Origin: Levilactobacillus angrenensis
Lineage (GTDB): Bacteria > Bacillota > Bacilli > Lactobacillales > Lactobacillaceae
Assembly (NCBI RefSeq): GCF_003946085.1
Contig: NZ_RHOB01000008.1
Coordinates: 62,001-126,000, forward strand
Length of the DNA stretch: 64,000 bases
Direction of reading: 5' to 3'
In this document: positions 1 to 64,000 of the stretch, in pieces
Position numbering within the stretch: the first letter of the stretch is position 1
Layout: each line of letters begins with the position of its first letter
Translations under genes and position numbers: made by a program
The notes under the pieces: generated by a model
Database searches by the model: none
Seen by the model: only the letters and a program-made list of their open reading frames with translations
Told to the model about the DNA's origin: nothing

Positions 1-360
1 CAGCAGCAGTTCGCCGGGGACCAGCATCAAGGCCACTAGCAGGCCGAATAAAAAGCGCCGACCGTAGAATTGGAGATGCGTGAAGGCAAATGCGGCCAGC
101 AGACTACTGAAGAGTTGGCCCAGCGTCGTAGTCGTCGTGACCAGTAGTGAGTTGAGCCAGTATCGGGTAAATGGCGCCAGCTGCCAGACGTGTTGGTAAT
201 TGACCCACTGCAAGGTCCGTGGAAGCCAGTTGGTCGGCATCGTCAGGGTGGTCGCCGCCGGTTGGAGGCTGGTCAAAATCATCCAGGCAAACGGCAGTAG
301 CATTAAAGTAGCCCCACAGATGAGGAGGAGATACCAGAGAAGCGTCGTGAACACTCGCAT
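1..360 (-). CDS. Carbohydrate ABC transporter permease (UgpE/MalG type), 3' end outside window
   Basis: Membrane permease of a binding-protein-dependent ABC importer. The visible reading frame begins MRVFTTLLWYLLLICG, a hydrophobic first helix, followed by the periplasmic-type segment and a second helix before the window edge; the EAA loop lies outside. The start ATG (358-360) shares one base with the stop codon of the upstream permease gene (TAATG), so the two are translationally coupled. It is the third gene of the ATPase-permease-permease operon. The order matches ugpC-ugpA-ugpE arrangements in lactobacilli, in which the solute-binding protein gene follows; that gene is not visible. Substrate (glycerol-3-phosphate or an oligosaccharide) cannot be decided. 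Confidence 0.85.
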   Translation of the reverse strand, partial: MRVFTTLLWYLLLICGATLMLLPFAWMILTSLQPAATTLTMPTNWLPRTLQWVNYQHVWQLAPFTRYWLNSLLVTTTTTLGQLFSSLLAAFAFTHLQFYGRRFLFGLLVALMLVPGELLL

Positions 361-1268
361 TAGGACCGCCCCCCTAACCGGCGGCGTTGCCAGCGGAAAT
401 AGCCGTAAGTCAGCAAGGTCAGTAGCCCGACCAAGCAGAACAGGACCACGCCGCTAGCCGCCGCTACCGTGAATTGGTTGTCGACATAAAATTTTTGATA
501 CAGGTAAAACATCAGCGTCAAAGCAGCGTTGCCAGGTCCCGCGGCACCGTGAAACAGCGCGAAAGCCTGGTCGAAGACTTTGAAATTGGTGACTGCCGTG
601 TTGATGACGATCAGGACCGTCATTGGCAACAGTAATGGCCAGGTCACGTTGGTGAAACGTTGCCAAGCGTTGGCGCCATCGAGTTGGGCCACGCGCGCGT
701 ATTTATCATCAATACGGTTGAGTCCGGCGAGAAACAAGACGACGTTGAAGCCGAGCCCTTGCCAGACGCAGACCACGATGAGGGCCAGTAAGGCGACGTG
801 CGGGTCGTTGAGCCAGTCGATGGGGGCTATCCCCAGGTGGTGCAGGCTGACATTTAGCAGGCCGCCGTCCAGGCGAAAGATCCAGTTCCAAACCAATCCC
901 GTGGCAATCGTGGCGGTAACGAAGGGCAGAAAATAGATGGTCTGAAAGAAGCGGGCTAGTCGGGGGATGTGGTTGAGCCCTAGGGCAATCAGTAGCGCGA
1001 GGGCCACGGTCACGGGCATCGCCACGAGTACCAGCCAGAGCGTGTTGCGCAGGGCCAGGTGAAAGAGCGGGTCGTGCCAGAGGTAAACGAAGTTGTCCCA
1101 GCCCAGCGCGCCCACGTGATTGGTGAAGTAGTTGTAGCGCACGTAGCTACTCATGAGCAGGGCGTGAATCAGGGGCCACACGGTGAAAAGTAGTGTGATG
1201 ATCAGCAGGGGTGCCAGGTACAACAACGCTTTGAGCGTGGACTTCAAGGTTGGTTTGGCATTAAGCAT
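360..1268 (-). CDS. ugpA: Carbohydrate ABC transporter permease (UgpA/MalF type)
   Basis: A 302-residue inner-membrane permease with about six hydrophobic helices, beginning MLNAKPTLKSTLKALLYLAP. The EAA-loop region is around YARVAQLDGANAWQRF (the A-x-x-DGA signature that contacts the ATPase), as in MalF/UgpA proteins. The start at 1268 is chosen because a strong AGGAGGTG site lies seven bases upstream; the longer frame to 1334 has no such site. It overlaps the ATPase gene by eight bases and the next permease by one, so the operon is tightly coupled. The sugar-phosphate assignment follows gene order only; the symbol is tentative. Confidence 0.85.
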   Translation of the reverse strand: MLNAKPTLKSTLKALLYLAPLLIITLLFTVWPLIHALLMSSYVRYNYFTNHVGALGWDNFVYLWHDPLFHLALRNTLWLVLVAMPVTVALALLIALGLNHIPRLARFFQTIYFLPFVTATIATGLVWNWIFRLDGGLLNVSLHHLGIAPIDWLNDPHVALLALIVVCVWQGLGFNVVLFLAGLNRIDDKYARVAQLDGANAWQRFTNVTWPLLLPMTVLIVINTAVTNFKVFDQAFALFHGAAGPGNAALTLMFYLYQKFYVDNQFTVAAASGVVLFCLVGLLTLLTYGYFRWQRRRLGGRS

Positions 1269-2304
1269 GGTCGTCACCTCCTGACCACAGGCAAGCACCT
1301 TGCGCGTCAAACAGCAAACAGCCGTGCCGGTCAATCGTGAGGGGCAAAGCGGTCGCCGTGGTCGGCGCGATGGCGGTACTGATGAGGTCGCCGTAGCTGG
1401 TATGTAAATGAGATTGCGTATCCCGGCCCAGGCGGACTTGGGCGGTGAGCGTGGCGGTCAGCAGTGAAGGGGTCGTGGCCACGTGCAAGGCCTCGCTCCG
1501 GATTCCCAAGGTCGTGGCTTGAGCCAGCTGGGCCGCCGGGAGCAATGCCCGCAGTGTTGCGGGCAATTTGGTGACGGCACAGAGGTTGATCTGCGGGCGG
1601 CCAATGAATTGGGCCACGGTCAGGTTTTGCGGCGACTGATAGAGGGCTTGCCCCGTGCCACCCTGTTGCAAGCGACCGTGGGCCAACACCATGATCTCGT
1701 CAGCAATCTGTAGCGCGTCTTCTTGGTCGTGAGTCACAAGCAACGTGGTCACGCCGGTCTGCCGTTGGATGTGGCGAATGACCGTGCGGAGTTCTTCGCG
1801 CAGGGCGGTGTCGAGACTGGATAGGGGTTCGTCGAGTAGGAGCAGCGCTGGGTGTTTGGCCAGCGCGCGGGCAATGGCGACGCGTTGCTGCTGGCCGCCA
1901 GAAAGTTCTTGGGGAAATTTCCCAAGTTGGTCGGTCAATTGGACCAAATCGGCCAACTCAGCCACCCGTTGGTAGCGCGCGGCTTTTTTGGCGTGGGCCA
2001 TTTTCAAAGGAAAAGCGATGTTGTCGCGGACGGTTAGATGCGGATACAGCGCATAGTCCTGGAAGACCATGCCGATGTTGCGTTGGCGGCTGTCCTGGGC
2101 GGTGACGTCGGTCTGGTCAAAGTAAATCTGACCGGTTTGTGGCGTCAAGAGGCCGGCTAACAGATTTAAAATCGTCGACTTGCCGCTACCACTAGGGCCG
2201 AGTAGTGCCACGAGTTTGCCATCGGGCAGCGTACAATTAAAGTGCTCGAGGATGGCGGGCTGACGGTCGTATGCCAATGTAATCTCGCGAAGCGTGACCT
2301 GCAT
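1261..2304 (-). CDS. ugpC: Sugar/glycerol-3-phosphate ABC transporter ATP-binding protein (UgpC/MsmK/MalK type)
   Basis: A 347-residue cytoplasmic ATPase. Walker A GPSGSGKST is at residues 36-44, the Q-loop in FQDYALYP near 81-88, the signature LSGGQQQR at 134-141 and Walker B LLLLDEP at 154-160, followed by the switch histidine in LLVTHDQED. Length and the C-terminal TOBE-like part are typical of MalK/UgpC proteins, which energise import of sugars or glycerol-3-phosphate. AGGAGG lies upstream of the ATG at 2302-2304. It is the first gene of the minus-strand operon, and a palindrome sits over its likely -10 box. Related multi-sugar ATPases (MsmK) are hard to separate by eye. Confidence 0.9.
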   Translation of the reverse strand: MQVTLREITLAYDRQPAILEHFNCTLPDGKLVALLGPSGSGKSTILNLLAGLLTPQTGQIYFDQTDVTAQDSRQRNIGMVFQDYALYPHLTVRDNIAFPLKMAHAKKAARYQRVAELADLVQLTDQLGKFPQELSGGQQQRVAIARALAKHPALLLLDEPLSSLDTALREELRTVIRHIQRQTGVTTLLVTHDQEDALQIADEIMVLAHGRLQQGGTGQALYQSPQNLTVAQFIGRPQINLCAVTKLPATLRALLPAAQLAQATTLGIRSEALHVATTPSLLTATLTAQVRLGRDTQSHLHTSYGDLISTAIAPTTATALPLTIDRHGCLLFDAQGACLWSGGDDHA

Positions 2305-2340
2305 GAAACGGGTTCCTCCTTTTCACAAGTAAACGCACTC

Positions 2341-2363
2341 TTAACGACATTATACGTCGTTAA
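2341..2363 (-). promoter_or_regulatory. Palindromic operator over the -10 box of the ABC transporter operon
   Basis: Perfect 8-bp inverted repeat TTAACGAC/GTCGTTAA with a 7-bp spacer. On the minus strand the spacer contains TATAAT (2349-2354), so a bound repressor would cover the -10 element. No clear -35 was found at the expected distance. Confidence 0.55.
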
Positions 2364-2460
2364 AAAGGGCCATTGTTCCTTAATTATAGCCTATTCCGAC
2401 AGCCGGTGGTATCAATATTTTGGCGAAGAGAAAGTTCTAGACTGAGATTGGCTGGCTGGT

Positions 2461-2540
2461 GAAATTCGCTAAATCAGGAGCCGGACTCAGCCAGGGCTTC
2501 CGGTTGCTCTGGGGGAGACTATCAGCCCGAGGAGCGGTCT
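2461..2540 (-). repeat. SIR element, degenerate fragment (copy a)
   Basis: About 80 bp resembling the 3' part of the SIR element in reverse orientation: the blocks GGAGCC..GACTCAGCCAGGG and CCGAGGAGCGGTCTT recur in the same order and spacing as in copies g and i, with many substitutions. It lies in the same gap as copy b. Confidence 0.5.
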
Positions 2541-2628
2541 TTTAGTAGAAACTCTAACATCTAACAACGTTTCCTTAAGAATCAAAAAATCTGATCGAAC
2601 AACCGGTAAAACATGCTAAACTAAAACT

Positions 2629-3098
2629 GAAGGTTGAAAGATAAATATCAGCTAGAAGCACTGTCACCACGCGACTGGTGACGTAAAAATTAGTTGTTTA
2701 TAGCATCCTAGTGCGGACTGGCCGCCTACCATCCGCCAACTATGGTTGCTAGTAACAATCGGTTTAGCCACAGGTAATGGCTGATTTGACAACTAGTCTT
2801 TAATTAAGACAAGGTTACTGATAATCGCTAACCCCGCCGGAGACAGCCAGAGGTGGAGCCAGCTGTGTCGACGGTGTTGGCTGAGGTCTTTTCTCAGCCT
2901 ACAGCGTGGGGCGACTTGGGAGACTGGCGGGGTTTGCCAGGCTTCAAAGCGAACTGGAAGCCCGCTCTTTGGCTGGAGGTGTCCCCCATAGCAGGCGGAA
3001 TCTCTGGCTGACGCAGGCTCCTGGTTTCACTAATTTTAACGGACAGAACACTGTCGTTCCAGGGACTGTCGCGTTAATGCTAATTTCAACCTTTAGAC
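2629..3098 (+). repeat. SIR element, internally deleted (copy b)
   Basis: Forward copy of about 470 bp. It begins GAAGGTTGAAAG and ends TTTCAACCTTTAGAC, the family's terminal inverted repeats. Relative to full copies it lacks about 200 bp between ACTATGG and TTGCTAGTAAC. A 9-bp direct repeat ACTAAAACT (2620-2628 and 3099-3107) flanks it and may be a target-site duplication. The right hairpin (arms 2915-2928 and 2936-2949) retains 12 of 14 pairs. It fills most of the gap between ugpC and the response regulator. Confidence 0.85.
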
Positions 3099-3135
3099 AC
3101 TAAAACTAATAACGATATCAAGGGGGCGTGGCGGT

Positions 3136-3840
3136 TTGAAAGTCACGATTTTGCTAGTCGAGGATGAGGCGGGGTTGCGGACGTTGTTGAGCGCTGAGTT
3201 GGGGTTTGAGGATTACACGGTGATTCCGTGCGCCAGTGGGGAAGCGGCACTGACCCAATTTGCCCAGCATCAAGCGGATATCTCACTGATCATCTTGGAT
3301 TGGATGTTACCGGGCATTGATGGGTTAGGCGTATTACGCAAGATTCGTCGGCATTACGACGTGCCCGTGATCATGATGACGGCCCGCGATTACGTGGGTG
3401 ACAAGGTCTCTGGACTGGACGCGGGGGCGGATGATTACATCACCAAACCCTTTGACACTGAAGAGTTATTGGCACGGATTCGGGTTATTCTACGGCGCAA
3501 CGTGATCAAAAATTTGAACGATAAAAAATTTCACGTGGGGCCGTTAACGCTGGATACCAAAACGCGCCAAGTCTTTGCGGGGGATGCCGAGATTCAGCTG
3601 ACCCAGCGGGAGTTTGATTTATTGCTGACGTTCATGCAACATCCTGGCGAGGTGCTGACCCGCGACGACCTGCTGGACGCCGTGTGGGGCACCAGCTTTG
3701 ACGGCCAGGTCAACATCGTGGACGTTTACGTGCGGTACCTGCGAAATAAACTCAAAACCAGTGTGGCTGGCCAGCCCATCCAAACGGTGCGCGGCGTGGG
3801 CTATAAGTTAGGCGATGACGATGAAGAAAACCATCTTTAA
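3136..3840 (+). CDS. OmpR/PhoB-family response regulator
   Basis: A 234-residue two-component regulator. The receiver domain (about 1-120) has acidic pocket E9-D10, phospho-acceptor D55 in ILDWMLPG, T82 and K104 in ITKPFD. The C-terminal winged helix (about 135-230) carries the QREFDLLLTFM and VDVYVRYLRNKL elements and ends with RTVRGVGYKL. The TTG start is supported by AGGGGG about ten bases upstream; there is no in-frame ATG at the conserved N-terminus. The kinase gene overlaps its 3' end, so the pair is co-expressed. The regulon cannot be told from sequence. Confidence 0.93.
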   Translation: MKVTILLVEDEAGLRTLLSAELGFEDYTVIPCASGEAALTQFAQHQADISLIILDWMLPGIDGLGVLRKIRRHYDVPVIMMTARDYVGDKVSGLDAGADDYITKPFDTEELLARIRVILRRNVIKNLNDKKFHVGPLTLDTKTRQVFAGDAEIQLTQREFDLLLTFMQHPGEVLTRDDLLDAVWGTSFDGQVNIVDVYVRYLRNKLKTSVAGQPIQTVRGVGYKLGDDDEENHL

Positions 3841-5248
3841 CACCAGTGCGGCGCGGATCACCAAGGTCTACGCGCTGCTACTACTGGGCATCACGGTCAT
3901 CTTGAGTGCCGTGATCATTTCCGTGGTCGGCTTAAAGCAAGCAGAGGGGCAACGCCACCAAGCCCTAGGTATCGTGCGTGGGCTCAAACGGAGCTTCATT
4001 GCCAACCGAAACGACTGGTACTGGTGGCGGCTGGGAAGTTGGGCCGATACCGAGACGACCTTCATTCGCATCAGCGTGGCCCAGCCTGGCAAGGCGCACC
4101 GGTATTTGTACTCGCCCCATGCCAAACGATTTTTAGCGATGCAACGGCGGGGAACGCTGCACCGGGTGACGGCCAACATTGGCTATCTCAGTAACAGCGG
4201 GTTCGTTTATCACGTGCGGGCTTCGGACGTGTCGCATAACAGCCAAGACCCGACCGTGCGCTATGACGTTTGGGTCAAGTTAAATGGCGTGACCGACCTG
4301 TTACTTCTACTGATTAAATTGATTTTACTGATTGCGCTGGCGTTTCTGTTGCTGGGCACCTGGGTCATTTACCTGCTGGCGCGCAAATTGAACCGGCCAC
4401 TGGTCGAACTGACGGGGGCGACCAAAGCCATCAACCGCGATATTTCGGAAAACTTTCAGCGGCAACTGCCGGTCCCGGCCACGCCGCAAGAAGTGCACGA
4501 CTTAACGGTCGAGTTCAACCTACTACTGCATTCGCTGAGTGAACAGGAGCTGGCCGACCGGCGTTTCGTGGCCAACGCCTCGCATGAATTGAAGACGCCC
4601 ATCGCCACGATTCGCGGGTACGTTTCCATGATCAACCGCCGGGGACAGGATCATCCAGAGGTCATTCCGACCGCGCTACAGTTCATCGACCAGGAGTCGG
4701 AACGCATGCAGCGATTGGTCACCAGTCTGTTGACGTTATCACGGGCCAATCAGCTGGAGTTGACCGCCACGACCGTTGACCTGAGCCAGGTCGTCACGGA
4801 TACGGCGCAAAATTTTGGCGCGTCGTTGGACCGAGAAATGGTGTTGCAAATCCAACACCACGTGGTCGTGACGGCCAATCAGGATAGCGTGACGCAGATT
4901 CTGACCAGCCTGCTCAGTAACGCGCAGAAATATTCGCCGGCAGCTACCGCCATCACGGTCAGTCTGACGGCGGTCGGCAAGGCGGTGACCCTGACTGTTG
5001 CCGACCAGGGTCGCGGGATTCCGGATGACCAAAAGGACTTGATCTTCGGCCGTTTCTACCGGGCCAGCAGTGTCCGTAATGCGGTCGCTGGCAACGGCTT
5101 GGGATTGGCCATCGTCCAGCAGTTGGTCACGTTGACTCACGGCCAGATTCAAGTCCAGGACAATCATCCGCAAGGCAGTCGGTTCGTCATCACCTGGCCA
5201 CGCGTTACCCCCAAAGTAGCCTCAGCAACCACCCTGAGCGGCAAATAA
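3815..5248 (+). CDS. Membrane sensor histidine kinase
   Basis: A 477-residue class I kinase partnering the upstream regulator. Helices at about 15-40 and 162-188 enclose an extracytoplasmic sensor region of about 120 residues. A HAMP region follows, then the H-box ASHELKTP (H257), N-box NAQKYSP, G1 DQGRGIP, F-box FGRFYRAS and G2 GNGLGLAI. It overlaps the regulator by 26 bases. ATG at 3815 and ATG at 3821 are equally possible starts, and neither has a strong ribosome site, which suggests coupling to translation of the regulator. The signal sensed is unknown. Confidence 0.92.
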   Translation: MTMKKTIFNTSAARITKVYALLLLGITVILSAVIISVVGLKQAEGQRHQALGIVRGLKRSFIANRNDWYWWRLGSWADTETTFIRISVAQPGKAHRYLYSPHAKRFLAMQRRGTLHRVTANIGYLSNSGFVYHVRASDVSHNSQDPTVRYDVWVKLNGVTDLLLLLIKLILLIALAFLLLGTWVIYLLARKLNRPLVELTGATKAINRDISENFQRQLPVPATPQEVHDLTVEFNLLLHSLSEQELADRRFVANASHELKTPIATIRGYVSMINRRGQDHPEVIPTALQFIDQESERMQRLVTSLLTLSRANQLELTATTVDLSQVVTDTAQNFGASLDREMVLQIQHHVVVTANQDSVTQILTSLLSNAQKYSPAATAITVSLTAVGKAVTLTVADQGRGIPDDQKDLIFGRFYRASSVRNAVAGNGLGLAIVQQLVTLTHGQIQVQDNHPQGSRFVITWPRVTPKVASATTLSGK

Positions 5249-5590
5249 TGGCGATTTAAGCCGGGAAACGGTTTTGTACAACTAAATGGACTGGTAGCGA
5301 TTAAACTAGCTGAGACGGCGATTTGGGGCCAATCAGTCGGTGCAACCAATCCAGGAAACGTCCTGACGCCAAGACCATTTCTGAGAAACTCTCAGACAAC
5401 CTTCGTTTTATTTAGCTAGCAAGTCTAGCCCGACCCGTGTAAACTGACTCTCAGTTAATCAATTTGATTAACCGAGGGGCGTGCGCCAGGGGGTAAGCAG
5501 AATAGAAGGTATCATGGTCATTGGATAGCAGGGAAAAGTGTCGAGCACGAGCTGTGGGGACAGTGAGGTGCTCAGTAAGGAGGATGCCAA
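5249..5590. other. Intergenic region with a 19-bp palindrome
   Basis: This 342-bp gap holds no convincing ORF or terminator. The one clear structure is GTTAATCAA-T-TTGATTAAC at 5454-5472, a perfect palindrome with 9-bp arms, about 120 bp before the GNAT gene. It is a plausible operator, but no promoter pair could be tied to it. Confidence 0.5.
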
Positions 5591-6259
5591 TTGATTAATA
5601 AACTACACATTAGAGTGATGCGGTATGAAGATGTGCCAGCACTGGCAGAAATCGTGGGCCGTCTCTGGCAATTTGACCGAACCAATGGCCAGTTGAATGA
5701 TTTAGCGGCGCAGGTGTATTTCCGCCGCTGCATGACCCAGCAAAATTACGTGCGGGTCGCGGTGTGGGACGGCCAGGTGGTCGGTGCCATTTTAGCGGAC
5801 ACCAAGTATCAGAAAAAAGAACGGTCTTATGACGTTTGGCAATTGCTGGTGGCCAAGGTGGCGTTAGCCATGCGGCCCGGGGGACGGCGCTTGCTGAAAC
5901 AGTTAACTGAACGCAGTGAGATTGACGAGCGCTTACTGGCCAATCTGCAACGACGCGAGTTCTTGGGGGAAATCGTGTTGTTGATGGTCGACCCGGAATA
6001 TCAAAATCTGGGGATCGGTCGGGAATTGATGCACACGGTTGCTGAGTATTGGGATGCAGCGCCGGTCGACAAGGTGTACTTGTTCACGGCGGTGGCCACG
6101 ACTGGCCGCTTTTACCGGCAACACGGTTTTCAAGAAAGTCAGCACGAACAGATCGATTGGCAAACGACACCGCAGCCGCGCCGGCTGACCGGTTATTTGT
6201 ACACCGGCCACGTCCACGACTTAGCGGCAGACACGGCGCACCACTTACTGGTGGATTGA
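5591..6259 (+). CDS. GNAT-family N-acetyltransferase
   Basis: A 222-residue cytoplasmic protein. The acetyl-CoA binding motif A is seen in LLMVDPEYQNLGIGRELM (Q-x-L-G-I-G) in the second half, followed by a KVYLFTAVATTGRFYRQHGF segment that matches the GNAT beta5/alpha4 region with its Y-x-x-x-G-F ending. An insert of about 40 residues precedes motif A, making it longer than a minimal GNAT domain. The start is TTG, because AAGGAGG is correctly spaced and the nearby ATG at 5584 stops after four codons. The acceptor substrate is not predictable. It is monocistronic, followed by an SIR fragment. Confidence 0.85.
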   Translation: MINKLHIRVMRYEDVPALAEIVGRLWQFDRTNGQLNDLAAQVYFRRCMTQQNYVRVAVWDGQVVGAILADTKYQKKERSYDVWQLLVAKVALAMRPGGRRLLKQLTERSEIDERLLANLQRREFLGEIVLLMVDPEYQNLGIGRELMHTVAEYWDAAPVDKVYLFTAVATTGRFYRQHGFQESQHEQIDWQTTPQPRRLTGYLYTGHVHDLAADTAHHLLVD

Positions 6260-6344
6260 GGTAGGGAGACTATCAACCGTTGCTAAATAGACAAGTGACT
6301 AACTAGAAACTTGGCCAACAAGTTTTTGGTTAAAATAATTGCTG

Positions 6345-6546
6345 CTTGCGACGAATCGGCTTGAGTTCGTCGGCCACAGCAATATCTGATGAGAGACTGG
6401 TTCGCGGGAACTGGTCTTTTTTCGTGTCTGCGCGTTGTGAGCATCGCCACCCCCTGGCTGACGCAGTCCTTGGTTTCACTAGTTCTGGTGGACAAAACGC
6501 TGTTGATTCGGGAGTCAAGACATTAATTCAACTTTCAACCTTTAGC
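6345..6546 (+). repeat. SIR element, composite partial copy (copy c)
   Basis: The 3' part (6452-6546) follows the SIR consensus (CTGGCTGACGCAG ... TTTCAACCTTTAG). The 5' part (about 6365-6430) is a different module, shared with copy d at 7770-7840, that contains a terminator-like hairpin. No coding gene is seen in the 6260-6666 gap. Confidence 0.7.
6395..6422 (+). terminator. Terminator-like hairpin inside SIR copy c
   Basis: Stem GACTGGTTC/GAACTGGTC with two G-U pairs, a four-base loop, then six T. The corresponding stem in copy d has different but still paired bases. Confidence 0.7.
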
Positions 6547-6666
6547 CCATTAATATAAATCTGAGAATATCGGGAATCAACGCACACAACATGTAATGAT
6601 TATGCTATGATAATATTGTTTCAGGGTAAGATTACTGAGGCTGAAAACAGTGGAAGAAGGAAAATA

Positions 6667-7551
6667 ATGGAAAATGCAAAGTTTTGTCCGCACTGCGGGA
6701 CTGAATTAGATGCGGGGGTCAAGTTTTGCCCCAAGTGTGGTTACAAGTTAACCAGTGAAGCGGCGACTCAAGCCAACGCGACACAAACAACGACTGAGGC
6801 GAATAAAACCGCTCAGTCGGCACAGTCAACGGGGAACACGAACGGTAATGGTGGTTTTTCAGAACGTTTAGACGCAATGGTCAACTGGGTGGCAAATAAC
6901 TGGGTAACGGCAATTATTATCGTTGCCGCACTGTTGATCTTTACGCTGGTGACCCGGGCAATTTTTTATAATGTCTGGTTGGGTGTCATTGCCTTGATCG
7001 CAGTTTTGGCTTGGTTATATAGCGTGGCTTGGACGCGTGGCAGTGGTGCGACCGGATTTGAACAAAAATTACGGCACACGGCTAACGAAACAGCTAAGCA
7101 GACGGCTAAGGCGGCTAAGACGGTTAATAACGACCAGACAAATTCGGAGCCAATCAAGCAGGCAACTGAGACGACGGATACTGCTTCACAGGCCCCCGCT
7201 CAGCCGCAGCTGCAACAAGCAAGTGCCAATGCCCAAGCCACGATGGCGGAGCAAGCACCTGCACAGCCGGCTGGTCAGAGTAGCGGCAACACCGTTTATA
7301 TTCAGCAGGCTCAGCAGCGAAGCAACGGTCTGGGAACGGCCGGCTTTGTCCTGGCCTTGATTTCACTGTTTACTTCCATTATTCCAATTGTAGATTGGGT
7401 GGTCTGGTTCTTGGGTGCCCTGTTCTCATTTATTGGGTTGTTCCGAAAGCCACGGGGCTTAGCCATCGCTGGCTTTGTCATCTCATTCATTGGTGTTATT
7501 ATTATTCTGACCTTGGCTGCCACTATTGCGGGCATGCTGGGAATGATGTAA
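6667..7551 (+). CDS. Zinc-ribbon membrane protein with C-terminal DUF4190-like domain
   Basis: A 294-residue protein. The N-terminal zinc ribbon has two CPxCG pairs (FCPHCG and FCPKCG), followed by a low-complexity Thr/Gln/Ala linker, two hydrophobic helices (about 75-120), a long Gln/Ala-rich segment, and a C-terminal pair of helices separated by the basic FRKPRGLAIAGF turn typical of DUF4190-like domains. The start ATG at 6667 begins MENAKFCPHCG; the in-frame upstream ATG at 6607 would add 20 residues that are not part of the domain. No substrate or partner is evident. A strong terminator follows directly, so it is a single-gene unit. Confidence 0.8.
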   Translation: MENAKFCPHCGTELDAGVKFCPKCGYKLTSEAATQANATQTTTEANKTAQSAQSTGNTNGNGGFSERLDAMVNWVANNWVTAIIIVAALLIFTLVTRAIFYNVWLGVIALIAVLAWLYSVAWTRGSGATGFEQKLRHTANETAKQTAKAAKTVNNDQTNSEPIKQATETTDTASQAPAQPQLQQASANAQATMAEQAPAQPAGQSSGNTVYIQQAQQRSNGLGTAGFVLALISLFTSIIPIVDWVVWFLGALFSFIGLFRKPRGLAIAGFVISFIGVIIILTLAATIAGMLGMM

Positions 7552-7581
7552 ATTTAAAAAAATTGGCATCAGGCCAATCAA

Positions 7582-7621
7582 AAAAGCTTGCGAAAGTCCA
7601 TCTGGATTTTCGCAAGCTTTT
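7582..7621. terminator. Bidirectional terminator
   Basis: Perfect 14-bp stem AAAAGCTTGCGAAA/TTTCGCAAGCTTTT, 30 bases after the zinc-ribbon gene. Confidence 0.92.
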
Positions 7622-7633
7622 CAGGTTAAAGCA

Positions 7634-7850
7634 ACTATGAAAGGTGAAAAATCGGCTCAAAATACTGTCATCACGCGATTCATGGCGTGAAAATTAGTCG
7701 CTTACAGCTTCGTAGTTCGAGCGGGCCCAAATATGAGGTGAAGGTGGCGGACCGGACTGAGCCTGAGAAGCGTTCGTCTGCCACAGCAATCATCCGATGG
7801 GAGATTGGTTCTCTGGAACCAATCTTTTTTCGTATCTTCAGTGGCGTGGC
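7634..7850 (+). repeat. SIR element, partial copy (copy d)
   Basis: The 5' part resembles SIR (the GTCATCACGCGATTCATGGCG block, then TTACAGCTTCGTAGTTCGAGC and GGCGGACCGGACTGAGCCTG). It then switches to the module shared with copy c (from about 7770) and loses the rest of the element. Confidence 0.7.
7803..7830 (+). terminator. Terminator hairpin inside SIR copy d
   Basis: Perfect stem GATTGGTTC/GAACCAATC, four-base loop, six T. Homologous to the hairpin at 6395 with compensating differences. Confidence 0.75.
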
Positions 7851-8060
7851 GTCGCTGGGACGGGACTTGACGGTAAGCGTTATCGGCTTATTAGTTAACC
7901 ATTAACTTAAAACTAGTTCAAAAATTATTTACATAATTCAGCACTTTTATAAATCTGGGCATAGTTTTCTGGGAGTAACGGGTCTAACATTAGGCACATG
8001 TTGTTATCTGGGGTAAAACCTACCGGCCCACAATTTGCTTGTGGTAAACCGGGTACGTAA

Positions 8061-8090
8061 ACCGTTTCGGTCAACTTCGACCGAAACGGT
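8061..8090. promoter_or_regulatory. Perfect 12-bp hairpin upstream of the diguanylate cyclase gene
   Basis: Arms ACCGTTTCGGTC and GACCGAAACGGT with a six-base loop, about 70 bp before the start at 8161. No T-run follows on either strand, so a leader structure or operator is as likely as a terminator. Confidence 0.55.
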
Positions 8091-8160
8091 TGCATTTCGC
8101 TAACCAGGGCCGTTTGCGGTGCCTGGCTATTCACGTAAACTTAAAGAAGAGGGGTACGTC

Positions 8161-9291
8161 ATGACTTGGTCTCATTGGCAAGTCCCACCATTTTTTACCA
8201 GTGTGTTTTTCGTGCTGGGCGTCTTCACGTTCTACTGGGTATCCTACAACTGGATTGCCTCGTGGGCACGCACCCGACGACTGAAGCTTTCTGAAGAAAC
8301 GATCAACGCCTGGTACGGGATTATTTACATGGTGGTCTTTGTTTTTAGTATTCAAACGTTGGTGGTCGGCAAGAGTATCTCCTGGGAGTTCATGAATTTC
8401 CAGCTGATTGCGATTATCTTCTGCGCTTACTTTTTAAAAATTCATATGCCCTATTACCTGCTGGCGCCGATTATGCTGGTGTACATGGTTTTCAACGGCT
8501 CGATGGGCTACTGGCAGTCGTGGGGCCACGCGGTAACGCTACTGACGTTCTTCATAGTCTTAAATCAAGTCCGGCGTAAATTTTACAATCACCGTTACGC
8601 GCTCCTGTTGTACATGGCGGTCGGTATCCCGTTCGGCGGGATGTTGTGGCTGTGGATGAAGTGGAAATTCGACTTCTCCTGGCTGACGTTTTGGCAAGAG
8701 TGGCTGTACCTGGGAATTTTCGAACTGCTATTGTACGTCTACGTGTCGATGCTGTCTCACGATACCGAGCTGAAATTGCGGCTGGCCAAATTTGCCAGTC
8801 ACGATGCGTTGACCCAGACCCGCAACTTTGCGGCCTACACAGAAACGATTGAATACCTGTTCGGCGAGAGTCATACGTCCAACCGGCCGCTGTCGATGAT
8901 GATGTTTGACATCGACCATTTCAAACACTTCAATGACACCTATGGGCACGCGATTGGCGACGAGGTCTTGCGGCAGGTCGCCGGCACGGTCCAGACGGTT
9001 CTGGCGGAAAATGATCCGCGCCTGGAACTCTACCGGACCGGGGGTGAGGAGTTCAACGTCCTCTTCCCGGGCTACGACTTGGCAAGCACGCAGCGGGTGG
9101 TCAATCAAGTCTTCATGGCGGTTAACCACATGAATATTCATTCGGCCAAAACGGTGATTCACGTCTCCATTTCCGTGGGCGTGTCGGAAATCGGGGGCAA
9201 GGACCAGTCACCACTGGACTTCTACAATCGCGTCGACCACAACCTTTATCATTCCAAACGCAACGGCCGGATGCAGATCACGGCTGAATGA
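8161..9291 (+). CDS. Membrane diguanylate cyclase (GGDEF domain)
   Basis: A 376-residue protein expected to make cyclic di-GMP from two GTP. About six N-terminal helices (12-195) form a membrane sensor. The GGDEF domain (about 210-375) has the metal-binding aspartate in MMFDID (D250), the substrate-binding FKHFNDTYGHAIGD segment and an intact catalytic motif GGEEF (294-298). The usual inhibitory RxxD site five residues before GGEEF is absent (DPRL instead), so product inhibition at that site is unlikely. ATG at 8161 is preceded by AGAGGGG; the longer frame to 8119 lacks a site. No EAL or PilZ gene is nearby. Confidence 0.9.
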   Translation: MTWSHWQVPPFFTSVFFVLGVFTFYWVSYNWIASWARTRRLKLSEETINAWYGIIYMVVFVFSIQTLVVGKSISWEFMNFQLIAIIFCAYFLKIHMPYYLLAPIMLVYMVFNGSMGYWQSWGHAVTLLTFFIVLNQVRRKFYNHRYALLLYMAVGIPFGGMLWLWMKWKFDFSWLTFWQEWLYLGIFELLLYVYVSMLSHDTELKLRLAKFASHDALTQTRNFAAYTETIEYLFGESHTSNRPLSMMMFDIDHFKHFNDTYGHAIGDEVLRQVAGTVQTVLAENDPRLELYRTGGEEFNVLFPGYDLASTQRVVNQVFMAVNHMNIHSAKTVIHVSISVGVSEIGGKDQSPLDFYNRVDHNLYHSKRNGRMQITAE

Positions 9292-9299
9292 TGTTGCTT

Positions 9300-9385
9300 G
9301 ACTAGGGGTGGATGGAGCCAGTTGCCTGCTATGAGGGACTGATGGTCAGTTCCAGCCTGAGAAATGGACTTCCACCTGAACTACA
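9300..9385 (-). repeat. SIR-like degenerate fragment
   Basis: Short blocks (GGTGGATGGAGCCAGTTG, CCTGCTATGAGGGAC, CCAGCCTGAGAAATGG) recall SIR internal segments but are strongly decayed. Confidence 0.35.
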
Positions 9386-9440
9386 GTAGCCGTCCGAATT
9401 CAGTCATATTTCAAATAACCAGCCTAATATCTGGGCAAAC

Positions 9441-9475
9441 AAAAACAGGCAGAGCCAGCGGTTCTGTCTGTTTTT
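9441..9475. terminator. Bidirectional terminator after the GGDEF gene
   Basis: Sixteen-base arms AAAAACAGGCAGAGCC and GGTTCTGTCTGTTTTT pair with two G-T wobbles around a three-base loop. It can serve the GGDEF gene on the plus strand. The rest of 9292-9852 holds SIR fragments and no supported gene. Confidence 0.85.
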
Positions 9476-9682
9476 GGCGCCATTCAAATTTTTGTATCAG
9501 GGGATACGGCAACGAACGCTTCAATGACGCGACTGAGGTTGTGGCTGAAGCCGACTGCGACGCGGGAAACGTGTCCTTGTCGTTTGGCTCATGCGCACTT
9601 CCTTAAGTCTCATCATAGCGTCTGAGTGCCGGTGTTGCACTGGTACTTTCCTGAAGTTTTGCTGAAAGATTCTCAGAAAACT

Positions 9683-9848
9683 AGAGAAACGGTCTTTCGG
9701 TTCACTTGGTACACCAGCTAAAGAAAGTAGCATTGACGCGGTAATTCCCAGAACGATAGTGTTCTGTCCACTAAAATTAGTGAAACCAGGAGCCTGCGTC
9801 AGCCAGAAATTCCGCCTGCTATGGGGGACACCTCCGTCCCAATCTCGT
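9683..9848 (-). repeat. SIR element, 3' part (copy e)
   Basis: Reverse copy. Read on the minus strand it gives GGAGGTGTCCCCCATAGCAG, the CTGGCTGACGCAGGCTCCTG block and GACAGAACACTATCGTTC, as in the 3' third of full copies. It ends near the variant terminus CTACTTTCTTTAGC. Confidence 0.75.
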
Positions 9849-9852
9849 AAGA

Positions 9853-11313
9853 TCAACTAGGTGCCACGGACAAGGTCCAAGTCACAACGCTCTGGTAATC
9901 GCCGGCCGCAATTTCTGGGTCTGCCGTCAGGTCCAAACTGCTGTCAGTGACGTCGAAGTTTTGGCCGTCGTAGTCACTGGACGTGTAGATCTTGGTGGCT
10001 GTCGACGTGTCAGGAATATTTTCGTCCAACCGTGAAGTTGGGTCGTACAGATCAAGTGTCGCTGTGCCCAGGTGACCATCAGTGCCATCACTTAAGGTAA
10101 AGGGGGCAAGACTGGCTGTTAACGTCCAGTCGCCACCGGTCGTTCGACTATCCATGACGGACAGTTCACCGTTATTGTTGCCATCGTAAGCACTGCCGCT
10201 GGTAGTGGTGTCTGTGTTTTCCAACGCGGCATCGTTGTCGATCAGCGTGCCAACGTCGACAGCGCCGAAGTTGAAGTTGGGTACCGCGGTTAACGCTAGC
10301 AAACCGCTCTTGTTGACGGTGAGCAGGGCGGAGTTGGTGTTGACCGATTTGGTACTGCCATTGACCGTGTAGTTCAGCGTGGCGTAATATGACGTTCCGT
10401 TGTCGCCGCCGACGGAAGTCTTCGACACGGTGTAGCTGGTACTGGTCGAATTCAGCGCGGTGACGTCACCGTCTTGAACGCGATACCAGTTGGCAACGGT
10501 CATGCCCTCTGGCAAATCTTTCAGCGTGAAGGTGGCGTCACTTCCTTCGTTGACCGTAACATTTTGTAAGGCCCCGACCATGATCTTGACGGAATCGCTG
10601 TGGCCGTTACTGGTCCCGGTGATGGTAACGATACCGTGGTCGTTAGCGGTCCCAGATGTACTGCTAGAGGCGTCAGTCGCCGTGACGTTCCCGTATTCAT
10701 CGACGGAAGCCAGCGACGGATTACTGCTGGTCCAGGTGATGGGGTCGGTCGCTGTGCTTGGCGTCAAGGTTGCACTAACCGTGGTCGATGCGCCGTTGTA
10801 GATGCCGGGACTGGCACTGGTGACTTGGATATCCGTTGTGGGTACCCGTGCCGGTGTAATGGTGACGGTCGCGATTCGTGACCATTCATTGTAGAACAAA
10901 CCGATCCCAGTAAAATCGTATTCACATTGAAATTGTAACTGCGTCGGACTGGTAACACTGGGCGCGGTAAACGTATAAGTCGTACTGTTTGAGCCAACCT
11001 TGTTGTAAGTCGTACCGCCATCAGTGGATTCCCACCAGACGTATTTCCGACTACCTAAAGGGTTGGTCAGTGTTTCCAAAATATTCCGGGTCCCCTTGGC
11101 GGAGAGCGTCACGGTATCACCGGAAATGTGGTTGGAGTCGATTGGCTCCTGCGTGAAACCCCCGGCCAGGTTAATCCCCATAATCGTCGTTGGTGGCGAG
11201 GTCGGTGGCTGTGGCGCACTGGTGGCAGCGTGTGCGGAGATGCCGACACTTAAGCCGACAAGCAAGACGAACAGGCTGACACCTAGTCGTTTGATTTGTT
11301 GCCAAACTTCCAT
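9853..11313 (-). CDS. WxL-domain surface protein with Ig-like (Big_2) domain
   Basis: A 486-residue secreted protein that likely binds peptidoglycan through its C-terminal WxL domain. The signal peptide is MEVWQQIKRLGVSLFVLLVG... with a predicted cut after SAHA. Immunoglobulin-like repeats follow; the segment around TPARVPTTDIQVTSASPG and TDPITWTSSNPSLASVD is a bacterial Ig-like group 2 module. The WxL domain has the first motif WTLTASLAPF and the terminal motif YQSVVTWTLSVAPS. The start at 11313 is chosen for GGAGG eight bases upstream; the TTG at 11328 is less likely. It is the last gene of the WxL operon, 17 bases after the WxL-interacting protein gene. Confidence 0.9.
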   Translation of the reverse strand: MEVWQQIKRLGVSLFVLLVGLSVGISAHAATSAPQPPTSPPTTIMGINLAGGFTQEPIDSNHISGDTVTLSAKGTRNILETLTNPLGSRKYVWWESTDGGTTYNKVGSNSTTYTFTAPSVTSPTQLQFQCEYDFTGIGLFYNEWSRIATVTITPARVPTTDIQVTSASPGIYNGASTTVSATLTPSTATDPITWTSSNPSLASVDEYGNVTATDASSSTSGTANDHGIVTITGTSNGHSDSVKIMVGALQNVTVNEGSDATFTLKDLPEGMTVANWYRVQDGDVTALNSTSTSYTVSKTSVGGDNGTSYYATLNYTVNGSTKSVNTNSALLTVNKSGLLALTAVPNFNFGAVDVGTLIDNDAALENTDTTTSGSAYDGNNNGELSVMDSRTTGGDWTLTASLAPFTLSDGTDGHLGTATLDLYDPTSRLDENIPDTSTATKIYTSSDYDGQNFDVTDSSLDLTADPEIAAGDYQSVVTWTLSVAPS

Positions 11314-11330
11314 GTCCACTGCCTCCAAAC

Positions 11331-12389
11331 TTAATTGTCATTTTCCGTGTCATCGTCATCTGCGTCCCGTCGGCGTTTGCCGAACCAGTAAGCACCGATG
11401 GCTAGTAGGATAGCGAATAATAGGAGCAGTAACCAAACCCACCAGTAGTTGGGCTGGGTGTCAGACTTGATTAGAGAATTGTGTTGCGCGGTCTGGCGTC
11501 GGGTCAGCGTGAAATTCCCACTGAAGTTCCAGGCGCGTTGGCCGCTGGTTAAATGTAACTTGAGCGTGTATTGGCCGGCTGCTAATGGTTGATTGCCCAG
11601 GCTGATATTGTCGTCAAACCAGCTGTTCGGGGCCATCGAACCGTCGCGTAGTGTCTGGGTCGCAATCTGCTTGCCCGTACTGTCTTGAATGACCCGCGCG
11701 GTAACGGTGAGGTCGCCAAATAGGGCGGGCGTCAGGTTGCGGATGCGGGCAAATGCTATGGGTTGGTTGTTCGGCTGATGCAGCCCGACCGCGGCTAATT
11801 TTAAATTCGTTCGCAATTTTTGCTGGGGCCGGCATTGAAGCGCCACCGCGGTGACCTCGGCGTAGCGGTTATTGATCCGGAAGTCGGAAGTGTCGCCGTT
11901 TTCCGTGCTGGACCGCGTGGCGTTGCGGTCCGTTACGAACAAGCCGCCCAGCACTGTACCGGTGAAGCCGCCTGCTGGAATCTGCGTGTGAAAGGTGACG
12001 GTCTTGCCTTGGTGCGCCGCCAGTGAAACGGTCACGGCACCCGACGTCATCTTGGTAAAAGTGGTTTGCGCCGACGCATCGGCGGGCCGGTCGGTCGGAA
12101 TGTACACAGCGTGACCGGAGTCGGCGGTGGTCGCGTTGACGGGGATGACTTGCAAGGTGCGCGGCCGGCCACTAGGATTGGTCACCGCTAACTTCAGGAC
12201 TTGTGTAGCCCCGGGAGTGACTTGTAAATCGAAATACCCCGCTTTAGCTGACACTTGGTTCTTGGGCAATAACGGTGTCGCCGCGAAATTGGCGGGAATC
12301 TTAGCCGCAGTGACCGGCGTCACCCCAGCCAGGATACCCATCAACAGGATGCCGGCTAGTAGCCAGCCGGAGATGCGTTTTAATTTCAT
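11331..12389 (-). CDS. WxL-interacting protein (DUF916/DUF3324)
   Basis: A 352-residue membrane-anchored surface protein. It has a signal peptide (MKLKRISGWLLAGILLMGIL, cut near VTAAKI), an N-terminal DUF916-like beta domain (YFDLQVTPGATQVLKLAVTN), a second DUF3324-like domain (NNRYAEVTAVALQCRPQQ onward), a C-terminal helix (WWVWLLLLLFAILLAIGAYW) and a charged tail GKRRRDADDDD. In known WxL loci this protein bridges WxL proteins and the cell wall or membrane. ATG at 12389 has a GGTGG site; the GTG at 12401 is the alternative. It sits between two WxL genes, as in other firmicute loci. Confidence 0.9.
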   Translation of the reverse strand: MKLKRISGWLLAGILLMGILAGVTPVTAAKIPANFAATPLLPKNQVSAKAGYFDLQVTPGATQVLKLAVTNPSGRPRTLQVIPVNATTADSGHAVYIPTDRPADASAQTTFTKMTSGAVTVSLAAHQGKTVTFHTQIPAGGFTGTVLGGLFVTDRNATRSSTENGDTSDFRINNRYAEVTAVALQCRPQQKLRTNLKLAAVGLHQPNNQPIAFARIRNLTPALFGDLTVTARVIQDSTGKQIATQTLRDGSMAPNSWFDDNISLGNQPLAAGQYTLKLHLTSGQRAWNFSGNFTLTRRQTAQHNSLIKSDTQPNYWWVWLLLLLFAILLAIGAYWFGKRRRDADDDDTENDN

Positions 12390-12488
12390 ACTTAGCCCCA
12401 CCTTTGCGGAATTCAGCGATGGTCCACTAGTAAATTGAATGAGTGACGTAATCAGTTAGCAATGAAATATATTTCACTTGTGGATATT

Positions 12489-12599
12489 GGGTAAACCGAA
12501 GGAAAAGGCAGTCCGGACCGTCACGCCTGACGTCCGCCACGTGGGGTGGTGGGAGTTAGGCGTGAGCGACGGGGGGTCTACCTTTTCGTTCGGTAACCC
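12489..12599 (-). promoter_or_regulatory. Long imperfect hairpin between the WxL gene and the WxL-interacting gene
   Basis: Arms of about 45 bases (12489-12532 and 12554-12599) share the blocks GGGTAAACCGAA / TTCGGTAACCC, GAAAAGG / CCTTTTC and ACGCCTGAC / GTTAGGCGT. It lies in the 228-bp gap inside the operon, just after the first WxL stop codon. There is no T-run, so mRNA processing, 3'-end protection or partial attenuation is more likely than simple termination. Confidence 0.7.
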
Positions 12600-12617
12600 G
12601 ATACGCTAGTCAATCGA

Positions 12618-13346
12618 TTATGAGGCTGGTGTTGTCGCTGCTGGGGCATTTTGCAAAGCCCAGTAGAGGGTTGCATCGTAAGTGCCGGCCGCAATGTCAG
12701 ATTGCTTCGTGATCTGTAAGTTGCTGGTAGGTGCCGTGGTTGCGGTGTTGCTCCCTTGGCCAGTGCCAGCTGCAGCGTTCCACAACAATTGTGGATTGCT
12801 GATCCAGCCATTAGCGACAGTCGATTGTGTTAACTTGATGCTGCTTGGTACGGCGGTCGCGGTGTTATCCAACGTCCCGGTCGTTTGATCCAAGGTCAAA
12901 GCCGCTTCAGTTACCGTTGATTTACCGGAAGTGAAGGGCCCCAGTCCAACAGTCAAAGACCAGCCAGCGCTGTTGCCCCGGTAGTCGGTGACGTTCAAGG
13001 TCCCGGTGTTATTCCCATCGTAGGCCGTGCCGGCTGTTGGTGCATTGTTCGTGACCGTCAGCTCGGCGTTGCCAGAAGCAATCGACTTAACGCTGGTATT
13101 TTCCAGCACGATGTTAGGCACTTGATTCAAGGTCAAAGCGCCAGGCGTGACCGTGAATTCAGCGTTCGACGTGGCTTCGGCGTTACCAGTACTGTCAGCC
13201 ACGTACCCGCTGGAAACGTTGGTCAAGTTACTGGACGCGGTCCCAGGGCCTGAAGCCCCCGCGGTAACGGGACTAAAGGCTAAAATAGCCGCCGCAATCG
13301 CAATGGTACTGCTGAGTTCACCTAATAATTTCTTTGTAATTCGCAT
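12618..13346 (-). CDS. Small WxL-domain surface protein
   Basis: A 242-residue secreted protein, first gene of the WxL operon. The signal peptide begins MRITKKLLGELSSTIAIAAA and is probably cut after AGAS. Nearly the whole mature chain is one WxL domain: ELTVTNNAPTAGTAYDGNNTG, first motif GWSLTVGLGPF, and a terminal motif YDATLYWALQNAP close to the C-terminus. Start ATG at 13346 follows GGGGGAG; upstream in-frame residues are not signal-peptide-like. Small WxL proteins of this size pair with a DUF916 protein and a large WxL protein to form a surface complex. Confidence 0.9.
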   Translation of the reverse strand: MRITKKLLGELSSTIAIAAAILAFSPVTAGASGPGTASSNLTNVSSGYVADSTGNAEATSNAEFTVTPGALTLNQVPNIVLENTSVKSIASGNAELTVTNNAPTAGTAYDGNNTGTLNVTDYRGNSAGWSLTVGLGPFTSGKSTVTEAALTLDQTTGTLDNTATAVPSSIKLTQSTVANGWISNPQLLWNAAAGTGQGSNTATTAPTSNLQITKQSDIAAGTYDATLYWALQNAPAATTPAS

Positions 13347-13515
13347 AAGATTCTCCCCCAATCCGTTTGCCAATGAGCTAGGAACGAAGCAAAGCGTAAA
13401 CTTTAGTTTGGTGACAGTCGCATAACGGGTGACCAGCGCGGTTGGGCGTTGGCCGCAAGTAGCTTAAAAAGTCAGCCACCGAAACCAAGTTCAGTTGGCA
13501 AATTCTTTATCTACT

Positions 13516-13553
13516 CCGTTGACAACTATATAGTAGCAGTACCTTGTCAACGG
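13516..13553. promoter_or_regulatory. Inverted repeat in the WxL operon promoter region
   Basis: Perfect 10-bp arms CCGTTGACAA and TTGTCAACGG separated by 18 bp. Both arms contain TTGACA on one strand, so one may be the -35 of the minus-strand WxL promoter. No convincing -10 was placed. Confidence 0.5.
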
Positions 13554-13749
13554 GTGATATAAAAAAGCGGGGCTTTGAACATGGCATATACTAACTGCTA
13601 AAGATGGGGTGCGTTTCTCTGGTAATCTAAAGAATTTCGTTGCGACTGTGGCAGGGGCAATACAAATAGGCGGCCAATTCGTGTGAGTCGGAATTGGTCG
13701 CCTTGGTTGATGGTTTATGGAGTGGTAGCTATCGGTCCCAAATTGAAGA

Positions 13750-14095
13750 TAGTCCTCTAAAACTAGCGAAACCAGAGGCCTGCGTCAGCCAGGGTTTCGC
13801 CTGCTATGGGGAACACCTCCGGCGAAGAGTGGCGATTATCAGCAATATTGTGTTAGTTCAAGACTAGTTGCTAAATCAACTGCCTGTTGGCGCATGTTTC
13901 GGTTATGAGGCCAGAGACGTGGATTTCCGGCTCAAAGCGAGGCCGAGACCATCCCTCAGGCTCGGTCCGCCCACCGCTTTCCACCCCATAGTTGGCGGGC
14001 GGTAGGCGGCTAGTTCTCACTAGGATGCTGTAACCAACTAGTTTTTACACCATGAGCCGCGTGGTGACAATGTTTCTAGCTGCAACCTTTGGCGA
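13750..14095 (-). repeat. SIR element, internally deleted (copy f)
   Basis: Reverse copy of about 345 bp between the WxL operon and the Rrf2 gene. It keeps the GTCACCACGCGG..CATGGTG hairpin, GCCAACTATGGGGTGG and GCTTTGAGCCGGAAATC (minus-strand reading), but has lost the AGTT hairpin and the right hairpin. The left terminus reads CAAAGGTTGCAGC. Confidence 0.75.
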
Positions 14096-14101
14096 CTAAA
14101 A

Positions 14102-14527
14102 TTAAGTCAGTCGTTGCAAGAGCGTGACGTCGTTGAGCAGATCCTGCAGCGTGATTTTAGCCATCTTGGCTTCGGCGGCTGCCTGAATTTCCTGGTAGTA
14201 AGTCGTCAACACTTGCGGTACGGCGCGGCCGACCGGGCAGTTTTGCGAGGTGTGGGTGTCCACATTGAACAGTGGTGGCTGCCCGGGCAAAATTGCATAG
14301 ATATCTCTGAGGGTAATGTCGGCCGGGTCCCGGGCTAAGGCCAGTTGGGTCGGACCGTGAGTGGGGGCGAGCAGCTGGTGGCGTTTCAGATTAGCCATGA
14401 TTTTACGAATCAAGCTGGGTGAAGTTTCCAGGCTGCTGGCAATTTCTTGACTGGTCATCTTGTTGCCCTTAAAGTAGGCAATGTAGACCAGCACATGGAT
14501 GGTATCACTGAATTGGGTATTTGCCAT
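14102..14527 (-). CDS. Rrf2-family transcriptional regulator
   Basis: A 141-residue cytoplasmic DNA-binding protein. The N-terminal winged helix includes MTSQEIASSLETSPSLIRKIM (helix-turn-helix, about 25-45) and the RHQLL wing. A single cysteine occurs in SQNCPVG, rather than the three-cysteine Fe-S set of IscR, so it is closer to YwnA/CymR-type members. AGGAGG precedes the ATG. It is divergent from the NAD(P)-binding reductase gene, which it may control; the 220-bp gap contains GTTAAT-N11-ATTAAC near its own start. Confidence 0.88.
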   Translation of the reverse strand: MANTQFSDTIHVLVYIAYFKGNKMTSQEIASSLETSPSLIRKIMANLKRHQLLAPTHGPTQLALARDPADITLRDIYAILPGQPPLFNVDTHTSQNCPVGRAVPQVLTTYYQEIQAAAEAKMAKITLQDLLNDVTLLQRLT

Positions 14528-14665
14528 GATGATGGCCTCCTAAGTTAATTTCTGTATTATATTAACTAACAGTTTATCAAAAAATACACGAAAAAGCGAC
14601 CCGGTTGATTAATCAGCGAATAAACCGATTATTTTGAACGAACACAAAGTTTTTAAGCAAACGAA

Positions 14666-14694
14666 TTGACTTTAGCCGTCGCATGACGTATCTT
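14666..14694 (+). promoter_or_regulatory. Promoter of the NAD(P)-binding reductase gene
   Basis: TTGACT (14666-14671), 17-bp spacer, TATCTT (14689-14694), 55 bp before the start codon. Confidence 0.6.
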
Positions 14695-14748
14695 AAAAGT
14701 GTACTTAAAAATAATACAAAAATATATTAAACACAGGGGGTCTGCATT

Positions 14749-15324
14749 ATGGCAGCAATCACAATTTTTGGTAAAGGTAACATGGGTCAAGCAATCGGTG
14801 ACGTTTTCCAGCAGGGCGGCAATCAGGTCAGTTTCATTGATTCTGGTGACCCAGTCGAAAATTTAGGCAGCATCGTTGTTTTAGCGGTGCCTTACAACGC
14901 AGCCTTGAGCATTGCCAAGGCTAACCAAGCCGCATTAGCAGGCAAGGTGGTCGTGGACATCACGAACCCACTGAACTTTGACACTTGGGACGAATTGGTC
15001 GTTCCCGCTGACAGTTCTGCGGCTGCCCAAATCGCTGCACTGTTGCCAGATTCTAAAGTCGTTAAAGCCTTCAACACGACCTTTGCCGCTACTTTGCAAA
15101 GTCGCAAGGTCAGTGACCAAGCCCAAACGACGGTGATGGCCGCCGGAGACGATGACGCCGCCAAGCAAGAACTGGCTGACGCTTTGACTGATAGTGGCGT
15201 GGCCTTCGTCGATGCCGGTGCCCTGAAGCGCGCTCGTGAATTAGAGAGCTTTGGCTTCCTGCAGATGACCTTGGCAGCCAAGGAAAAGATTGGCTGGACC
15301 GGCGGCTTTGCAGTCTTGAAGTAA
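14749..15324 (+). CDS. NAD(P)-binding oxidoreductase of the F420-dependent NADP reductase type
   Basis: A 191-residue Rossmann-fold protein. The N-terminus ITIFGKGNMGQAIGDVF has the G-x-G-x-x-(G/A) dinucleotide motif, and the VVDITNPLNFDTWDEL and VVKAFNTTFAATL segments are typical of the NADP oxidoreductase/F420-dependent family. In lactobacilli F420 itself is not expected, so the physiological acceptor is probably different. AGGGGG lies upstream of the ATG. It is a single gene flanked by a consensus promoter and a strong terminator, divergent from an Rrf2 regulator, consistent with a redox or stress role. Confidence 0.85.
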   Translation: MAAITIFGKGNMGQAIGDVFQQGGNQVSFIDSGDPVENLGSIVVLAVPYNAALSIAKANQAALAGKVVVDITNPLNFDTWDELVVPADSSAAAQIAALLPDSKVVKAFNTTFAATLQSRKVSDQAQTTVMAAGDDDAAKQELADALTDSGVAFVDAGALKRARELESFGFLQMTLAAKEKIGWTGGFAVLK

Positions 15325-15353
15325 AGTTAAGTAGAATAGAAGATATTAACCGA

Positions 15354-15396
15354 AAAGGACGTCCAGCTAGCCAAATTCGCCAGCTGGGCGTCCTTT
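15354..15396. terminator. Bidirectional terminator
   Basis: AAAGGACG-CCAGCT pairs with AGCTGG-CGTCCTTT around a 13-base loop. It separates the convergent reductase and alcohol dehydrogenase genes. Confidence 0.88.
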
Positions 15397-15415
15397 AATC
15401 TATTCATTTTAGTTC

Positions 15416-16456
15416 TTAATCTACCACGATCAATGACTTGATGGCTTCACGCTTGGTCATGGCTTGGTAAGCGTCGTCAATTTCATCCAGTTTGAAGGAC
15501 TTCGTGAAGACCTTACCAGGGTGAATGTCGCCGTCTAAGACTGCCTTCAACAAGACTTGCTTGTCGTAGGTGGTAACGGAAGCGGGCCCACCAGCGATGA
15601 TGGTGTTGCTGTAGAAGGATTCGCTCATATCCATCTTAGGTTCATGAGGCAGACCGACCCGACCGACAATGGCGCCTGGCCGGGCAACCTTCATGGCCGT
15701 GTCGTTGGATTGTTCCGTACCGACACATTCCAGAACGGCATCGGCACCGGCATTGTTGGTCAAAGCCATTACCTTGGCCACGGCTTCGTCGCCCCGTTCG
15801 GCGATGATGTCGGTGGCACCAAATTCGGTGGCTAACTTTTGCCGGTCTTCGTGACGACTCATCGCGATGATCCGCTTGGCACCGCGCATTTGCGCTGCGA
15901 TGACTCCGCACAGGCCCACGGCGCCGTCACCCACGACGACCACCGTGTCACCGGCAGAAACGTTAGCGACCCGAGCGGCGTGGTAGCCGGTGGCCATGAC
16001 GTCAGCCAAGGTCAACAAAGACTTCAACATGGCTTCGCTGTAATCCTGAGGTTGGCCAGGAATCTTGACCAGGGCCCATTCGCCGTGTTGGAACCGGATG
16101 TATTCGGCTTGCACACCGTTACTGAAATTGTCGGTGTGGTTCTGGCAATCGCCTTCAAATCCGGCCCGGCAAGCAGCGCAGTGCCCACAGCCGTGGGTGA
16201 ATGGCGCAATCACGAAGTCGCCCGGTTGGACGGTCGTGATGTCGCTGCCGACTTCTTCGACGATTCCGATGGCTTCGTGACCACTGTTTTCAGAGTGAGC
16301 TGCCTTGTCTTCTAATCCGCGGTAAGCCCACAGGTCAGACCCACACACGCAGGTCCGCACCACGTGAATGATGACGTCGTCGGGTGCCTGAATGGTTGGT
16401 TTGTCAATATCTTCAATCTGGACTTGACCAGGTTTCATAAACATCGTTGTTTTCAA
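15416..16456 (-). CDS. Zinc-dependent alcohol dehydrogenase (MDR family)
   Basis: A 346-residue NAD(P)-dependent dehydrogenase. The catalytic zinc site includes C in TCVCGSDLWAY and HE in SGHEAIG; the structural zinc cysteines are in GCGHCAACRAGFEGDC. The Rossmann motif is VVVGDGAVGLCGV. Length and order fit the class III-like/threonine dehydrogenase branch of MDR proteins. The start is TTG at 16456, chosen because AGGAGG lies eight bases upstream; the next in-frame ATG would cut into the first strand. A cre-like site lies upstream. Substrate unknown. Confidence 0.88.
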   Translation of the reverse strand: MKTTMFMKPGQVQIEDIDKPTIQAPDDVIIHVVRTCVCGSDLWAYRGLEDKAAHSENSGHEAIGIVEEVGSDITTVQPGDFVIAPFTHGCGHCAACRAGFEGDCQNHTDNFSNGVQAEYIRFQHGEWALVKIPGQPQDYSEAMLKSLLTLADVMATGYHAARVANVSAGDTVVVVGDGAVGLCGVIAAQMRGAKRIIAMSRHEDRQKLATEFGATDIIAERGDEAVAKVMALTNNAGADAVLECVGTEQSNDTAMKVARPGAIVGRVGLPHEPKMDMSESFYSNTIIAGGPASVTTYDKQVLLKAVLDGDIHPGKVFTKSFKLDEIDDAYQAMTKREAIKSLIVVD

Positions 16457-16488
16457 GATTGTGACCTCCTAAACATGTCTAAATGAAT

Positions 16489-16502
16489 TCTAAGCGTTTG
16501 CA
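16489..16502 (-). promoter_or_regulatory. Candidate cre site upstream of the zinc alcohol dehydrogenase
   Basis: TGCAAACGCTTAGA on the minus strand matches the CcpA consensus TGNAARCGNWWWCA at 13 of 14 positions. Confidence 0.45.
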
Positions 16503-16558
16503 AAATGAAAGTAAAGTAAGTACCCTTTCAAATCGTTACCAACAATTGAAAAGACGCG

Positions 16559-17428
16559 TCACTGGGGCCAAATGGCTGTGACCTGGGCAATCACGGGATG
16601 AACGCGAGCGGCATCACTGCTGAGATAGTTGGCGTAGACCGGCATTTGTGCGGCAGCGTCCGTGATGGGCAGTCGCCGGCGGTTGTCATCGGTCGGGGGC
16701 TGGGTAGGCGTCGGGTCCAGCGGGGTGATGTTGGTACTGAAGTAAGGAAAGTCCGAGAACTGCGTAATGGCGGCCAGAGCGCCACGTTCCTCTTGATAGA
16801 AAAACTTGGCTCCCGGGATATGTTGCTGGATGATGGCACGCCACGGGCCAATGTCATCGAGGACCACGAAGCTCAGGTTCTTGAGCTGGTCAAACGTGAC
16901 ACTGGGCTGATTGGCCTGGCTCATGAACTGGTTGAGGTTGACGGCCAACCGTTCTGTACCGACGGATTGGGTGGTAATGGCCGGGTCCACTAGTGGTGTA
17001 TTGGTGAAGGCCAGGACAGCGGCGCGCGTGATTAGAGCCTGGAGCGGGTCGGTCGTCAGGGCGTGGGTTGGCCAGTGAACGTTGCTGGGTAGCCGGTCGC
17101 GTAAGGCATCTAGGACGATGAGGACGCCAGGCAAGGTAGCCGTGACCGGGAGTATTTGCTGGTTACGGTCAAAATTTTGAATGCGCTGGACGGCTTGGTC
17201 GGTGGCCTGTAGTAAATGTTCAGCCTCACGAGCAGCCAGTTCGCCGGTGGGGGTCAGGCTGAGGCGATTGGGTTGGCGGATGAAGAGCTGGACCCCCAGT
17301 TCCGTTTCTAATTTTTGCATCCCCCGAGTGATGGTCGGTTGCGTGACGTGCAAGGCAGCCGCCGTTTGGGCCAGCGTGCCACAGCGGGCGAACGTCACGA
17401 GTTCTTCAAGTAGGTAATTGCTGAGCAA
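16559..17428 (-). CDS. LysR-family transcriptional regulator
   Basis: A 289-residue regulator. The N-terminal winged helix-turn-helix contains GTLAQTAAALHVTQPTITR and MQKLETELGVQLF, followed by RQPNRLSLTPTGELAA; the C-terminal part is the periplasmic-binding-like effector domain. TTG at 17428 is preferred because AAGGAG lies eight to nine bases upstream; the start at 17446 has no site. It is divergent from two tandem aldo-keto reductases, with a perfect palindrome in the shared promoter region, so it most likely controls them. Confidence 0.88.
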   Translation of the reverse strand: MLSNYLLEELVTFARCGTLAQTAAALHVTQPTITRGMQKLETELGVQLFIRQPNRLSLTPTGELAAREAEHLLQATDQAVQRIQNFDRNQQILPVTATLPGVLIVLDALRDRLPSNVHWPTHALTTDPLQALITRAAVLAFTNTPLVDPAITTQSVGTERLAVNLNQFMSQANQPSVTFDQLKNLSFVVLDDIGPWRAIIQQHIPGAKFFYQEERGALAAITQFSDFPYFSTNITPLDPTPTQPPTDDNRRRLPITDAAAQMPVYANYLSSDAARVHPVIAQVTAIWPQ

Positions 17429-17446
17429 GGGACAGACTCCTTTCAA

Positions 17447-17465
17447 GTATACGTTACCCGTATAC
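17447..17465. promoter_or_regulatory. LysR-type operator
   Basis: GTATACG-TTACC-CGTATAC, perfect 7-bp arms, fits the T-N11-A rule for LysR-family boxes. It lies 19 bp from the LysR start and about 80 bp before the aldo-keto reductase. Confidence 0.65.
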
Positions 17466-17546
17466 TAGCATGACTAATTGGTAATTTTCAAGTGCGGGAT
17501 GCGGTCGTATAGTAGAGCCATTGCATGAAAAGGAAAGGTGATTCAA

Positions 17547-18416
17547 ATGGTTGAAGTCCCAACAGTTAAGTTAAGTAATGGCGTCACGATGCCACAACTC
17601 GGCTTCGGTGTTTTCCAGATTCCCGACCTAGCGGCATGTGAAGCGGCCGTGACCGCTGCACTACAGGCTGGCTACCGGATGATTGATACGGCCACGGCCT
17701 ACAACAATGAAGAAGCCGTGGGCCGCGCGATTCATAAGAGTAGCATCCCCCGCGAGGACCTGTTTATCACGTCCAAGTTGTGGGTCTCCGACTTCACGTA
17801 CGACCGCGCCAAACAAGGCATTGATGCTTCGCTGAAACGCTTGGGCCTGGATTACTTGGACCTGTACCTCTTGCACCAACCTTATGGCGACACCATGGGC
17901 GCTTGGCGAGCTTTATCTGAAGCTTACCAAGCAGGTAAAATTCGGGCGATTGGCGTCTCTAATTTTTACGCCGACCAGCTGAAAAATTTGGAATTGACTA
18001 TGCCAGTCCAACCGGTCGTAAACCAGATTGAAGTCAATCCGTGGTATCAACAGCCCGCTGAAGTGGCGTTTAACCAGGGCGAGGGGGTCCGCGTTGAAGC
18101 TTGGGCCCCGTTTGCGGAAGGCAAGCAAGCCATCTTCACCAACCCAACGCTGCAGGCGATTGCGCAAGCTCATCACAAGACGGTTGGTCAAGTTATCTTG
18201 CGTTGGCTGCTACAACGCGGCATTACCGTGATTCCCAAGTCGGTTCATCCCGAACGGATGCAAGAGAATATCGATGTCTTTGATTTTGAATTGACGGCCG
18301 CCGACATGCAGACGATTGCCAGTTTAGACCAACGGACCAGCCAGTTCTTTGACCATCGCGACCCAGTAACGATTGAACAGATTTTTGGGTCAAGTTTGCA
18401 ACAATTAAAGGAGTAA
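17547..18416 (+). CDS. Aldo-keto reductase (AKR5-like), first of tandem pair
   Basis: A 289-residue NADPH-dependent reductase of the TIM-barrel family. The catalytic tetrad is visible: D and Y in MIDTATAYNNEEAVG, K in FITSKLWV, H in LYLLHQPYG. The C-terminal NADPH-binding segment VIPKSVHPERMQEN is the IPKS motif of 2,5-diketo-gluconate-reductase-like enzymes. ATG at 17547 has AAGGTG upstream. Four bases separate it from a paralogue of the same length, so the two arose by duplication and form one unit controlled by the divergent LysR protein. Carbonyl substrate unknown. Confidence 0.9.
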   Translation: MVEVPTVKLSNGVTMPQLGFGVFQIPDLAACEAAVTAALQAGYRMIDTATAYNNEEAVGRAIHKSSIPREDLFITSKLWVSDFTYDRAKQGIDASLKRLGLDYLDLYLLHQPYGDTMGAWRALSEAYQAGKIRAIGVSNFYADQLKNLELTMPVQPVVNQIEVNPWYQQPAEVAFNQGEGVRVEAWAPFAEGKQAIFTNPTLQAIAQAHHKTVGQVILRWLLQRGITVIPKSVHPERMQENIDVFDFELTAADMQTIASLDQRTSQFFDHRDPVTIEQIFGSSLQQLKE

Positions 18417-18420
18417 TGAG

Positions 18421-19287
18421 ATGACTAATCAACCAACGATTCATTTAAATGATGGTAATGATATCCCGGCCATTGGTTTCGGGACCTTCCAAATTCCCAG
18501 CGATGGGTCTACCAAACAGGCCGTGACGGCGGCCTTAAATGCCGGCTACCGGCATATCGACACGGCTGTGGCCTACTTCAACGAAGCCGAGGTCGGCCAG
18601 GCCATTGCCGCTAGCGACATTGCCCGCGACCAAATCTGGGTCACCAGCAAGTTGTGGCTACAAGATTACGGTTACGAAGCAGCCAAGCGGGCCATTGACA
18701 CGTCACTGACCAAGTTGGGTTTGGATTACTTGGACCTGTATTTGATTCACCAACCCTACGGCGACGTACCCGGAGCTTGGCGAGCGATGACGGAAGCCCA
18801 ACAGGCCGGCAAGCTCAAGTCGATTGGCGTCTCCAACATGACGCCTAAGATTTGGCAGAAATTTGTACCGGACTTTGCCGTCAAGCCTGCCGTCAACCAA
18901 GTCGAGTTCAACCCAACCTTCCAGCAGCGACCATTGCGCGACCTGATGGCGAGTGATGACGTGAAGCTGGAAGCCTGGGCACCTCTGGGTCAAGGGAATC
19001 AAAACTTACTGCAAAATCCAGTAGTGACGGCTTTAGCTGCCAAGTATGGCAAGGACGTGGGCCAAATCATTTTGCGGTTTGAAAACCAATTGGGCGTAGT
19101 CGTTTTGCCCAAGTCCGTCCACGCTGCGCGGATCAAGAGTAATTTAGCCATCTTTGATTTCACGTTGACCGATGCGGAGATGCAGCAGTTGGCCGCACTG
19201 GATACGGGTGAGGGACGGCATGATCCGGATGCACCGGGCGTTCAGGACATGTTGTTAGGGGCATTTGATGTCCACGCTGATGATTAA
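18421..19287 (+). CDS. Aldo-keto reductase (AKR5-like), second of tandem pair
   Basis: A 288-residue paralogue of the preceding enzyme. Catalytic residues are in HIDTAVAYFNEAEVG (D, Y), WVTSKLWL (K) and LYLIHQPYG (H); the cofactor motif is VLPKSVHAARIKSN. ATG follows GGAG within the 3' end of the upstream gene, so translation is coupled. The two proteins share the frame throughout but differ at many positions, suggesting an old duplication with divergent substrate pockets rather than recent redundancy. Confidence 0.9.
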   Translation: MTNQPTIHLNDGNDIPAIGFGTFQIPSDGSTKQAVTAALNAGYRHIDTAVAYFNEAEVGQAIAASDIARDQIWVTSKLWLQDYGYEAAKRAIDTSLTKLGLDYLDLYLIHQPYGDVPGAWRAMTEAQQAGKLKSIGVSNMTPKIWQKFVPDFAVKPAVNQVEFNPTFQQRPLRDLMASDDVKLEAWAPLGQGNQNLLQNPVVTALAAKYGKDVGQIILRFENQLGVVVLPKSVHAARIKSNLAIFDFTLTDAEMQQLAALDTGEGRHDPDAPGVQDMLLGAFDVHADD

Positions 19288-19304
19288 ATCGATAGCGTCA
19301 AATT

Positions 19305-19335
19305 GGTCGGAGCCTAGGTGCTGCGGCCTTTTTTG
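19305..19335 (+). terminator. Terminator of the aldo-keto reductase operon
   Basis: GGTCGGAGC/GCTGCGGCC stem with one wobble and one mismatch, then six T. Confidence 0.75.
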
Positions 19336-19373
19336 TGCTGAGTTGATTTAACCACTAATTAAGCGGGGGAACA

Positions 19374-19382
19374 TGTTATAAT
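19374..19382 (+). promoter_or_regulatory. Extended -10 promoter of the AbrB/DUF998 gene
   Basis: TG-T-TATAAT is a full extended -10 element about 38 bp before the start codon. No -35 match at 17 bp, as expected for this class. Confidence 0.55.
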
Positions 19383-19419
19383 GGAATTCATTGTGTCACA
19401 TGAGGTAACGGAGGAAAAC

Positions 19420-20583
19420 ATGCGTGAGAAAGATTTTCAATTAAATATCCCCGCGGAGATTGGTGAACAGCTACAGTTGAAGCCGGAGACGCCGGTCAAA
19501 CTGGTCGTAAAACGCAATCGGTTAGTCGTGCAACTTGAGGAACCCCGCCAGCAATTATTTCAAAATAAAGTCCTGTTGTGGCCAGTCCTGACCGCACTAT
19601 TCGTGAGCCTGTCCTTTTATCTTTACAGCCTGCAACAACGGCTGCGGACCATCAAGTTAGTGGGGGACTATTCTTTGGCCACGGCTATTATCGTGTTGGG
19701 GGTGGTGATGGGTACGGCCTTGTTTGCCGGCTTCTTCATCCACGGGCGCCATGATCCGGAGAATCATTTCAGCCAAAACGTTTACTGGCGAAACTTTCCC
19801 GTGATTGTGCTGTCATTTGCGCTGATCTTGGGGCTCGTGTTGACTGGGAGCATGTGGCTGCTGGGGATGCTGTTCAAGGGCGCCCGCTTTGACCTCATCA
19901 CGGCTAGTATCATTTTATTTGCGTTTAGCGTGGTGACTAACGCCGTCATGATTTATTTTGCCTTGGTGGTCGATGCCGGGGTGCTGTCAACGGTGCTGAT
20001 TCTCGTGATTATCAGTGGGGTCATCATCGCAATGGCCGTGAACAATCAGAAATATTGGTGGCAGCACAACCTGAGCTTCCTGGGGACAAGCGGGGCGTCG
20101 AGTGGGTGGCAGTTCAACGCGACCTTGATTTTCTCGGCGCTGTTGATGATTGCTCTGATCGACTACCTATTCGTGCGGCTACAGGAATCGCTCCTGCAAA
20201 GCCGGAGATTGCTGATACTACGGGGATTGCTCACGTTGACGGCGCTGGATTTGGGATTAGTCGGCGTCTTTCCCAATAACATTAGCTCCCATGCGCTACA
20301 TGACCAAGTATCTGTATTCCTGGTCTACTTGATTATCGCGCTGATTGTTGGTGTCCGCTGGTTACTGCCGCAGGTGACCCGGGATTTCTTATACCTGTCA
20401 TACGGGATTGGCGCAGCCTTAGTTGTGGCCGCCGTCTTGTTCCAAGTCATCGGCTACTTCTCGCTCACTGCGTTTGAAATGGTCGCGTTCGTGCTGGCAT
20501 TTGGCTGGCTGTTGATGCTATTGGACCGTATCGAAGCGTTGATCGATGTGGGGACTGAAGGGCTGATTACGCGGCAGAAGTAA
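19420..20583 (+). CDS. Membrane protein with N-terminal AbrB-like domain and DUF998-like region
   Basis: A 387-residue protein. Residues 1-42 (EKDFQLNIPAEIGEQLQL, then KPETPVKLVVKRNRLVVQLEE) look like a SpoVT/AbrB swapped-hairpin half. The rest is about ten membrane helices; NLSFLGTSGASSGWQFNATL and LGLVGVFPNNISSHALHDQ resemble the conserved blocks of DUF998 proteins. ATG at 19420 follows GGAGG; the longer frame from 19381 overlaps the -10 box and is rejected. A DNA-binding-type fold fused to a polytopic membrane domain suggests a membrane-tethered regulator or an oligomerisation module, but no function is known to me. Confidence 0.75.
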   Translation: MREKDFQLNIPAEIGEQLQLKPETPVKLVVKRNRLVVQLEEPRQQLFQNKVLLWPVLTALFVSLSFYLYSLQQRLRTIKLVGDYSLATAIIVLGVVMGTALFAGFFIHGRHDPENHFSQNVYWRNFPVIVLSFALILGLVLTGSMWLLGMLFKGARFDLITASIILFAFSVVTNAVMIYFALVVDAGVLSTVLILVIISGVIIAMAVNNQKYWWQHNLSFLGTSGASSGWQFNATLIFSALLMIALIDYLFVRLQESLLQSRRLLILRGLLTLTALDLGLVGVFPNNISSHALHDQVSVFLVYLIIALIVGVRWLLPQVTRDFLYLSYGIGAALVVAAVLFQVIGYFSLTAFEMVAFVLAFGWLLMLLDRIEALIDVGTEGLITRQK

Positions 20584-20600
20584 GTAAGATGATGCATTAA

Positions 20601-20645
20601 AAGGTGGCTGTTACCGGAATATTTCTGGTGACAGCCACCTTCTTT
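20601..20645 (+). terminator. Terminator after the AbrB/DUF998 gene
   Basis: AAGGTGGCTGT..ACAGCCACCTT, 11-bp perfect outer stem with a further imperfect inner stem, followed by a short T-rich run. SIR copy g starts ten bases later. Confidence 0.8.
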
Positions 20646-20655
20646 AATTACGGGG

Positions 20656-21294
20656 CTAAAGGTTGAAAGTAGTAATAACGCGGTAGTTCCAGAAATGACA
20701 GTGTTCTGTCCACCAAAATTAGCGAAACCAGGGCCTGCGTCAGCCAGAGATTCCGCCTGCTATGGGGGACACCTCCAGCCTGAGAAACGGTCTTCCGGTT
20801 CGCTTTGAAGACTGGCAAAATCCGCCAGTCTTCAAAGTCGCCCCACGCTGTAGGCTGAGAAAAGGCCTCAGCCAACACCGTCGACACAGCTGGCTCCACC
20901 TCTGGCTGCCTCCGACGGATTGGTGATAGTCAGCAAGACGGCGTTAGTTAAAGACTAGTTGTTAGATCAACCGCTAACTGGGGCTAAGCCAACTATTACT
21001 AGCACGCACACTTGTAGCCGAGAGTCCGCCAAATATGGGTTCAGCCGTGGGAGTTCCCTTAGTGGCATGGGTCACGCCGCTTAGGAAACTGGCGTCTTTG
21101 AGACGTGACTTTCGGCTCAAAGCGAGGCCGAGACCGTTTCTCAGGCTCGGTCCGGTCCGCCCACCGCGTTCCAACCCATAGTTGGCGGACGGTAGGCGGC
21201 CAGTTCGAACTATGAAGCTGTAAACGACTATTTTTTTACGTCATGAGTCGCGCGGTGATAAGACTTCTAGCTGATTTTTATCTTTCGGCCTAAG
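20656..21294 (-). repeat. SIR element, full-length (copy g)
   Basis: Reverse copy of 639 bp. The plus-strand left end is CTAAAGGTTGAAAG; the right end CTTTCGGCCTAAG is a degenerate partner. It contains the perfect right hairpin CTTTGAAGACTGGC/GCCAGTCTTCAAAG (20803-20837), the closing stem (21024-21041 with 21173-21190) and the AGTT hairpin (21052-21059 with 21083-21090). It abuts the stop codon of the next minus-strand gene. ORFs inside it are by-products of the repeat. Confidence 0.9.
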
Positions 21295-21295
21295 G

Positions 21296-21835
21296 CTATT
21301 GGTGATTCAAGACAGACATCTTCGCCGGCATCTGCCGTACCTTTTGCGCCGCGTGCTGGGCATTGATTCGCTTGACGATTTTGCTAAGCGTGGTCGTGGC
21401 CGTTTGGTCCTGGCGGAATGAATGGACGATCATGCTGTCATAGGTGACCCGGTCGCCTTGTAAAGAAAACCAGTTGGGGGCGAGATTTTTATCTGCCGTC
21501 GTTACATGCTGATTCGGCCAGACCAAGTAGCGCGTGGGGTGCTTAGTCGCATAGTGTTCGACCTGCCAGCCCGCCTGAAAATCGTTGACCTCCTGCCAGC
21601 GCTGGAGCTTGGGTTCTTTGATGGCATAGTAAATGATGGCACTGTAGGCGAGCTTGGGATGGTGAGCCAAGTCGTTGGTCGTCAGTTTGGTAGACTGGTG
21701 GTGCGACGGGTGCGTTGCCGCTGACTGAGTGGTTGGGCTAGGGGACTGGTGGTGCGACGTTGCCACGACTGCAATCAGTCCGCCAATCAGCAGTAGGCCA
21801 ACGAGACCGACCAGCCATTTAGTTAGTCTTGACAT
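21296..21835 (-). CDS. Secreted or membrane-anchored hypothetical protein
   Basis: A 179-residue protein with a single N-terminal helix (MSRLTKWLVGLVGLLLIGGL), a Ser/Thr/His-rich spacer and a globular part starting LTTNDLAHHPKLAYSAIIYYAI. There is no lipobox cysteine, so it is probably held by an uncleaved signal anchor. The DL-x-x-x-PKL-x-YSAI-x-Y pattern resembles small surface proteins common in lactobacilli, but I cannot name the family with certainty. AGGAGGT is well spaced from the ATG. Its stop codon touches SIR copy g, which may have replaced its original 3' flank. Confidence 0.75.
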   Translation of the reverse strand: MSRLTKWLVGLVGLLLIGGLIAVVATSHHQSPSPTTQSAATHPSHHQSTKLTTNDLAHHPKLAYSAIIYYAIKEPKLQRWQEVNDFQAGWQVEHYATKHPTRYLVWPNQHVTTADKNLAPNWFSLQGDRVTYDSMIVHSFRQDQTATTTLSKIVKRINAQHAAQKVRQMPAKMSVLNHQ

Positions 21836-21942
21836 GTCATACCTCCTGAAAAAATGGATAACCTTAGTGTAGCGGTCGGGCGTGCTGGCGTAAAGGGGGC
21901 AAAGATTGGGAAACGACGCGACGCAACACCTTTAGTGCCCAT

Positions 21943-21981
21943 CAAAAAAACCACCTAAGCGCAGTCTACACTCAGGTGGTT
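21943..21981 (-). terminator. Terminator of the Apf-like gene
   Basis: On the minus strand ACCACCTGAG/CTTAGGTGGT (one wobble) followed by seven T. Confidence 0.85.
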
Positions 21982-22002
21982 ATGGCTAAATTCAATTGTG
22001 TT

Positions 22003-22401
22003 TTAGTACCAGTGGTGATGTTGCCAGAAGGACTTCGCTTTGGTCCAAGTCCCATAACGACCAGCCACGTACTTGTTGGCGGTCTTTTCTTGGTTGACAG
22101 CAGATAAGTTGCCATGCAAATAAGACTTCAGTAATTGGTAACGACCATAACAGTTACCGTTACGTGCGGTGTAGCTGTAGCGGGATTCACGGTAAGCAAT
22201 CCACTTCTTAGCAGCCTTTTGCTTCTTAGATAAGCCAGAGTTGATCTTGGCGATTTTCTTCTTTTGGCTAGCAGATAACGTTGCAGCTTCTGCAGTCACA
22301 GTTGGTTCCGCATTAAAACTGGTGGCGACGTTGGTAATCATCCCAAAGGAGATACCGAAAATTAGTAAGATTGAAGCTAATTTGATTTTAAATTTAGTCA
22401 T
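22003..22401 (-). CDS. Aggregation-promoting-factor-like secreted protein
   Basis: A 132-residue exported protein. Signal peptide MTKFKIKLASILLIFGISFG, cut probably near TAEAA. The C-terminal 70 residues (KKWIAYRESRYSYTARNGNC, then YGRYQLLKSYLHG, NQEKTANKYVAGRYGTW, SFWQHHHWY) match the lysozyme-like domain of lactobacillar Apf proteins, in which the E of YRES is the presumed catalytic acid. Unlike typical Apf it lacks a LysM domain or long repeats, being only a short linker plus domain. Role inferred: peptidoglycan turnover at the cell surface. Confidence 0.85.
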   Translation of the reverse strand: MTKFKIKLASILLIFGISFGMITNVATSFNAEPTVTAEAATLSASQKKKIAKINSGLSKKQKAAKKWIAYRESRYSYTARNGNCYGRYQLLKSYLHGNLSAVNQEKTANKYVAGRYGTWTKAKSFWQHHHWY

Positions 22402-22629
22402 ATTTTTTAAACACTCTTCCTCGTTTGTTAATCTCTACCTAGTAGCATACGCGATGAATGTTGCAGTCATGTTACTACGCAATTAAAAGGCCGTCACAAG
22501 GAGGTAAAGTTATATGACGTTATTTGGGGTATTAATCCTTATTGGGGTGCATTAAAACCGCTTGGTAGAGGGAATGGCAGCGGATTTAAGTAAATATTTC
22601 AATAGTGAATAGGCGGATTGGTTAGCAGG

Positions 22630-23466
22630 TCATGAAAAGAGTTGTTGCCAACCAAAATAGCCGATGACTACGATCCCCAGCGCAATACGATACCAGCCGA
22701 AGAGCTTGAAATCATTGTTGCGGATGTAGCTGAGCAGAAATTTAATGGCTAAATAGGCCACGATGTAGGAGACGATAACGCCGGTTAACAAGATGATGAC
22801 TTGGGTATAAGTAAAGGAATTGCCGTGGATCAGGTATTTTAAGACCTTGAGCGAAGAGGCGCCGAACATGGTCGGAATAGCCAGAAAAAAGGAAAATTCA
22901 GTGGCCACGTAGCGGGAAGTTCCTAGTAAGATTGCCCCCAGAATCGTTGCGCCCGAGCGCGAGGTACCCGGGACCATCGCTAGAACCTGGAAGCAGCCAA
23001 TCAGGATGGCTAGCTTGAAGGGAAGGGTATTGAGATCGGTGAAGCGTGGCGTTTTGGTCCGGTTGTAATTTTCAATTACAATAAAGAGCATCCCGTATAG
23101 AATCAAGGTCGTGGCGATGACCGGCCAACTGGTCAGGTGGGCATCCATCCAGTCGTTGAGCGGTAGGCCGACGATGATAGCCGGTAAAACGGCGACGACG
23201 ACCTTGATCCACAGTGACCAGGTTTGGCGGCGTTCGCGAATGGATTTCGTGGTGGCCCATGGATTGAGTTTGTTAAAGTACAGAACTAACACGGCCAGAA
23301 TGGCGCCCAGCTGGATGACGACCATGAACATATTAATGAAAGCGGTCGGCTCGTTAAGCTTGATGAATTCGTCGGCCAAGTACAGGTGGCCTGTGGAACT
23401 GATCGGCAAAAACTCCGTGACACCCTCAATGATGCCGAGAATAACGGCTTTAATAATGTCTAACAC
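22630..23466 (-). CDS. uppP: Undecaprenyl-diphosphate phosphatase (BacA/UppP)
   Basis: A 278-residue integral membrane phosphatase that recycles the undecaprenyl carrier for cell-wall synthesis. The two conserved active-site segments are present: [14 protein letters not shown] near residues 14-27 and [10 protein letters not shown] in the second half. The GTG start at 23466 is chosen because AAGGGG is well spaced and the protein then has the family's usual length; the open frame continues upstream to 23682 but that part overlaps the neighbouring gene and its terminator and is not homologous to the family. Confidence 0.93.
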
Positions 23467-23555
23467 AAGAAATTCCCCTTTGTAAGTAGCAGTAATTTCT
23501 AGCTTATCAGACCGACGTAAAGAGGCTGTCTCAGTTGTGTAAAATCTATGTAAAA

Positions 23556-23582
23556 CAAAAAGGCCGACGACTGCCGACCTTG
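23556..23582 (-). terminator. Terminator of the membrane protein gene
   Basis: Minus-strand stem AAGGTCGGC/GTCGGCCTT with wobbles, then five T. Confidence 0.75.
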
Positions 23583-23623
23583 GTATCATGGGATTTAGCG
23601 CATGAAAATTTTTAAAAATCAGC

Positions 23624-24541
23624 TTAACCGTTATTTTCCGAAGCGAGTCCGCGTTGGTACGCCAAGACCTTGCGGAAAACAAAGACGGTCCCTAAAAAGA
23701 AGCAGGCGGCCAGACTCGCAGCAATCGGCAATGTGTGGAACATGTTGGCGGGTAAGACCAATGCCAAAAGTGGAAAGGCGTAGGCCGCGGGCAACTTGAT
23801 GCGCAAGAGTTGCAGGAGCACGAAGACCAGCGGCAATGCCAGTAACGTGGTCAGTAACCAGGATGCCAGGAGGGTGTGGATCAGCACGCCCAACGTGGCG
23901 GCACCGGCCAGCGCGATGATTTGGCGAATGGCCAGTTTGCCTGGGTAGTCGGGCAACTGCGAGACCTCAAAGAAAACCACCAGGACCGGGGGAATCCCCG
24001 CCATTTGTGGGAAGCCGGCGAGCCAAACGGCGGCGACCCAGACGGAAGCGACCAACGTGAAGCCCAGCATGTGAGAGACGTGGAGTGGTTGGCCCGCAGG
24101 TTTACCGCGGTAATGGCCCTGGAGCAAGACGCCGACGGTCAGGGTCAACGTGAAGATCAGAATCGCCAGGATAAAGGACCAGTGCGTGGCGTTGATGATG
24201 ATAGGCAGCAGACCAGTGGCAAATGAGGGGGCGAGGGTCGAGCGCAGCACGCTGAGTAACAATAGGATTAAAATCAAGGTCAGATAGACCTTCTCAGCGT
24301 AAGTGATGTTCAGTTGGTTGACCAGAAAGCCAATCACAGCGGTCCCAGACGGTGCCAGGAAGATTTTAAATGGTTGCGCGATCCAACTGCTATTATGGTA
24401 GATCCAGGTGCCGGCCGTCAGTGCGCCAATTTCGGGGAGAATGATTTCGTAGTCCCCGAGGATAGTCGCCGCGGCGACCATCAGTAGAACAAACGCAAAG
24501 CCAATCAGGTAGTCGCGCCGCTCAAGTTTGGTTAATGACAT
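23624..24541 (-). CDS. Polytopic membrane protein of unknown function
   Basis: A 305-residue protein that is almost entirely hydrophobic, with about ten predicted helices. Conserved-looking polar spots are [40 protein letters not shown] and [11 protein letters not shown]; the last two resemble pore-lining re-entrant segments of HPP-like or FUSC-like membrane proteins, but the match is too weak to assign. ATG at 24541 has AAGGAGG twelve bases upstream, a wide spacing; a stop codon upstream in frame excludes a longer protein. It has its own terminator before uppP. Confidence 0.75.
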
Positions 24542-24772
24542 GAGTCAAGAATACCTCCTTATATTTTTTTATATAAAATCGGATTTTTTGTCTAAGCGGT
24601 TTTGATTATAGCACGATGCGCCAGTGATTTCAGGTTGAAAATGTTCTGAAAACGTTGCCAACATTGGTATTGCGGTCACCAGAAATTTGGCTTGTCCGGT
24701 TGAACTTTCCCGTTTCATTTCGCTGGGCTTAGGGTATACTAAAGAAATAACCAAACATCAGGAGAAAACACC

Positions 24773-25561
24773 ATGATTGCATTGAAATCGCAACGCGAGA
24801 TTGACGGCATGCAGGCGGCGGGAGATATCCTCGTCGGCCTCTTCCATGAACTCGAAGACTACATTAAACCTGGCATCACGACCTGGGACATCGACCATTT
24901 TTCCTACGAATACATCGTGGGCCACGGGGCTACCCCGGGTGAATTAAATTTTGAAGGCTACAAGTACTCGACCTGTGTCAGCGTCAATGACATGATCTGC
25001 CACGGTTGCCCCAGCAAGGCAATCGTGTTGCGCGACGGCGACCTAGTCAAAATGGACACGGTCATCGACTATCACGGCTACCTCAGTGATGCCTGCCACG
25101 CCTTTGTTGCGGGCACCCCGTCGGCCGAAACGCAGACGTTGATGGACGTCACGCTTAAGGCGCTTTACAAGGGAATCGACCAAGCCGTAGTGGGCAACCG
25201 GATCGGCGATATTGGTTTTGCCATTCAGGACTACGCGGAAAATCAATTGGGTTATGGCGTGGTGCGCGACTACATCGGCCACGGCATTGGACCGACGATG
25301 CACGAGGACCCCGATGTGCCGCATTACGGCCGCGCCGGTCATGGTACACGGTTAAAGGCGGGGATGACGATTACCATCGAACCCATGATCAACGTCGGTA
25401 GCTATGAGTGCAGCGTGCCCGCCGAAGATGGCTGGACGATTCGGACGGTTGACGGCAGTTGGAGCTGCCAGTATGAACACACGATTGTGATCACCGATGA
25501 TGGTCCGAAGATTTTGACGTCGTTTGACCATGAGTTGGATGCGCGGTATTTATTGAAATAG
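24773..25561 (+). CDS. map: Methionine aminopeptidase type I
   Basis: A 262-residue cytoplasmic metalloprotease that removes initiator methionine. The five metal ligands of the M24 pitta-bread fold can be placed: D in VKMDTVIDY, D in YLSDACHAF, H in YIGHGIGPTMHE, E in ITIEPMI and E in CQYEHTIVI. The catalytic-pocket His is in MICHGCPS. AGGAG is correctly placed before ATG. TATACT at 24735-24740 is a likely -10. It is a single-gene unit with a strong terminator. Confidence 0.95.
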   Translation: MIALKSQREIDGMQAAGDILVGLFHELEDYIKPGITTWDIDHFSYEYIVGHGATPGELNFEGYKYSTCVSVNDMICHGCPSKAIVLRDGDLVKMDTVIDYHGYLSDACHAFVAGTPSAETQTLMDVTLKALYKGIDQAVVGNRIGDIGFAIQDYAENQLGYGVVRDYIGHGIGPTMHEDPDVPHYGRAGHGTRLKAGMTITIEPMINVGSYECSVPAEDGWTIRTVDGSWSCQYEHTIVITDDGPKILTSFDHELDARYLLK

Positions 25562-25569
25562 GTATGACG

Positions 25570-25603
25570 AAAGGGGCCCGCGAATTGTTCGCAGGCCCCT
25601 TTG
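25570..25603. terminator. Bidirectional terminator after map
   Basis: AAAGGGGCC-GCGAA/TTCGC-GGCCCCTTT with a three-base loop. Confidence 0.9.
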
Positions 25604-25622
25604 CTGTAAAATTTTTAAGCCA

Positions 25623-25822
25623 TTATGACGTTGGAAAAAAATCGTGATCAGTTAGTGCGCTTTGATGCGCTTGAATAAAACGTTCATCTGTAAAGGGATT
25701 AGGTTTTTTAGGTAAAAAGACAATTGCCCCATCGCGACCAGCATAGACTTCGTATTGCTCAAACGGACTGTTAATGTTCTCCGGAACGGGCAGAACGGTT
25801 GCTTGCTTCTAACAACTGTCAT
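25623..25822 (-). pseudogene. Frameshifted PemI/MazE-like antitoxin remnant
   Basis: A good ribosome site (AGGAGG) precedes ATG at 25822, and the first seven codons read MTVVRSK, the usual beginning of AbrB-fold antitoxins. From base 21 the matching sequence continues in another frame: ATVLPVPENINSPFEQYEVY, then AGRDGAIVFLPKKPNPF, to a stop at 25623. Together they would be an intact MazE/PemI-type protein if the junction carried about ten more bases. The net loss is not a multiple of three, so the frame is broken. No MazF-type toxin gene is adjacent. It lies 24 bases after the SDR gene and may have been its operon partner. Confidence 0.7.
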
Positions 25823-25845
25823 GAAATTTCCTCCTAATAGTGAGC

Positions 25846-26589
25846 TTAAACCGCCGTGTACCCACCGTCGACCGTGAATTCAGACCCGGTCACGTAGTTG
25901 GATTCATCTGACCCCAAGTAGACGCAGATTTCGCCAATATCTTGTGGTTGGCCGACACGTTTCATCGGGATAGCGGCCGAGACTTGGGCGACCTGGTCGT
26001 TGGGACCACTGGTCATCGGCGTGTTGATGACACCGGGGTGGACCGAGTTGACCCGGATGTTGTAGCCCTTGGTCGTCGCGTCAATGGCGGCGGCCTTGGT
26101 CAGCATGCGCGTGCCGCCTTTAGATGCCGAGTAAGACGAGATGAGCGGGCTGGCGACCATGCCGGCAATCGAAGAAATGTCGATGATTGACCCGCCAGAC
26201 TGCTTCATAGCCTTGATGGCGTGCTTCATGCCTAAGAAGTTCCCGGTCAAATTAATGTCAATGACCCGTTGCCATTCGGCCAGCGTAATTTCGTCAAGGG
26301 GCTTCATTTCCGGCAAAATGCCCGCGCAGTTGACTAAAATGTCGAGCTGCCCAAATTGTTCGACGATGTGGCCAATCGTGGCTTGCCAAGCAGCCTCGTC
26401 GGTGACGTCGAGTGAGACGAAACTCGCGGTGTCGTGGTCGCGAATCAAGGCGCGTTCGCCGTCGCTTTCCTGTAAGTCGGAGAGGATGACTCGGGCTCCT
26501 TCCCGTAAGTAACATTTGGCGATGCCGATGCCGATTCCCCCGGCACCACCCGTAATCAATGCCGTCTTGTTTTGTAAACGCGCTGTCAT
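25846..26589 (-). CDS. Short-chain dehydrogenase/reductase
   Basis: A 247-residue NAD(P)-dependent oxidoreductase. Cofactor motif TGGAGGIGIGIA, the NCAG motif in ILVNCAGIL, catalytic Ser in DISSIAGM, and YSASKGG (Y-x-x-x-K) are all present, as is the C-terminal SNYVTGSEFTVDGGY characteristic of classical FabG-like SDRs. It resembles R-specific alcohol dehydrogenases of lactobacilli in length and order, but substrate is not certain. ATG at 26589 with AAGGAGG seven bases upstream is preferred to the TTG at 26592. Confidence 0.9.
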   Translation of the reverse strand: MTARLQNKTALITGGAGGIGIGIAKCYLREGARVILSDLQESDGERALIRDHDTASFVSLDVTDEAAWQATIGHIVEQFGQLDILVNCAGILPEMKPLDEITLAEWQRVIDINLTGNFLGMKHAIKAMKQSGGSIIDISSIAGMVASPLISSYSASKGGTRMLTKAAAIDATTKGYNIRVNSVHPGVINTPMTSGPNDQVAQVSAAIPMKRVGQPQDIGEICVYLGSDESNYVTGSEFTVDGGYTAV

Positions 26590-26820
26590 CAAATTACCTC
26601 CTTGTAGATTCTAAGTTCATGGTATCACAAATAACGAGAGGGGGTGTCGTTGTTTGTTGGGAAATTGATTGGTGGACAGGAGCGTTAGGCTGTCTTGGTT
26701 ACCGGGCATCATTATAAATATGATTATGTGACGTCTACAAAAGTTTTACACAACCAATATCAAAATGCTACACGGGCCTGCTATCCTAGTTGAGAACTAA
26801 AATTCTAGGAGGCAATTCCA

Positions 26821-27690
26821 TTGAAATCTAAATTACGCTTAGGCCTGTCATTGGGCGCACTCATCATGACGTTAGGAATCGGCACGCAAACGATTGTGAC
26901 ACCGGTTCAAGCAGCGACTCACGCAACAACGACTCAGGCAGGAAAGCAGATCAAGCTGCAGGGCGCCGATAACGTTCGCGACTTGGGTGGTTACCGGACT
27001 AAGACGGGCAAGACCGTCAAAGCCCACGTTTTATTGCGGGCGGCGGCACTGAACAAGCTGACGAAGGCTGATGCGAAAAAGCTCAAACAGGTTTACCACG
27101 TGCGGACCGATATTGATTTGCGGTCCAAGGCCGAAGCGGCTAAGGCACCAGACGTGAAGATTTCTGGGGTGACCTATAAGTTTGATCCCGTCGTCAAGGA
27201 CGTCTCACAGCAGTTCTCCATGACCAGTAAGGACGGCGTGAAGATCATGGAAGACGGCTACAAGGCCATGGTCACGAGTGCTCAGGGGAAGAAGGCCTAC
27301 AAGCAGCTGTTCAAGGTGCTTTTGAAGAATCCTAAGGGTCAAGCCGTGTTGTGGCATTGTACCGCTGGTAAGGACCGCACTGGGATCGGGACAGCGTTAG
27401 TGCTGTCTGCTTTGGGCGTCAATCGCAAGACGGTCATGAGCGATTACCTCTTATCCAACAAGTACCTGGCGGCCAGCAACCAAGCGGCCATTAAGCAGTT
27501 GAAGGACAAGGGCGCTGATGCGGCGACCATCAAGCTGATGACAGACATGATGACCGTGAAGAAGTCCTATCTGAACGCGGCTTTCTCTGCCATCAACAAG
27601 AAGTATGGTTCCGTGGACAAGTACCTGCAAAAGGGGCTGGGCCTAACGAAGACGGACCGGACGAAGCTGCAGAAATTGTATTTGAAGTAA
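26821..27690 (+). CDS. Secreted tyrosine-protein phosphatase
   Basis: A 289-residue exported phosphatase of the Y_phosphatase3/dual-specificity class. Signal peptide MKSKLRLGLSLGALIMTLG ends near VQAAT. The family's NVRDLGGYRT element is at about 51-60, and the P-loop HCTAGKDRTG (179-188, catalytic C180) gives C-x5-R. The predicted D of the general acid loop is not evident by eye. TTG start with AGGAGG. Similar secreted enzymes in Gram-positive bacteria act on phosphotyrosine or phosphoinositides. Monocistronic. Confidence 0.9.
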   Translation: MKSKLRLGLSLGALIMTLGIGTQTIVTPVQAATHATTTQAGKQIKLQGADNVRDLGGYRTKTGKTVKAHVLLRAAALNKLTKADAKKLKQVYHVRTDIDLRSKAEAAKAPDVKISGVTYKFDPVVKDVSQQFSMTSKDGVKIMEDGYKAMVTSAQGKKAYKQLFKVLLKNPKGQAVLWHCTAGKDRTGIGTALVLSALGVNRKTVMSDYLLSNKYLAASNQAAIKQLKDKGADAATIKLMTDMMTVKKSYLNAAFSAINKKYGSVDKYLQKGLGLTKTDRTKLQKLYLK

Positions 27691-27725
27691 AAAAGTAGCA
27701 ACGTGTTCAGTCCCCCTTCCCAAAT

Positions 27726-27737
27726 TGGTCTACACCA
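27726..27737. promoter_or_regulatory. NagR/YvoA-like operator candidate
   Basis: TGGTCTACACCA differs at one position from the GntR-family NagR (dre) palindrome TGGTCTAGACCA. It lies 40 bp before the HAD phosphatase gene. Confidence 0.35.
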
Positions 27738-27776
27738 TGGTACACTGGGTCTAAACCAACGAGGGAGCGAATCAGC

Positions 27777-28583
27777 TTGTACAAGATTATTACCAGCGAC
27801 TTAGACGAAACGCTATTGCGGATGGATGGCAGCATTTCTCAGGCCAATATCGATGCCATTGCGGCGGCTTCGGCCCGCGGTGTCAAGTTTGTCCCCAATA
27901 CGGGGCGGAGTTTTTTGACTGTGCAGGAACTGTTGAAGAAGCTGCATCTGTACCAGCAGCCGGGAGAATACGTCGTGTCATACAACGGTGGCGTGGTCGT
28001 GGAGAACCAAGACAACCGCGTGATCGTTAGCAATCAAATGCCCTTTGCCGAAGCGAAGCGGGTCTTTGAAATCATGACACAATTCGATGTCGACATCCAC
28101 GTCTATACGCTGGACCATCTGTACATTTATCGGCCGCGGGTGGACGACATGGCCTACTTGAAGACGCGGGGCGTGACCTTTGACGAGATGACGGGGTCGT
28201 TTGACCAATTCGCTGACGACCGAATTATGAAGGTCATCGTGATGAATCCGGATCTGACTGTGCGCCGGGCCGTGTATGACGCGATTACCGCGGCGTTTGA
28301 CCAGATTAACTGTACCTATTCTTCCGGGATCTACATGGAAGTCAACCATGCCGGGGTGGATAAGGGAACGGCGATTCTGGATTTGGGGCGGCAGCTAGGC
28401 GTCGGGGCCGATGAGATTATGGCCATCGGGGATAACGCCAATGACCTGGGGATGCTGACTAAGGTGGGCATGCCGGTCGCCGTTGCCAACGGGATTCCCG
28501 AGGTCAAGCAGGTCGCTAAGTTCGTGACGCCGCATGACTTTGAGTCTGGCGTGGCGGATGCGATTCATGAATTTGTTTTGTAA
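27777..28583 (+). CDS. Cof-type HAD-IIB phosphatase
   Basis: A 268-residue cytoplasmic hydrolase, probably acting on sugar phosphates or related metabolites. HAD motif I is SDLDETLL with nucleophile D8 and acid D10; motif IV is GDNANDLGML; the IIB cap occupies about 85-185, including the conserved GTAILDLG after it. The start is TTG with GAGGGAG about nine bases upstream; no in-frame ATG precedes motif I. Followed by a compact terminator. Confidence 0.9.
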   Translation: MYKIITSDLDETLLRMDGSISQANIDAIAAASARGVKFVPNTGRSFLTVQELLKKLHLYQQPGEYVVSYNGGVVVENQDNRVIVSNQMPFAEAKRVFEIMTQFDVDIHVYTLDHLYIYRPRVDDMAYLKTRGVTFDEMTGSFDQFADDRIMKVIVMNPDLTVRRAVYDAITAAFDQINCTYSSGIYMEVNHAGVDKGTAILDLGRQLGVGADEIMAIGDNANDLGMLTKVGMPVAVANGIPEVKQVAKFVTPHDFESGVADAIHEFVL

Positions 28584-28588
28584 ATCAG

Positions 28589-28616
28589 AGCTGGGACTGC
28601 GGTCCTGGCTTTTTTT
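28589..28616 (+). terminator. Terminator of the HAD gene
   Basis: AGCTGGGAC/GTCCTGGCT stem (two wobbles) followed by seven T. Confidence 0.85.
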
Positions 28617-28619
28617 GAG

Positions 28620-28648
28620 TTGACAACGATTGTCGAATCCCGTATGGT
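28620..28648 (+). promoter_or_regulatory. Promoter and operator of the drug-exporter unit
   Basis: TTGACA (28620-28625), 17-bp spacer, TATGGT (28643-28648). GACAA-CGA-TTGTC (28622-28634) is a palindrome overlapping the -35 box, a likely repressor site. Confidence 0.75.
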
Positions 28649-28680
28649 TAAAGGACTTTAAACGAGAGGGGTGACAACCC

Positions 28681-28746
28681 ATGGAACTGAATAGCTTAAT
28701 GGCGTGTGTCCCCGCAAACGGGCAAGGACGTTTTTCCCTAGATTAA
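28681..28746 (+). CDS. Leader peptide of 21 residues upstream of an MFS exporter
   Basis: ATG to TAA, encoding MELNSLMACVPANGQGRFSL followed by D. AGAGGGGTG is at the right distance from the ATG, and a consensus promoter lies just upstream. Its last codons contain GGACGTTTTTC, the exact complement of bases 28768-28778 at the start of the exporter gene, so ribosome position on this ORF should decide whether the exporter start is free. Layout matches antibiotic-inducible translational attenuators such as cat and erm leaders. Function is inferred from arrangement only. Confidence 0.55.
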   Translation: MELNSLMACVPANGQGRFSLD

Positions 28747-28778
28747 CTTTTAAAGGAGAAAATTTGTGAAAAACGTCC
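28726..28778 (+). promoter_or_regulatory. Attenuator stem sequestering the exporter start
   Basis: Perfect 11-bp inverted repeat GGACGTTTTTC (28726-28736) and GAAAAACGTCC (28768-28778). The second arm begins on the last base of the GTG start codon; the 31-base loop holds the ribosome site AAAGGAG (28752-28758). Confidence 0.6.
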
Positions 28779-29959
28779 GTCAAACGGTCCCGTCATTGGG
28801 ACTGATCATTACGCTGGTGGGGTTCCCCCAGATCAGCGAATCTATTTTTACCCCAGTTCTGCCACAACTGCAACGCGCCATGCGTGTGAGTGCCAACCAG
28901 GCGCAGTTGACGATGAGCAGTTACTTCATTGCCTTTGCCATTGGCGTCCTGATTTGGGGCCAGTTGGCTGATAAATGGGGCCGCCGTCCAGCGATGTTGG
29001 CAGGCATAGGAGTCTATTTGTTAGGCAATATCGGTTTGTACTTGAGCCCTAACTTCAGTTGGCTCTTGGTGAGTCGTCTAGTCCAAGCGCTCGGCGCCAG
29101 TGCGGGGTCCGTGGTGACCCAGACCATCATGCGTGAAAGCTTTAGTGGTCTCAACGGGGCGCGGGTCTTCGCACGAACCAGTGCCGCCATGGCTTTAGCG
29201 CCGGCATTGGGACCGCTGATTGGTGGTGTGATGCAGACTTATTTTGGCTACCGCAGTGTGTTCGGTACGCTAGTTGCGATGGCCGTTGCCGTGGGCTTAT
29301 ACGCGCTCAGTCGGTTACCGGAAACGCAGCCAACGACCGTGGCAACCACCCCGGTCAACCAAATTGCCGTGATTCGGCGACTGTTGACCGATCGGGTGGT
29401 TTGGGGTTACGGCTTGTTAATTGGCGGAATCAATGGCGTCTTGTTTAGTTATTACGCCGAAGCACCATTCATCTTCATGACCCATTTTGGCTATTCGGCC
29501 GTGCAATACGGGTGGCTGGGCTTAATCTTGGCCAGCGCCAGTCTGTTAGGCGCCGTGATGGTCAACTGGCTATTGCATTGGGTGACGCCAGAGCAAGTGG
29601 CACTTGGTGGTTTGCTCTTTAGCGTGGTAGCGAGTGGCAGCTTGGTCATCGCGGCTTATGTTCAGAGCGCTGGAGCCATGTTGGTCACCATTTTTCTGAC
29701 CTTCCTGGGCTTAAACGTGACGCTACCCAACGCCTTGAATCGGGCATTGGTCGGCTACGAAGACGTGATGGGCAGTGCCAGTGGGTGGTTCAGCCTGGGG
29801 TATTATTTACTCGTTAGCGGCTTCACCTATGGGATGAGCTGGCTGCACAATGGTGCGATTGAAACGCTACCGTGGTACGTGTCAATTCTGTGCGCGGGAA
29901 TGCTGCTGAGCTTTTTAGGCTTAGTCGGACGACGCGCACGAGTAGTTACTGAAAATTAA
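28766..29959 (+). CDS. Bcr/CflA-type MFS multidrug exporter
   Basis: A 397-residue proton-driven exporter with 12 predicted helices. The motif A equivalent is GQLADKWGRRPAMLAG after helix 2, and the helix-4/5 region VQALGASAGSVVTQTIMRE with APALGPLIGG (motif C) is typical of the 12-TM drug-efflux branch. Start GTG at 28766 with AAAGGAG nine bases upstream. The upstream leader ORF and base-paired start suggest induction at translation by an inhibitor. The substrate is not predictable. Confidence 0.88.
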   Translation: MKNVRQTVPSLGLIITLVGFPQISESIFTPVLPQLQRAMRVSANQAQLTMSSYFIAFAIGVLIWGQLADKWGRRPAMLAGIGVYLLGNIGLYLSPNFSWLLVSRLVQALGASAGSVVTQTIMRESFSGLNGARVFARTSAAMALAPALGPLIGGVMQTYFGYRSVFGTLVAMAVAVGLYALSRLPETQPTTVATTPVNQIAVIRRLLTDRVVWGYGLLIGGINGVLFSYYAEAPFIFMTHFGYSAVQYGWLGLILASASLLGAVMVNWLLHWVTPEQVALGGLLFSVVASGSLVIAAYVQSAGAMLVTIFLTFLGLNVTLPNALNRALVGYEDVMGSASGWFSLGYYLLVSGFTYGMSWLHNGAIETLPWYVSILCAGMLLSFLGLVGRRARVVTEN

Positions 29960-29971
29960 ATTGAAAGACTG

Positions 29972-30014
29972 ACGGGCGTGGGTTCAGCGAAAAGGCTGAC
30001 TCACGCCCGTTTTA
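29972..30014. terminator. Terminator of the exporter gene
   Basis: ACGGGCGTG..GTTCAGC / GCTGAC..CACGCCCGT, about 16 bp, followed by TTTT. Confidence 0.88.
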
Positions 30015-30097
30015 TGATGAAATTTGTAAGACGTCTGGGCATTCTCAGTGCTGAGGGGGTGGTACACTGACGGTACAATTGCGTAAGGAGGAACACT

Positions 30098-30151
30098 ATG
30101 TACAAGATCTTTAATCCCCACCAAGGCAAAGTAGTTGCGGCCCACAACTAG
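30098..30151 (+). CDS. Possible 17-residue peptide
   Basis: ATG to TAG, encoding MYKIFNPHQGKVVAAHN. AAGGAGG is ideally placed, and TACAAT (30074-30079) could be a -10. Nothing else in the 250-bp gap before the matrixin gene resembles a gene. It may be a small protein or a leader of the protease gene, 60 bp downstream. No homology can be claimed. Confidence 0.4.
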   Translation: MYKIFNPHQGKVVAAHN

Positions 30152-30210
30152 ATAGCCTAAAATCAACTTAATTAAAACATTGTTGCGGCAAAGAGAGGGA
30201 AGGTCACGCT

Positions 30211-30924
30211 GTGAAAATTGTCAGACGCTTGTTACTTGCCATGATTTTGGGTATCGCCATTTTTGTTTGGGTCAACTGGCAGCCGTTGTCCACGCAGTTT
30301 CAATACTACCGGGCGGCCATTTGGGCTACGGTCACTGGTCGCTCGGAAACGGCGGCGAGTCAGCGTGCCGGCAATTATCAGTCGAGTGGCTATATTTTGC
30401 GCAATCTCAAGGACGCCACCACCCAGACCGGGGCCGATGATACGCCGGTCGAAGAGGCCATGCAGGGACTTTTGTTGCAGAAAAAGTACTACTATCGCTT
30501 TGCGCCCAACACGCCGACAAAAGCCCACCAAGCCTTTGATTACGCCATCGACACTTACAATCAAACGGGCATCGTCCAGTTGGTGGCGGGGACGGGCAGT
30601 TCGGAAACCAACCGGGTGACGTTTGGTATCTATCATAAACGCGAGCCCAAGGGCCAGACGACCGTCGAGTACGGTCACGGCGGTCCGCAGATTACGCAAC
30701 GTATCAGCTGGCGCGGCATCTTGACCACCAATACCGCCACCGCCAAGCTCAACGCGACCTATCCCCAAGCTTTTAAAAAATCCGTCGCCGTCCACGAGCT
30801 GGGGCACGCGTTGGGCTTGGATCACAGTTCGGACAAGACCTCAGTCATGACACCCATCGACCGGGGAAAAACGCAGCTGTCCGCCGCCGACCTCAAGAGT
30901 TTGCGCGCCATTTATCAAAAATAG
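30211..30924 (+). CDS. Membrane-anchored matrixin (M10) metalloprotease
   Basis: A 237-residue zinc protease with an N-terminal helix (about 5-22) that may be a signal anchor. The zinc motif HELGHALGLDH (195-205) is complete H-E-x-x-H-x-x-G-x-x-H, and the Met-turn SVMTP follows at 211-215, giving the metzincin hallmark. No propeptide cysteine switch is visible. GTG start with GAAGG about nine bases upstream. Similar small matrixins are common on lactobacillar surfaces; targets unknown. Confidence 0.88.
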   Translation: MKIVRRLLLAMILGIAIFVWVNWQPLSTQFQYYRAAIWATVTGRSETAASQRAGNYQSSGYILRNLKDATTQTGADDTPVEEAMQGLLLQKKYYYRFAPNTPTKAHQAFDYAIDTYNQTGIVQLVAGTGSSETNRVTFGIYHKREPKGQTTVEYGHGGPQITQRISWRGILTTNTATAKLNATYPQAFKKSVAVHELGHALGLDHSSDKTSVMTPIDRGKTQLSAADLKSLRAIYQK

Positions 30925-30970
30925 CCCCGCAAGTTAAGGGCATCCGGCACTCAACTGGTGTATGATTAAC

Positions 30971-31004
30971 TTGTATACAACTAATAAGATTCGAATTTGT
31001 ACAA
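30971..31004. promoter_or_regulatory. Two related palindromes upstream of the glutathione peroxidase gene
   Basis: TTGTATACAA (30971-30980) and TTGTACAA (30997-31004), 16 bp apart, 28-60 bp before the ATG. Possible redox-regulator or GntR-type sites; no family assigned. Confidence 0.4.
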
Positions 31005-31031
31005 GCACTTGACCAGAAGGGATGCGGTTTT

Positions 31032-31505
31032 ATGGCAACGATTTACGATTTTACGGAAACGGAAATGAGTGGGCAATCGATTGACTTCAAGGACTATCAA
31101 GGCAAGGTCTTATTGATCGTCAATACCGCCAGCAAGTGTGGCCTGGCGCCGCAACTGGCAGGTGTCGAGGCTTTGTATAAAAAATATCACGACCAGGGCT
31201 TTGAGGTCTTGGGCTTGCCGTCCAACCAGTTCCACCAGGAATTGGCCACGGATGAAGAGGCCAATGACTTTTGCCAAATGCATTACGGCGTGACCTTCCC
31301 CATGACTCAGCGGGTGGTCGTCAACGGCGACGATGAAGATCCGCTGTTCACTTACCTCAAGGAAACCGCGGGCCACGGCCGAATCAAGTGGAACTTCACC
31401 AAGTTTCTGATTGGCCGCGACGGTCAGTTGATCGACCGTTATGCGCCGGTGACCAAGCCGGAGAAGGTGGAACCAGATATCGTGGCAGCCTTAGCACAAA
31501 ACTAA
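31032..31505 (+). CDS. Glutathione peroxidase-family thiol peroxidase
   Basis: A 157-residue thioredoxin-fold peroxidase that reduces peroxides with Cys chemistry. Catalytic C36 in NTASKCGLAPQ, Q in LGLPSNQFHQE, and W/N in KWNFTKFLI give the family's tetrad. It has Cys, not Sec, at the active site. In lactobacilli the reductant may be thioredoxin rather than glutathione. AAGGGATG upstream of ATG. Single gene with a bidirectional terminator shared with the convergent copper operon. Confidence 0.93.
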   Translation: MATIYDFTETEMSGQSIDFKDYQGKVLLIVNTASKCGLAPQLAGVEALYKKYHDQGFEVLGLPSNQFHQELATDEEANDFCQMHYGVTFPMTQRVVVNGDDEDPLFTYLKETAGHGRIKWNFTKFLIGRDGQLIDRYAPVTKPEKVEPDIVAALAQN

Positions 31506-31553
31506 AAGAAACAGGCGTCCAGGAAAATTTCCCGGGCGCCTATTTCTTTTAGT
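31506..31553. terminator. Bidirectional terminator
   Basis: AAAGAAA-AGGCG-CC / GG-CGCCT-TTTCTTT with a central loop, between convergent genes. Confidence 0.85.
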
Positions 31554-31559
31554 TTTAGC

Positions 31560-31664
31560 TTAATGTCCCACAATCAGCGCCCCGACGCCGGTGGCTACCA
31601 CCACGTAAATGGCGGCGACCAGTGCAGTCAGCCAGGTGCTCTTACTCCAAAATTTTTCTGACAT
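31560..31664 (-). CDS. 34-residue single-span membrane peptide in the copper operon
   Basis: Sequence runs MSEKFWSKSTWLTALVAAIY then VVVATGVGALIVGH, one helix covering most of the chain. AGGAGG is ideally placed before ATG at 31664, and only 12 bases separate it from the stop of the copper ATPase gene. No metal-binding Cys or Met is present apart from the terminal His, so a stabilising or regulatory partner of the ATPase is more likely than a chaperone. Function is inferred from position. Confidence 0.75.
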   Translation of the reverse strand: MSEKFWSKSTWLTALVAAIYVVVATGVGALIVGH

Positions 31665-31676
31665 GTGTGATTCCTC

Positions 31677-33611
31677 CTAGGCCACGGATGAGGTGGCGGG
31701 TGTTGATGTTAATTTGGACTTGTTCAGCAACAATGAGCTGGCGACCACGGACAGTGAACTGAGCGCCATGCCAAGGCCGGCCAGTTCAGGACTGAGTGAT
31801 AGGCCAAAGACTACGAAGATACCGGCGGCCACGGGGATGCCCAAAGTGTTGTAAATGAAGGCCCAAAACAGGTTGAGCTTGATCCGACTGAAAGTCTTTT
31901 GACTGAGTTCCAGCGCCCGGACCACGTCCATCAAGTCGTTCTTGACCAGGACGATGCCGCCAGATTCAATGGCGATATCCGTCCCGGACCCCATGGCAAT
32001 CCCAACGTCAGCAGTCGTCAAGGCTGGGGCGTCGTTGATGCCGTCGCCCACGAAGGCTACGGGGCCATCGGCTTGTAGTTGCTTGACGTGATCGGCCTTA
32101 TCACCAGGCAAGACGTCGGCGATGACCGTATCGATGCCGACTTCATCCGCGATGGCTTGCGCGACGCGTTGATTATCCCCCGTCAACATGACGGTTCGTA
32201 AGCCGCGGTGTTTCAAAGCAGCGATGGCCGCAGCTGAGCTGGCCTTAGGCGCATCTTGGATGGCAATCAACCCGATGATGCGGTCCAAGACACCGACCAG
32301 TACGACGGTCTTGGCTTCGGCTTGTAGTTGGGCCATTTGGGTGCTTAAGGTGGCATCTAATTGGTAGTCTGCCATCAACTTGTCGTTACCGATAAAGGCT
32401 GGTTGGCCGTCAACCGTGGCCCGGACACCTTTGCCTTCAATGGCTTGGAAATTCTGGGCGGCGGTCACTGAAATGTTTTCGGCCTTCGCCTTGTCTAAAA
32501 TGGCAGTGGCTAGCGGATGTTCGGAAGCGACTTCCAAGTTGGCGGCGACGTGCAGGACCTGGGAAGCATCGCCCACGATGTCGGTCACTTGGGGATGGCC
32601 GGCCGTAATGGTTCCAGTCTTATCAAAGACCACCGTCTTCACGCGGTTAGCGGCCTCGAGGACTTCACCGTTCTTGATCAAAATACCCATCTTAGCGCTC
32701 CGACCAGTGCCCACCATTAAAGCTGTGGGGGTGGCGATGCCCAAGGCACATGGGCAGGCGATGATGACGACGGAAACGGCAAAGAGCAGTGCACTAACGA
32801 GCGGTGCATCTAAGAAAACGTACCACACGGTAAAGGTGGCAATGGCGGCAATCAGGACGGCCGGAACGAAAATGTCAGCGACCTTGTCCACCGTTTTTTG
32901 GATGGGCGCGTGACTGGTCTGAGCCTTCTTGACCATTTCCACGATTTGCGACAACAGCGTGTCGTTGCCGACCTTGCTGGCTTTGAACGTGAAGGTCCCG
33001 GTATTGTTCATGGTGGCCCCGATGACCTTGTCGCCGGCTTGCTTGGTGACGGGCATGCTTTCGCCAGTGACCATGGATTCGTCGATGGTCGAAGTCCCGT
33101 CAACGATGACCCCGTCGACCGCAATCTTTTGGCCGGGGCGAACACGAATGATGTCGTTGACGACAACTTGTGCTAGTGGTACCTGGGTCCATTGACCGTC
33201 ACGTTGGACCTCGGCGTCCTTAGCCTGGAGGTCGACTAACTTACTGACAGCGCCGGAAGCAGAATGTTTCATTTTCTCTTCGAAATATTGGCCTAGCAAG
33301 ATGAAGGTGACCACGAAAGCAGCACTTTCAAAGAAGACCGCCTTGCCAGCTAGCATGGCGTAGAAGCTGTATAGGTAGGCCGTGATGGTACCGATGGCGA
33401 CCAGCGTGTCCATGTTGGCGTGGTGATGACGAAAGGCGGCCCAGGCACTTTGGATGAAGGGACCAGCGGAGACCGCCATCACAGCGGTTGCCAGCAAGAA
33501 CATGGTCCAAGCGCCGCCCGGGAGCATCAGGCCAAAGGGTTTGGTAAACATCTCGACGAGCATTGGTAGGGAGACGACTAGCGAGAAGACAAAACGATTT
33601 TTGATACTCAT
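31677..33611 (-). CDS. copB: Copper-translocating P1B-type ATPase
   Basis: A 644-residue membrane ATPase for copper efflux. The ion-binding CPC is at 286-288, phosphorylation motif DKTGT begins at D330, the HP-locus is in SEHPLATA, and the hinge GDGINDAP lies near 515. TGES of the actuator domain is at about 182-185. There is no N-terminal metal-binding repeat, as in several CopB-type enzymes. Three to four bases overlap with the upstream cupredoxin gene. The operon carries CopY boxes. Symbol tentative (copA/copB usage varies). Confidence 0.92.
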
Positions 33612-33880
33612 GGTTGGACGACCACCTTTCCAGAGAACATGTCCATGCCGCAGCTAAACGAAAACTCGCCGGCCTGACTAGTGTCAATGGTGACGGTTTG
33701 CGGTTGGTTAAGGGGCAGGTCACGGTTAAATCCGAGTGCTGGCGAATGCACTTGGTCCAAACAGCCAGCGTCGTTGACCCGGGTAAAGGTCAGTTCGGCG
33801 GGGATGCCTTGCTTCAGGACGATTTCAGCGGGGGCGTAACCCCCATCAACGGTAATAGTTGCAGATTGTTTTGTAGTCAT
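33608..33880 (-). CDS. Cupredoxin-like copper-binding protein
   Basis: A 90-residue beta-sandwich protein with no signal or helix. It starts [20 protein letters not shown] and carries potential copper ligands C in AGCLDQVHS and the cluster [12 protein letters not shown] near the C-terminus. It overlaps the ATPase gene by four bases. Homologous to the next upstream protein, which has a membrane anchor. Probably delivers or sequesters copper on the cytoplasmic or membrane side before export. Confidence 0.85.
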
Positions 33881-33899
33881 GATAAATTCCCTCCATAAA

Positions 33900-34271
33900 T
33901 TATTTGATAATGACTTTGCCGTGGAACATGTTCATCCCGCAAGCGTAGTCGAATTCGCCCGGCTTGCTGGTGTCGATAGGAATGGCGTGCGCTTCATTTT
34001 GCGGGAGAAATTCATTGATCCCGAAGTCGGGGAAAACGACCTGTTTCAGACAGCTAGATGGGTCCTTGCGGTTAAACGTCAGTGTGGCGGGGACGCCCTT
34101 CTTCAAGACGACCGTACTGGGAGAGTAGCCACCGCTGACTTCCACGCCCACGTCTTGGGAGTTGGCACTGACGGCGGCGTCGACAGCCGCGGTTGCATGA
34201 TTGCCGAAGAACCACCAGGCGATGAAGCCGATGAGCAAGAGTGCAACGATGAGAACAATGAGTTTAATCAT
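33900..34271 (-). CDS. Membrane-anchored cupredoxin-like protein
   Basis: A 123-residue protein, first gene of the copper operon. An N-terminal helix (MIKLIVLIVALLLIGFIAWW) anchors a domain with SCLKQVVF and YACGMNMFHGKV, the same pattern as the 90-residue paralogue. ATG at 34271 has AAGGAG nine bases upstream; the longer frame to 34349 would run through the promoter and CopY box and is rejected. Likely a surface copper-binding protein. Confidence 0.88.
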   Translation of the reverse strand: MIKLIVLIVALLLIGFIAWWFFGNHATAAVDAAVSANSQDVGVEVSGGYSPSTVVLKKGVPATLTFNRKDPSSCLKQVVFPDFGINEFLPQNEAHAIPIDTSKPGEFDYACGMNMFHGKVIIK

Positions 34272-34291
34272 AAAGAAAATCTCCTTTGGTT

Positions 34292-34349
34292 TACATTTGT
34301 AATCCTTAACTGATGAATTAAGCATACCGCCATCGTTTACAATTGTCAA
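34292..34349 (-). promoter_or_regulatory. Copper operon promoter with two CopY boxes
   Basis: Minus-strand TTGACA (34344-34349), 17-bp spacer, TATGCT (34321-34326). TACATTTGTA (34292-34301) is an exact TACANNTGTA cop box downstream of the -10; TACAATTGTC (34338-34347) matches at nine of ten and overlaps the -35. Two boxes flanking the promoter is the usual CopY arrangement. The repressor gene is not in the window. Confidence 0.88.
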
Positions 34350-34415
34350 CGATAAAAAACCAATATGCCAAGATGATATATTTTTCAGGGAATAGATAAA
34401 CCAGTGGTGAGCGAC

Positions 34416-34443
34416 GAAAAAAGCCTAGGCACCGGGCCTAGAC
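34416..34443 (-). terminator. Terminator of the serine hydrolase gene
   Basis: Minus-strand GTCTAGGC/GCCTAGGC with one wobble, then six T. Confidence 0.85.
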
Positions 34444-34453
34444 TCAATTCTGA

Positions 34454-35431
34454 CTATTCTAATTGCTTAACTAATTTGGGATTATAAACTAATTTTTGAA
34501 TGTGCTTGGTGCTCTGGCCCATCCGTGGGAAACCACTAAAGCCGCTTTGCCCGGCACCATGGGTCATGATGACCAGCACGTAGCGTTGACCGTTGGGCAG
34601 GGTGACGATACCAGCGTCATTGTTGGTGTCCGCCAGCCAGCCGACTTTGTCAGCGACGATGGTTCCTTTAGTCGCGGCAGCTGCCCCGGCGGGAATTCCG
34701 TCACGGTAAACTTGTTTTTTCATTAATGATAATAGCCAAGAACGGTTGTGGGCATTGTTAAATGGTGCCTGTGCCCGGGCCAATTTGACCAGCATCTTCC
34801 GGAGACTCGTGGCGGTCGTCGTGGCCTCTTGGCCGGCGACGAAGGTCGGGGTGTAGAGGCCCTCACTGGCTAGAAAGGCATTGAGGCCATCCAATCCGTA
34901 GGTGTCGAGGATGTCTTCGGGAAAGTCATTGGCACTGTTGACGATCATGCGGTGGAAGCCGTCCTGATTGGTAGGCGTCCAGGTGTAGGCGTGCTGCTGG
35001 CTGAGATGGAAGAGGTAGGCCGCAATGTAAAGCTTGTAGGTGCTGGCCGAAACCTCCGGCGTGTGGGCATTTGCGGAGGCTGCCAATTTACCACGTTGGT
35101 AAAATTTATTGGCCACAGCGGACTGCGCAGAACGACTTCCGGCCACAGCGCCGAGGTTGTAGAAGCTCACGCTGGTATTACCGTCAGCGGTGATGTGCTT
35201 GAGATATGTATACAGCTGTTTCTTGACCCGGCGCTGTTCGTGCGTGATCTGCCGACCAGTCGCCGGTTGCGGAGACGTGGTCGCGTGCGCTTGCGACGTA
35301 TTTTTCTGGCGTGCTTGAACACTGAAAATACCGGTGAAGCCAAGGACTACGATGGCGATGGCCATCACGACGATCCGGTACTTAAAGAGTAGGCGGCCAA
35401 TGGAATGAGTTTGGGCGTGTTTCATAGGCAT
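34454..35431 (-). CDS. Beta-lactamase-like serine hydrolase (class A/DD-peptidase fold), membrane-anchored
   Basis: A 325-residue protein with an N-terminal helix (about 18-40) and an extracellular domain. The S-x-x-K motif is STYK in SASTYKLYIAAYL, an SxN-like motif is SAND, and the third box is DKVGW, where K-(T/S)-G is expected. This pattern resembles PBP-like or inactive beta-lactamase-related proteins of lactobacilli, so enzymatic activity on beta-lactams is doubtful. ATG at 35431 or 35425 can both serve. A palindromic promoter precedes it. Confidence 0.82.
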   Translation of the reverse strand: MPMKHAQTHSIGRLLFKYRIVVMAIAIVVLGFTGIFSVQARQKNTSQAHATTSPQPATGRQITHEQRRVKKQLYTYLKHITADGNTSVSFYNLGAVAGSRSAQSAVANKFYQRGKLAASANAHTPEVSASTYKLYIAAYLFHLSQQHAYTWTPTNQDGFHRMIVNSANDFPEDILDTYGLDGLNAFLASEGLYTPTFVAGQEATTTATSLRKMLVKLARAQAPFNNAHNRSWLLSLMKKQVYRDGIPAGAAAATKGTIVADKVGWLADTNNDAGIVTLPNGQRYVLVIMTHGAGQSGFSGFPRMGQSTKHIQKLVYNPKLVKQLE

Positions 35432-35478
35432 ATGATCACTTCTTTGGTGTTGGTCTACTGAACTAATTAATGGTTTTA

Positions 35479-35507
35479 ATTATACGCCCAAATTTGGGCG
35501 ACGTATA
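35479..35507 (-). promoter_or_regulatory. Palindrome filling the promoter spacer of the serine hydrolase gene
   Basis: CGCCCAAATTTGGGCG (35485-35500) is a perfect 16-bp palindrome directly adjacent to TATAAT on the minus strand (35479-35484). The hexamer at the -35 position, TATACG, is poor, suggesting that an activator or repressor works through the palindrome. Confidence 0.55.
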
Positions 35508-35599
35508 CGTGAAAATGAAGGGTTGGCCAAAAATAGTTAGGGCAGAGTGAACCAACAGTCGGTTAGCTAGTGAGCAGTAAGTGTCATTACCAACATCCC

Positions 35600-36433
35600 T
35601 TAAACTTCCTGGACTAGCCCATCAAAGAAGCGCTTCAATGAGGTCTTGCCGCCGGTGCTCCGGGTGCCCTCCAGCAGGAGCATTTCACTGCGAACATTCT
35701 TGTATTCATACAGGGTGTTGGCGTATTCGACCACGATCTCATCGCCCATGCCGTCCAGGCTGATATTGGCCAAGTTGGTCAGGCCAGTCTTGATGGCTCG
35801 GCGGATCCGCTGGAACATGATCTTCTTTTCGCGGTCGTCGATGTGGTAGGCCGCGTTGAAGTCTATTTCACGGAAGCTCAGGTTCTGGTCGAGCATAATC
35901 TGCGCAATGGCTAAGATATCTGAAGAACCCGCTTCGGAGGTGATTCCCAGGAAGCGCAGAATCGACAGAATCTTTTCTTTTTGCTGTTGCTTCTGGTCAA
36001 CGACCGGGGCCGTGGCGACCGCCCCACCGCCAACCAGCGACTGGATGTTGTTGAGCTTGGTGGCCATCTGAACGCTCTGGGAGACCTTTTCGACCACAGT
36101 CTTTACTTCAATCATGTTGATTGGTTTATCAATGAAAAATTCAATGCCGGCTTCGTAGGCCTCGGCGCGCAGGTCGCTGTCCTTGACCTGAGAAATCATG
36201 ATGGCCCGCAGTGCCGGTTTGAGCGCCTTCAGTTTCTTGATCAACTCGATGCCTGAGATGCCCGGCATTAAGAGGTCAGCTAAAACAATATCAACGTCCA
36301 TGATCATGATGTCCGCCAAGGCTTTCTTCGCCTCGTGGGCAATGCCAATCACGGTGTTTTCGGGATTCTTTTCTAAAATCTGCCGTAAAATCATGGGAAT
36401 CGACGGGTCATCATCTACGATATAAAAATTCAT
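35600..36433 (-). CDS. glnL: Response regulator of the GlnL (YcbB) type
   Basis: A 277-residue regulator. The receiver (about 1-120) has acidic residues DDD near the N-terminus, phospho-acceptor D in IVLADLLMPG, and K in FIDKPIN. After a Gln/Lys-rich linker, the C-terminal YcbB-type DNA-binding domain (about 155-270) shows ITSEAGSSDILAIAQ and RRAIKTGLTNLANISLDG. It starts one base inside the kinase stop codon. Bacillus GlnL controls glutamine use; here the system is divergent from arcB-arcC and is likely to regulate it. Confidence 0.85.
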   Translation of the reverse strand: MNFYIVDDDPSIPMILRQILEKNPENTVIGIAHEAKKALADIMIMDVDIVLADLLMPGISGIELIKKLKALKPALRAIMISQVKDSDLRAEAYEAGIEFFIDKPINMIEVKTVVEKVSQSVQMATKLNNIQSLVGGGAVATAPVVDQKQQQKEKILSILRFLGITSEAGSSDILAIAQIMLDQNLSFREIDFNAAYHIDDREKKIMFQRIRRAIKTGLTNLANISLDGMGDEIVVEYANTLYEYKNVRSEMLLLEGTRSTGGKTSLKRFFDGLVQEV

Positions 36434-37728
36434 TAGGCATCTGCCTCCTGTTCTAAACGTTTTTTACTGAGTTTCACTTCAAAATTGGTGCCTTTCCCCA
36501 GCTGAGACTCAACGTGAATGTCGCCGTCAAATTGCTCTTGGGCAATGATTTTGACGTGGGAGAGGCCAATCCCCCGGTAGACGTCGCCGTTCTCGTTGAA
36601 CTTAGTGGTGAAGCCGGGTTGAAAAATCATGGACAAGGTGTCGGGGTCCATCCCGTTAGCATTGTCACTGACATTGAGCAGAATATCGGGCCCGTGGTCG
36701 ATGACACTCACGACGATGGTGCCACTGGGACGCCCCGCCATGGCATCAACACTATTAAAAATGAGATTGGATAAGATTGAGACGAGGTAATAGTGGTTCG
36801 GCACCATCAGGTCCACGTGGTTGTGGACTTCAATCGTCACGTTGGGGGACTTGGGCTTGATCGATTCGCGGATATAGTCGGTCGTGACCTTCAAGATATC
36901 TGCCAGCTGCATGGCGGTCTCGGCGTCGTCATTGAAGTAATCGCCGAGACCACGAATCACGTTTTGGTAGTCTTTCTTGATTTCGTGGACGTCGCGGGCA
37001 ATCTGAAGAGCCTTGTCGCGTTCGGCCTCACTGACATTTGCCTGCTGCAGGTCCTGATTCAAGAGGTAGGCGTTCTTCATGACGTTTTCAATCTCACTGA
37101 TGTTTTTGCGCATGAAGTAGACCTCGCTGTTCACCGCCGAAGCGACCCAGATGAAATGGTAGTAGCGCTGTTCGTGGTTTTCTTGCCGCAGCATCAATTG
37201 GAAGTAATGGTAGAGAAAGGCCAGTAGGCAACTGACCAAGCTACGAATCAAGGCGGTGATGAACAGAATCTGAAAGAGCTGGTAGGTGTAGTGCGAAAAG
37301 CTCGTGAGCAGGCTGACTTCTAAGAGGTTGGCCACGTAATCGCAGAGCACGATGGTTAGAAAGAAGGTCATGTTACTGCGTTGGCCGCGACGCCAGTATA
37401 AAAAGTAGTAGAGAATGCCGTAACAGAGGTAGAAAGCCATGTCGGCCAAAATATAAATCAGGTTGTCATGAGAATTTACGTCATGGCTAATGAAGAGAAG
37501 GATTCCCCGAAAGACGGGTGAGGCCACCGCTACTGCCACGGTCAGTGAGATGGGGTTGAAGTCGCGATTGAAGTACAGAATGACTGGCAGCAAGAAGACG
37601 GACAAGGTGACGATGAAACCGGGTGCGTATGTTTGGAAATTCACTTGTGAAGCCAAAGCGATACAAATCGCTGACAAGGCTATCCGTTGGTAACGTTCGT
37701 GCGTGAAGAAACGGGACTGCTTAAACAT
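36433..37728 (-). CDS. glnK: Sensor histidine kinase of the GlnK (YcbA) type
   Basis: A 431-residue membrane kinase with about six N-terminal helices (20-185), a cytoplasmic DHp region with the H in RDVHEIKKDYQNVIRG, and a GHKL ATPase domain: N-box NLIFNSVDAM, G1 VSDNANGMDP, G2 GIGLSHVKII. The weak phospho-acceptor helix and the six-helix sensor match the DcuS-unrelated LytS/GlnK-like group. GGAG eight bases before ATG. Signal: possibly an amino acid, inferred from neighbouring arginine genes. Confidence 0.85.
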   Translation of the reverse strand: MFKQSRFFTHERYQRIALSAICIALASQVNFQTYAPGFIVTLSVFLLPVILYFNRDFNPISLTVAVAVASPVFRGILLFISHDVNSHDNLIYILADMAFYLCYGILYYFLYWRRGQRSNMTFFLTIVLCDYVANLLEVSLLTSFSHYTYQLFQILFITALIRSLVSCLLAFLYHYFQLMLRQENHEQRYYHFIWVASAVNSEVYFMRKNISEIENVMKNAYLLNQDLQQANVSEAERDKALQIARDVHEIKKDYQNVIRGLGDYFNDDAETAMQLADILKVTTDYIRESIKPKSPNVTIEVHNHVDLMVPNHYYLVSILSNLIFNSVDAMAGRPSGTIVVSVIDHGPDILLNVSDNANGMDPDTLSMIFQPGFTTKFNENGDVYRGIGLSHVKIIAQEQFDGDIHVESQLGKGTNFEVKLSKKRLEQEADA

Positions 37729-37761
37729 GAATTGGACTCCTTAGAAAAAGTTTTAACAAAG

Positions 37762-37803
37762 TTTTGAAGCATTTTGAAGTTTCTTGAAACCGCTTACTAT
37801 ACT
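37762..37803 (+). promoter_or_regulatory. arcB promoter with GlnL-like direct repeat
   Basis: TTGAAG (37774-37779), 18-bp spacer, TATACT (37798-37803). Overlapping the -35 is TTTTGA-AGCA-TTTTGA (37762-37777), a direct repeat with the same 4-bp gap as the TTTTGT-N4-TTTTGT GlnL site of Bacillus. A third partial unit TCTTGAAA follows at the same 10-bp period. Confidence 0.7.
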
Positions 37804-37835
37804 TATGATTGTAAATAACAAAGGAGGAACTTACA

Positions 37836-38834
37836 ATGTTTAATCTTCGTAACCGTAGCTTTTTAACTTTATTGGACTACACCCCTAAGGAAATGGGCTT
37901 CTTACTGCAATTAGCTGAAGACCTGAAGAAGGCCAAGTACACTGGGACGGAACAACAAAAATTAGTTGGCAAGAACATTGCGTTGATCTTTGAAAAGAGT
38001 TCCACTCGGACCCGCTGTGCGTTTGAAGTCGGTGCCCACGACCAAGGCGCCCACGTCACTTACTTAGGCCCTACTGGTACCCAAATGGGCAAGAAGGAAT
38101 CAGCAGCTGATACGGCCCGGGTATTGGGCGGCATGTTCGACGGGATTGAATATCGTGGGTTCTCTCAACGGACAGTTGAAACGTTAGCTAAGTACTCAGG
38201 CGTCCCAGTTTGGAACGGCTTGACCGATGAAGATCACCCGACCCAAGTGCTGGCTGATTTCCTGACGGCTAAGGAAGTCCTGAAGAAGAACTACAGTGAC
38301 ATCCACTTTACTTATGTTGGTGACGGCCGGAATAACGTGGCCAACGCCTTGATGATCGGTGGCGCAATCATGGGGATGACCTTCCACCTGGTTTGCCCTA
38401 AGGAATTGAAGCCAACCAAAGAATTACGCGACAAGGTCAATGCTATCGCTGCTAAGACGGGCGCTGACATCTTGATTACCGACGACATCGACGAAGGGGT
38501 TAAGGGCTCTGACGTGCTCTACACCGACGTTTGGGTTTCCATGGGTGAACCAGACTCAGTTTGGAAAGAACGGATCGAATTACTCTCACCATACCAAATC
38601 AACAGCGACATGATGAAGAAGACGGGTAACCCAGACGTTATCTTCGAACACTGCTTGCCATCATTCCACAACGCTGAAACTGGTGTGGGTAAGGAAATTG
38701 CGGACAAGTATGGCATCACCGAAATGGAAGTCACTGACGAAGTCTTCGAAAGCGATGCATCAGTGGTCTTCCAAGAAGCTGAAAACCGCATGCACACCAT
38801 TAAAGCGGTGATGGTCGCAACCTTAGGCGAATAA
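37836..38834 (+). CDS. arcB: Ornithine carbamoyltransferase, catabolic
   Basis: A 332-residue cytoplasmic enzyme. In the arginine deiminase pathway it converts citrulline and phosphate to ornithine and carbamoyl phosphate. Carbamoyl-phosphate motif SSTRTR at 55-60, HPTQ in [12 protein letters not shown], the ornithine-binding SMG loop in VWVSMGEP and HCLP near the C-terminus are intact. The SMG loop favours ornithine over putrescine. AAGGAGG precedes ATG. First gene of arcB-arcC, divergent from glnK-like. arcA is not in the window. Confidence 0.95.
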
Positions 38835-38848
38835 TCGGAGGCGCACAG

Positions 38849-39778
38849 ATGGCTAAAATTGTAGTTGCTTTGGGCGGTAACGCCTTAGGTAAATCTCCAG
38901 AAGAACAATTAAACTTGGTCAAGCACACAGCCAAATCCTTGATTGGCTTAGTAGCAGCCGGCCACAAGGTCGTTATCAGCCACGGCAATGGCCCCCAGGT
39001 CGGGGCAATCAACCTCGGCATGAATTTTGCCGCTGAACACGGCCAAACCGCCGCCTTTCCGTTCCCGGAATGTGGCGCGATGAGTCAAGGCTACATCGGC
39101 TACCATTTGCAACAGAGTCTGCACAATGAGCTGCACCGTCAAGGCATCCAAAAGGACGTGGCGGCCGTGGTCACTCAGGTGGAAGTCGACGAGAGCGACC
39201 CTGCCTTTGACCATCCCACCAAACCGGTTGGTTCCTTCTACAGCAAGGCAGACGCCGATAAAATCGTGGCAGAAAAGGGCTACACGTTCGTTGAAGATGC
39301 TGGCCGGGGTTACCGGCAAGTCGTGCCATCACCACTCCCCAAGTCCATCATTGAAATCAAGAGCATCAACGACTTGATTGAAAATGATAATTTGGTCATC
39401 GCTGGTGGTGGGGGCGGGGTGCCCGTCGTCGAAACGGCTGACGGTCTCAAGGGTGTCCCTGCAGTCATCGACAAGGATCGTTCCAGTGCCTTGCTAGCGG
39501 CTAACATTTCCGCAGACCAACTGATTATTTTGACCGCTGTGGATGATGTTTACGTCAATTACGGCAAGCCAGAACAACAAGCACTACGGGAATTGTCCAG
39601 TGCAGATGCGCAACGCTATATTGACGAAGGTCAATTTGCTCCCGGCAGTATGTTACCGAAGATCGAAGCTTGCTTAGGCTTCGTTGCTTCCGGTAACGGT
39701 CGGACGGCGCTGATCACGTCACTTGATCACCTCGACGACGCCTTAGCAGGCAAGGTGGGGACTCTGATCAAGGCCTAA
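38849..39778 (+). CDS. arcC: Carbamate kinase
   Basis: A 309-residue enzyme that makes ATP from carbamoyl phosphate and ADP. It begins with [12 protein letters not shown], has the SHGNGPQVG substrate loop, and the ATP-binding [11 protein letters not shown] and [10 protein letters not shown] segments, and ends at the usual length. GGAGG lies just after arcB, 14 bases apart, so the two are co-transcribed. It supplies ATP from arginine or citrulline. Confidence 0.95.
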
Positions 39779-39859
39779 GTAATTAAATTAACGGAACGTG
39801 GTCCAATCGTGCGGTGATGTTGGTGACACCCGTTCATGGACCACGTTTTTCATTTATTC

Positions 39860-40139
39860 AGGTAGTAGTTTGAGCTGGCCGCCTACCGTCCGCCAACTAT
39901 GGGTTGGAACGCGGTGGGCGGACCGGACCAAGCCTGAGGGACGGTCTCGGCCTCGCTTTGAGCCGATGGTCCGCGTCTCAAAGACGCCAGTTTGCTAAGC
40001 GGTGAGAATCATACCGCTAAGTAAACTCCCACGGCTGAACCCATATTTGGCTGACGCAGGCTCCTGGTTTCACTAATTTAGCAGGCAGAACACTGTCGTT
40101 CCGCGAATTACTGCGTCAATGCTATTTTTAATTTTTAAG
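39860..40139 (+). repeat. SIR element, internally deleted (copy h)
   Basis: Forward copy of about 280 bp between arcC and the YfcC-type gene. It begins GTAGTTTGAGCTGGCCGCC and ends in a decayed terminus TTTTTAATTTTTAAGC. The middle is deleted at a TTTGGC/CTGGC junction. The AGTT hairpin is present with its own base pairs (39989-39996 with 40020-40027). Confidence 0.85.
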
Positions 40140-40167
40140 CGTCAAATCACTTAAAGGGGTGAACTTA

Positions 40168-41715
40168 ATGGATGCATCAGTAGAACCAAAACCCAAAAAG
40201 AAATTCAAATTAAGAATGCCCGGCGCGTTTGTCATTTTATTCATTCTGACCATCGTCGCCGTGTTTGCGACCTGGGTCATTCCGGCCGGTTCGTATTCTA
40301 AGCTATCATATAGCGGCTCGCAACTCCAAATTTCGCGGCCATCCGGAAAGACGGTCAAGGTCCCCGCTACCCAAGAACAGCTGGATAAGCTGGGGGTTAA
40401 AATCAATATCAAAGAATTTACTTCCGGGGGCATCACCCAGGAAGTCTCGATTCCCAATACTTATCACCGGTTGAAGCAGCGGCCGGCGGGACTGGGCGCC
40501 ATCACCAGCAGTATGGTGCGGGGGACCATTGAAGCCGTCGATATCATGGTATTCATCTTCGTATTGGGGGGCCTGATTGGCGTGGTTAAAGCCAGTGGGG
40601 CCTTCGAATCCGGCTTGATGGCCTTAACGAAAAAGACTAAGGGCCACGAGTTTATGTTAATTTTCATGGTGTCCATCCTAATGGTTCTGGGTGGGACACT
40701 CTGTGGGATTGAAGAAGAGGCCGTGGCCTTTTACCCGATTCTGGTACCCATCTTCATTGCGATGGGGTATGACTCAATCGTCTGTGTGGGGGCCATCTTC
40801 CTCTCCAGTTCGGTTGGGACAGCCTTCTCGACGATTAATCCGTTCTCCGTTGTTATCGCCTCCAATGCGGCTGGTATCAACTTTACTGAAGGGATTAGCT
40901 GGCGGATCGGTGGCTTGGTCGTTGCGGCCATCTTCGTTATCTTCTACCTGCACTGGTACAGTAAGAAGGTCAAGGATACGCCATCGTTCTCCTACACTTA
41001 CGAGGACAAGAGTTCCTTTGATAAAATGTGGTCCGTGGCCTCTGATGACACCAGCAATCAGGAATTTACATTGCGCAAGAAGATTATCCTGATTCTGTTC
41101 GTGATCACCTTCCCAATCATGGTCTGGGGTGTGATGTCACAAGGTTGGTGGTTCCCAACCATGGCCTCCTCATTCCTGCTGTTTGCGATTATCATCATGT
41201 TCATGACCGCAACCGGTAAATATGGCATCGGTGAAAAGGGCGTCGTGGATGCCTTTACTAACGGGGCCGCTAGTCTGGTCGGGGTTTCCCTGATCATTGG
41301 CTTGGCCCGCGGGATTAATTTGGTTATGAATGAAGGGATGATCTCAGATACCATCCTGCAATACTCCTCATCGTTGGTCGCGCACGTGAGTGGTTCAGTC
41401 TTCATCATTGTCATGATGCTGATCTTCTTCGTCCTGGGCTTTATCGTGCCATCTTCATCTGGATTAGCGGTGCTGGCCATGCCAATCTTTGCGCCACTGG
41501 CCGATACGGTCGATATTCCGCGGTTCGCCGTGGTTACCGCCTACCAATTTGGGCAATACGCAATGCTCTTCTTGGCGCCAACTGGTTTGGTGATGGCAAC
41601 GCTGCAGATGCTAGACATGAAGTATTCGCACTGGTTCAAATTCGTTTGGCCAGTCGTTGCGTTCGTGCTGGTCTTCGGGGGCGCTATCCTGGTCATGGAA
41701 GTCCTGCTGAGCTAG
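40168..41715 (+). CDS. YfcC-family transporter, possible arginine/ornithine antiporter
   Basis: A 515-residue carrier with about 12 helices. The N-terminal FKLRMPGAFVILFILTIVAV and the region SLIIGLARGINLVMNEG with IVPSSSGLAVLAMPIFAPLAD are characteristic of the YfcC/DcuC-like family. ATG at 40168 with AAAGGGGTGA is chosen; GTG at 40159 would put the site inside. In several lactic acid bacteria a member of this family sits in the arc operon and is called ArcD-like. Here an SIR copy separates it from arcC, so co-transcription is uncertain. Confidence 0.85.
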   Translation: MDASVEPKPKKKFKLRMPGAFVILFILTIVAVFATWVIPAGSYSKLSYSGSQLQISRPSGKTVKVPATQEQLDKLGVKINIKEFTSGGITQEVSIPNTYHRLKQRPAGLGAITSSMVRGTIEAVDIMVFIFVLGGLIGVVKASGAFESGLMALTKKTKGHEFMLIFMVSILMVLGGTLCGIEEEAVAFYPILVPIFIAMGYDSIVCVGAIFLSSSVGTAFSTINPFSVVIASNAAGINFTEGISWRIGGLVVAAIFVIFYLHWYSKKVKDTPSFSYTYEDKSSFDKMWSVASDDTSNQEFTLRKKIILILFVITFPIMVWGVMSQGWWFPTMASSFLLFAIIIMFMTATGKYGIGEKGVVDAFTNGAASLVGVSLIIGLARGINLVMNEGMISDTILQYSSSLVAHVSGSVFIIVMMLIFFVLGFIVPSSSGLAVLAMPIFAPLADTVDIPRFAVVTAYQFGQYAMLFLAPTGLVMATLQMLDMKYSHWFKFVWPVVAFVLVFGGAILVMEVLLS

Positions 41716-41762
41716 CGGTTACGACCAACTATCACAGTCTCAGAATTATTTCAATCAACGGG

Positions 41763-41790
41763 AAAGTCGACTTGCGGGTCGGCTTTTTTG
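41763..41790 (+). terminator. Terminator of the YfcC-type gene
   Basis: AGTCGAC/GTCGGCT stem with one wobble, then six T. Confidence 0.78.
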
Positions 41791-41896
41791 CTGGCATTGG
41801 GGTGAAAGTGGACGGCTCGTTCGGGCCATGATTAATTGCTTCATAAATTACGCGCCACCGCTGCATAAAACTGCTAAACTAAAACTATCAGCGAAA

Positions 41897-41910
41897 ATAA
41901 AGCGTTTACA
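41897..41910 (-). promoter_or_regulatory. Candidate cre site upstream of the aldo-keto reductase
   Basis: Minus-strand TGTAAACGCTTTAT matches TGNAARCGNWWWCA at 12 of 14 positions, 22 bp before the start codon. Confidence 0.4.
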
Positions 41911-41932
41911 TAATTTCAAGGAGGATTCATTC

Positions 41933-42901
41933 ATGAAGTATCGGCATTTAGGTAAATCTGGGTTACGCGTCAGTGAATTGGCATTGGGCAGTTGGATGAC
42001 TGACGTTAGCGATAGCGCCAAGCAGGACCTGGCGGCACAGAGCATCAAGTTGGCTTATGAGAAAGGCATCAACTTTTTTGACTGTGCAGATGCCTACAGC
42101 GGTGGGGCGGCCGAACGGTTCTTAGGGAAGACACTCAAGCAATTTCCACGGAAAGAACTGGTTGTTTCCAGCAAGGTCTTTTTCCCGACTGGCGATGGCG
42201 TCAATGACCGCGGCCTATCACGCAAGCACATCACAGAATCCGTGGACCAATCGTTGACCAATCTTCAAACGGACTATCTGGACCTATATTTCTGCCACCG
42301 GTTTGACCCGGAAACGCCGCTAGCAGAAACGCTGAGTACCCTCAGCGGCCTGGTCGACCAAGGTAAAATTTTGTACTACGGCGTCAGTGAATGGCGGCCG
42401 GTGCAGATTTTAGAAGCACAACTGATCATTCAAGAACGCGGCCTGCACCCGCTGACGGTGGTTCAGCCGCAATACAACATGTTTGACCGGTACGTTGAGC
42501 ATGAATTACTGGATGTTTGCGAGAAGCTCGGCTTAGGCGTCGTGCCATTTTCGCCGCTGTCCCAAGGTTTGTTGACCGGGAAATACCGCAAGGGCCAACC
42601 AATCCCAGCCGGTTCTCGGGCCACGTATCAGGGGCAAATCAAGGCCCTGTTGACGGATGACAATCTGGATAAGGTTGAAGAACTCATCAAAATGGCGCAA
42701 GAACTGGACACCGACTTGGCGACGTTTGCCTTGGCCTGGGGCTTACGTGACTCGCGGATTTCCAGCTTGATTACTGGTGCCAGCAAGCCCGCACAACTGC
42801 AAAATAACTTGAAGGCGTTAGACCTGGAGATTCCAGCCGAGTATTACCAACGGATTGATCGGCTGTTTGGGTTTAAGAAATTTTCCCGGCAGATTGGGTA
42901 G
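41933..42901 (+). CDS. Aldo-keto reductase (potassium-channel beta-subunit-like/YghZ branch)
   Basis: A 322-residue reductase. D and Y are in NFFDCADAYSGG, K in VVSSKVFF and H in LYFCHRFDP. The opening MKYRHLGKSGLRVSELALGS and the GRN/RK cofactor region near KYRKGQP are typical of the AKR6-like branch. ATG at 41933 with AAGGAGG is used; the frame is open to 41828, but that part lacks the barrel start. Not closely similar to the tandem pair at 17.5 kb. Substrate unknown. Confidence 0.9.
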   Translation: MKYRHLGKSGLRVSELALGSWMTDVSDSAKQDLAAQSIKLAYEKGINFFDCADAYSGGAAERFLGKTLKQFPRKELVVSSKVFFPTGDGVNDRGLSRKHITESVDQSLTNLQTDYLDLYFCHRFDPETPLAETLSTLSGLVDQGKILYYGVSEWRPVQILEAQLIIQERGLHPLTVVQPQYNMFDRYVEHELLDVCEKLGLGVVPFSPLSQGLLTGKYRKGQPIPAGSRATYQGQIKALLTDDNLDKVEELIKMAQELDTDLATFALAWGLRDSRISSLITGASKPAQLQNNLKALDLEIPAEYYQRIDRLFGFKKFSRQIG

Positions 42902-42977
42902 AGTTGGGCTGTACCACTCCGTGTGGTATGCTTATTAATCGTAAGCACCCGTGACACGGGGAAAGGGAGGGACCACT

Positions 42978-43634
42978 TTGGCTTTAACGACCGCCAAAAA
43001 TTATTTATTACTCACAGAAGGCATTGACCGGCGACCGCGATTGCGAACTCGGTTCACCACGCAGGCCTACCTGGTATTAGCCGCTGTGCTGGACCTGGTG
43101 GATCAAGGCGTTTTGGCCGTGACCGGTGACCAAATGACGATTGCTGACCCGGCGCGCTTTGATCAGTTGCCGCAGTATTTAAACGCCTTCAAGATTCGCC
43201 TCAAGTCGGACTTGGCGCAGGATGCGCAGTTGAAAACTGCACTGAAACTGGTGACTAGCTGGGATATCGTGAATGCACTTTACGATGGCTTGGGCGCCCA
43301 GACACTCGCCGAGCAAACGACAGAGCGAGTGATTTTTCAAAATAATCTGAAGCCCCACGTCATCTACGTCCCCACGGACACCAGTCGTAATCAGGTGCGC
43401 ACCGCCTTGCTACAGCAACTGTCGACGACGAACCCGACCGCGGCTGCCTGGAATCTATATGAGATTTTAGCGCAACAGCAGGCCTTAACGTGGGTCTTTT
43501 CCGCTGACCAGCAACGGCGACTAAAGACGGCCGTTGCTCAGCAGCCAGGCAATCCCACGGTCCAACTACTGGTTGCCCAGGCCGGTGAAATTATTCAAGC
43601 CAAAAAGTTTGAAATGGATGGCTGGTTGAGTTAA
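42978..43634 (+). CDS. GPP34 (Golgi-phosphoprotein-3-like) protein
   Basis: A 218-residue, mainly helical cytoplasmic protein. LTTAKNYLLLTEGIDRRPR, LVLAAVLDLVDQGVLAVT and DQMTIADPARFDQL follow the order of the bacterial GPP34 domain. Bacterial members are of uncertain function and may bind membrane phosphoinositide-like lipids or act in secretion. TTG at 42978, with GGGAGG seven bases upstream, is preferred to the longer start at 42951. SIR copy i lies between its stop codon and the next terminator. Confidence 0.55.
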   Translation: MALTTAKNYLLLTEGIDRRPRLRTRFTTQAYLVLAAVLDLVDQGVLAVTGDQMTIADPARFDQLPQYLNAFKIRLKSDLAQDAQLKTALKLVTSWDIVNALYDGLGAQTLAEQTTERVIFQNNLKPHVIYVPTDTSRNQVRTALLQQLSTTNPTAAAWNLYEILAQQQALTWVFSADQQRRLKTAVAQQPGNPTVQLLVAQAGEIIQAKKFEMDGWLS

Positions 43635-43636
43635 AT

Positions 43637-44260
43637 GATTAAAGGGCGAAAGTAGACTTAACATGTTGATTCCTGGAATGACACTAGTGAAACCAGGAGC
43701 CTGCGTCAGCCAGGGTTCCGTCTGCTAGGGGGAACACCTCCAGCCTGAGGAGCGGTCTTCCGGTTCGCTTGAAAGCCTGGCAGAATTCGCCAGGCTCTCA
43801 AGTCGTCCCACGCTGTAGGCTGAGACAAAACCTCAGCCAACACCGTCGACACAGCTGGCTCCACCCTGGCTGCCTCCGGCGGGGTTAGTAATCGTCAACA
43901 ACATTGTGTTAGTCAAAGACTGGTTACCAATTTAGCTGCAACTTGGAACTAAATCAACTGTGACTAGAACGCACTTTAGTAGCCGAGAGTCCGTCAACTA
44001 TGGGTTCAGCCGTGGGAGTTGTCTTAGCGGTGTGATTCATGCCGCTTAGACAACTGGCGTCTTTGAGACGTGATTTTCGGCTCAAAGCGAGGCCGAGACC
44101 GTTTCTCAGGCTCGGTCCGGTCCGCCCACCGCGTTCCAACCCATAGTTGGCGGACGGTAGGCGGCCAGCTCAAACTACGAAGCTGTAAACGACTAATCTT
44201 TACGCCCTGAGTCGCGTGGTGACAATGTTTTTTGCTGGTTTTCGGCTTTCAATCTTGAGT
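43637..44260 (-). repeat. SIR element, full-length (copy i)
   Basis: Reverse copy of about 620 bp. Termini are TTAAAGGGCGAAAG and CTTTCAATCTTGAG. An 11-bp direct repeat TTGAGTTAAAT (43626-43636 and 44255-44265) flanks it. The right hairpin (43768-43781 with 43789-43802) differs from copy g at five base pairs yet still pairs. The AGTT hairpin is 44017-44024 with 44048-44055. The element separates the GPP34-like gene from the terminator at 44278. Confidence 0.9.
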
Positions 44261-44277
44261 TAAATCTGCTGTCAAGT

Positions 44278-44315
44278 AAAGATTCTTCGTTATAATCACG
44301 AAGAATCTTTTTTTA
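44278..44315 (+). terminator. Terminator downstream of SIR copy i
   Basis: Perfect 12-bp stem AAAGATTCTTCG/CGAAGAATCTTT, nine-base loop, T-run. The only plus-strand gene it could serve is the GPP34-like gene, with the SIR element in between. Confidence 0.88.
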
Positions 44316-44375
44316 TCGGGTAAATGGTCCAGAAGGTTGACAGGTCGCGAAATAACCGCGTTGGACGGTATCCTT

Positions 44376-44389
44376 ATTAACTGGTTAAT
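44376..44389. promoter_or_regulatory. Palindrome upstream of the transhydrogenase operon
   Basis: ATTAAC-TG-GTTAAT, 80 bp before the pntA start. Likely operator; no clear -35/-10 pair was placed beside it. Confidence 0.45.
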
Positions 44390-44469
44390 TATGCCGGTTA
44401 GACTTGTTTTAGCCCGGCTGGGGACCTATGATGGAATTGTGAAGTAATTCTCAAAAGGAGATGGGTGGC

Positions 44470-45657
44470 ATGTCATTAACGATTGCTGCTTTACGGGAAG
44501 CCCCGGGAGAAAACCGGGTCGCACTCTCGCCAGAAGTCGTACGTAAATTGGTAAAAGGTGAGTTTCAAGTCTTGATCGAATCAGGAGCCGGTGACCGGTC
44601 ATTTTACCCGGACGCGGTCTTTGAAGCGGCTGGTGCCAAGATTTGTGACCGGCAAGCCGCAATTCAAGGGGCCGATGTCTTGGCCACGATTGGCCAGCCA
44701 GGTAAGGATGTGACTGATCAACTCAAAGCCGGGCAAACGCTGCTGGGTTTGCTGCAGCCGTTAACGGATTTGGACTATGTGCAAGAGTTAGCGGATAAGA
44801 AAATCAATGCGCTAGCGTTTGAACTCCTGCCCCGGACCGTTTCGCGGGCACAAACCATGGATGTCTTGAGCTCGCAAGCCAGTGTGGCTGGTTACAAGGC
44901 GGCCTTGCTAGCGGCGGACCGTTTCTCGCGGTATTTACCAATGATGATCACTGCCGCCGGGACCGCCAAGCCCACCAAAGTCTTGGTGCTCGGAACCGGG
45001 GTCGCGGGCCTGCAAGCCATCGGGACGGCCAAACGGTTAGGCGCGATGGTGTCCGGCTACGACATTCGGCCCGCTTCTCGTGGTGAAGTCGAATCATTGG
45101 GGGCCACGTTCCTAACGACTTCCGTCTCCGCCACTGGTGAAGGCGGCTATGCCCGGGCCTTGACGCCAGAAGAAACGGCACAACAACAGGCCGAACTGGC
45201 CGAATTCATTGCGCAAAATGACGTCATCATTACTACGGCGCAAGTGCCTGGACGGCGGCCACCATTGCTGGTCACCCAAAAGTCAGTGGACGAAGCCAAG
45301 GCAGGCACGCTGTTCATTGATTTGGCGGCTAGCGAATTGGGCGGAAACGTGGCCGGGTCACAGCCAGATAAGACCGTGACGACAGCCAAACAAGCCCAAA
45401 TCATTGGGGCTGGTGACATGGCCAGCCAACTGCCCGCTTCCGCCTCTGACATGTTTGCCAAGAACGTGCAGGCGGTGCTCAATGCCATTATCCAGGACGG
45501 TAAATTGGTGCTGGATGTCGATGACGAGGTGGTCGGTGAATTGCTGGCGACGACCAATGGTGAGATTATCAGTAGTCGGGTCCGGCAAGCCATGAAACTA
45601 CCCGACCGGCAACCGGCCAAGCCGGCAGAATCAACTGATAGTAAAGGAGTTGATTAG
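44470..45657 (+). CDS. pntA: NAD(P) transhydrogenase subunit alpha, part 1
   Basis: A 395-residue NAD(H)-binding domain dI. It starts MSLTIAALREAPGENRVALS, has the RVALSPEVV loop, the mobile-loop region and the Rossmann motif VLVLGTGVAGLQAIG with AMVSGYDIRPASR, ending in a short linker. It lacks the membrane segments, which are encoded separately. ATG at 44470 is used because AAAGGAG is nine bases upstream; ATG at 44461 directly abuts that site. With the next two genes it forms the three-subunit proton-translocating transhydrogenase. Confidence 0.93.
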   Translation: MSLTIAALREAPGENRVALSPEVVRKLVKGEFQVLIESGAGDRSFYPDAVFEAAGAKICDRQAAIQGADVLATIGQPGKDVTDQLKAGQTLLGLLQPLTDLDYVQELADKKINALAFELLPRTVSRAQTMDVLSSQASVAGYKAALLAADRFSRYLPMMITAAGTAKPTKVLVLGTGVAGLQAIGTAKRLGAMVSGYDIRPASRGEVESLGATFLTTSVSATGEGGYARALTPEETAQQQAELAEFIAQNDVIITTAQVPGRRPPLLVTQKSVDEAKAGTLFIDLAASELGGNVAGSQPDKTVTTAKQAQIIGAGDMASQLPASASDMFAKNVQAVLNAIIQDGKLVLDVDDEVVGELLATTNGEIISSRVRQAMKLPDRQPAKPAESTDSKGVD

Positions 45658-45659
45658 CC

Positions 45660-45974
45660 ATGAGTCAGGAATTATTTACAAATTTAGCCATTTTTGTCTT
45701 AAGTCTATTAGTGGGGTTTGAAGTCATGAGTAAAATCCCGGCGACCTTACAAACGCCCATGATGTCTGGGGCCAACGCGATTCACGGGGTCGTCGTAGTC
45801 GGGGCCTTCGTCATTGCGGCGGAAGCCAACAGCGCGTTATTTTACGTCTTGGCGTTTCTCGGCGCCTTCTTTGCCGCGGTCAACGTGGCTGGTGGTTACA
45901 CCGTGACCGACCGAATGTTGGGCATGTTTGACCGGAAACCAGCTGCGAAGAAGGGGGAGGCTGAGCAGAAATGA
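45660..45974 (+). CDS. pntAB: NAD(P) transhydrogenase subunit alpha, part 2 (membrane)
   Basis: A 104-residue protein with about three helices: LFTNLAIFVLSLLVGFEVMS, the VPATLQTPLMSG-like block SKIPATLQTPMMSGANAIHG, and AAEANSALFYVLAFLGAFFA. This is the split C-terminal membrane part of PntA. It starts two bases after the preceding stop and overlaps pntB by four bases (ATGA), showing strict coupling. It contributes the alpha-subunit helices of the proton channel. Confidence 0.92.
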   Translation: MSQELFTNLAIFVLSLLVGFEVMSKIPATLQTPMMSGANAIHGVVVVGAFVIAAEANSALFYVLAFLGAFFAAVNVAGGYTVTDRMLGMFDRKPAAKKGEAEQK

Positions 45975-47386
45975 GTGCGCTACAAACGATTTCTTCTTTA
46001 ATCTATCTAATTTCAGCGGTCTGCTACGTCTTAGGGGTCCACTTGATGCGCTCCCCAAAGACTGCACGACGGGGAAATGGCCTGTCTGCGGTCGGGATGT
46101 TTTTGGCCGTCATCACGATTATCGTGACGATTATTGTTGAAGGCAAAATTGATCCGATTGGCTGGGTCGTCTTGCTAGTCGGCCTGGCATTGGGGATTTT
46201 GTACGGGGTCGTCAAAGCACGCAAGGTGCCGATGACCGACGTGCCCCAACTGGTCAGCCTCTTTAACGCCGTGGGTGGCGGGGCCGCTGCCACGATTGGG
46301 ATCTTCGATTACCTCCTGAAGGGGGACGGGGCCGCTTTGAGCGTGGCCTTCTCCCTACCAGTTTTACTGGACGTTATCATCGGGGGCATCACGTTCTCCG
46401 GGTCATTGATCGCCACGGGCAAGTTATCCGGTCACGTTTCCGGGAAGCCGATTAGTTTTCCGGGCGCGCGGCTGTTAAATGTGATCGTCGTGCTGGCGAT
46501 TTTAGTTTCGGCTTATCTGATGATTGGCTTGCCAACCAACGTGTGGTACGTGACCTTGGCCTTGGTCATGAGTTTGGTCTTTGGCCTGCTGATGACTTTA
46601 CCAATTGGTGGGGCCGACATGCCAGTCGTCGTTTCACTGTTAAACGCCTTTACCGGGTTGGCCGTCGCCTTTGCCGGGTTCGTTATCAACAACCAAGTCT
46701 TGATTATTGCCGGGGCCTTAGTCGGGGCTGCCGGGACCATCCTGACCTTACAAATGGCGGATGCCATGAACCGCTCCGTAGCCAATATCTTGGCTGGGGG
46801 CTTCGGAACTGATGATAGCGACAGTGGTGCCGCAGCGGCTGATGTGCCGGTCGACGTGAAAGAAACGTCTGCCGACGACATTGGCCTGCAACTGGCCTAC
46901 GCCCACAGTGTCATGATCGTGCCGGGCTACGGATTGGCCGCAGCGCAAGCCCAACACGAGGTTGCTGAGTTGGCCAAGGTCTTGACGGACCAAGGCATCG
47001 TGGTCAATTACGCGATTCACCCAGTGGCTGGGCGGATGCCTGGACACATGAACGTGTTGCTGGCCGACGTCAACGTACCTTATGAACAAATGAAGCAGTT
47101 GGACGATGCCAACCCAATGTTTGAAAGCACCGACGTTTCGCTGGTCATCGGGGCCAACGATGTCACGAACCCATTAGCTCGTGAAAGTGGCAACGCCATT
47201 TCCGGGATGCCAATCTTGGACGTCGATAAATCCAAATCAGTCGTCGTCATCAAGCGTTCCATGAGTACCGGGTACGCTGGCGTGCAAAACCCACTGTTCG
47301 CGATGGACAACACGCAAATGTTCTTCTCCGATGCGAAGAAGGGGCTGCAAGAAATCGTCGCGGCGACGAAGCAGTATCTGGCTTAG
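45971..47386 (+). CDS. pntB: NAD(P) transhydrogenase subunit beta
   Basis: A 471-residue subunit with about nine helices (1-260) followed by the NADP(H)-binding domain dIII (about 290-471). The dIII motif GYGLAAAQAQHEV, VNYAIHPVAGRMPGHMNVLL and VIGANDVTNP are all clear. The complex couples proton entry to hydride transfer from NADH to NADP+, providing NADPH. Followed by a long terminator at 47550. Confidence 0.95.
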   Translation: MSALQTISSLIYLISAVCYVLGVHLMRSPKTARRGNGLSAVGMFLAVITIIVTIIVEGKIDPIGWVVLLVGLALGILYGVVKARKVPMTDVPQLVSLFNAVGGGAAATIGIFDYLLKGDGAALSVAFSLPVLLDVIIGGITFSGSLIATGKLSGHVSGKPISFPGARLLNVIVVLAILVSAYLMIGLPTNVWYVTLALVMSLVFGLLMTLPIGGADMPVVVSLLNAFTGLAVAFAGFVINNQVLIIAGALVGAAGTILTLQMADAMNRSVANILAGGFGTDDSDSGAAAADVPVDVKETSADDIGLQLAYAHSVMIVPGYGLAAAQAQHEVAELAKVLTDQGIVVNYAIHPVAGRMPGHMNVLLADVNVPYEQMKQLDDANPMFESTDVSLVIGANDVTNPLARESGNAISGMPILDVDKSKSVVVIKRSMSTGYAGVQNPLFAMDNTQMFFSDAKKGLQEIVAATKQYLA

Positions 47387-47414
47387 TCAATTGATGAATC
47401 CATTGCCTACGAAC

Positions 47415-47466
47415 GCTAGGGGTTCTGCCTGCTAGGGGGAACGCCGCCAGCCTGAGGAGCGGTTCA
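47415..47466 (-). repeat. SIR element fragment (copy j)
   Basis: CGCCTGCTAGG-like block, GGGGGAAC and CCAGCCTGAGGAGCGG match the corresponding stretch of full copies in reverse orientation. Only about 50 bp remain. Confidence 0.6.
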
Positions 47467-47549
47467 ATACTTTCTTGTGTCTGGGACCCGTGCCAACGGT
47501 AGGCGGTCATCGGCAACGTTGTTGAGGGTTAAATCCAAGTATTCCAGTA

Positions 47550-47608
47550 AAAAACGTGTGCCAACAAAATTTGTCTGAGACGACAAACGCTGTTGGCACA
47601 CGTTTTTT
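47550..47608 (+). terminator. Terminator of the transhydrogenase operon
   Basis: Outer stem of 17 bp (AAAAACGTGTGCCAACA with TGTTGGCACACGTTTTTT) and an inner stem TTGTC/GACAA. Confidence 0.92.
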
Positions 47609-47642
47609 CTGGCCTATCTTTCAAATTTACTGGGGGAGCGGG

Positions 47643-47690
47643 TTGTCAGACCTGTGTACTCATGTTATAGTGTACTAGTAAAATATAACA
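47643..47690 (+). promoter_or_regulatory. Promoter and operator of the GntR-ABC operon
   Basis: TTGTCA (47643-47648), 17-bp spacer, TATAGT (47666-47671). TGTTATA (47663-47669) and TATAACA (47684-47690) are perfect inverted 7-mers 14 bp apart that span -10 and the start point, consistent with autorepression by the GntR protein. Confidence 0.75.
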
Positions 47691-47707
47691 CTAGGGAGGC
47701 GGGACAA

Positions 47708-48082
47708 ATGAAATTTGATGATAAGGTGCCAATTTATTACCAGATTAAGAATTATCTTTATCATGAAATGATGACCGGTCAGCTGAAACCCGGGGATAAG
47801 TTGCCGGCAGTTCGCCAGCTAGCGGTAGATCTCACGGTCAACGTCAACACGGTCCAGCGAGCACTCGGGGAAATGATTACGGAAAATATTTTGGAATCCA
47901 AACGGGGCAAGGGAAATTTTGTCACGACGGACGAGCAGCGCATCACCCAGTTAAAGGAGCATTTGGTCATGGAGCAGTTGGAGCGAGTCTACGAACAATT
48001 ACATGCATTGAACTTAACCGATGAACAAATCATCGATAGCTTGAAACGATTTATTGCACAAAGGGGGCAACAAGATGACTAA
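47708..48082 (+). CDS. GntR-family regulator, YtrA subfamily
   Basis: A 124-residue repressor. The N-terminal winged helix (IYYQIKNYLYHEMMTGQLKP, then PAVRQLAVDLTVNVNTVQRAL) is complete and the short C-terminal helical tail is that of YtrA members, which control ABC exporters. ATG at 47708 follows GGGAGG; upstream residues in frame lie in the promoter. It overlaps the ATPase gene by eight bases. Confidence 0.92.
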   Translation: MKFDDKVPIYYQIKNYLYHEMMTGQLKPGDKLPAVRQLAVDLTVNVNTVQRALGEMITENILESKRGKGNFVTTDEQRITQLKEHLVMEQLERVYEQLHALNLTDEQIIDSLKRFIAQRGQQDD

Positions 48083-48785
48083 CGTCTTAACCATCAATCA
48101 ACTCACTTATAAGCACAACCTGAAAACCATTTTGAACGACATTGATTTGACCTTGGAAACGGGTAAAATCGTCGGCTTGCTGGGTGAAAACGGCGCCGGG
48201 AAGACGACCTTGATGCGGTTGATTACCGGTAGTGCCAAGGGTGCCGGCACCATTACCGTGTGCGGTGACAGCGTGACGGCCCACCACAAGGGCCACGTCA
48301 GCTTCACTGAACAACTCCGTGGTTTTAAGAGCAACACGCGGGTCGACCGCGTCGCTAATTTTTATCGGCTAGTCTACCCTGACTTCGATGGCCAACGCTT
48401 CGAAGAGCTGGTTACCTTCCTGCAGATTGACACCAGCCTGAAGCTAGGGGCGCTGTCCAAGGGGATGAAGGAAAAGGTGGTCATCGCCTTGACCCTAGCG
48501 CGGCAAACGCAACTGTATCTGCTGGATGAACCGTTTAGTGGGATTGATTCCATGAGCCGCAAGAAGATTATTAGCAGCATTATCAAATGGAAACCGGCGG
48601 ACGCCACCATGGTCATTTCCGACCATTACGTGTCTGAGATCGCGCCGATTCTAGACGAAGTGGTCATCGTCAAGGACCAAACGATTTACGCGCACAAGGC
48701 CAGCGATGCCATTCGGGAAGAGTTCGGCATTGGCATCGAAGCTTACTACGAGAGTTTGTATGAAGGAGGCGTCAGCCATGACTAG
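48075..48785 (+). CDS. ABC transporter ATP-binding protein (YtrB type)
   Basis: A 236-residue ATPase. Walker A is GENGAGKTTL, the signature is LSKGMKEKV (a variant of LSGGQ), Walker B is LYLLDEPFSG, and the switch His is in VISDHYVSE. The variant signature is usual for bacteriocin-resistance and YtrB-like exporters. It overlaps both neighbours by eight bases (ATGACTAA and ATGACTAG), giving a coupled three-gene operon. Confidence 0.92.
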   Translation: MTNVLTINQLTYKHNLKTILNDIDLTLETGKIVGLLGENGAGKTTLMRLITGSAKGAGTITVCGDSVTAHHKGHVSFTEQLRGFKSNTRVDRVANFYRLVYPDFDGQRFEELVTFLQIDTSLKLGALSKGMKEKVVIALTLARQTQLYLLDEPFSGIDSMSRKKIISSIIKWKPADATMVISDHYVSEIAPILDEVVIVKDQTIYAHKASDAIREEFGIGIEAYYESLYEGGVSHD

Positions 48786-49542
48786 TTTTGGAAAAGTCTT
48801 TCAAGTGATGAGTCGCGACCGATTCCGGACCATCAATAAAATTATTTTGGTCGAACTGGCCGTCATTGCTGGGACGCTACTGTGGAGCGTGGCGACGCGC
48901 GGCATTCAAAGCGGCGAGTTCTTCGGCGCAACCATGTCCTGGTCGGTGCCGGCGCTCTTCGCGGCCATCATTCTCATGAGTGTTGCCAACGAACACGTTT
49001 ATACCCGCGACACTTACCGATTGATTCCAATTGGGGAAACGAAACTATATACCACGAATTTGTTATCATCATTGCTCATGTTCCTTTACTTCAGTGTGAT
49101 TCAAGTCGTCCTGTACGCGATTACGAGTACGATCGACGCCAAGTTCTTAAGTAGTTTATTTGCGGATCTCATGAACCCCCATTATCCGCTGGGCGAGGCC
49201 ATCAAGATCGTCATTGGCCTGGAGCTGATGGGCCTGGCACTAGTTATCCTTAGCTGGACCACGATTTCTTTGGTCCACCTAGTTGTCAGTGCCACCAACA
49301 ATTTCCTGCCTAATGTCAGTCGGCGGGCCGTTGACACCGTGCTCTATATCGTTGTCATCTACCTGGTCGTGCGAGTAGCGGCCTTCATATTCCATGAGTT
49401 CAATAACTTGAGCGGCATGATGAGTGCTGGTATGCAAACCCAGTTTATCGTGAACATTGTGGGTATCCTCGTGGTTGCCGCAATCGAGGCAGTAATCAAC
49501 GTGGTCCTGCTGAAGAAGTGGGTTGAAACGATTCCGAATTAA
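48778..49542 (+). CDS. ABC-2-like permease
   Basis: A 254-residue membrane protein with about six helices, partner of the YtrB-type ATPase. The start at 48778 has GGAGG; the longer frame lies within the ATPase gene. A polar loop NEHVYTRDTYRLIPI after the second helix is typical of these exporters. The regulator suggests induction by cell-wall antibiotics or bacteriocins; this is inference from the family. Confidence 0.85.
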   Translation: MTSFGKVFQVMSRDRFRTINKIILVELAVIAGTLLWSVATRGIQSGEFFGATMSWSVPALFAAIILMSVANEHVYTRDTYRLIPIGETKLYTTNLLSSLLMFLYFSVIQVVLYAITSTIDAKFLSSLFADLMNPHYPLGEAIKIVIGLELMGLALVILSWTTISLVHLVVSATNNFLPNVSRRAVDTVLYIVVIYLVVRVAAFIFHEFNNLSGMMSAGMQTQFIVNIVGILVVAAIEAVINVVLLKKWVETIPN

Positions 49543-49621
49543 TCAGTAGAATAGAAATTGCTAAACGATAGTGGAAACGGCTGCCTTTTGGCGCACGTTT
49601 CGGCCATTTAAATTGACGCAT

Positions 49622-49656
49622 AAGGGTCTGGGATGTTTTATCCCAGGCCCGTTTTT
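49622..49656 (+). terminator. Terminator of the GntR-ABC operon
   Basis: GGGTCTGGGAT/ATCCCAGGCCC stem with one wobble, five-base loop, T5. Confidence 0.88.
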
Positions 49657-49968
49657 GTGGGTGAATGGTTTTTTAAAGTGATGTTTGAAATTAGTGAAAA
49701 ATTTTAAATTGCTGTGCATGTAACGAAAGTACGGAATCGGGTCTTCTTGTAGGATTATGCACGAGTTCAATAGAAATTATTTTCTAAAGAAACTAGATAC
49801 GTGTGCGTCAGTACTAGGTATTCAATTTTTTTGAATGGAGTATCCATTTTTATTTGATTGAATATTCACAATATAAGCATAATAATAGGGTTGTACGAGA
49901 GATTGAAGCTTTAATCTATAAAAATTGTTCTTTGAAGGGAGTTGGAATAGAAGAAGTAAACGTAGCAA
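49657..49968. other. AT-rich gap, no feature seen
   Basis: About 310 bp of low-GC sequence before the cre site. No supported ORF, hairpin or promoter pair was found. It marks the left border of the lower-GC cluster. Confidence 0.5.
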
Positions 49969-49982
49969 TGAAAGCGCAAACA
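49969..49982 (+). promoter_or_regulatory. cre site upstream of the proline-racemase-family gene
   Basis: TGAAAGCGCAAACA fits all 14 positions of the CcpA consensus TGNAARCGNWWWCA, 58 bp before the start codon. Confidence 0.8.
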
Positions 49983-50039
49983 TCGAATGGTGATTGATAA
50001 TTGGTTATCAGTAAATCCAAAGAAAGAAGTGAATGTGAA

Positions 50040-51089
50040 ATGGCTTTCAAGAGAATGTTTGATTCAGTTGAGTGTCACGAAGGTGAACCAATGCGGGTTA
50101 TTACGAGTGGTGTGCCTACAATTCCTGGAGATTCTGTGTATGAGATGGAAGAATGGCTGAAGAAAAATGATGATCAAGTCCGTCTATTGATGCTACGCGA
50201 ACCTAGAGGTATTCCAGCCACATGTGCAAACTTGATCGTGCCTGCTAAAAATCCCAAGGCCAAGGCAGGTTATATCATTATGGAACAAACGGAATATCCA
50301 ATGATGAGTGGGGGCAATACAATTGCGGTTGCCACCGCTTTACTAGAAACTGGCCAAATTTTAATGACAGAACCAGTCAGTGAATTCGATTTGGAAGCGC
50401 CTGCTGGCTTGATTCACATTAAAGCTGACTGTAAAAACGGCAAAGTAACCCGTGTCACCTTTAAGAATGTTCCGGCCTTTCCAGTATACTTAGACAAAGA
50501 AATTGACGTACCACACTTAGGAAAGGTCAAAGTTGATATTGCTTGGGGTGGGATGTTCTATTGCTGTATTGATGCAACGCAATTCGAAGGCTTGCATCTG
50601 GTACCAGAAATGGGGAGTGAAATTGCTAAAATTTCCTCGTTAGTGACGACAGCAGCAATCGATCAATTGCCGGTTAACCACCCTGACTATCCAGGAGTTG
50701 GTATTACATTGTCAATGATGCATGAGCCATCAGATGATCCTGATGTTTATATGCGTACTTCCAACTGGTACCCAACTGGCAAAGTTGATTTTGATAAGCC
50801 AGAGACTTGGAAGGGTGCCCTAGACCGAGGTGTCTGTGGTACTGGGACTTGTGCCCTAATGTCGATTGAGCATGCCAAGGGACGCTTGAAATTAAATCAA
50901 CCGTTCATTAACGAAGGTTTGCTAGGAATTCGATTTGAAGGTCGGGCCATTGAAGATACCGAGATCCACGGTCATAAAGCTATTGTGCCTACTGTGGGTG
51001 GACAATGCTGGATTTATGGATTTAACAAGTGGGTCTTGGATGATACGGATCCGTTCCAAAACGGCTTTACCATCGGTGATATTTGGTGA
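50040..51089 (+). CDS. Proline racemase superfamily enzyme (Ser/Cys type)
   Basis: A 349-residue cytoplasmic enzyme. The second catalytic motif DRGVCGTGT is intact (C266), but the first catalytic position is serine: MSGGNTI (S90) where racemases have MCGHGTI. Within this superfamily a replaced first Cys is found in trans-3-hydroxy-L-proline dehydratases and in some hydroxyproline epimerases, so simple proline racemisation is unlikely. ATG at 50040 is preferred to the GTG at 50001 by family length. A cre site precedes it, and a BCCT carrier is in the same cluster. Confidence 0.85.
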   Translation: MAFKRMFDSVECHEGEPMRVITSGVPTIPGDSVYEMEEWLKKNDDQVRLLMLREPRGIPATCANLIVPAKNPKAKAGYIIMEQTEYPMMSGGNTIAVATALLETGQILMTEPVSEFDLEAPAGLIHIKADCKNGKVTRVTFKNVPAFPVYLDKEIDVPHLGKVKVDIAWGGMFYCCIDATQFEGLHLVPEMGSEIAKISSLVTTAAIDQLPVNHPDYPGVGITLSMMHEPSDDPDVYMRTSNWYPTGKVDFDKPETWKGALDRGVCGTGTCALMSIEHAKGRLKLNQPFINEGLLGIRFEGRAIEDTEIHGHKAIVPTVGGQCWIYGFNKWVLDDTDPFQNGFTIGDIW

Positions 51090-51123
51090 GCAATTAAAAC
51101 CCTGATGGGAGGAGCGATGCTGT

Positions 51124-52404
51124 TTGGAACTATCAAAATTATCTTCGTTTAGAAAATGGCTAATGATTGGACTACTAGCATTCTTCGGTCGAGCGATTGC
51201 CAACGTTCCTTACTTACGCGAAGTGTATTATGATCAGATTATTAGCGCACTGCACATTACGAACACACAGCTGGGATTGCTGTCTAGTGCGGTGGGAATC
51301 GCTAGTTTAGTTGGTTACTTTTTTGGTGGCTTTTTGGCCGACAGAATTAGTTCGAAGAAAATGATTATGGTCTCTGGTGTTGTCGGGGGATTATTCTCTC
51401 TGTGGTACATGGCTCTGCCGTCTTTTCCCATTTTATTATTGATTCATGCTGTATTAGCCTTAGATGGCACGCTGATTTTCTGGGCAGCGTATGTCCGGAT
51501 TATTCGGATATTAGGGGGTAGTGAAGGACAAGGGAAATATTATGGCTTTGCGGAAGGTATTCGTGCAGGGTTTGGTATTCTTCTTCCCATTACCACGACA
51601 TTTATTTTGGCGCAATTTGTGAATGTTAAGCTGGGAATGAAGTCAGTCTTATTATTTTATGCAATTTGTTACTTTGCGACTAGTATCTTGGCAGCTTTCG
51701 TCTTGGTTGATGTTCGTGAAGATACCCAACCAGATCAGCCGCAGGCCAAAATAACTAAGGCAGACTATGTTGCGCTATTAAAAACGCCAGGACTATGGCT
51801 AGTCTCGTTCTTAATTTTTGGCACTTACTTAGTCTTTTCACTTCAGTCGTACACGACGCCCTATTTGACAGGAATGGGAGTCTCAAATGGTGTTGTCAGT
51901 ATGGTGGCAACGTTCCGCTCCTACGGGGTTGGTGTGATTGCTATGCCGCTGTTTGGAATCATGGCAGATAAGTGGCTGAAGTCCTCAGCCAAAGCTTGTG
52001 TGATTGGCATGACGTTGCTATTGCCATGTGCGCTAGCGATGCTATTTATCCCTAAGTCTGCACCAGTGGTTATCATCATAATGACCTTAGCTATTGGATT
52101 CTTAGCTAGTGGCACGCGCGGCGTTTACTATGCCACGCAAGATGAAGCACGGATTCCGGTTACGATGACGGGGACTGCAGCTGGCATCATTTCTACTATT
52201 GGATTTTTACCTGATGCATACGTCTTTACGCAAGTTGGTGCTTGGCTGGATAAGTATCCGGCTACGCAGGCTTATCATATGATTTGGATTTACATGGCAA
52301 TCGGTTGTTTAATTGCCATCGCTGCTGGTGGGGGCATTCTGTGGCTAGCCCTTCATCAGGGAACCAAGGTTAAGTCTAATGTTCAGACGCAGGATATTGC
52401 ATAG
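51124..52404 (+). CDS. MFS transporter of the lower-GC catabolic cluster
   Basis: A 426-residue carrier with 12 helices. Motif A-like GGFLADRISSKKMIMVSG follows helix 2. The sequence resembles anion or nitrate/oxalate-type MFS permeases more than drug pumps, including YTTPYLTGMGVSNGVVSMVA. Start TTG at 51124; GGAGG is 11-12 bases upstream. It lies 34 bases after the racemase-family gene and is probably co-transcribed, importing its substrate or exporting a product. Confidence 0.82.
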   Translation: MELSKLSSFRKWLMIGLLAFFGRAIANVPYLREVYYDQIISALHITNTQLGLLSSAVGIASLVGYFFGGFLADRISSKKMIMVSGVVGGLFSLWYMALPSFPILLLIHAVLALDGTLIFWAAYVRIIRILGGSEGQGKYYGFAEGIRAGFGILLPITTTFILAQFVNVKLGMKSVLLFYAICYFATSILAAFVLVDVREDTQPDQPQAKITKADYVALLKTPGLWLVSFLIFGTYLVFSLQSYTTPYLTGMGVSNGVVSMVATFRSYGVGVIAMPLFGIMADKWLKSSAKACVIGMTLLLPCALAMLFIPKSAPVVIIIMTLAIGFLASGTRGVYYATQDEARIPVTMTGTAAGIISTIGFLPDAYVFTQVGAWLDKYPATQAYHMIWIYMAIGCLIAIAAGGGILWLALHQGTKVKSNVQTQDIA

Positions 52405-52409
52405 TCAGT

Positions 52410-52447
52410 AAAAAGCACCACTCTAGATTTTCTAGGGTGATGCCTTT
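52410..52447. terminator. Bidirectional terminator
   Basis: AAAGCACCACTCTAGA / TCTAGGGTGATGCCTTT with wobbles, four-base loop, between convergent MFS and LysR genes. Confidence 0.82.
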
Positions 52448-52452
52448 GCTGG

Positions 52453-53319
52453 TTATGCAGGGATTGTGGCGAGGGAAACTTTGCTGCGAATCAACTGACC
52501 AAGACGCTGAACAATATCTCGATGTGTCTGATCCTTGCTAGTTAGTCCGACTTTCAGTGTGAACGGACAGTCGATTAAGTCAGTGGAGAGAATACGCATG
52601 TCAGTGGTAATGAGCGATTCGGGAAGTAAGGAGACGGCCACACCAGCTTGTACCGCTGAAGCAATGTTATCCATCATGGTGCTTTTAAATACCACTTTAA
52701 AGTTAGCGTCAGTTTTTTTCAGACATCTTAAGGAGTAGTTATTCACAATGCAATTATCTGAGAATAGCGCAACTGGGAGGGATTGGGATGCGTCAAGAGT
52801 TAGATCATGACTAGCTACCCAGAACATTTTTTCTTCCCAGAGGGGGTAATCGTCTGAATATTGCGGTTCCATAGCAACTAAGGAGATGTCAACTTTCCCT
52901 TCTGCCATTTGTTTTCGTAAGATACGGCTACGGGAGGCAACAATGTCAAAATTGTAATTGTTAAATTCTTGCTTGATTGTCGGATAGACTTTTTTGACGA
53001 GAAAGTCAACATAATCTGTGGGAACGCCAAGAGTGAGGGCGCCTTGCCAATCAACATTGCTCAGTGAATTGAATGCGGAATCATTTAGCTCTAAGATTTG
53101 TTGGGCGTATTTATACAGCGTTTCACCGGCCTGAGTCAGTGTAAGGGTATCTTTTTCCCGAATAAAAAGGGGTTCGCCCACTTGCTCCTCCAATTTTTTG
53201 ATCTGTGTACTGACAGAAGAGTGAGAACGGTAGACCATTTCAGCTGTCACATTAAACTTTTTAGTTTCAGCGGCAATGACGAAGGTATTCAAGTATTCGA
53301 GATTAAAGCGTTCTTGCAT
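52453..53319 (-). CDS. LysR-family regulator of the lower-GC cluster
   Basis: A 288-residue regulator. HTH: FNLEYLNTFVIAAETKKFN, TAEMVYRSHSSVSTQIKKL and EEQVGEPLFIREKDTLTLT; the effector domain follows. ATG at 53319 with AAGGA ten bases upstream is used; the 19 extra upstream residues do not belong to the family. It is convergent to the MFS gene and divergent from the MDR gene, so it probably controls the cluster. Confidence 0.88.
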   Translation of the reverse strand: MQERFNLEYLNTFVIAAETKKFNVTAEMVYRSHSSVSTQIKKLEEQVGEPLFIREKDTLTLTQAGETLYKYAQQILELNDSAFNSLSNVDWQGALTLGVPTDYVDFLVKKVYPTIKQEFNNYNFDIVASRSRILRKQMAEGKVDISLVAMEPQYSDDYPLWEEKMFWVASHDLTLDASQSLPVALFSDNCIVNNYSLRCLKKTDANFKVVFKSTMMDNIASAVQAGVAVSLLPESLITTDMRILSTDLIDCPFTLKVGLTSKDQTHRDIVQRLGQLIRSKVSLATIPA

Positions 53320-53394
53320 TCTATCAAATCCTTTTATGTTTTCGAGTTCCTTGTGCAAATCGTAGCATATAATCATTGCTACTTCAACGTTTAG

Positions 53395-53408
53395 TGAAAG
53401 CGTTTTAA
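53395..53408 (+). promoter_or_regulatory. Candidate cre site between LysR and MDR genes
   Basis: TGAAAGCGTTTTAA matches the consensus at 13 of 14 positions. Confidence 0.5.
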
Positions 53409-53562
53409 TTTATTGAACTCTAGGTTCATTATCATTTGATTGTCACTGAGCATGAGGAGCATATAATCGAAGATGGAAATACAAGTTAGGGATGCGCATC
53501 CGATAGCTGTATTGAGATTTAATTAATTTTGTGAATTCTTGAGCTACTAGGAGGAAATGAAC

Positions 53563-54663
53563 ATGACTGATATTCCAGAAAAAATGAGCGGTGTTTACTT
53601 AACGGGTAATGGTGGTTTTGATAAATTAGAGTACCGAGAAGATATTCCAGTGCCAACCCCTGAAGCCGGTGAAGTCTTGGTTAAAGTCGGTGCAGCTGCG
53701 GTCAACAACACGGATGTTAATACGCGGACTGGTTGGTATAGTAAGAAGGTTAAAGAGGAAAGTAATGCCGGTGGCGTCAAAGGGTTCAAAGAAGACGTTC
53801 ATGAAGATGGTACTTGGCTGGGTGAAGCCATGCATTTCCCACGTATCCAAGGGGCAGATGGCAGTGGCATTATCGTTGCGGTTGGGGATGGTGTCAGTTC
53901 TGATCGAATTGGACAACGTGTCTTGATTCGGACGATGCAAGAGCTACCGGCTAGTGATGAGGGCTTGGAATGCATTACGTTTGGTTCTGAATGTGATGGT
54001 AGCTTTGCGGAATACACCAAGACCTTGTCATCAGAAGCATTTGAAATTCATTCAGATCTAAGTGATGGAGAATTGGCGACTTTCCCATGTTCATATTCAA
54101 CGGCAGAAAACTTAGTGGTTCGGGTTGGCGTGAACAAGGGTGACGTTGTTTTAGTCACCGGAGCTTCTGGAGGTGTTGGCTCAGCACTGGTTCAATTAGT
54201 TAAGATTCGCGGTGCTAAGGTCATTGCCGTTTGTGACCCAGGGCAAGAAGATCGGGTCAAGGGTTATGGCGCTGATGAGATTCTGCTACGTGGTGATAGC
54301 TTTGTTGAGAAGATTGGCAAGATGAAGGTAGACGTTGTTTTGGACATGGTGGCGGGTCCACAATGGCCGGAATTGTTGGAAGTCTTGAAGAAAGGCGGCA
54401 AATATGGCGTCGTTGGTGCTATTGGTGGGCCAATGGTGGACTTAGATGTACGTAACCTGTACTTGAAAGACTTGAGTTTATTTGGGAGCACCTATCAGAC
54501 TAAAGAAGCCTTCACGAACTTAATTAGCTATATTGAGAAAGGTCAAATTAAGCCAGTCGTTGCTAAAGAATTCCCATTGAAGGATATCGTTAAAGCACAA
54601 AAAGTCTTTCTTTCCAAGACGTTAGTCGGTAAGATTGTTTTGAACGTGAACCCCCAAAACTAG
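53563..54663 (+). CDS. Zinc-independent MDR oxidoreductase (quinone-oxidoreductase type)
   Basis: A 366-residue dehydrogenase/reductase. The GroES-like N-domain (about 15-140) lacks the zinc-binding Cys cluster, and the Rossmann motif is LVTGASGGVGSALVQL with the following AVCDPGQEDR. It is longer than typical quinone reductases by an insert near 60-85 (YSKKVKEESNAGGVKGFKED). ATG at 53563 is eight bases after AGGAGG; ATG at 53557 is too close. Together with BCCT and the racemase-family enzyme it suggests catabolism of a betaine or cyclic amino acid. Confidence 0.85.
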   Translation: MTDIPEKMSGVYLTGNGGFDKLEYREDIPVPTPEAGEVLVKVGAAAVNNTDVNTRTGWYSKKVKEESNAGGVKGFKEDVHEDGTWLGEAMHFPRIQGADGSGIIVAVGDGVSSDRIGQRVLIRTMQELPASDEGLECITFGSECDGSFAEYTKTLSSEAFEIHSDLSDGELATFPCSYSTAENLVVRVGVNKGDVVLVTGASGGVGSALVQLVKIRGAKVIAVCDPGQEDRVKGYGADEILLRGDSFVEKIGKMKVDVVLDMVAGPQWPELLEVLKKGGKYGVVGAIGGPMVDLDVRNLYLKDLSLFGSTYQTKEAFTNLISYIEKGQIKPVVAKEFPLKDIVKAQKVFLSKTLVGKIVLNVNPQN

Positions 54664-54698
54664 AAAAGATTAGCTGATGTTCAGAAAGGTGTAGGCAT

Positions 54699-56273
54699 AT
54701 GCGGCTCAAACAACGGCTTAAACTCATACGCAAATTCATAGACCTCAAAGTGTTTTTAGTTCCAGCAGTTTTAGTTTTGTTGGTTATTGTAGCGGGGGTA
54801 TTTTATCATAAGCAATTTGGACAATTGGTAAATGCAACCTTTCAATGGTCACAACGGTATTTTAGCTGGCTCTATGCATTGGTTACCTTTAGTTTTATCC
54901 CGTTTTGTGTGTGGGCAGCCTGGGGCAAGCAAGGTCAAATTCGGTTGGGGGGCAAGCAAGCTCAACCTAGTATGTCAATGGCAACTTGGATTTCGATTAC
55001 GTTTACCTCAGGCATGGCTCTAGGCGTTGTCTTCTACGGTGTTAGCGAAGGACTGACGAATTATATGACGCCGCCGCCCTTTACGCACTTACTGCCGCAT
55101 AGTGCTGCCGCTGCCGAAACCGCACTACAGTATGTATACTTGCACTGGGGATTTCAGGCTTATGGTATTTACACGGCAGCGGGTCTGTGCTTCGCCTTTG
55201 CACTGTGGAATTTGAAACAGAAATTCGCGCTTAATTCGGCATTACAGCCATTGTTGCATGAACAAGCAAATGGCTGGATGGGTCAGCTAGTCAATTGGTT
55301 GTGCCTATATGTCCTGGTGGCCTCACTGGGAACCAACGTTGGTTTAGGGACATTGCAGTTATCAACGGGATTTCGCTATATGACTAAGTTGGCAATTAAG
55401 CCGTTGGTGTTACAGATCCTTATCATTGCCATATTGGGCATAATCGGTATCTACGCGGCCTGTTCCGGTATTCACCGGGGTATCAAGTTAGTCAGTAACA
55501 TTAACATGAGTGTTTTCGCAACGTTACTGGCTTGGGCGTTTATCTTTGGTGGATCCGTGTTCATCTTAAATAATACGTTGTCTTCAATTGGCGGCTATCT
55601 GAATAATTTTGTTGAAATGGGATTATATTTAGAACCTGTGAAACAGACGGGATGGGTAGCCAAAAATACAATTTATTATTGGGCTTGGTGGACAACAGTA
55701 GCACCAATCACGGGCTTGTTTTTGGCTCGGTTGGCTAGGGGACGAACGATTCGTCAGTTTGTGTTGGTCAATTTGCTAGTGCCAGTTGGGTTCATCTTCA
55801 TTTGGTTTGGAACGTTTGGTTCATCAGCCATTTTTACTCAGATGCATCATGTTGATATCTGGCGTGATTTGCAGACGAAAGGTTATCCGGTGGCATTCTT
55901 CGCTTACCTGAACACGTTACCTTGGGGGAATTTGATGATGATTCTGGGATTGATTGCGGTGATTCTCTCATTCGTAACTCAGTACGAATCAATGATTTAT
56001 TCAATTGCTGAGATGTCAGTAAATCAATCGGAGCTGTTGCCAAATGATCATCGGGTCAATTATCTGAAGATATTTTGGGGCATAGCGATGTCATTGATGG
56101 GATTCATCCTGATTCAGTCAGGCGGGCTAACCACAGTTCAGACGTCGGTGGTTGTTCTTGGAATTCCGATTCTCTTGATTCTGGTTGCCTATGTTGTTGG
56201 GTTTATCAGGGCAATCAGAAGGTATGATGAAACAGTGGTTGCAATCAAGTGTGTGGACGACGCTAAAAAATAA
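54699..56273 (+). CDS. BCCT-family transporter
   Basis: A 524-residue carrier with 12 helices, from the family that imports betaine, carnitine, choline or proline betaine. The signature stretch WAWWTTVAPITGLFLARLA, with RGRTIRQF, is present, as is the FTSGMALGVVFYGVSEGL segment in helix 3. Basic termini suit the family but an osmosensor tail is short. It follows the MDR gene by 36 bases. Substrate is inferred to be a quaternary amine; not provable here. Confidence 0.9.
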   Translation: MRLKQRLKLIRKFIDLKVFLVPAVLVLLVIVAGVFYHKQFGQLVNATFQWSQRYFSWLYALVTFSFIPFCVWAAWGKQGQIRLGGKQAQPSMSMATWISITFTSGMALGVVFYGVSEGLTNYMTPPPFTHLLPHSAAAAETALQYVYLHWGFQAYGIYTAAGLCFAFALWNLKQKFALNSALQPLLHEQANGWMGQLVNWLCLYVLVASLGTNVGLGTLQLSTGFRYMTKLAIKPLVLQILIIAILGIIGIYAACSGIHRGIKLVSNINMSVFATLLAWAFIFGGSVFILNNTLSSIGGYLNNFVEMGLYLEPVKQTGWVAKNTIYYWAWWTTVAPITGLFLARLARGRTIRQFVLVNLLVPVGFIFIWFGTFGSSAIFTQMHHVDIWRDLQTKGYPVAFFAYLNTLPWGNLMMILGLIAVILSFVTQYESMIYSIAEMSVNQSELLPNDHRVNYLKIFWGIAMSLMGFILIQSGGLTTVQTSVVVLGIPILLILVAYVVGFIRAIRRYDETVVAIKCVDDAKK

Positions 56274-56304
56274 ATCGGCTTTGTCGCGGGCACCGGTAAG
56301 GCTG

Positions 56305-56351
56305 ACGTTAAAAACGACCACCGAATTTTTCTCGGTGGTCGTTTTTAACGT
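56305..56351. terminator. Bidirectional terminator
   Basis: Perfect 20-bp stem ACGTTAAAAACGACCACCGA (56305-56324) with 56332-56351, seven-base loop, between BCCT and ROK genes. Confidence 0.95.
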
Positions 56352-56366
56352 ATTGGTAAGTTGCTG

Positions 56367-57485
56367 CTAAATGTCTTGTAGCTGTTGCCGGATTGCTGGG
56401 ATTGCTGCCCCAATCGCAACGGCGTGATTGCTGACGGTTCCCAGTCGTAGATAACTTTCTGTTTCGGGAAAGACGGAGCGTTTTTTCAAACGTTGCTTAA
56501 GGTCAGCTAGATTTTCCGCAGTCAGATGCTTAGTTAGTCCGCCAGCGATAACGAGTGGAATGTCAACGAACATATGAAGGTTGTAAATGGCTGCTGACAG
56601 GTAATCTAAGTATTGATCAAAGCGTTGACTGATGGCCGGAACACCTTGGGCGAGCTGTTCAAAGAAACTCGTGCATGACTCATCTTCCTGGAGCAGGGAG
56701 CTTAAAGAGCAGTAGGTTTCAATGCAACCACGACGTCCGCAGTAGCAGACGGGGCCACTCGATGCGTTGAGCGTAATGTGTTCCATGGTGCCATTACGGC
56801 CACTGGGGCTGTTCAGCATGCGGCCGTTCACGATCACTGCGGTTCCAATGTGCTCGCCAATCGACAAGAATATCCCATCTGTGGGGTGCTGGCTGTATTC
56901 AGCACGAGCCACGCAGTCTGCGTCATGGTAGAAGGTGACTGGGAAGGGAAGATACTGTGCAAAAGTAGCGGCCTTCATACCAGTACAATTGAGAATTTTC
57001 CCATAGAGAATCGTGGTGCCATCACCATCGATTAAGCCTTGAATACCAATGCCAACGTGAGAAATCTGGTTTTGACTAAAGCCGTGTTCTTGGACTAGGG
57101 CTAAAATAGCTTGTGCCAAGGCTTGCGCGTACTGATCGTCGTTGGCGAAGTCTAGATTGCTGGTCTGCAGGGCCATGACCTCATTTTTTAAGTTAAGTAC
57201 GGCCAGCGTTGCCCGGTGTGCAAAGATTTCAACACCGATACTTAGGCTGACGTTGGGGTCAATGGTGTAGGCAGTGGCCCGGCGACCAATGAGTGATTTC
57301 AATTGCCCATTTTTTACGATTAATTTTTGTTCGGTTAATTTTTGCAAGTTAGAGCTAACCGTGGGAAGGCTTAAGTTCAGCTGATCCGCGATGTCTTGCT
57401 TAGATAATTTTTCATTGTCGTAGAGCAAATGGTAAATGTCTGAGTAGTTTGAATGTTTGATGGATTGCATGTTACTGGTACTCAT
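56367..57485 (-). CDS. ROK-family transcriptional repressor (XylR/NagC type)
   Basis: A 372-residue repressor. The N-terminal HTH (LSKQDIADQLNLSLPTVSSNL) is followed by the ROK sugar-binding domain; the zinc motif CYCGRRGCIE is intact. It is convergent to the BCCT gene and divergent from the GPH symporter, and an inverted repeat near the symporter recurs before the SDR gene, so it is the presumed regulator of both units. AAGGAG six bases before ATG. The inducer is likely a pentose or polyol. Confidence 0.9.
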   Translation of the reverse strand: MSTSNMQSIKHSNYSDIYHLLYDNEKLSKQDIADQLNLSLPTVSSNLQKLTEQKLIVKNGQLKSLIGRRATAYTIDPNVSLSIGVEIFAHRATLAVLNLKNEVMALQTSNLDFANDDQYAQALAQAILALVQEHGFSQNQISHVGIGIQGLIDGDGTTILYGKILNCTGMKAATFAQYLPFPVTFYHDADCVARAEYSQHPTDGIFLSIGEHIGTAVIVNGRMLNSPSGRNGTMEHITLNASSGPVCYCGRRGCIETYCSLSSLLQEDESCTSFFEQLAQGVPAISQRFDQYLDYLSAAIYNLHMFVDIPLVIAGGLTKHLTAENLADLKQRLKKRSVFPETESYLRLGTVSNHAVAIGAAIPAIRQQLQDI

Positions 57486-57806
57486 AGCTAACTCCTTTAC
57501 ATATTTTGTGGGTAACGATGGTGAGAATCCGGAGGTGAAGCCGCATCCTCAGACACAACCAGCCGTTATTACCCTTCAGTGTAGCACAAATTAGCCTGAA
57601 GAAAGTCAATTTATAAAATAATGTAACCGCTGTCTTTGAGGGTGGCTTAGCCAAGCTTTTCTGCAAAATCGCTATTGAAATAAATGATCAAGTGAAAGTT
57701 ATTTGAAAATAATTGCTTTATTGGTATAGGTTTATGAGGTCCAACAAACAGGTAATTGTGATTAATTGGACCAATTGTGAAATAAATAATTATAAAGAAA
57801 AAGGAT

Positions 57807-57872
57807 TGCACCCGAAAACGTTTGCAGATATAATAGCAATCGAATTAGTTTTATAAAATGATTTTATAAAAC
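57807..57872 (+). promoter_or_regulatory. Symporter promoter with cre and palindromic operator
   Basis: TTGCAC (57807-57812), 17-bp spacer, TATAAT (57830-57835). The spacer contains a cre site (minus-strand TGCAAACGTTTTCG, 57814-57827, 13 of 14). Downstream, GTTTTATAAAA-TGA-TTTTATAAAAC (57848-57872) is a perfect 11-bp inverted repeat, the likely ROK operator. The rest of 57486-57806 shows no feature. Confidence 0.8.
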
Positions 57873-57903
57873 CACATAAGCAAATTTTAGAGAGGTGCTT
57901 CTG

Positions 57904-59331
57904 GTGAGAAAATATATTTCCTATGCGCTAGGAACGTTTGGACACGACGCGTTTTATAATACGCTGAGTATTTACTTCATGATGTTTCTGACGAGTCAGC
58001 TGTTTACGAACAGCGGTGACGAAAAGATGGTCGGGATTGTGACGACGATGGTCGTTGTAATCCGTGTTGGTGAAATCATGTTTGACCCGATGATTGGGGG
58101 TATCGTTGACAATACGAATACCCGCTGGGGAAAATTCCGACCGTGGATCATGATTGGTTCTGTCGTAGCGGCCATCGGGTTGGTCTTCCTGTTCTCAGAC
58201 TACTTTGGGTTAGCCTGGAACAGTCCGATTTTTTACTTAGTCTTGGTAGCGATTACATTCTTGATGATTGATGTTTTCTATTCGTTTAGCGATATCGCAT
58301 TGTGGTCGATGCTGCCAGCGGTTAGCTTGGATAATCGGACCCGGACGAAATTTGGGACCGCTTCACGGATTGGCTCTACGTTAGGGGCACAGATTGTCAT
58401 CGTCATTATTACACCAGCGATTTTGCTATTTTCTCATCTGATTTCTAAGGTGCCATATGGCCAACAGACTCGTGCTGGCTGGACCGGGTACGTTCTCATC
58501 GTTGCCCTGTTATGTGTGGGTGGCGCGCTGATTACTTGCTTGAACCTGAAGGAAGAACATAACCTGATTCGGGCCAACGTTAAACACACGACGGTCTCCG
58601 ACATTTTTCGTGCAATTGGCCGCAATAAGCAATTGCTGTGGACGGCGGCTTCGTATTTCTTGTTTGCCTTCAGTTACGTGGTCACCAATTCACTGCTGAT
58701 GTATTACTTTACTTATCGGCTGGGCAACGCGGCGGCCTACACCTGGGTTGGGGTCATCACGTGTATTCTCGGGGTCATTTCTGTGGGACTGTTCCCAACG
58801 TTGGAGACGCTGATTCATCGCAAGGCCATCTACATTGGTGGGATTGTCTTTATGTTGATTGGCTATGTGATTTTCCTATTTGCGGGCCAAAGCTTGGGCC
58901 TGGTCCTGTTAGCCGTATCGTTCTACTTCTTCCCATACCCGCTGATTTTCTTGGCAACTTTAATGACAATTACCGACAGTGTCGAATATGGTCAGCTGGT
59001 CAATGGTGTTCGTAATGAGTCTGTTACCCTGTCTGTAAGGCCACTGATTGATAAATTAGCAGGGGCTGCTTCCAATGGTATCGTTGGGATTGTCGCCGTT
59101 GTTGCCGGGATGACAGGAAATGCCAAGCCGGCTGATATTACGGCGGCGGGCGTGACACAATTCAATTTATTTATGTTCTATATTCCCATCGTTTTATTGG
59201 TTTTGGCAGCGCTTTTATTTTACTTCAAGGTCGATCTAACGGAAGCCAAGCACCAAAAGATTGTGGCAGAATTACAGAAGCGGTTGAAGCGTGAGCGAAC
59301 CCTTAAGGAGGCGGATTCAGAGATCAATTAA
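57904..59331 (+). CDS. GPH-family sugar symporter
   Basis: A 475-residue carrier of the glycoside-pentoside-hexuronide:cation symporter family with 12 helices. YISYALGTFGHDAFYNTLSI at the N-terminus and MFDPMIGGIVDNTNTRWGKF with RPWIMIG are the conserved blocks. GTG at 57904 with AGAGGTG six bases upstream is preferred to GTG at 57895, which overlaps that site. No PTS-IIA-like tail is present. It probably imports the polyol or pentose used by the downstream SDR and kinase. Confidence 0.88.
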   Translation: MRKYISYALGTFGHDAFYNTLSIYFMMFLTSQLFTNSGDEKMVGIVTTMVVVIRVGEIMFDPMIGGIVDNTNTRWGKFRPWIMIGSVVAAIGLVFLFSDYFGLAWNSPIFYLVLVAITFLMIDVFYSFSDIALWSMLPAVSLDNRTRTKFGTASRIGSTLGAQIVIVIITPAILLFSHLISKVPYGQQTRAGWTGYVLIVALLCVGGALITCLNLKEEHNLIRANVKHTTVSDIFRAIGRNKQLLWTAASYFLFAFSYVVTNSLLMYYFTYRLGNAAAYTWVGVITCILGVISVGLFPTLETLIHRKAIYIGGIVFMLIGYVIFLFAGQSLGLVLLAVSFYFFPYPLIFLATLMTITDSVEYGQLVNGVRNESVTLSVRPLIDKLAGAASNGIVGIVAVVAGMTGNAKPADITAAGVTQFNLFMFYIPIVLLVLAALLFYFKVDLTEAKHQKIVAELQKRLKRERTLKEADSEIN

Positions 59332-59342
59332 TATTACAAAAA

Positions 59343-59434
59343 TGAAAACGGTGTCAAAAAGCTATTGACTTTTAAAAAGAATGGCATTATGCTTATTCAC
59401 GAATTAAACAAAGTCGTTTTATAAAAAGACTTTG
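59343..59434 (+). promoter_or_regulatory. SDR-kinase promoter with cre-like site and operator
   Basis: TGAAAACGGTGTCA (59343-59356, 13 of 14 to cre), TTGACT (59365-59370), 17-bp spacer, TATGCT (59388-59393). GTTTTATAAAA (59416-59426), the operator half-site of the symporter promoter, lies inside CAAAGTC..GACTTTG (59409-59434). Confidence 0.78.
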
Positions 59435-59453
59435 AATTTAGGAGGAATTATTC

Positions 59454-60230
59454 ATGGGTATTTTGGATCGTATGCGTTTGGATGGTAAGAAAGCCTACGT
59501 CACTGGCGGGGCACAAGGATTAGGTAAGGCCATGGCTACTGGATTGGCTGAAGCCGGTGCCGATGTAGCCATTGTTGATATTAACATCGACAAGGCACAA
59601 GCAACTGCTGCTGAAATCGCCAAGGCCACAGGGCAAAAGGCCATCGCAATTCAAACCGATGTCACGGATCCCGACCAAGTTCAAAACATGGTCGACACGG
59701 TCGTTAAGGAATTAGGGGGCTTGGATGCCGCATTCAACAACGCTGGGGTTTGCTTGAATGTGCCAGCCGAAAAGATGACCTTCGCGCAATGGCAAAAGGT
59801 CGTTAACCTGAACCTGAATGCTGTGTTCCTGTGCTCTACGGCAGCTGGTCGTTACATGTTGAAGCAAGGTTCTGGTTCCATTGTGAACACGGCTTCCATG
59901 TCTGCTCACATCGTGAACCGGCCACAACCACAATGCTCTTACAATGCTACGAAGGCCGGGGTTATTCAATTATCTAAGTCCTTAGCGATTGAATGGGCTA
60001 AGAAGGGCGTGCGGGTCAACACCATGAGTCCTGGTTACATGGGTACTGACTTGACCTTGAACTCTGAAGACTTGAAGCCATTGATCAAGACCTGGAATGA
60101 CTGGGCACCACTTGGCCGTTTGGGTGAACCAAATGAATTACAAGGCATGGCTGTTTACTTGGCCGGCGATACCAGCAGCTTCTCAACGGGTGCTGACTAC
60201 TTAGTTGATGGTGCCTTCACCGCATGGTAG
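59454..60230 (+). CDS. SDR-family polyol or ketose dehydrogenase
   Basis: A 258-residue NAD(P)-dependent enzyme. Cofactor motif TGGAQGLGKAMA, NNAG in AAFNNAGVCL, catalytic NTASMSA and YNATKAG, with SPGYMGTD typical of the gluconate-5-dehydrogenase/sorbose-reductase-like branch. AGGAGG before ATG. It likely interconverts a polyol and a ketose, whose product is phosphorylated by the next gene. Confidence 0.9.
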   Translation: MGILDRMRLDGKKAYVTGGAQGLGKAMATGLAEAGADVAIVDINIDKAQATAAEIAKATGQKAIAIQTDVTDPDQVQNMVDTVVKELGGLDAAFNNAGVCLNVPAEKMTFAQWQKVVNLNLNAVFLCSTAAGRYMLKQGSGSIVNTASMSAHIVNRPQPQCSYNATKAGVIQLSKSLAIEWAKKGVRVNTMSPGYMGTDLTLNSEDLKPLIKTWNDWAPLGRLGEPNELQGMAVYLAGDTSSFSTGADYLVDGAFTAW

Positions 60231-60246
60231 ACCGTTGTTGGTTCGT

Positions 60247-60283
60247 CGCTAGTTACGCGTGCCGGTGAGCACGATAGTTAGCG
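60247..60283 (+). promoter_or_regulatory. Hairpin between SDR and kinase genes
   Basis: Outer pair CGCTA/TAGCG and inner stem CGTGC/GCACG with a six-base loop. No T-run; possibly a processing or stability element in the shared mRNA. Confidence 0.45.
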
Positions 60284-60329
60284 GTGGGCTAATTATAGAA
60301 ATTACTAGGAAAAGAGAGGAATACCACTC

Positions 60330-61871
60330 ATGAAGTATTTAATTGGGACTGACATTGGGACATCCGGAACGAAGAGTATTCTGATGGACACCACGGGTCA
60401 GCTGATTGCTCAGGATTTGGAAGAATATGACGTTTTGACGCCACGCCCGTTGTGGGCTGAACAGTGGCCAGATGTTTGGGACAAAGGCGTTCGAGATTCT
60501 ATTCGCGCCGTTGTGAAAGCCAGCGGTGTCAATCCGGATGACATTAAAGGTATTGGTTTAAGCGGTTTGTATGGTGGCTCTGGCGTACCAGTGGACAAGG
60601 ACATGAATCCAGTTCGACCAGACTTGATCTGGATGGATCGCCGAGCGGCCAAGGAAACTGAATGGGTCAAAGCCAATGTTGATTTGAAACGGTTATCTGA
60701 AATTACCGGGAATGACGTTGTTGATCCTTATTATGGGTATACGAAGGTTTTGTGGATTAAGAATCATGAACCAGAAAACTGGAAGAAGACGGCAATGTTC
60801 TTGCCACCAAACAACTATGCCATTTACAAGTTGACTGGCGCGGTCTCAATTGATTACTCTGCTGCTGGTAATATTGGGGGATTCTTTGACATCAACACGG
60901 GTACCTGGTCCAAGGAAATGATGGACGCTATGGGCGTGCCAATGGACAAGATGCCACAGAAGTTCGTTGATGCCACAGAAGTTGCCGGTCGGTTAACGAC
61001 AGAAGCTGCAGTTGATTTGGGATTGAATGCCGGTACACCAGTTATTGCCGGTGGGGTCGACGTTGGTGCGGCAAACATTGGTATGGGCGTTTTGGAACCT
61101 GGCCGTTATGTCGCGGCCATCGGTTCCTCAATGAACGCGGCCTTGGTTAGCGAGAAGCCAATCAAGGGACGCGGCATGATTGTTTGGCCATACCCTTACA
61201 AGTCACGTGAGTTGGTTTACAACTTTAGTGGCTCAGCAACTGCCGGTGCCATTACCAAGTGGTTCCGGGATAACTTTGGAGATGCCGAAGTTGCCGTTCA
61301 AAACCAGGGCGGTCATAACGCTTACGTAACCCTCGGTGAAGAGGCTAAGAATGTGCCAGCTGGAAGTCGCGGCTTGGTCGTCTTACCTTACTTCATGGGT
61401 GAGCGGGCACCGGTATGGAATTCCGATGCTAAAGGGATGGTCTTCGGACTCTCACTAGTACACACGAAAGCTGATTTATTCCATGCTTTCCAAGAAGGTG
61501 TCTGCTACGCATTGCGGCACAGTATTGAAAGCACGGGTCGTGACTTAGGCGACTACATTGTCATTGCCGGCGGGGTGACCCACTCTAAGGACTGGGTCCA
61601 GATGTTTGCCGACGTTACGGGCTATGCCGTTCGGACACCGGTTGACGACGCAGAAGCTAACTTGGGTGACGTGATGTTAGCTGGTTTGGCAACGGATACC
61701 TTGACGACTGATGAAGTGCAGAAGTGGCAGGTCTTAGGTGAAAAAGTTGAGCCACGTGCGGCGCAACACGAGACTTACAACAAGTATTACCAATTATACC
61801 GGAACCTATACAAAGATTTAGGCGACGATATGCATGAATTATCCGTCATTTCTGGTATCGCAGAATCATAA
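60330..61871 (+). CDS. FGGY-family carbohydrate kinase (xylulokinase-like)
   Basis: A 513-residue kinase. The N-terminal phosphate motif IGTDIGTSGTKSILMDTTG, the substrate loop GIGLSGLYGGSG, and the C-terminal VIAGGVTHSKDWVQMFADVT are all family hallmarks. It lies 99 bp after the SDR gene and ends at a strong terminator. The likely substrate is a ketopentose or related ketose; D-xylulose is one candidate. Xylose isomerase is absent, so the pathway probably enters through oxidation of a polyol. Confidence 0.88.
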   Translation: MKYLIGTDIGTSGTKSILMDTTGQLIAQDLEEYDVLTPRPLWAEQWPDVWDKGVRDSIRAVVKASGVNPDDIKGIGLSGLYGGSGVPVDKDMNPVRPDLIWMDRRAAKETEWVKANVDLKRLSEITGNDVVDPYYGYTKVLWIKNHEPENWKKTAMFLPPNNYAIYKLTGAVSIDYSAAGNIGGFFDINTGTWSKEMMDAMGVPMDKMPQKFVDATEVAGRLTTEAAVDLGLNAGTPVIAGGVDVGAANIGMGVLEPGRYVAAIGSSMNAALVSEKPIKGRGMIVWPYPYKSRELVYNFSGSATAGAITKWFRDNFGDAEVAVQNQGGHNAYVTLGEEAKNVPAGSRGLVVLPYFMGERAPVWNSDAKGMVFGLSLVHTKADLFHAFQEGVCYALRHSIESTGRDLGDYIVIAGGVTHSKDWVQMFADVTGYAVRTPVDDAEANLGDVMLAGLATDTLTTDEVQKWQVLGEKVEPRAAQHETYNKYYQLYRNLYKDLGDDMHELSVISGIAES

Positions 61872-61883
61872 ATACATTAGATG

Positions 61884-61919
61884 AAAAACGACTATCCTGG
61901 ACACAGATAGTCGTTTTTT
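61884..61919 (+). terminator. Terminator of the SDR-kinase operon
   Basis: AAAAACGACTATC/GATAGTCGTTTTT perfect stem, nine-base loop, T-run. Confidence 0.92.
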
Positions 61920-62011
61920 ATGTGCAGTCGTTGAAAAATGCGTTTACCAAATAGTCGATTAGCGTGATTGATTCAGAGACGACAACGTTCAATCGGCAGG
62001 TGCGTCTCTCA

Positions 62012-62040
62012 TTGACAAGCCGAAACATCGTTAGTAAGCT
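62012..62040 (+). promoter_or_regulatory. Promoter of the DHA2 exporter
   Basis: TTGACA (62012-62017), 17-bp spacer, TAAGCT (62035-62040), 53 bp before the start. GAGACG..CGTCTC just upstream may be an operator. Confidence 0.55.
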
Positions 62041-62092
62041 AAATAAAGCACGCTTTTAAAATTCTCAATTCTGGAAGGTCGTTTACCTACAT

Positions 62093-63481
62093 ATGCATAA
62101 GAACCGCTTCTCCTTTAGCCTGATCATGGTTGGTGCGTTCCTCAGTGTCTTGAACCAGACGTTGATGTCCACTGCCTTACCCGCCATCATGCGGGCGTTT
62201 CATATCACGACCGCCCAGGGACAGTGGCTCAACAACGGCTACTTATTGATCAACGCCTTGATGATTCCCACCACGGCGTATCTGATCAAACGCTACACGA
62301 CCCGCCAGTTGTATTTGACGGCGTCACTGATTTTTATCGTCGGGTCACTGATTGGGGCCACGGCGGCGTATTATCCGATTCTCATCGTGGGTCGCATGAT
62401 TCAAGCGCTGGGAGCCGGGATCATCATTCCACTGGTCAATGTCGTGGTGATGACCTCGACGAAACCCAGTGAACGCGGGGCTGCAATGGGTATCGTCGGG
62501 CTGGCGTTGAACCTAGCGCCGGTGTTGGGACCGACCGTGGCCGGGGTCATTTTGACCCACCTCAGTTGGCCGTACTTATTTGGGTTGACGCTGCCCCTGA
62601 TGCTAGTGGACGTAGCGTTGGCACCGAAATTTTTGAAAAATGTGGGTGACCTGCACCAGCAACGACTCGACCGCACGGGCCTATTGCTGTCCGGTTTCGG
62701 TCTGACCGCGGCGCTTTACAGTTTCTCTAATGTTGGGGAGACGGCATTTTGGTCGGTGAAGGGGGTCGTTCCCCTGGTCATTGGTCTGGTTCTACTGGGC
62801 CTATTCGTCAAGTGTCAGTGGACCAAGTCCCAGCCGTTACTGAATCTTCACGTCTTTCGGTACCGCCAGTTTAACTTGCCACTGATTATCAATATGTTGT
62901 TAATGGTCACGATGTATGGCAATGCCATCATTATTCCGGTGCTGGTGCAAAACGTTTTCCATCAGAGTGCCTTCGTGTCAGGATTGACGCTGTTACCGGG
63001 GTCGGTCTGTACAGCGATTATTTCGCCCTTGAGTGGTCGCTTTTATGATAAATATAACTTCCGCCGGATGGTGATGATTGGTTTGACCATCGACATGAGC
63101 GGGTCGTTGCTATTGAGCGCGACCGGCAGCCACTCCTCGATGGCCTACGTGATTGCGGGCCAAACGATTCGCCAGTTGGGCCTGGTGCTGGTGTTGATTC
63201 CCATTCAGACGCACGCTTGGTCGATGTTGCCATTGGCGATGATTCCCGATGGGGTGGCCGTGTATAACACGCTGCGTCAGGTGGCGGCTTCATTTGGAAC
63301 GGCCTTGCTGGTGGCTATCATCAGTTTGACCAGTACCAGCCACATCCATTGGTCCATGAATAGTCAGTTGGTCGGTATCAAATTCAGCTACCTGCTGTCA
63401 ACGGTCATGGTGTTCGTATGCTGGCTGTTGGCACGACAGTTGCGCAAGGCTGATGGGTTGGGGGAAGTACCTGAGAAGTGA
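62093..63481 (+). CDS. DHA2-family MFS drug exporter
   Basis: A 462-residue proton antiporter with about 13-14 helices. VGAFLSVLNQTLMSTALPAI in helix 1 and WLNNGYLLINALMIPTTAYL are the DHA2 (EmrB/QacA) signatures, followed by motif A-like LIKRYTTRQLYLTA and motif C-like ALNLAPVLGPTVAGV. ATG at 62093; GGAAGG is 13 bases upstream, somewhat far. The terminator at 63490 follows directly. Substrate unknown. Confidence 0.88.
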   Translation: MHKNRFSFSLIMVGAFLSVLNQTLMSTALPAIMRAFHITTAQGQWLNNGYLLINALMIPTTAYLIKRYTTRQLYLTASLIFIVGSLIGATAAYYPILIVGRMIQALGAGIIIPLVNVVVMTSTKPSERGAAMGIVGLALNLAPVLGPTVAGVILTHLSWPYLFGLTLPLMLVDVALAPKFLKNVGDLHQQRLDRTGLLLSGFGLTAALYSFSNVGETAFWSVKGVVPLVIGLVLLGLFVKCQWTKSQPLLNLHVFRYRQFNLPLIINMLLMVTMYGNAIIIPVLVQNVFHQSAFVSGLTLLPGSVCTAIISPLSGRFYDKYNFRRMVMIGLTIDMSGSLLLSATGSHSSMAYVIAGQTIRQLGLVLVLIPIQTHAWSMLPLAMIPDGVAVYNTLRQVAASFGTALLVAIISLTSTSHIHWSMNSQLVGIKFSYLLSTVMVFVCWLLARQLRKADGLGEVPEK

Positions 63482-63489
63482 AACAATAA

Positions 63490-63522
63490 AGACGCAACCG
63501 TCGCCGGCTGCGCCTTTTTTTA
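63490..63522 (+). terminator. Terminator of the DHA2 exporter gene
   Basis: GACGCAACCG/CGGCTGCGCC stem with wobbles, four-base loop, seven T. Confidence 0.82.
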
Positions 63523-63532
63523 AACAAATAAC

Positions 63533-64000
63533 TGAAGGTTGAAAGCTGAAAATCAGCTAGAAATATTGTCACCACGCGAATCATGGTGTAAGAATTAGTC
63601 ATTTACAGCTTCGTAGTTTGAGCTGGCCGCCTACCGTCCGCCAACTATGGGTTGGAACGCGGTGGGCGGACCGGACCGAGCCTGAGAAACGGTCTCGGCC
63701 TCGCTTTGAGCCGGAAATCACGTCTCAAAGACGCCAGTTGCCTAAGCGGCATGAACCGCGCCACTAAGGCAACTCCCACGGCTGAACCCATATTTGGCGG
63801 ACTCTCGGCTTCAAGTGTGTGTGCTAGTAACGATTGGTTTAGCCCCAGCCAGCAGTTGATTTAGCAACTAGTCTTGAACTAACACAATATTGCTGATGAT
63901 CGTCACTCTTCGCCGGAGGCAGCCAGGGTGGAGCCAGCTGTGTCGACGGTGTTGGCTGAGGTCTTTTCTCAGCCTACACCGTGGGGCGACTTGAAAGACT
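63533..64000 (+). repeat. SIR element, runs off the window (copy k)
   Basis: Forward copy; the first 468 bp are visible, starting at GAAGGTTGAAAGCTGAAAATC. It contains the closing stem (63636-63653 with 63785-63802), the AGTT hairpin (63736-63743 with 63767-63774) and the GGCTGAG/CTCAGCC hairpin (63954-63974). The right third lies beyond the window. Confidence 0.9.

What the first reader, a model, noticed from the sequence alone, without database searches (positions are those of the whole stretch)
20656..21294. A family of ~620-640 bp structured intergenic repeats (SIR), at least eleven copies in 64 kb
Seen: copies a-k at 2461, 2629, 6345, 7634, 9683, 13750, 20656, 39860, 43637, 47415 and 63533 share the same ordered blocks, lie only between genes and occur in both orientations. 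Ends are imperfect inverted repeats (CTNAAGGTTGAAAG / CTTTCAACCTTNAG). The left-half block AGCCTGAGAAACGGTCT..CGCTTTGAG reappears inverted in the right half, so the whole element is a large imperfect foldback. Density, size and internal folding are unlike ordinary REP or short MITE sequences. I do not recognise it as a named family; novelty is inference.
Basis: partly seen in the sequence, partly recalled or inferred. Interest (0 to 1): 0.82.

Follow-up and report, generated by a model that had tools for sequence, protein, structure and literature searches.

The report
Mobile twin-hairpin DNA repeats in lactobacilli
The window holds members of a large family of short mobile DNA elements, each built from two mirror-image branched hairpins whose base pairing has been kept while the letters changed, which points to a transposon that uses a folded-DNA part to spread.

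Summary
The repeat is real, genome-wide and widespread in its genus. The host is a Levilactobacillus. At least 84 strong copies of the left hairpin module lie in the 2.8-Mb genome. Of the eleven window copies three are full length (g, i, k); the rest are deleted forms or fragments. Full copies are about 615-644 bp, bounded by CTRAAGGTTGAAAG inverted repeats. Of 31 two-ended host copies 21 have a target duplication, mostly 7-8 bp, against 22 of 930 mismatched flank pairs. Several sites lack the element in related species. No gene and no Rfam match were found: it is a non-autonomous, MITE-like DNA transposon whose transposase was not found. Inside lie two homologous ~180-200 bp modules in inverted orientation, each a branched imperfect palindrome with strong compensatory change, traceable into five other genera. 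Unlike RNase P of the same order (G-T to A-C 11:1), the modules show 0.2-1.4 on the modelled strand, so the constraint looks DNA-like. Young copies carry private mutations evenly, but variants shared between copies are 3-4 times rarer in the modules: the constraint acts on the spreading lineage rather than on resident copies. Best reading: cis-acting folded-DNA modules of a MITE-like transposon, a new variant of a known kind.

The parts
20656..21294 (+). copy g, full length, both modules; left end CTAAAGGTTGAAAG, degenerate right end, no clear duplication
   Evidence: absent from the matching site in G003; in G033 the site holds an unrelated 641-bp segment
20731..20917 (+). left (L) module of g, branched imperfect palindrome
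   Evidence: R1 216 bits; structure and covariation
21014..21212 (-). right (R) module of g, homologous to L, inverted; limits approximate
   Evidence: R1 45.6 bits at 21016-21199; profile match; R alignment and covariation
43637..44257 (+). copy i, full length, both modules
   Evidence: absent from matching sites in G003 and G033
43629..43636. target duplication AGTTAAAT left of i (holds the upstream gene's stop codon); found by eye, not counted as a duplication by the script
44258..44265 (.). target duplication AGTTAAAT right of i
63532..64000 (-). copy k, full length but cut by the window end (continues to about 64170); duplication TTATTTGT
   Evidence: (L013)
2627..3096 (-). copy b, both terminal repeats, L module intact, most of R module deleted
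   Evidence: in G003 the site is shorter by about 540 bp and has no match
2835..3020 (-). L module of b
   Evidence: R1 196 bits
39866..40137 (-). copy h, right end missing, L module deleted (junction 91|369 in g coordinates); R module present
   Evidence: absent from matching sites in G003 and G033
13752..14082 (+). copy f, internally deleted; G033 also holds an element piece in this intergenic stretch
9684..9976 (+). copy e, fragment; G003 also holds element pieces in this intergenic stretch
7639..7775 (-). copy d, right-end fragment
6454..6545 (-). copy c, left-end fragment
2462..2541 (+). copy a, fragment
47396..47463 (+). copy j, fragment

Best explanation
A family of non-autonomous, MITE-like DNA transposons of Levilactobacillus. 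Shown: 14-bp terminal inverted repeats CTRAAGGTTGAAAG, target duplications of mostly 7-8 bp, absence from matching sites in related species, no genes inside. Shown: two homologous branched-palindrome modules in inverted orientation, kept by Watson-Crick compensation with recurrent fixed mismatches. Inferred: a transposase acting in trans on the terminal repeats cuts and inserts the element. Inferred: the modules act in cis as folded DNA (hairpin or cruciform) during excision, replication or insertion, because they are constrained in the lineage of copies that spread but not detectably in copies once inserted.
For: Ends and duplications: 21 of 31 two-ended copies against 22 of 930 control flank pairs. 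Terminal repeat, exact, in 23 of 35 genus genomes, 83 sites in the host, no hits of the reversed control in any of the 35. Same architecture with duplications in G017. Absent from matching sites: g, h, i in G003; h, i in G033. Modules 0.90 mean pairwise identity, other parts 0.74-0.75, 30 copies. Private changes of the 20 youngest copies even, shared variants 3-4 times rarer in modules; Fisher p 0.018, 0.002, 0.002, 0.006 at cut-offs of 4, 6, 8, 12 private changes. Covariation: 23 of 49 pairs with changes on both sides among 36 sequences; in 28 rows mostly from other genera, WC 936, GT 20, AC 29 cells outside P2. RNA yardstick: RNase P GT/AC 11.3; modules 0.22, 0.35 (L, host and other Levilactobacillus), 1.44 (other genera) and 1.29 (R) on the modelled strand. 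Fixed mismatches: A.A in P4 of L 68 of 70 and 90 of 99; C.T in P3 52 of 70 and 87 of 99 (L), 128 of 133 (R). Deletion junctions often remove most or all of one module, as expected of DNA hairpins (established knowledge of palindrome instability).
Against: No transposase partner: 20 stretches at terminal repeats without a listed partner gave defective copies or nothing; of 60 IS256/ISL3 loci one had an inward pair of repeat-like words, beside and not around the transposase, and the host's ISL3 copies are contig-end fragments. L modules show strand polarity: on the centre-to-outside strand GT/AC is 5.2 and 2.8, which an RNA or single-stranded DNA of that strand could explain. In G017 six of eight duplication-bearing elements among 30 of 72 terminal-repeat sites lack an intact module pair: they may move without it or lose it later. 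Of 72 module-bearing host loci 18 show one recognisable end and 23 none, including a lone 214-bit module. Over all 35 full-length copies private changes are denser in the outer parts (0.87 and 0.66 per site) than in modules (0.26, 0.24) or centre (0.33), which I put down to copies with replaced ends; the test is then not significant (p 0.13; centre only p 0.002). With the cut-off of 4, centre only gives p 0.19.
Confidence: 0.5

Rival explanations
1. Ordinary MITE whose hairpins are incidental: pairing is maintained mutationally by template switching in quasi-palindromes, with no selected function of the modules.
For: Compensation is nearly pure Watson-Crick with few GT or AC intermediates; MITEs usually fold well (recalled).
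Against: Template switching should erase mismatches, yet A.A in P4 of L modules (68 of 70, 90 of 99) and C.T in P3 (52 of 70, 87 of 99 in L; 128 of 133 in R) persist. Modules are more constrained than neighbouring element DNA.
Confidence: 0.22
2. The modules are a structured RNA (for example an RNA guide, a processing or insulation signal) transcribed from the centre outwards, carried by a MITE.
For: Strong compensatory change; L modules have GT/AC 5.2 and 2.8 on the centre-to-outside strand, and L and R both have the better consensus energy there.
Against: On that strand R modules show 0.78 and other genera 0.91, against 11.3 for RNase P. No promoter-like site in copy g (0 found, 0.5 expected, so weak), no Rfam family, no orientation bias to flanking genes in tandem contexts (8 against 8). 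Resident young copies are not detectably protected.
Confidence: 0.18
3. Host-beneficial intergenic element (terminator, nucleoid or regulatory site) kept at each locus by selection on the host.
For: Intergenic; 0 of 29 scored copies between divergent genes; very high copy number; in two intergenic stretches (copies e and f) a relative also holds element pieces.
Against: g, h and i are absent from matching sites; six of 35 genus genomes have no blastn match (one of them, G005, has R1 matches); private mutations of young copies fall evenly. Avoiding promoters is expected of any insertion that survives.
Confidence: 0.07

Closest known systems
MITEs (for example Correia/NEMIS, RUP; features recalled)
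   Same: Small, no genes, terminal inverted repeats, target duplications, many intergenic copies, strong folding.
   Different: Usually shorter with one simple foldback (recalled); here about 615-644 bp with two separate branched modules that covary across genera; no parent IS found.
IS200/IS605-type and REP/RAYT elements (recalled)
   Same: Imperfect DNA hairpins near the ends, high copy number.
   Different: Those make no target duplication and have no terminal inverted repeats (recalled); both are present here.
Foldback transposons such as Galileo (recalled; only its entry in the listing was seen)
   Same: Structured inverted arms, ~7-bp duplications, non-autonomous copies dominate (recalled).
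   Different: Eukaryotic, with long repeat arms; here short terminal repeats plus internal branched modules.
Rfam structured RNAs (GOLLD, ROOL, HEARO and others; names recalled)
   Same: Large, branched, conserved pairing.
   Different: No Rfam match at gathering score in the window; pair chemistry lacks the wobble signature of RNA on the modelled strand.

Membership tests
MITE / non-autonomous DNA transposon | terminal inverted repeats | tested here: met
   CTRAAGGTTGAAAG: 83 exact sites in the host genome, 0 for the reversed pattern; with one mismatch 138 against 5. 31 of 72 module loci show both ends
MITE / non-autonomous DNA transposon | target site duplication | tested here: met
   21 of 31 against 22 of 930 control pairs, mostly 7-8 bp
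MITE / non-autonomous DNA transposon | no transposase or other gene inside | tested here: met
   no ORF of 100 aa or more within copy g; 4 of 30 copies overlap an ORF of 101-153 aa, none larger
MITE / non-autonomous DNA transposon | insertion polymorphism between relatives | tested here: met
   g, h, i missing in G003; h, i missing in G033; copies e and f share their intergenic stretch with element pieces in one relative each
MITE / non-autonomous DNA transposon | autonomous parent IS sharing the ends | tested here: not met
   none at 20 stretches with unpaired terminal repeats or around the transposase in 60 IS256/ISL3 loci; other IS families not searched
Structured RNA | G-U tolerated far more than A-C in covarying pairs | tested here: not met
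   0.22, 0.35, 1.44, 1.29 on the modelled strand against 11.3 for RNase P; on the other strand 5.2 and 2.8 for L modules, 0.91 and 0.78 for the rest
Rfam family | score at or above gathering threshold | tested here: not met
   0 matches in the window
IS200/IS605 or REP/RAYT | insertion without target duplication, ends without inverted repeats (recalled) | tested here: not met
Integron attC site | R/L core sites recombined by IntI | not tested
   considered only by analogy
ISfinder-listed element | identity to a catalogued IS or MITE | not testable with these tools
   ISfinder is not held

The most novel reading that the evidence does not exclude
A transposon family that uses a pair of multi-branched DNA hairpin modules, with conserved strand-marking mismatches, as a cis recognition or replication device for an unknown mobilising machinery. 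The modules act as portable cassettes that occur with terminal repeats, as bare pairs or singly across several Lactobacillaceae genera.
Probability: 0.3. Interest if true: 0.85.

Novelty: new variant of a known kind. Interest (0 to 1): 0.62.

Why it matters
If the modules act as folded DNA, this is an unusually clear natural case of selection on DNA secondary structure, separable from RNA by pair chemistry, with about a hundred copies per genome as replicates. It would open a direct test of how hairpin modules help a target-duplicating transposon, and it supplies a lineage-against-resident-copy test that can be used on other repeats. It also flags a large source of genome variation in Levilactobacillus for which six literature searches showed no description.

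Tried and rejected
Rejected: a single whole-element foldback (modules fold locally); a known Rfam RNA; a plasmid, phage or viral home (no match of copy g in plasmids or phages; no exact match of a module core in viral contigs; whether those collections hold much Levilactobacillus was not checked); IS256 as present mobiliser (no match in the host genome); ISL3 (no matching ends around the transposase; host copies are contig-end fragments). Stretches around terminal repeats in G026, G020 and G015 that might have bounded a long element looked like separate short elements. A 197-bp repeat pair in G014 without modules had no clear duplication. Bare module pairs gave no duplication above control (17 of 22 loci had a findable right end). 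Alignment A3 held rows with wrong coordinates on reverse-strand loci and was not used; the R alignment was redone (133 distinct rows kept of 151 hits; shorter and identical ones dropped). The tRNA yardstick had only 10 tRNAs with some mis-set stems (GT 9, AC 1) and was replaced by RNase P (30 loci, 29 distinct rows, one of them short). The profile search mixed both module types after iteration. Alignment A2 (28 rows) holds three rows from G005, which is of the host's genus, and two 33-base reverse matches of about 15 bits. Sampling: 72 of the 84 strong host modules were examined (70 loci plus two window copies); one search scored 40 of 296 candidates, 150 of 993, at most 6 per genome, so copy counts are lower bounds.

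Literature: searches (listings and abstract starts only) and passages of PMC2267715 (among lactobacilli the passages name only L. johnsonii) showed no description of this family.

Full report
What is there. The window is G000:C61:62001-126000 of a 2.8-Mb draft genome. A module-core pattern finds 69 stretches in named genomes, all Levilactobacillus (the host's own records may be left out there). Contigs of same-genus handles match those records in length (G020:C7 83862 and G026:C54 210958), so the host is a Levilactobacillus; its family, Lactobacillaceae, is general knowledge. Copy g matches 39 other places over at least 509 of its 639 bases. A covariance model of the left module (R1: 36 sequences, 187 positions, 49 pairs) finds 129 matches among the 150 scored of 993 candidates; 84 of them exceed 150 bits and none lies between 127 and 150. 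In the genus 29 of 35 genomes match copy g by blastn, host included, and one genome of another family has a weak match. In 395 genomes of the order R1 finds 17, in 6 of 80 genera, all in the same family (strict filters).

Anatomy. Full copies run TIR, ~63 bp, L module (~181 bp), ~100 bp centre, R module (~200 bp), ~66 bp, TIR. L and R are homologous and inverted. Each module has an outer stem P1, a hairpin P2, a hairpin P3 (TTTGAAGCC...GTCTTCAAA with a common C.T mismatch) and a hairpin P4 (in L GTAAG...CTAAC with an A.A mismatch). The RNAalifold pairing of P2 in A1 is doubtful, so P2 is left out of the L-module and other-genera counts that I quote. Outside P2 the host L modules have GT 17 and AC 55 cells, those of other Levilactobacillus 58 and 56; all R pairs, P2 included, give 256 and 156, of which 130 GT are one constant pair. 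Whole copy g folds better than all of 20 shuffles as single-stranded DNA on each strand (z -7.0 and -6.1).

Mobility. Of 72 module-bearing host loci 31 have both terminal repeats, 18 one and 23 none (g itself counts as one-ended because its right end is degenerate). Of the 31, 21 have a duplication directly at the ends, mostly 7-8 bp, against 22 of 930 mismatched flank pairs. In G003, syntenic at mostly 82-87% identity, g, h and i are absent and the flanks meet; at b the site is about 540 bp shorter, without a match. G033 also lacks h and i; at the g site it holds an unrelated 641-bp segment. Not every site differs: the stretches of fragments e and f hold element pieces in G003 and G033 respectively. 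The terminal repeat occurs in 23 of 35 genus genomes, the reversed control in none. G017 has 619-621 bp elements of the same build with duplications, plus shorter derivatives and an 894-bp copy whose interior holds about 340 bp of unrelated DNA.

Where the constraint acts. Among 30 host copies the modules are 0.90 identical and the other parts 0.74-0.75 (TIR 0.80). In 35 full-length copies, private changes of the 20 youngest are spread evenly (0.095 and 0.089 per site in modules; 0.13, 0.122 and 0.086 outside), while variants shared between copies are 0.29-0.30 per site in modules against 0.90-1.27 outside. Over all 35 copies private changes are much denser in the outer parts (0.87, 0.66) than in modules (0.26, 0.24) or centre (0.33), which I attribute to replaced ends. 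With ends trimmed and shared meaning three or more copies, Fisher p is 0.018, 0.002, 0.002 and 0.006 at cut-offs of 4, 6, 8 and 12 private changes and 0.13 with all copies (centre only: 0.19, 0.035, 0.045, 0.006, 0.002). My reading: the modules matter for becoming a new copy more than for staying one.

DNA or RNA. In covarying pairs RNase P of the same order has GT 113 and AC 10. Host L modules have GT 9 and AC 41, modules of other Levilactobacillus 30 and 85, other genera 26 and 18, R modules 108 and 84 on the modelled strand. No module set reaches the RNA ratio on either strand; L modules lean to the centre-to-outside strand (5.2 and 2.8). Nearly pure Watson-Crick compensation together with persistent mismatches fits a DNA hairpin that must be well paired but strand-marked; that step is inference. 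Deletion junctions often take out most or all of one module, and in G017 two derivatives share a junction that by eye lies at short direct repeats, as in slippage across DNA hairpins (established knowledge; inference here).

Context. Of 30 copies 29 could be scored: 13 lie between convergent genes, 16 in tandem (8 and 8 by orientation) and 0 between divergent genes; the window background is 9 divergent of 54 neighbouring ORF pairs (simple ORF calls, no test made).

What is not explained. No autonomous partner was found. Bare module pairs and lone modules with good module sequence but without terminal repeats are common, and bare pairs show no duplication above control. Loci from other genera often show a single module. 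These suggest that the module is a cassette older than its present carrier.

Noticed in passing
window 6423-7870: A gene of 314 aa (6607-7551, weak sub-cutoff zinc-ribbon and TcaA-like N-terminal scores) lies between element fragments c and d; the ~1.45-kb segment is missing at the matching place in G003.
   Followed up: partly
L232 1501-2394 (G017:C10:4724-5617): An 894-bp element with intact ends and duplication TTAAATTA carries about 340 bp of unrelated DNA, like a captured fragment.
   Followed up: partly
L279 1415-1611 (G014:C2): A 197-bp stretch between terminal-repeat-like ends in a species without blastn matches to the element; interior unrelated and no clear duplication.
   Followed up: partly
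L070 2013-3341 (L. cerevisiae): Five module matches in tandem and inverted arrangement within 1.3 kb.
   Followed up: no
bare copies, e.g. L105, L094, L205: CCGCCTTACCGTTC..., the outer end of the R module, also stands upstream of the L module, making a second possible inverted end pair.
   Followed up: no
window 49542-61967: About 12 kb of the window is missing at the matching place in G003 but present in G033.
   Followed up: no
G033 at the site of copy g (window 20585-21303): The site holds a 641-bp unrelated segment that seems to carry a small secreted-protein gene (by eye) instead of the element.
   Followed up: partly
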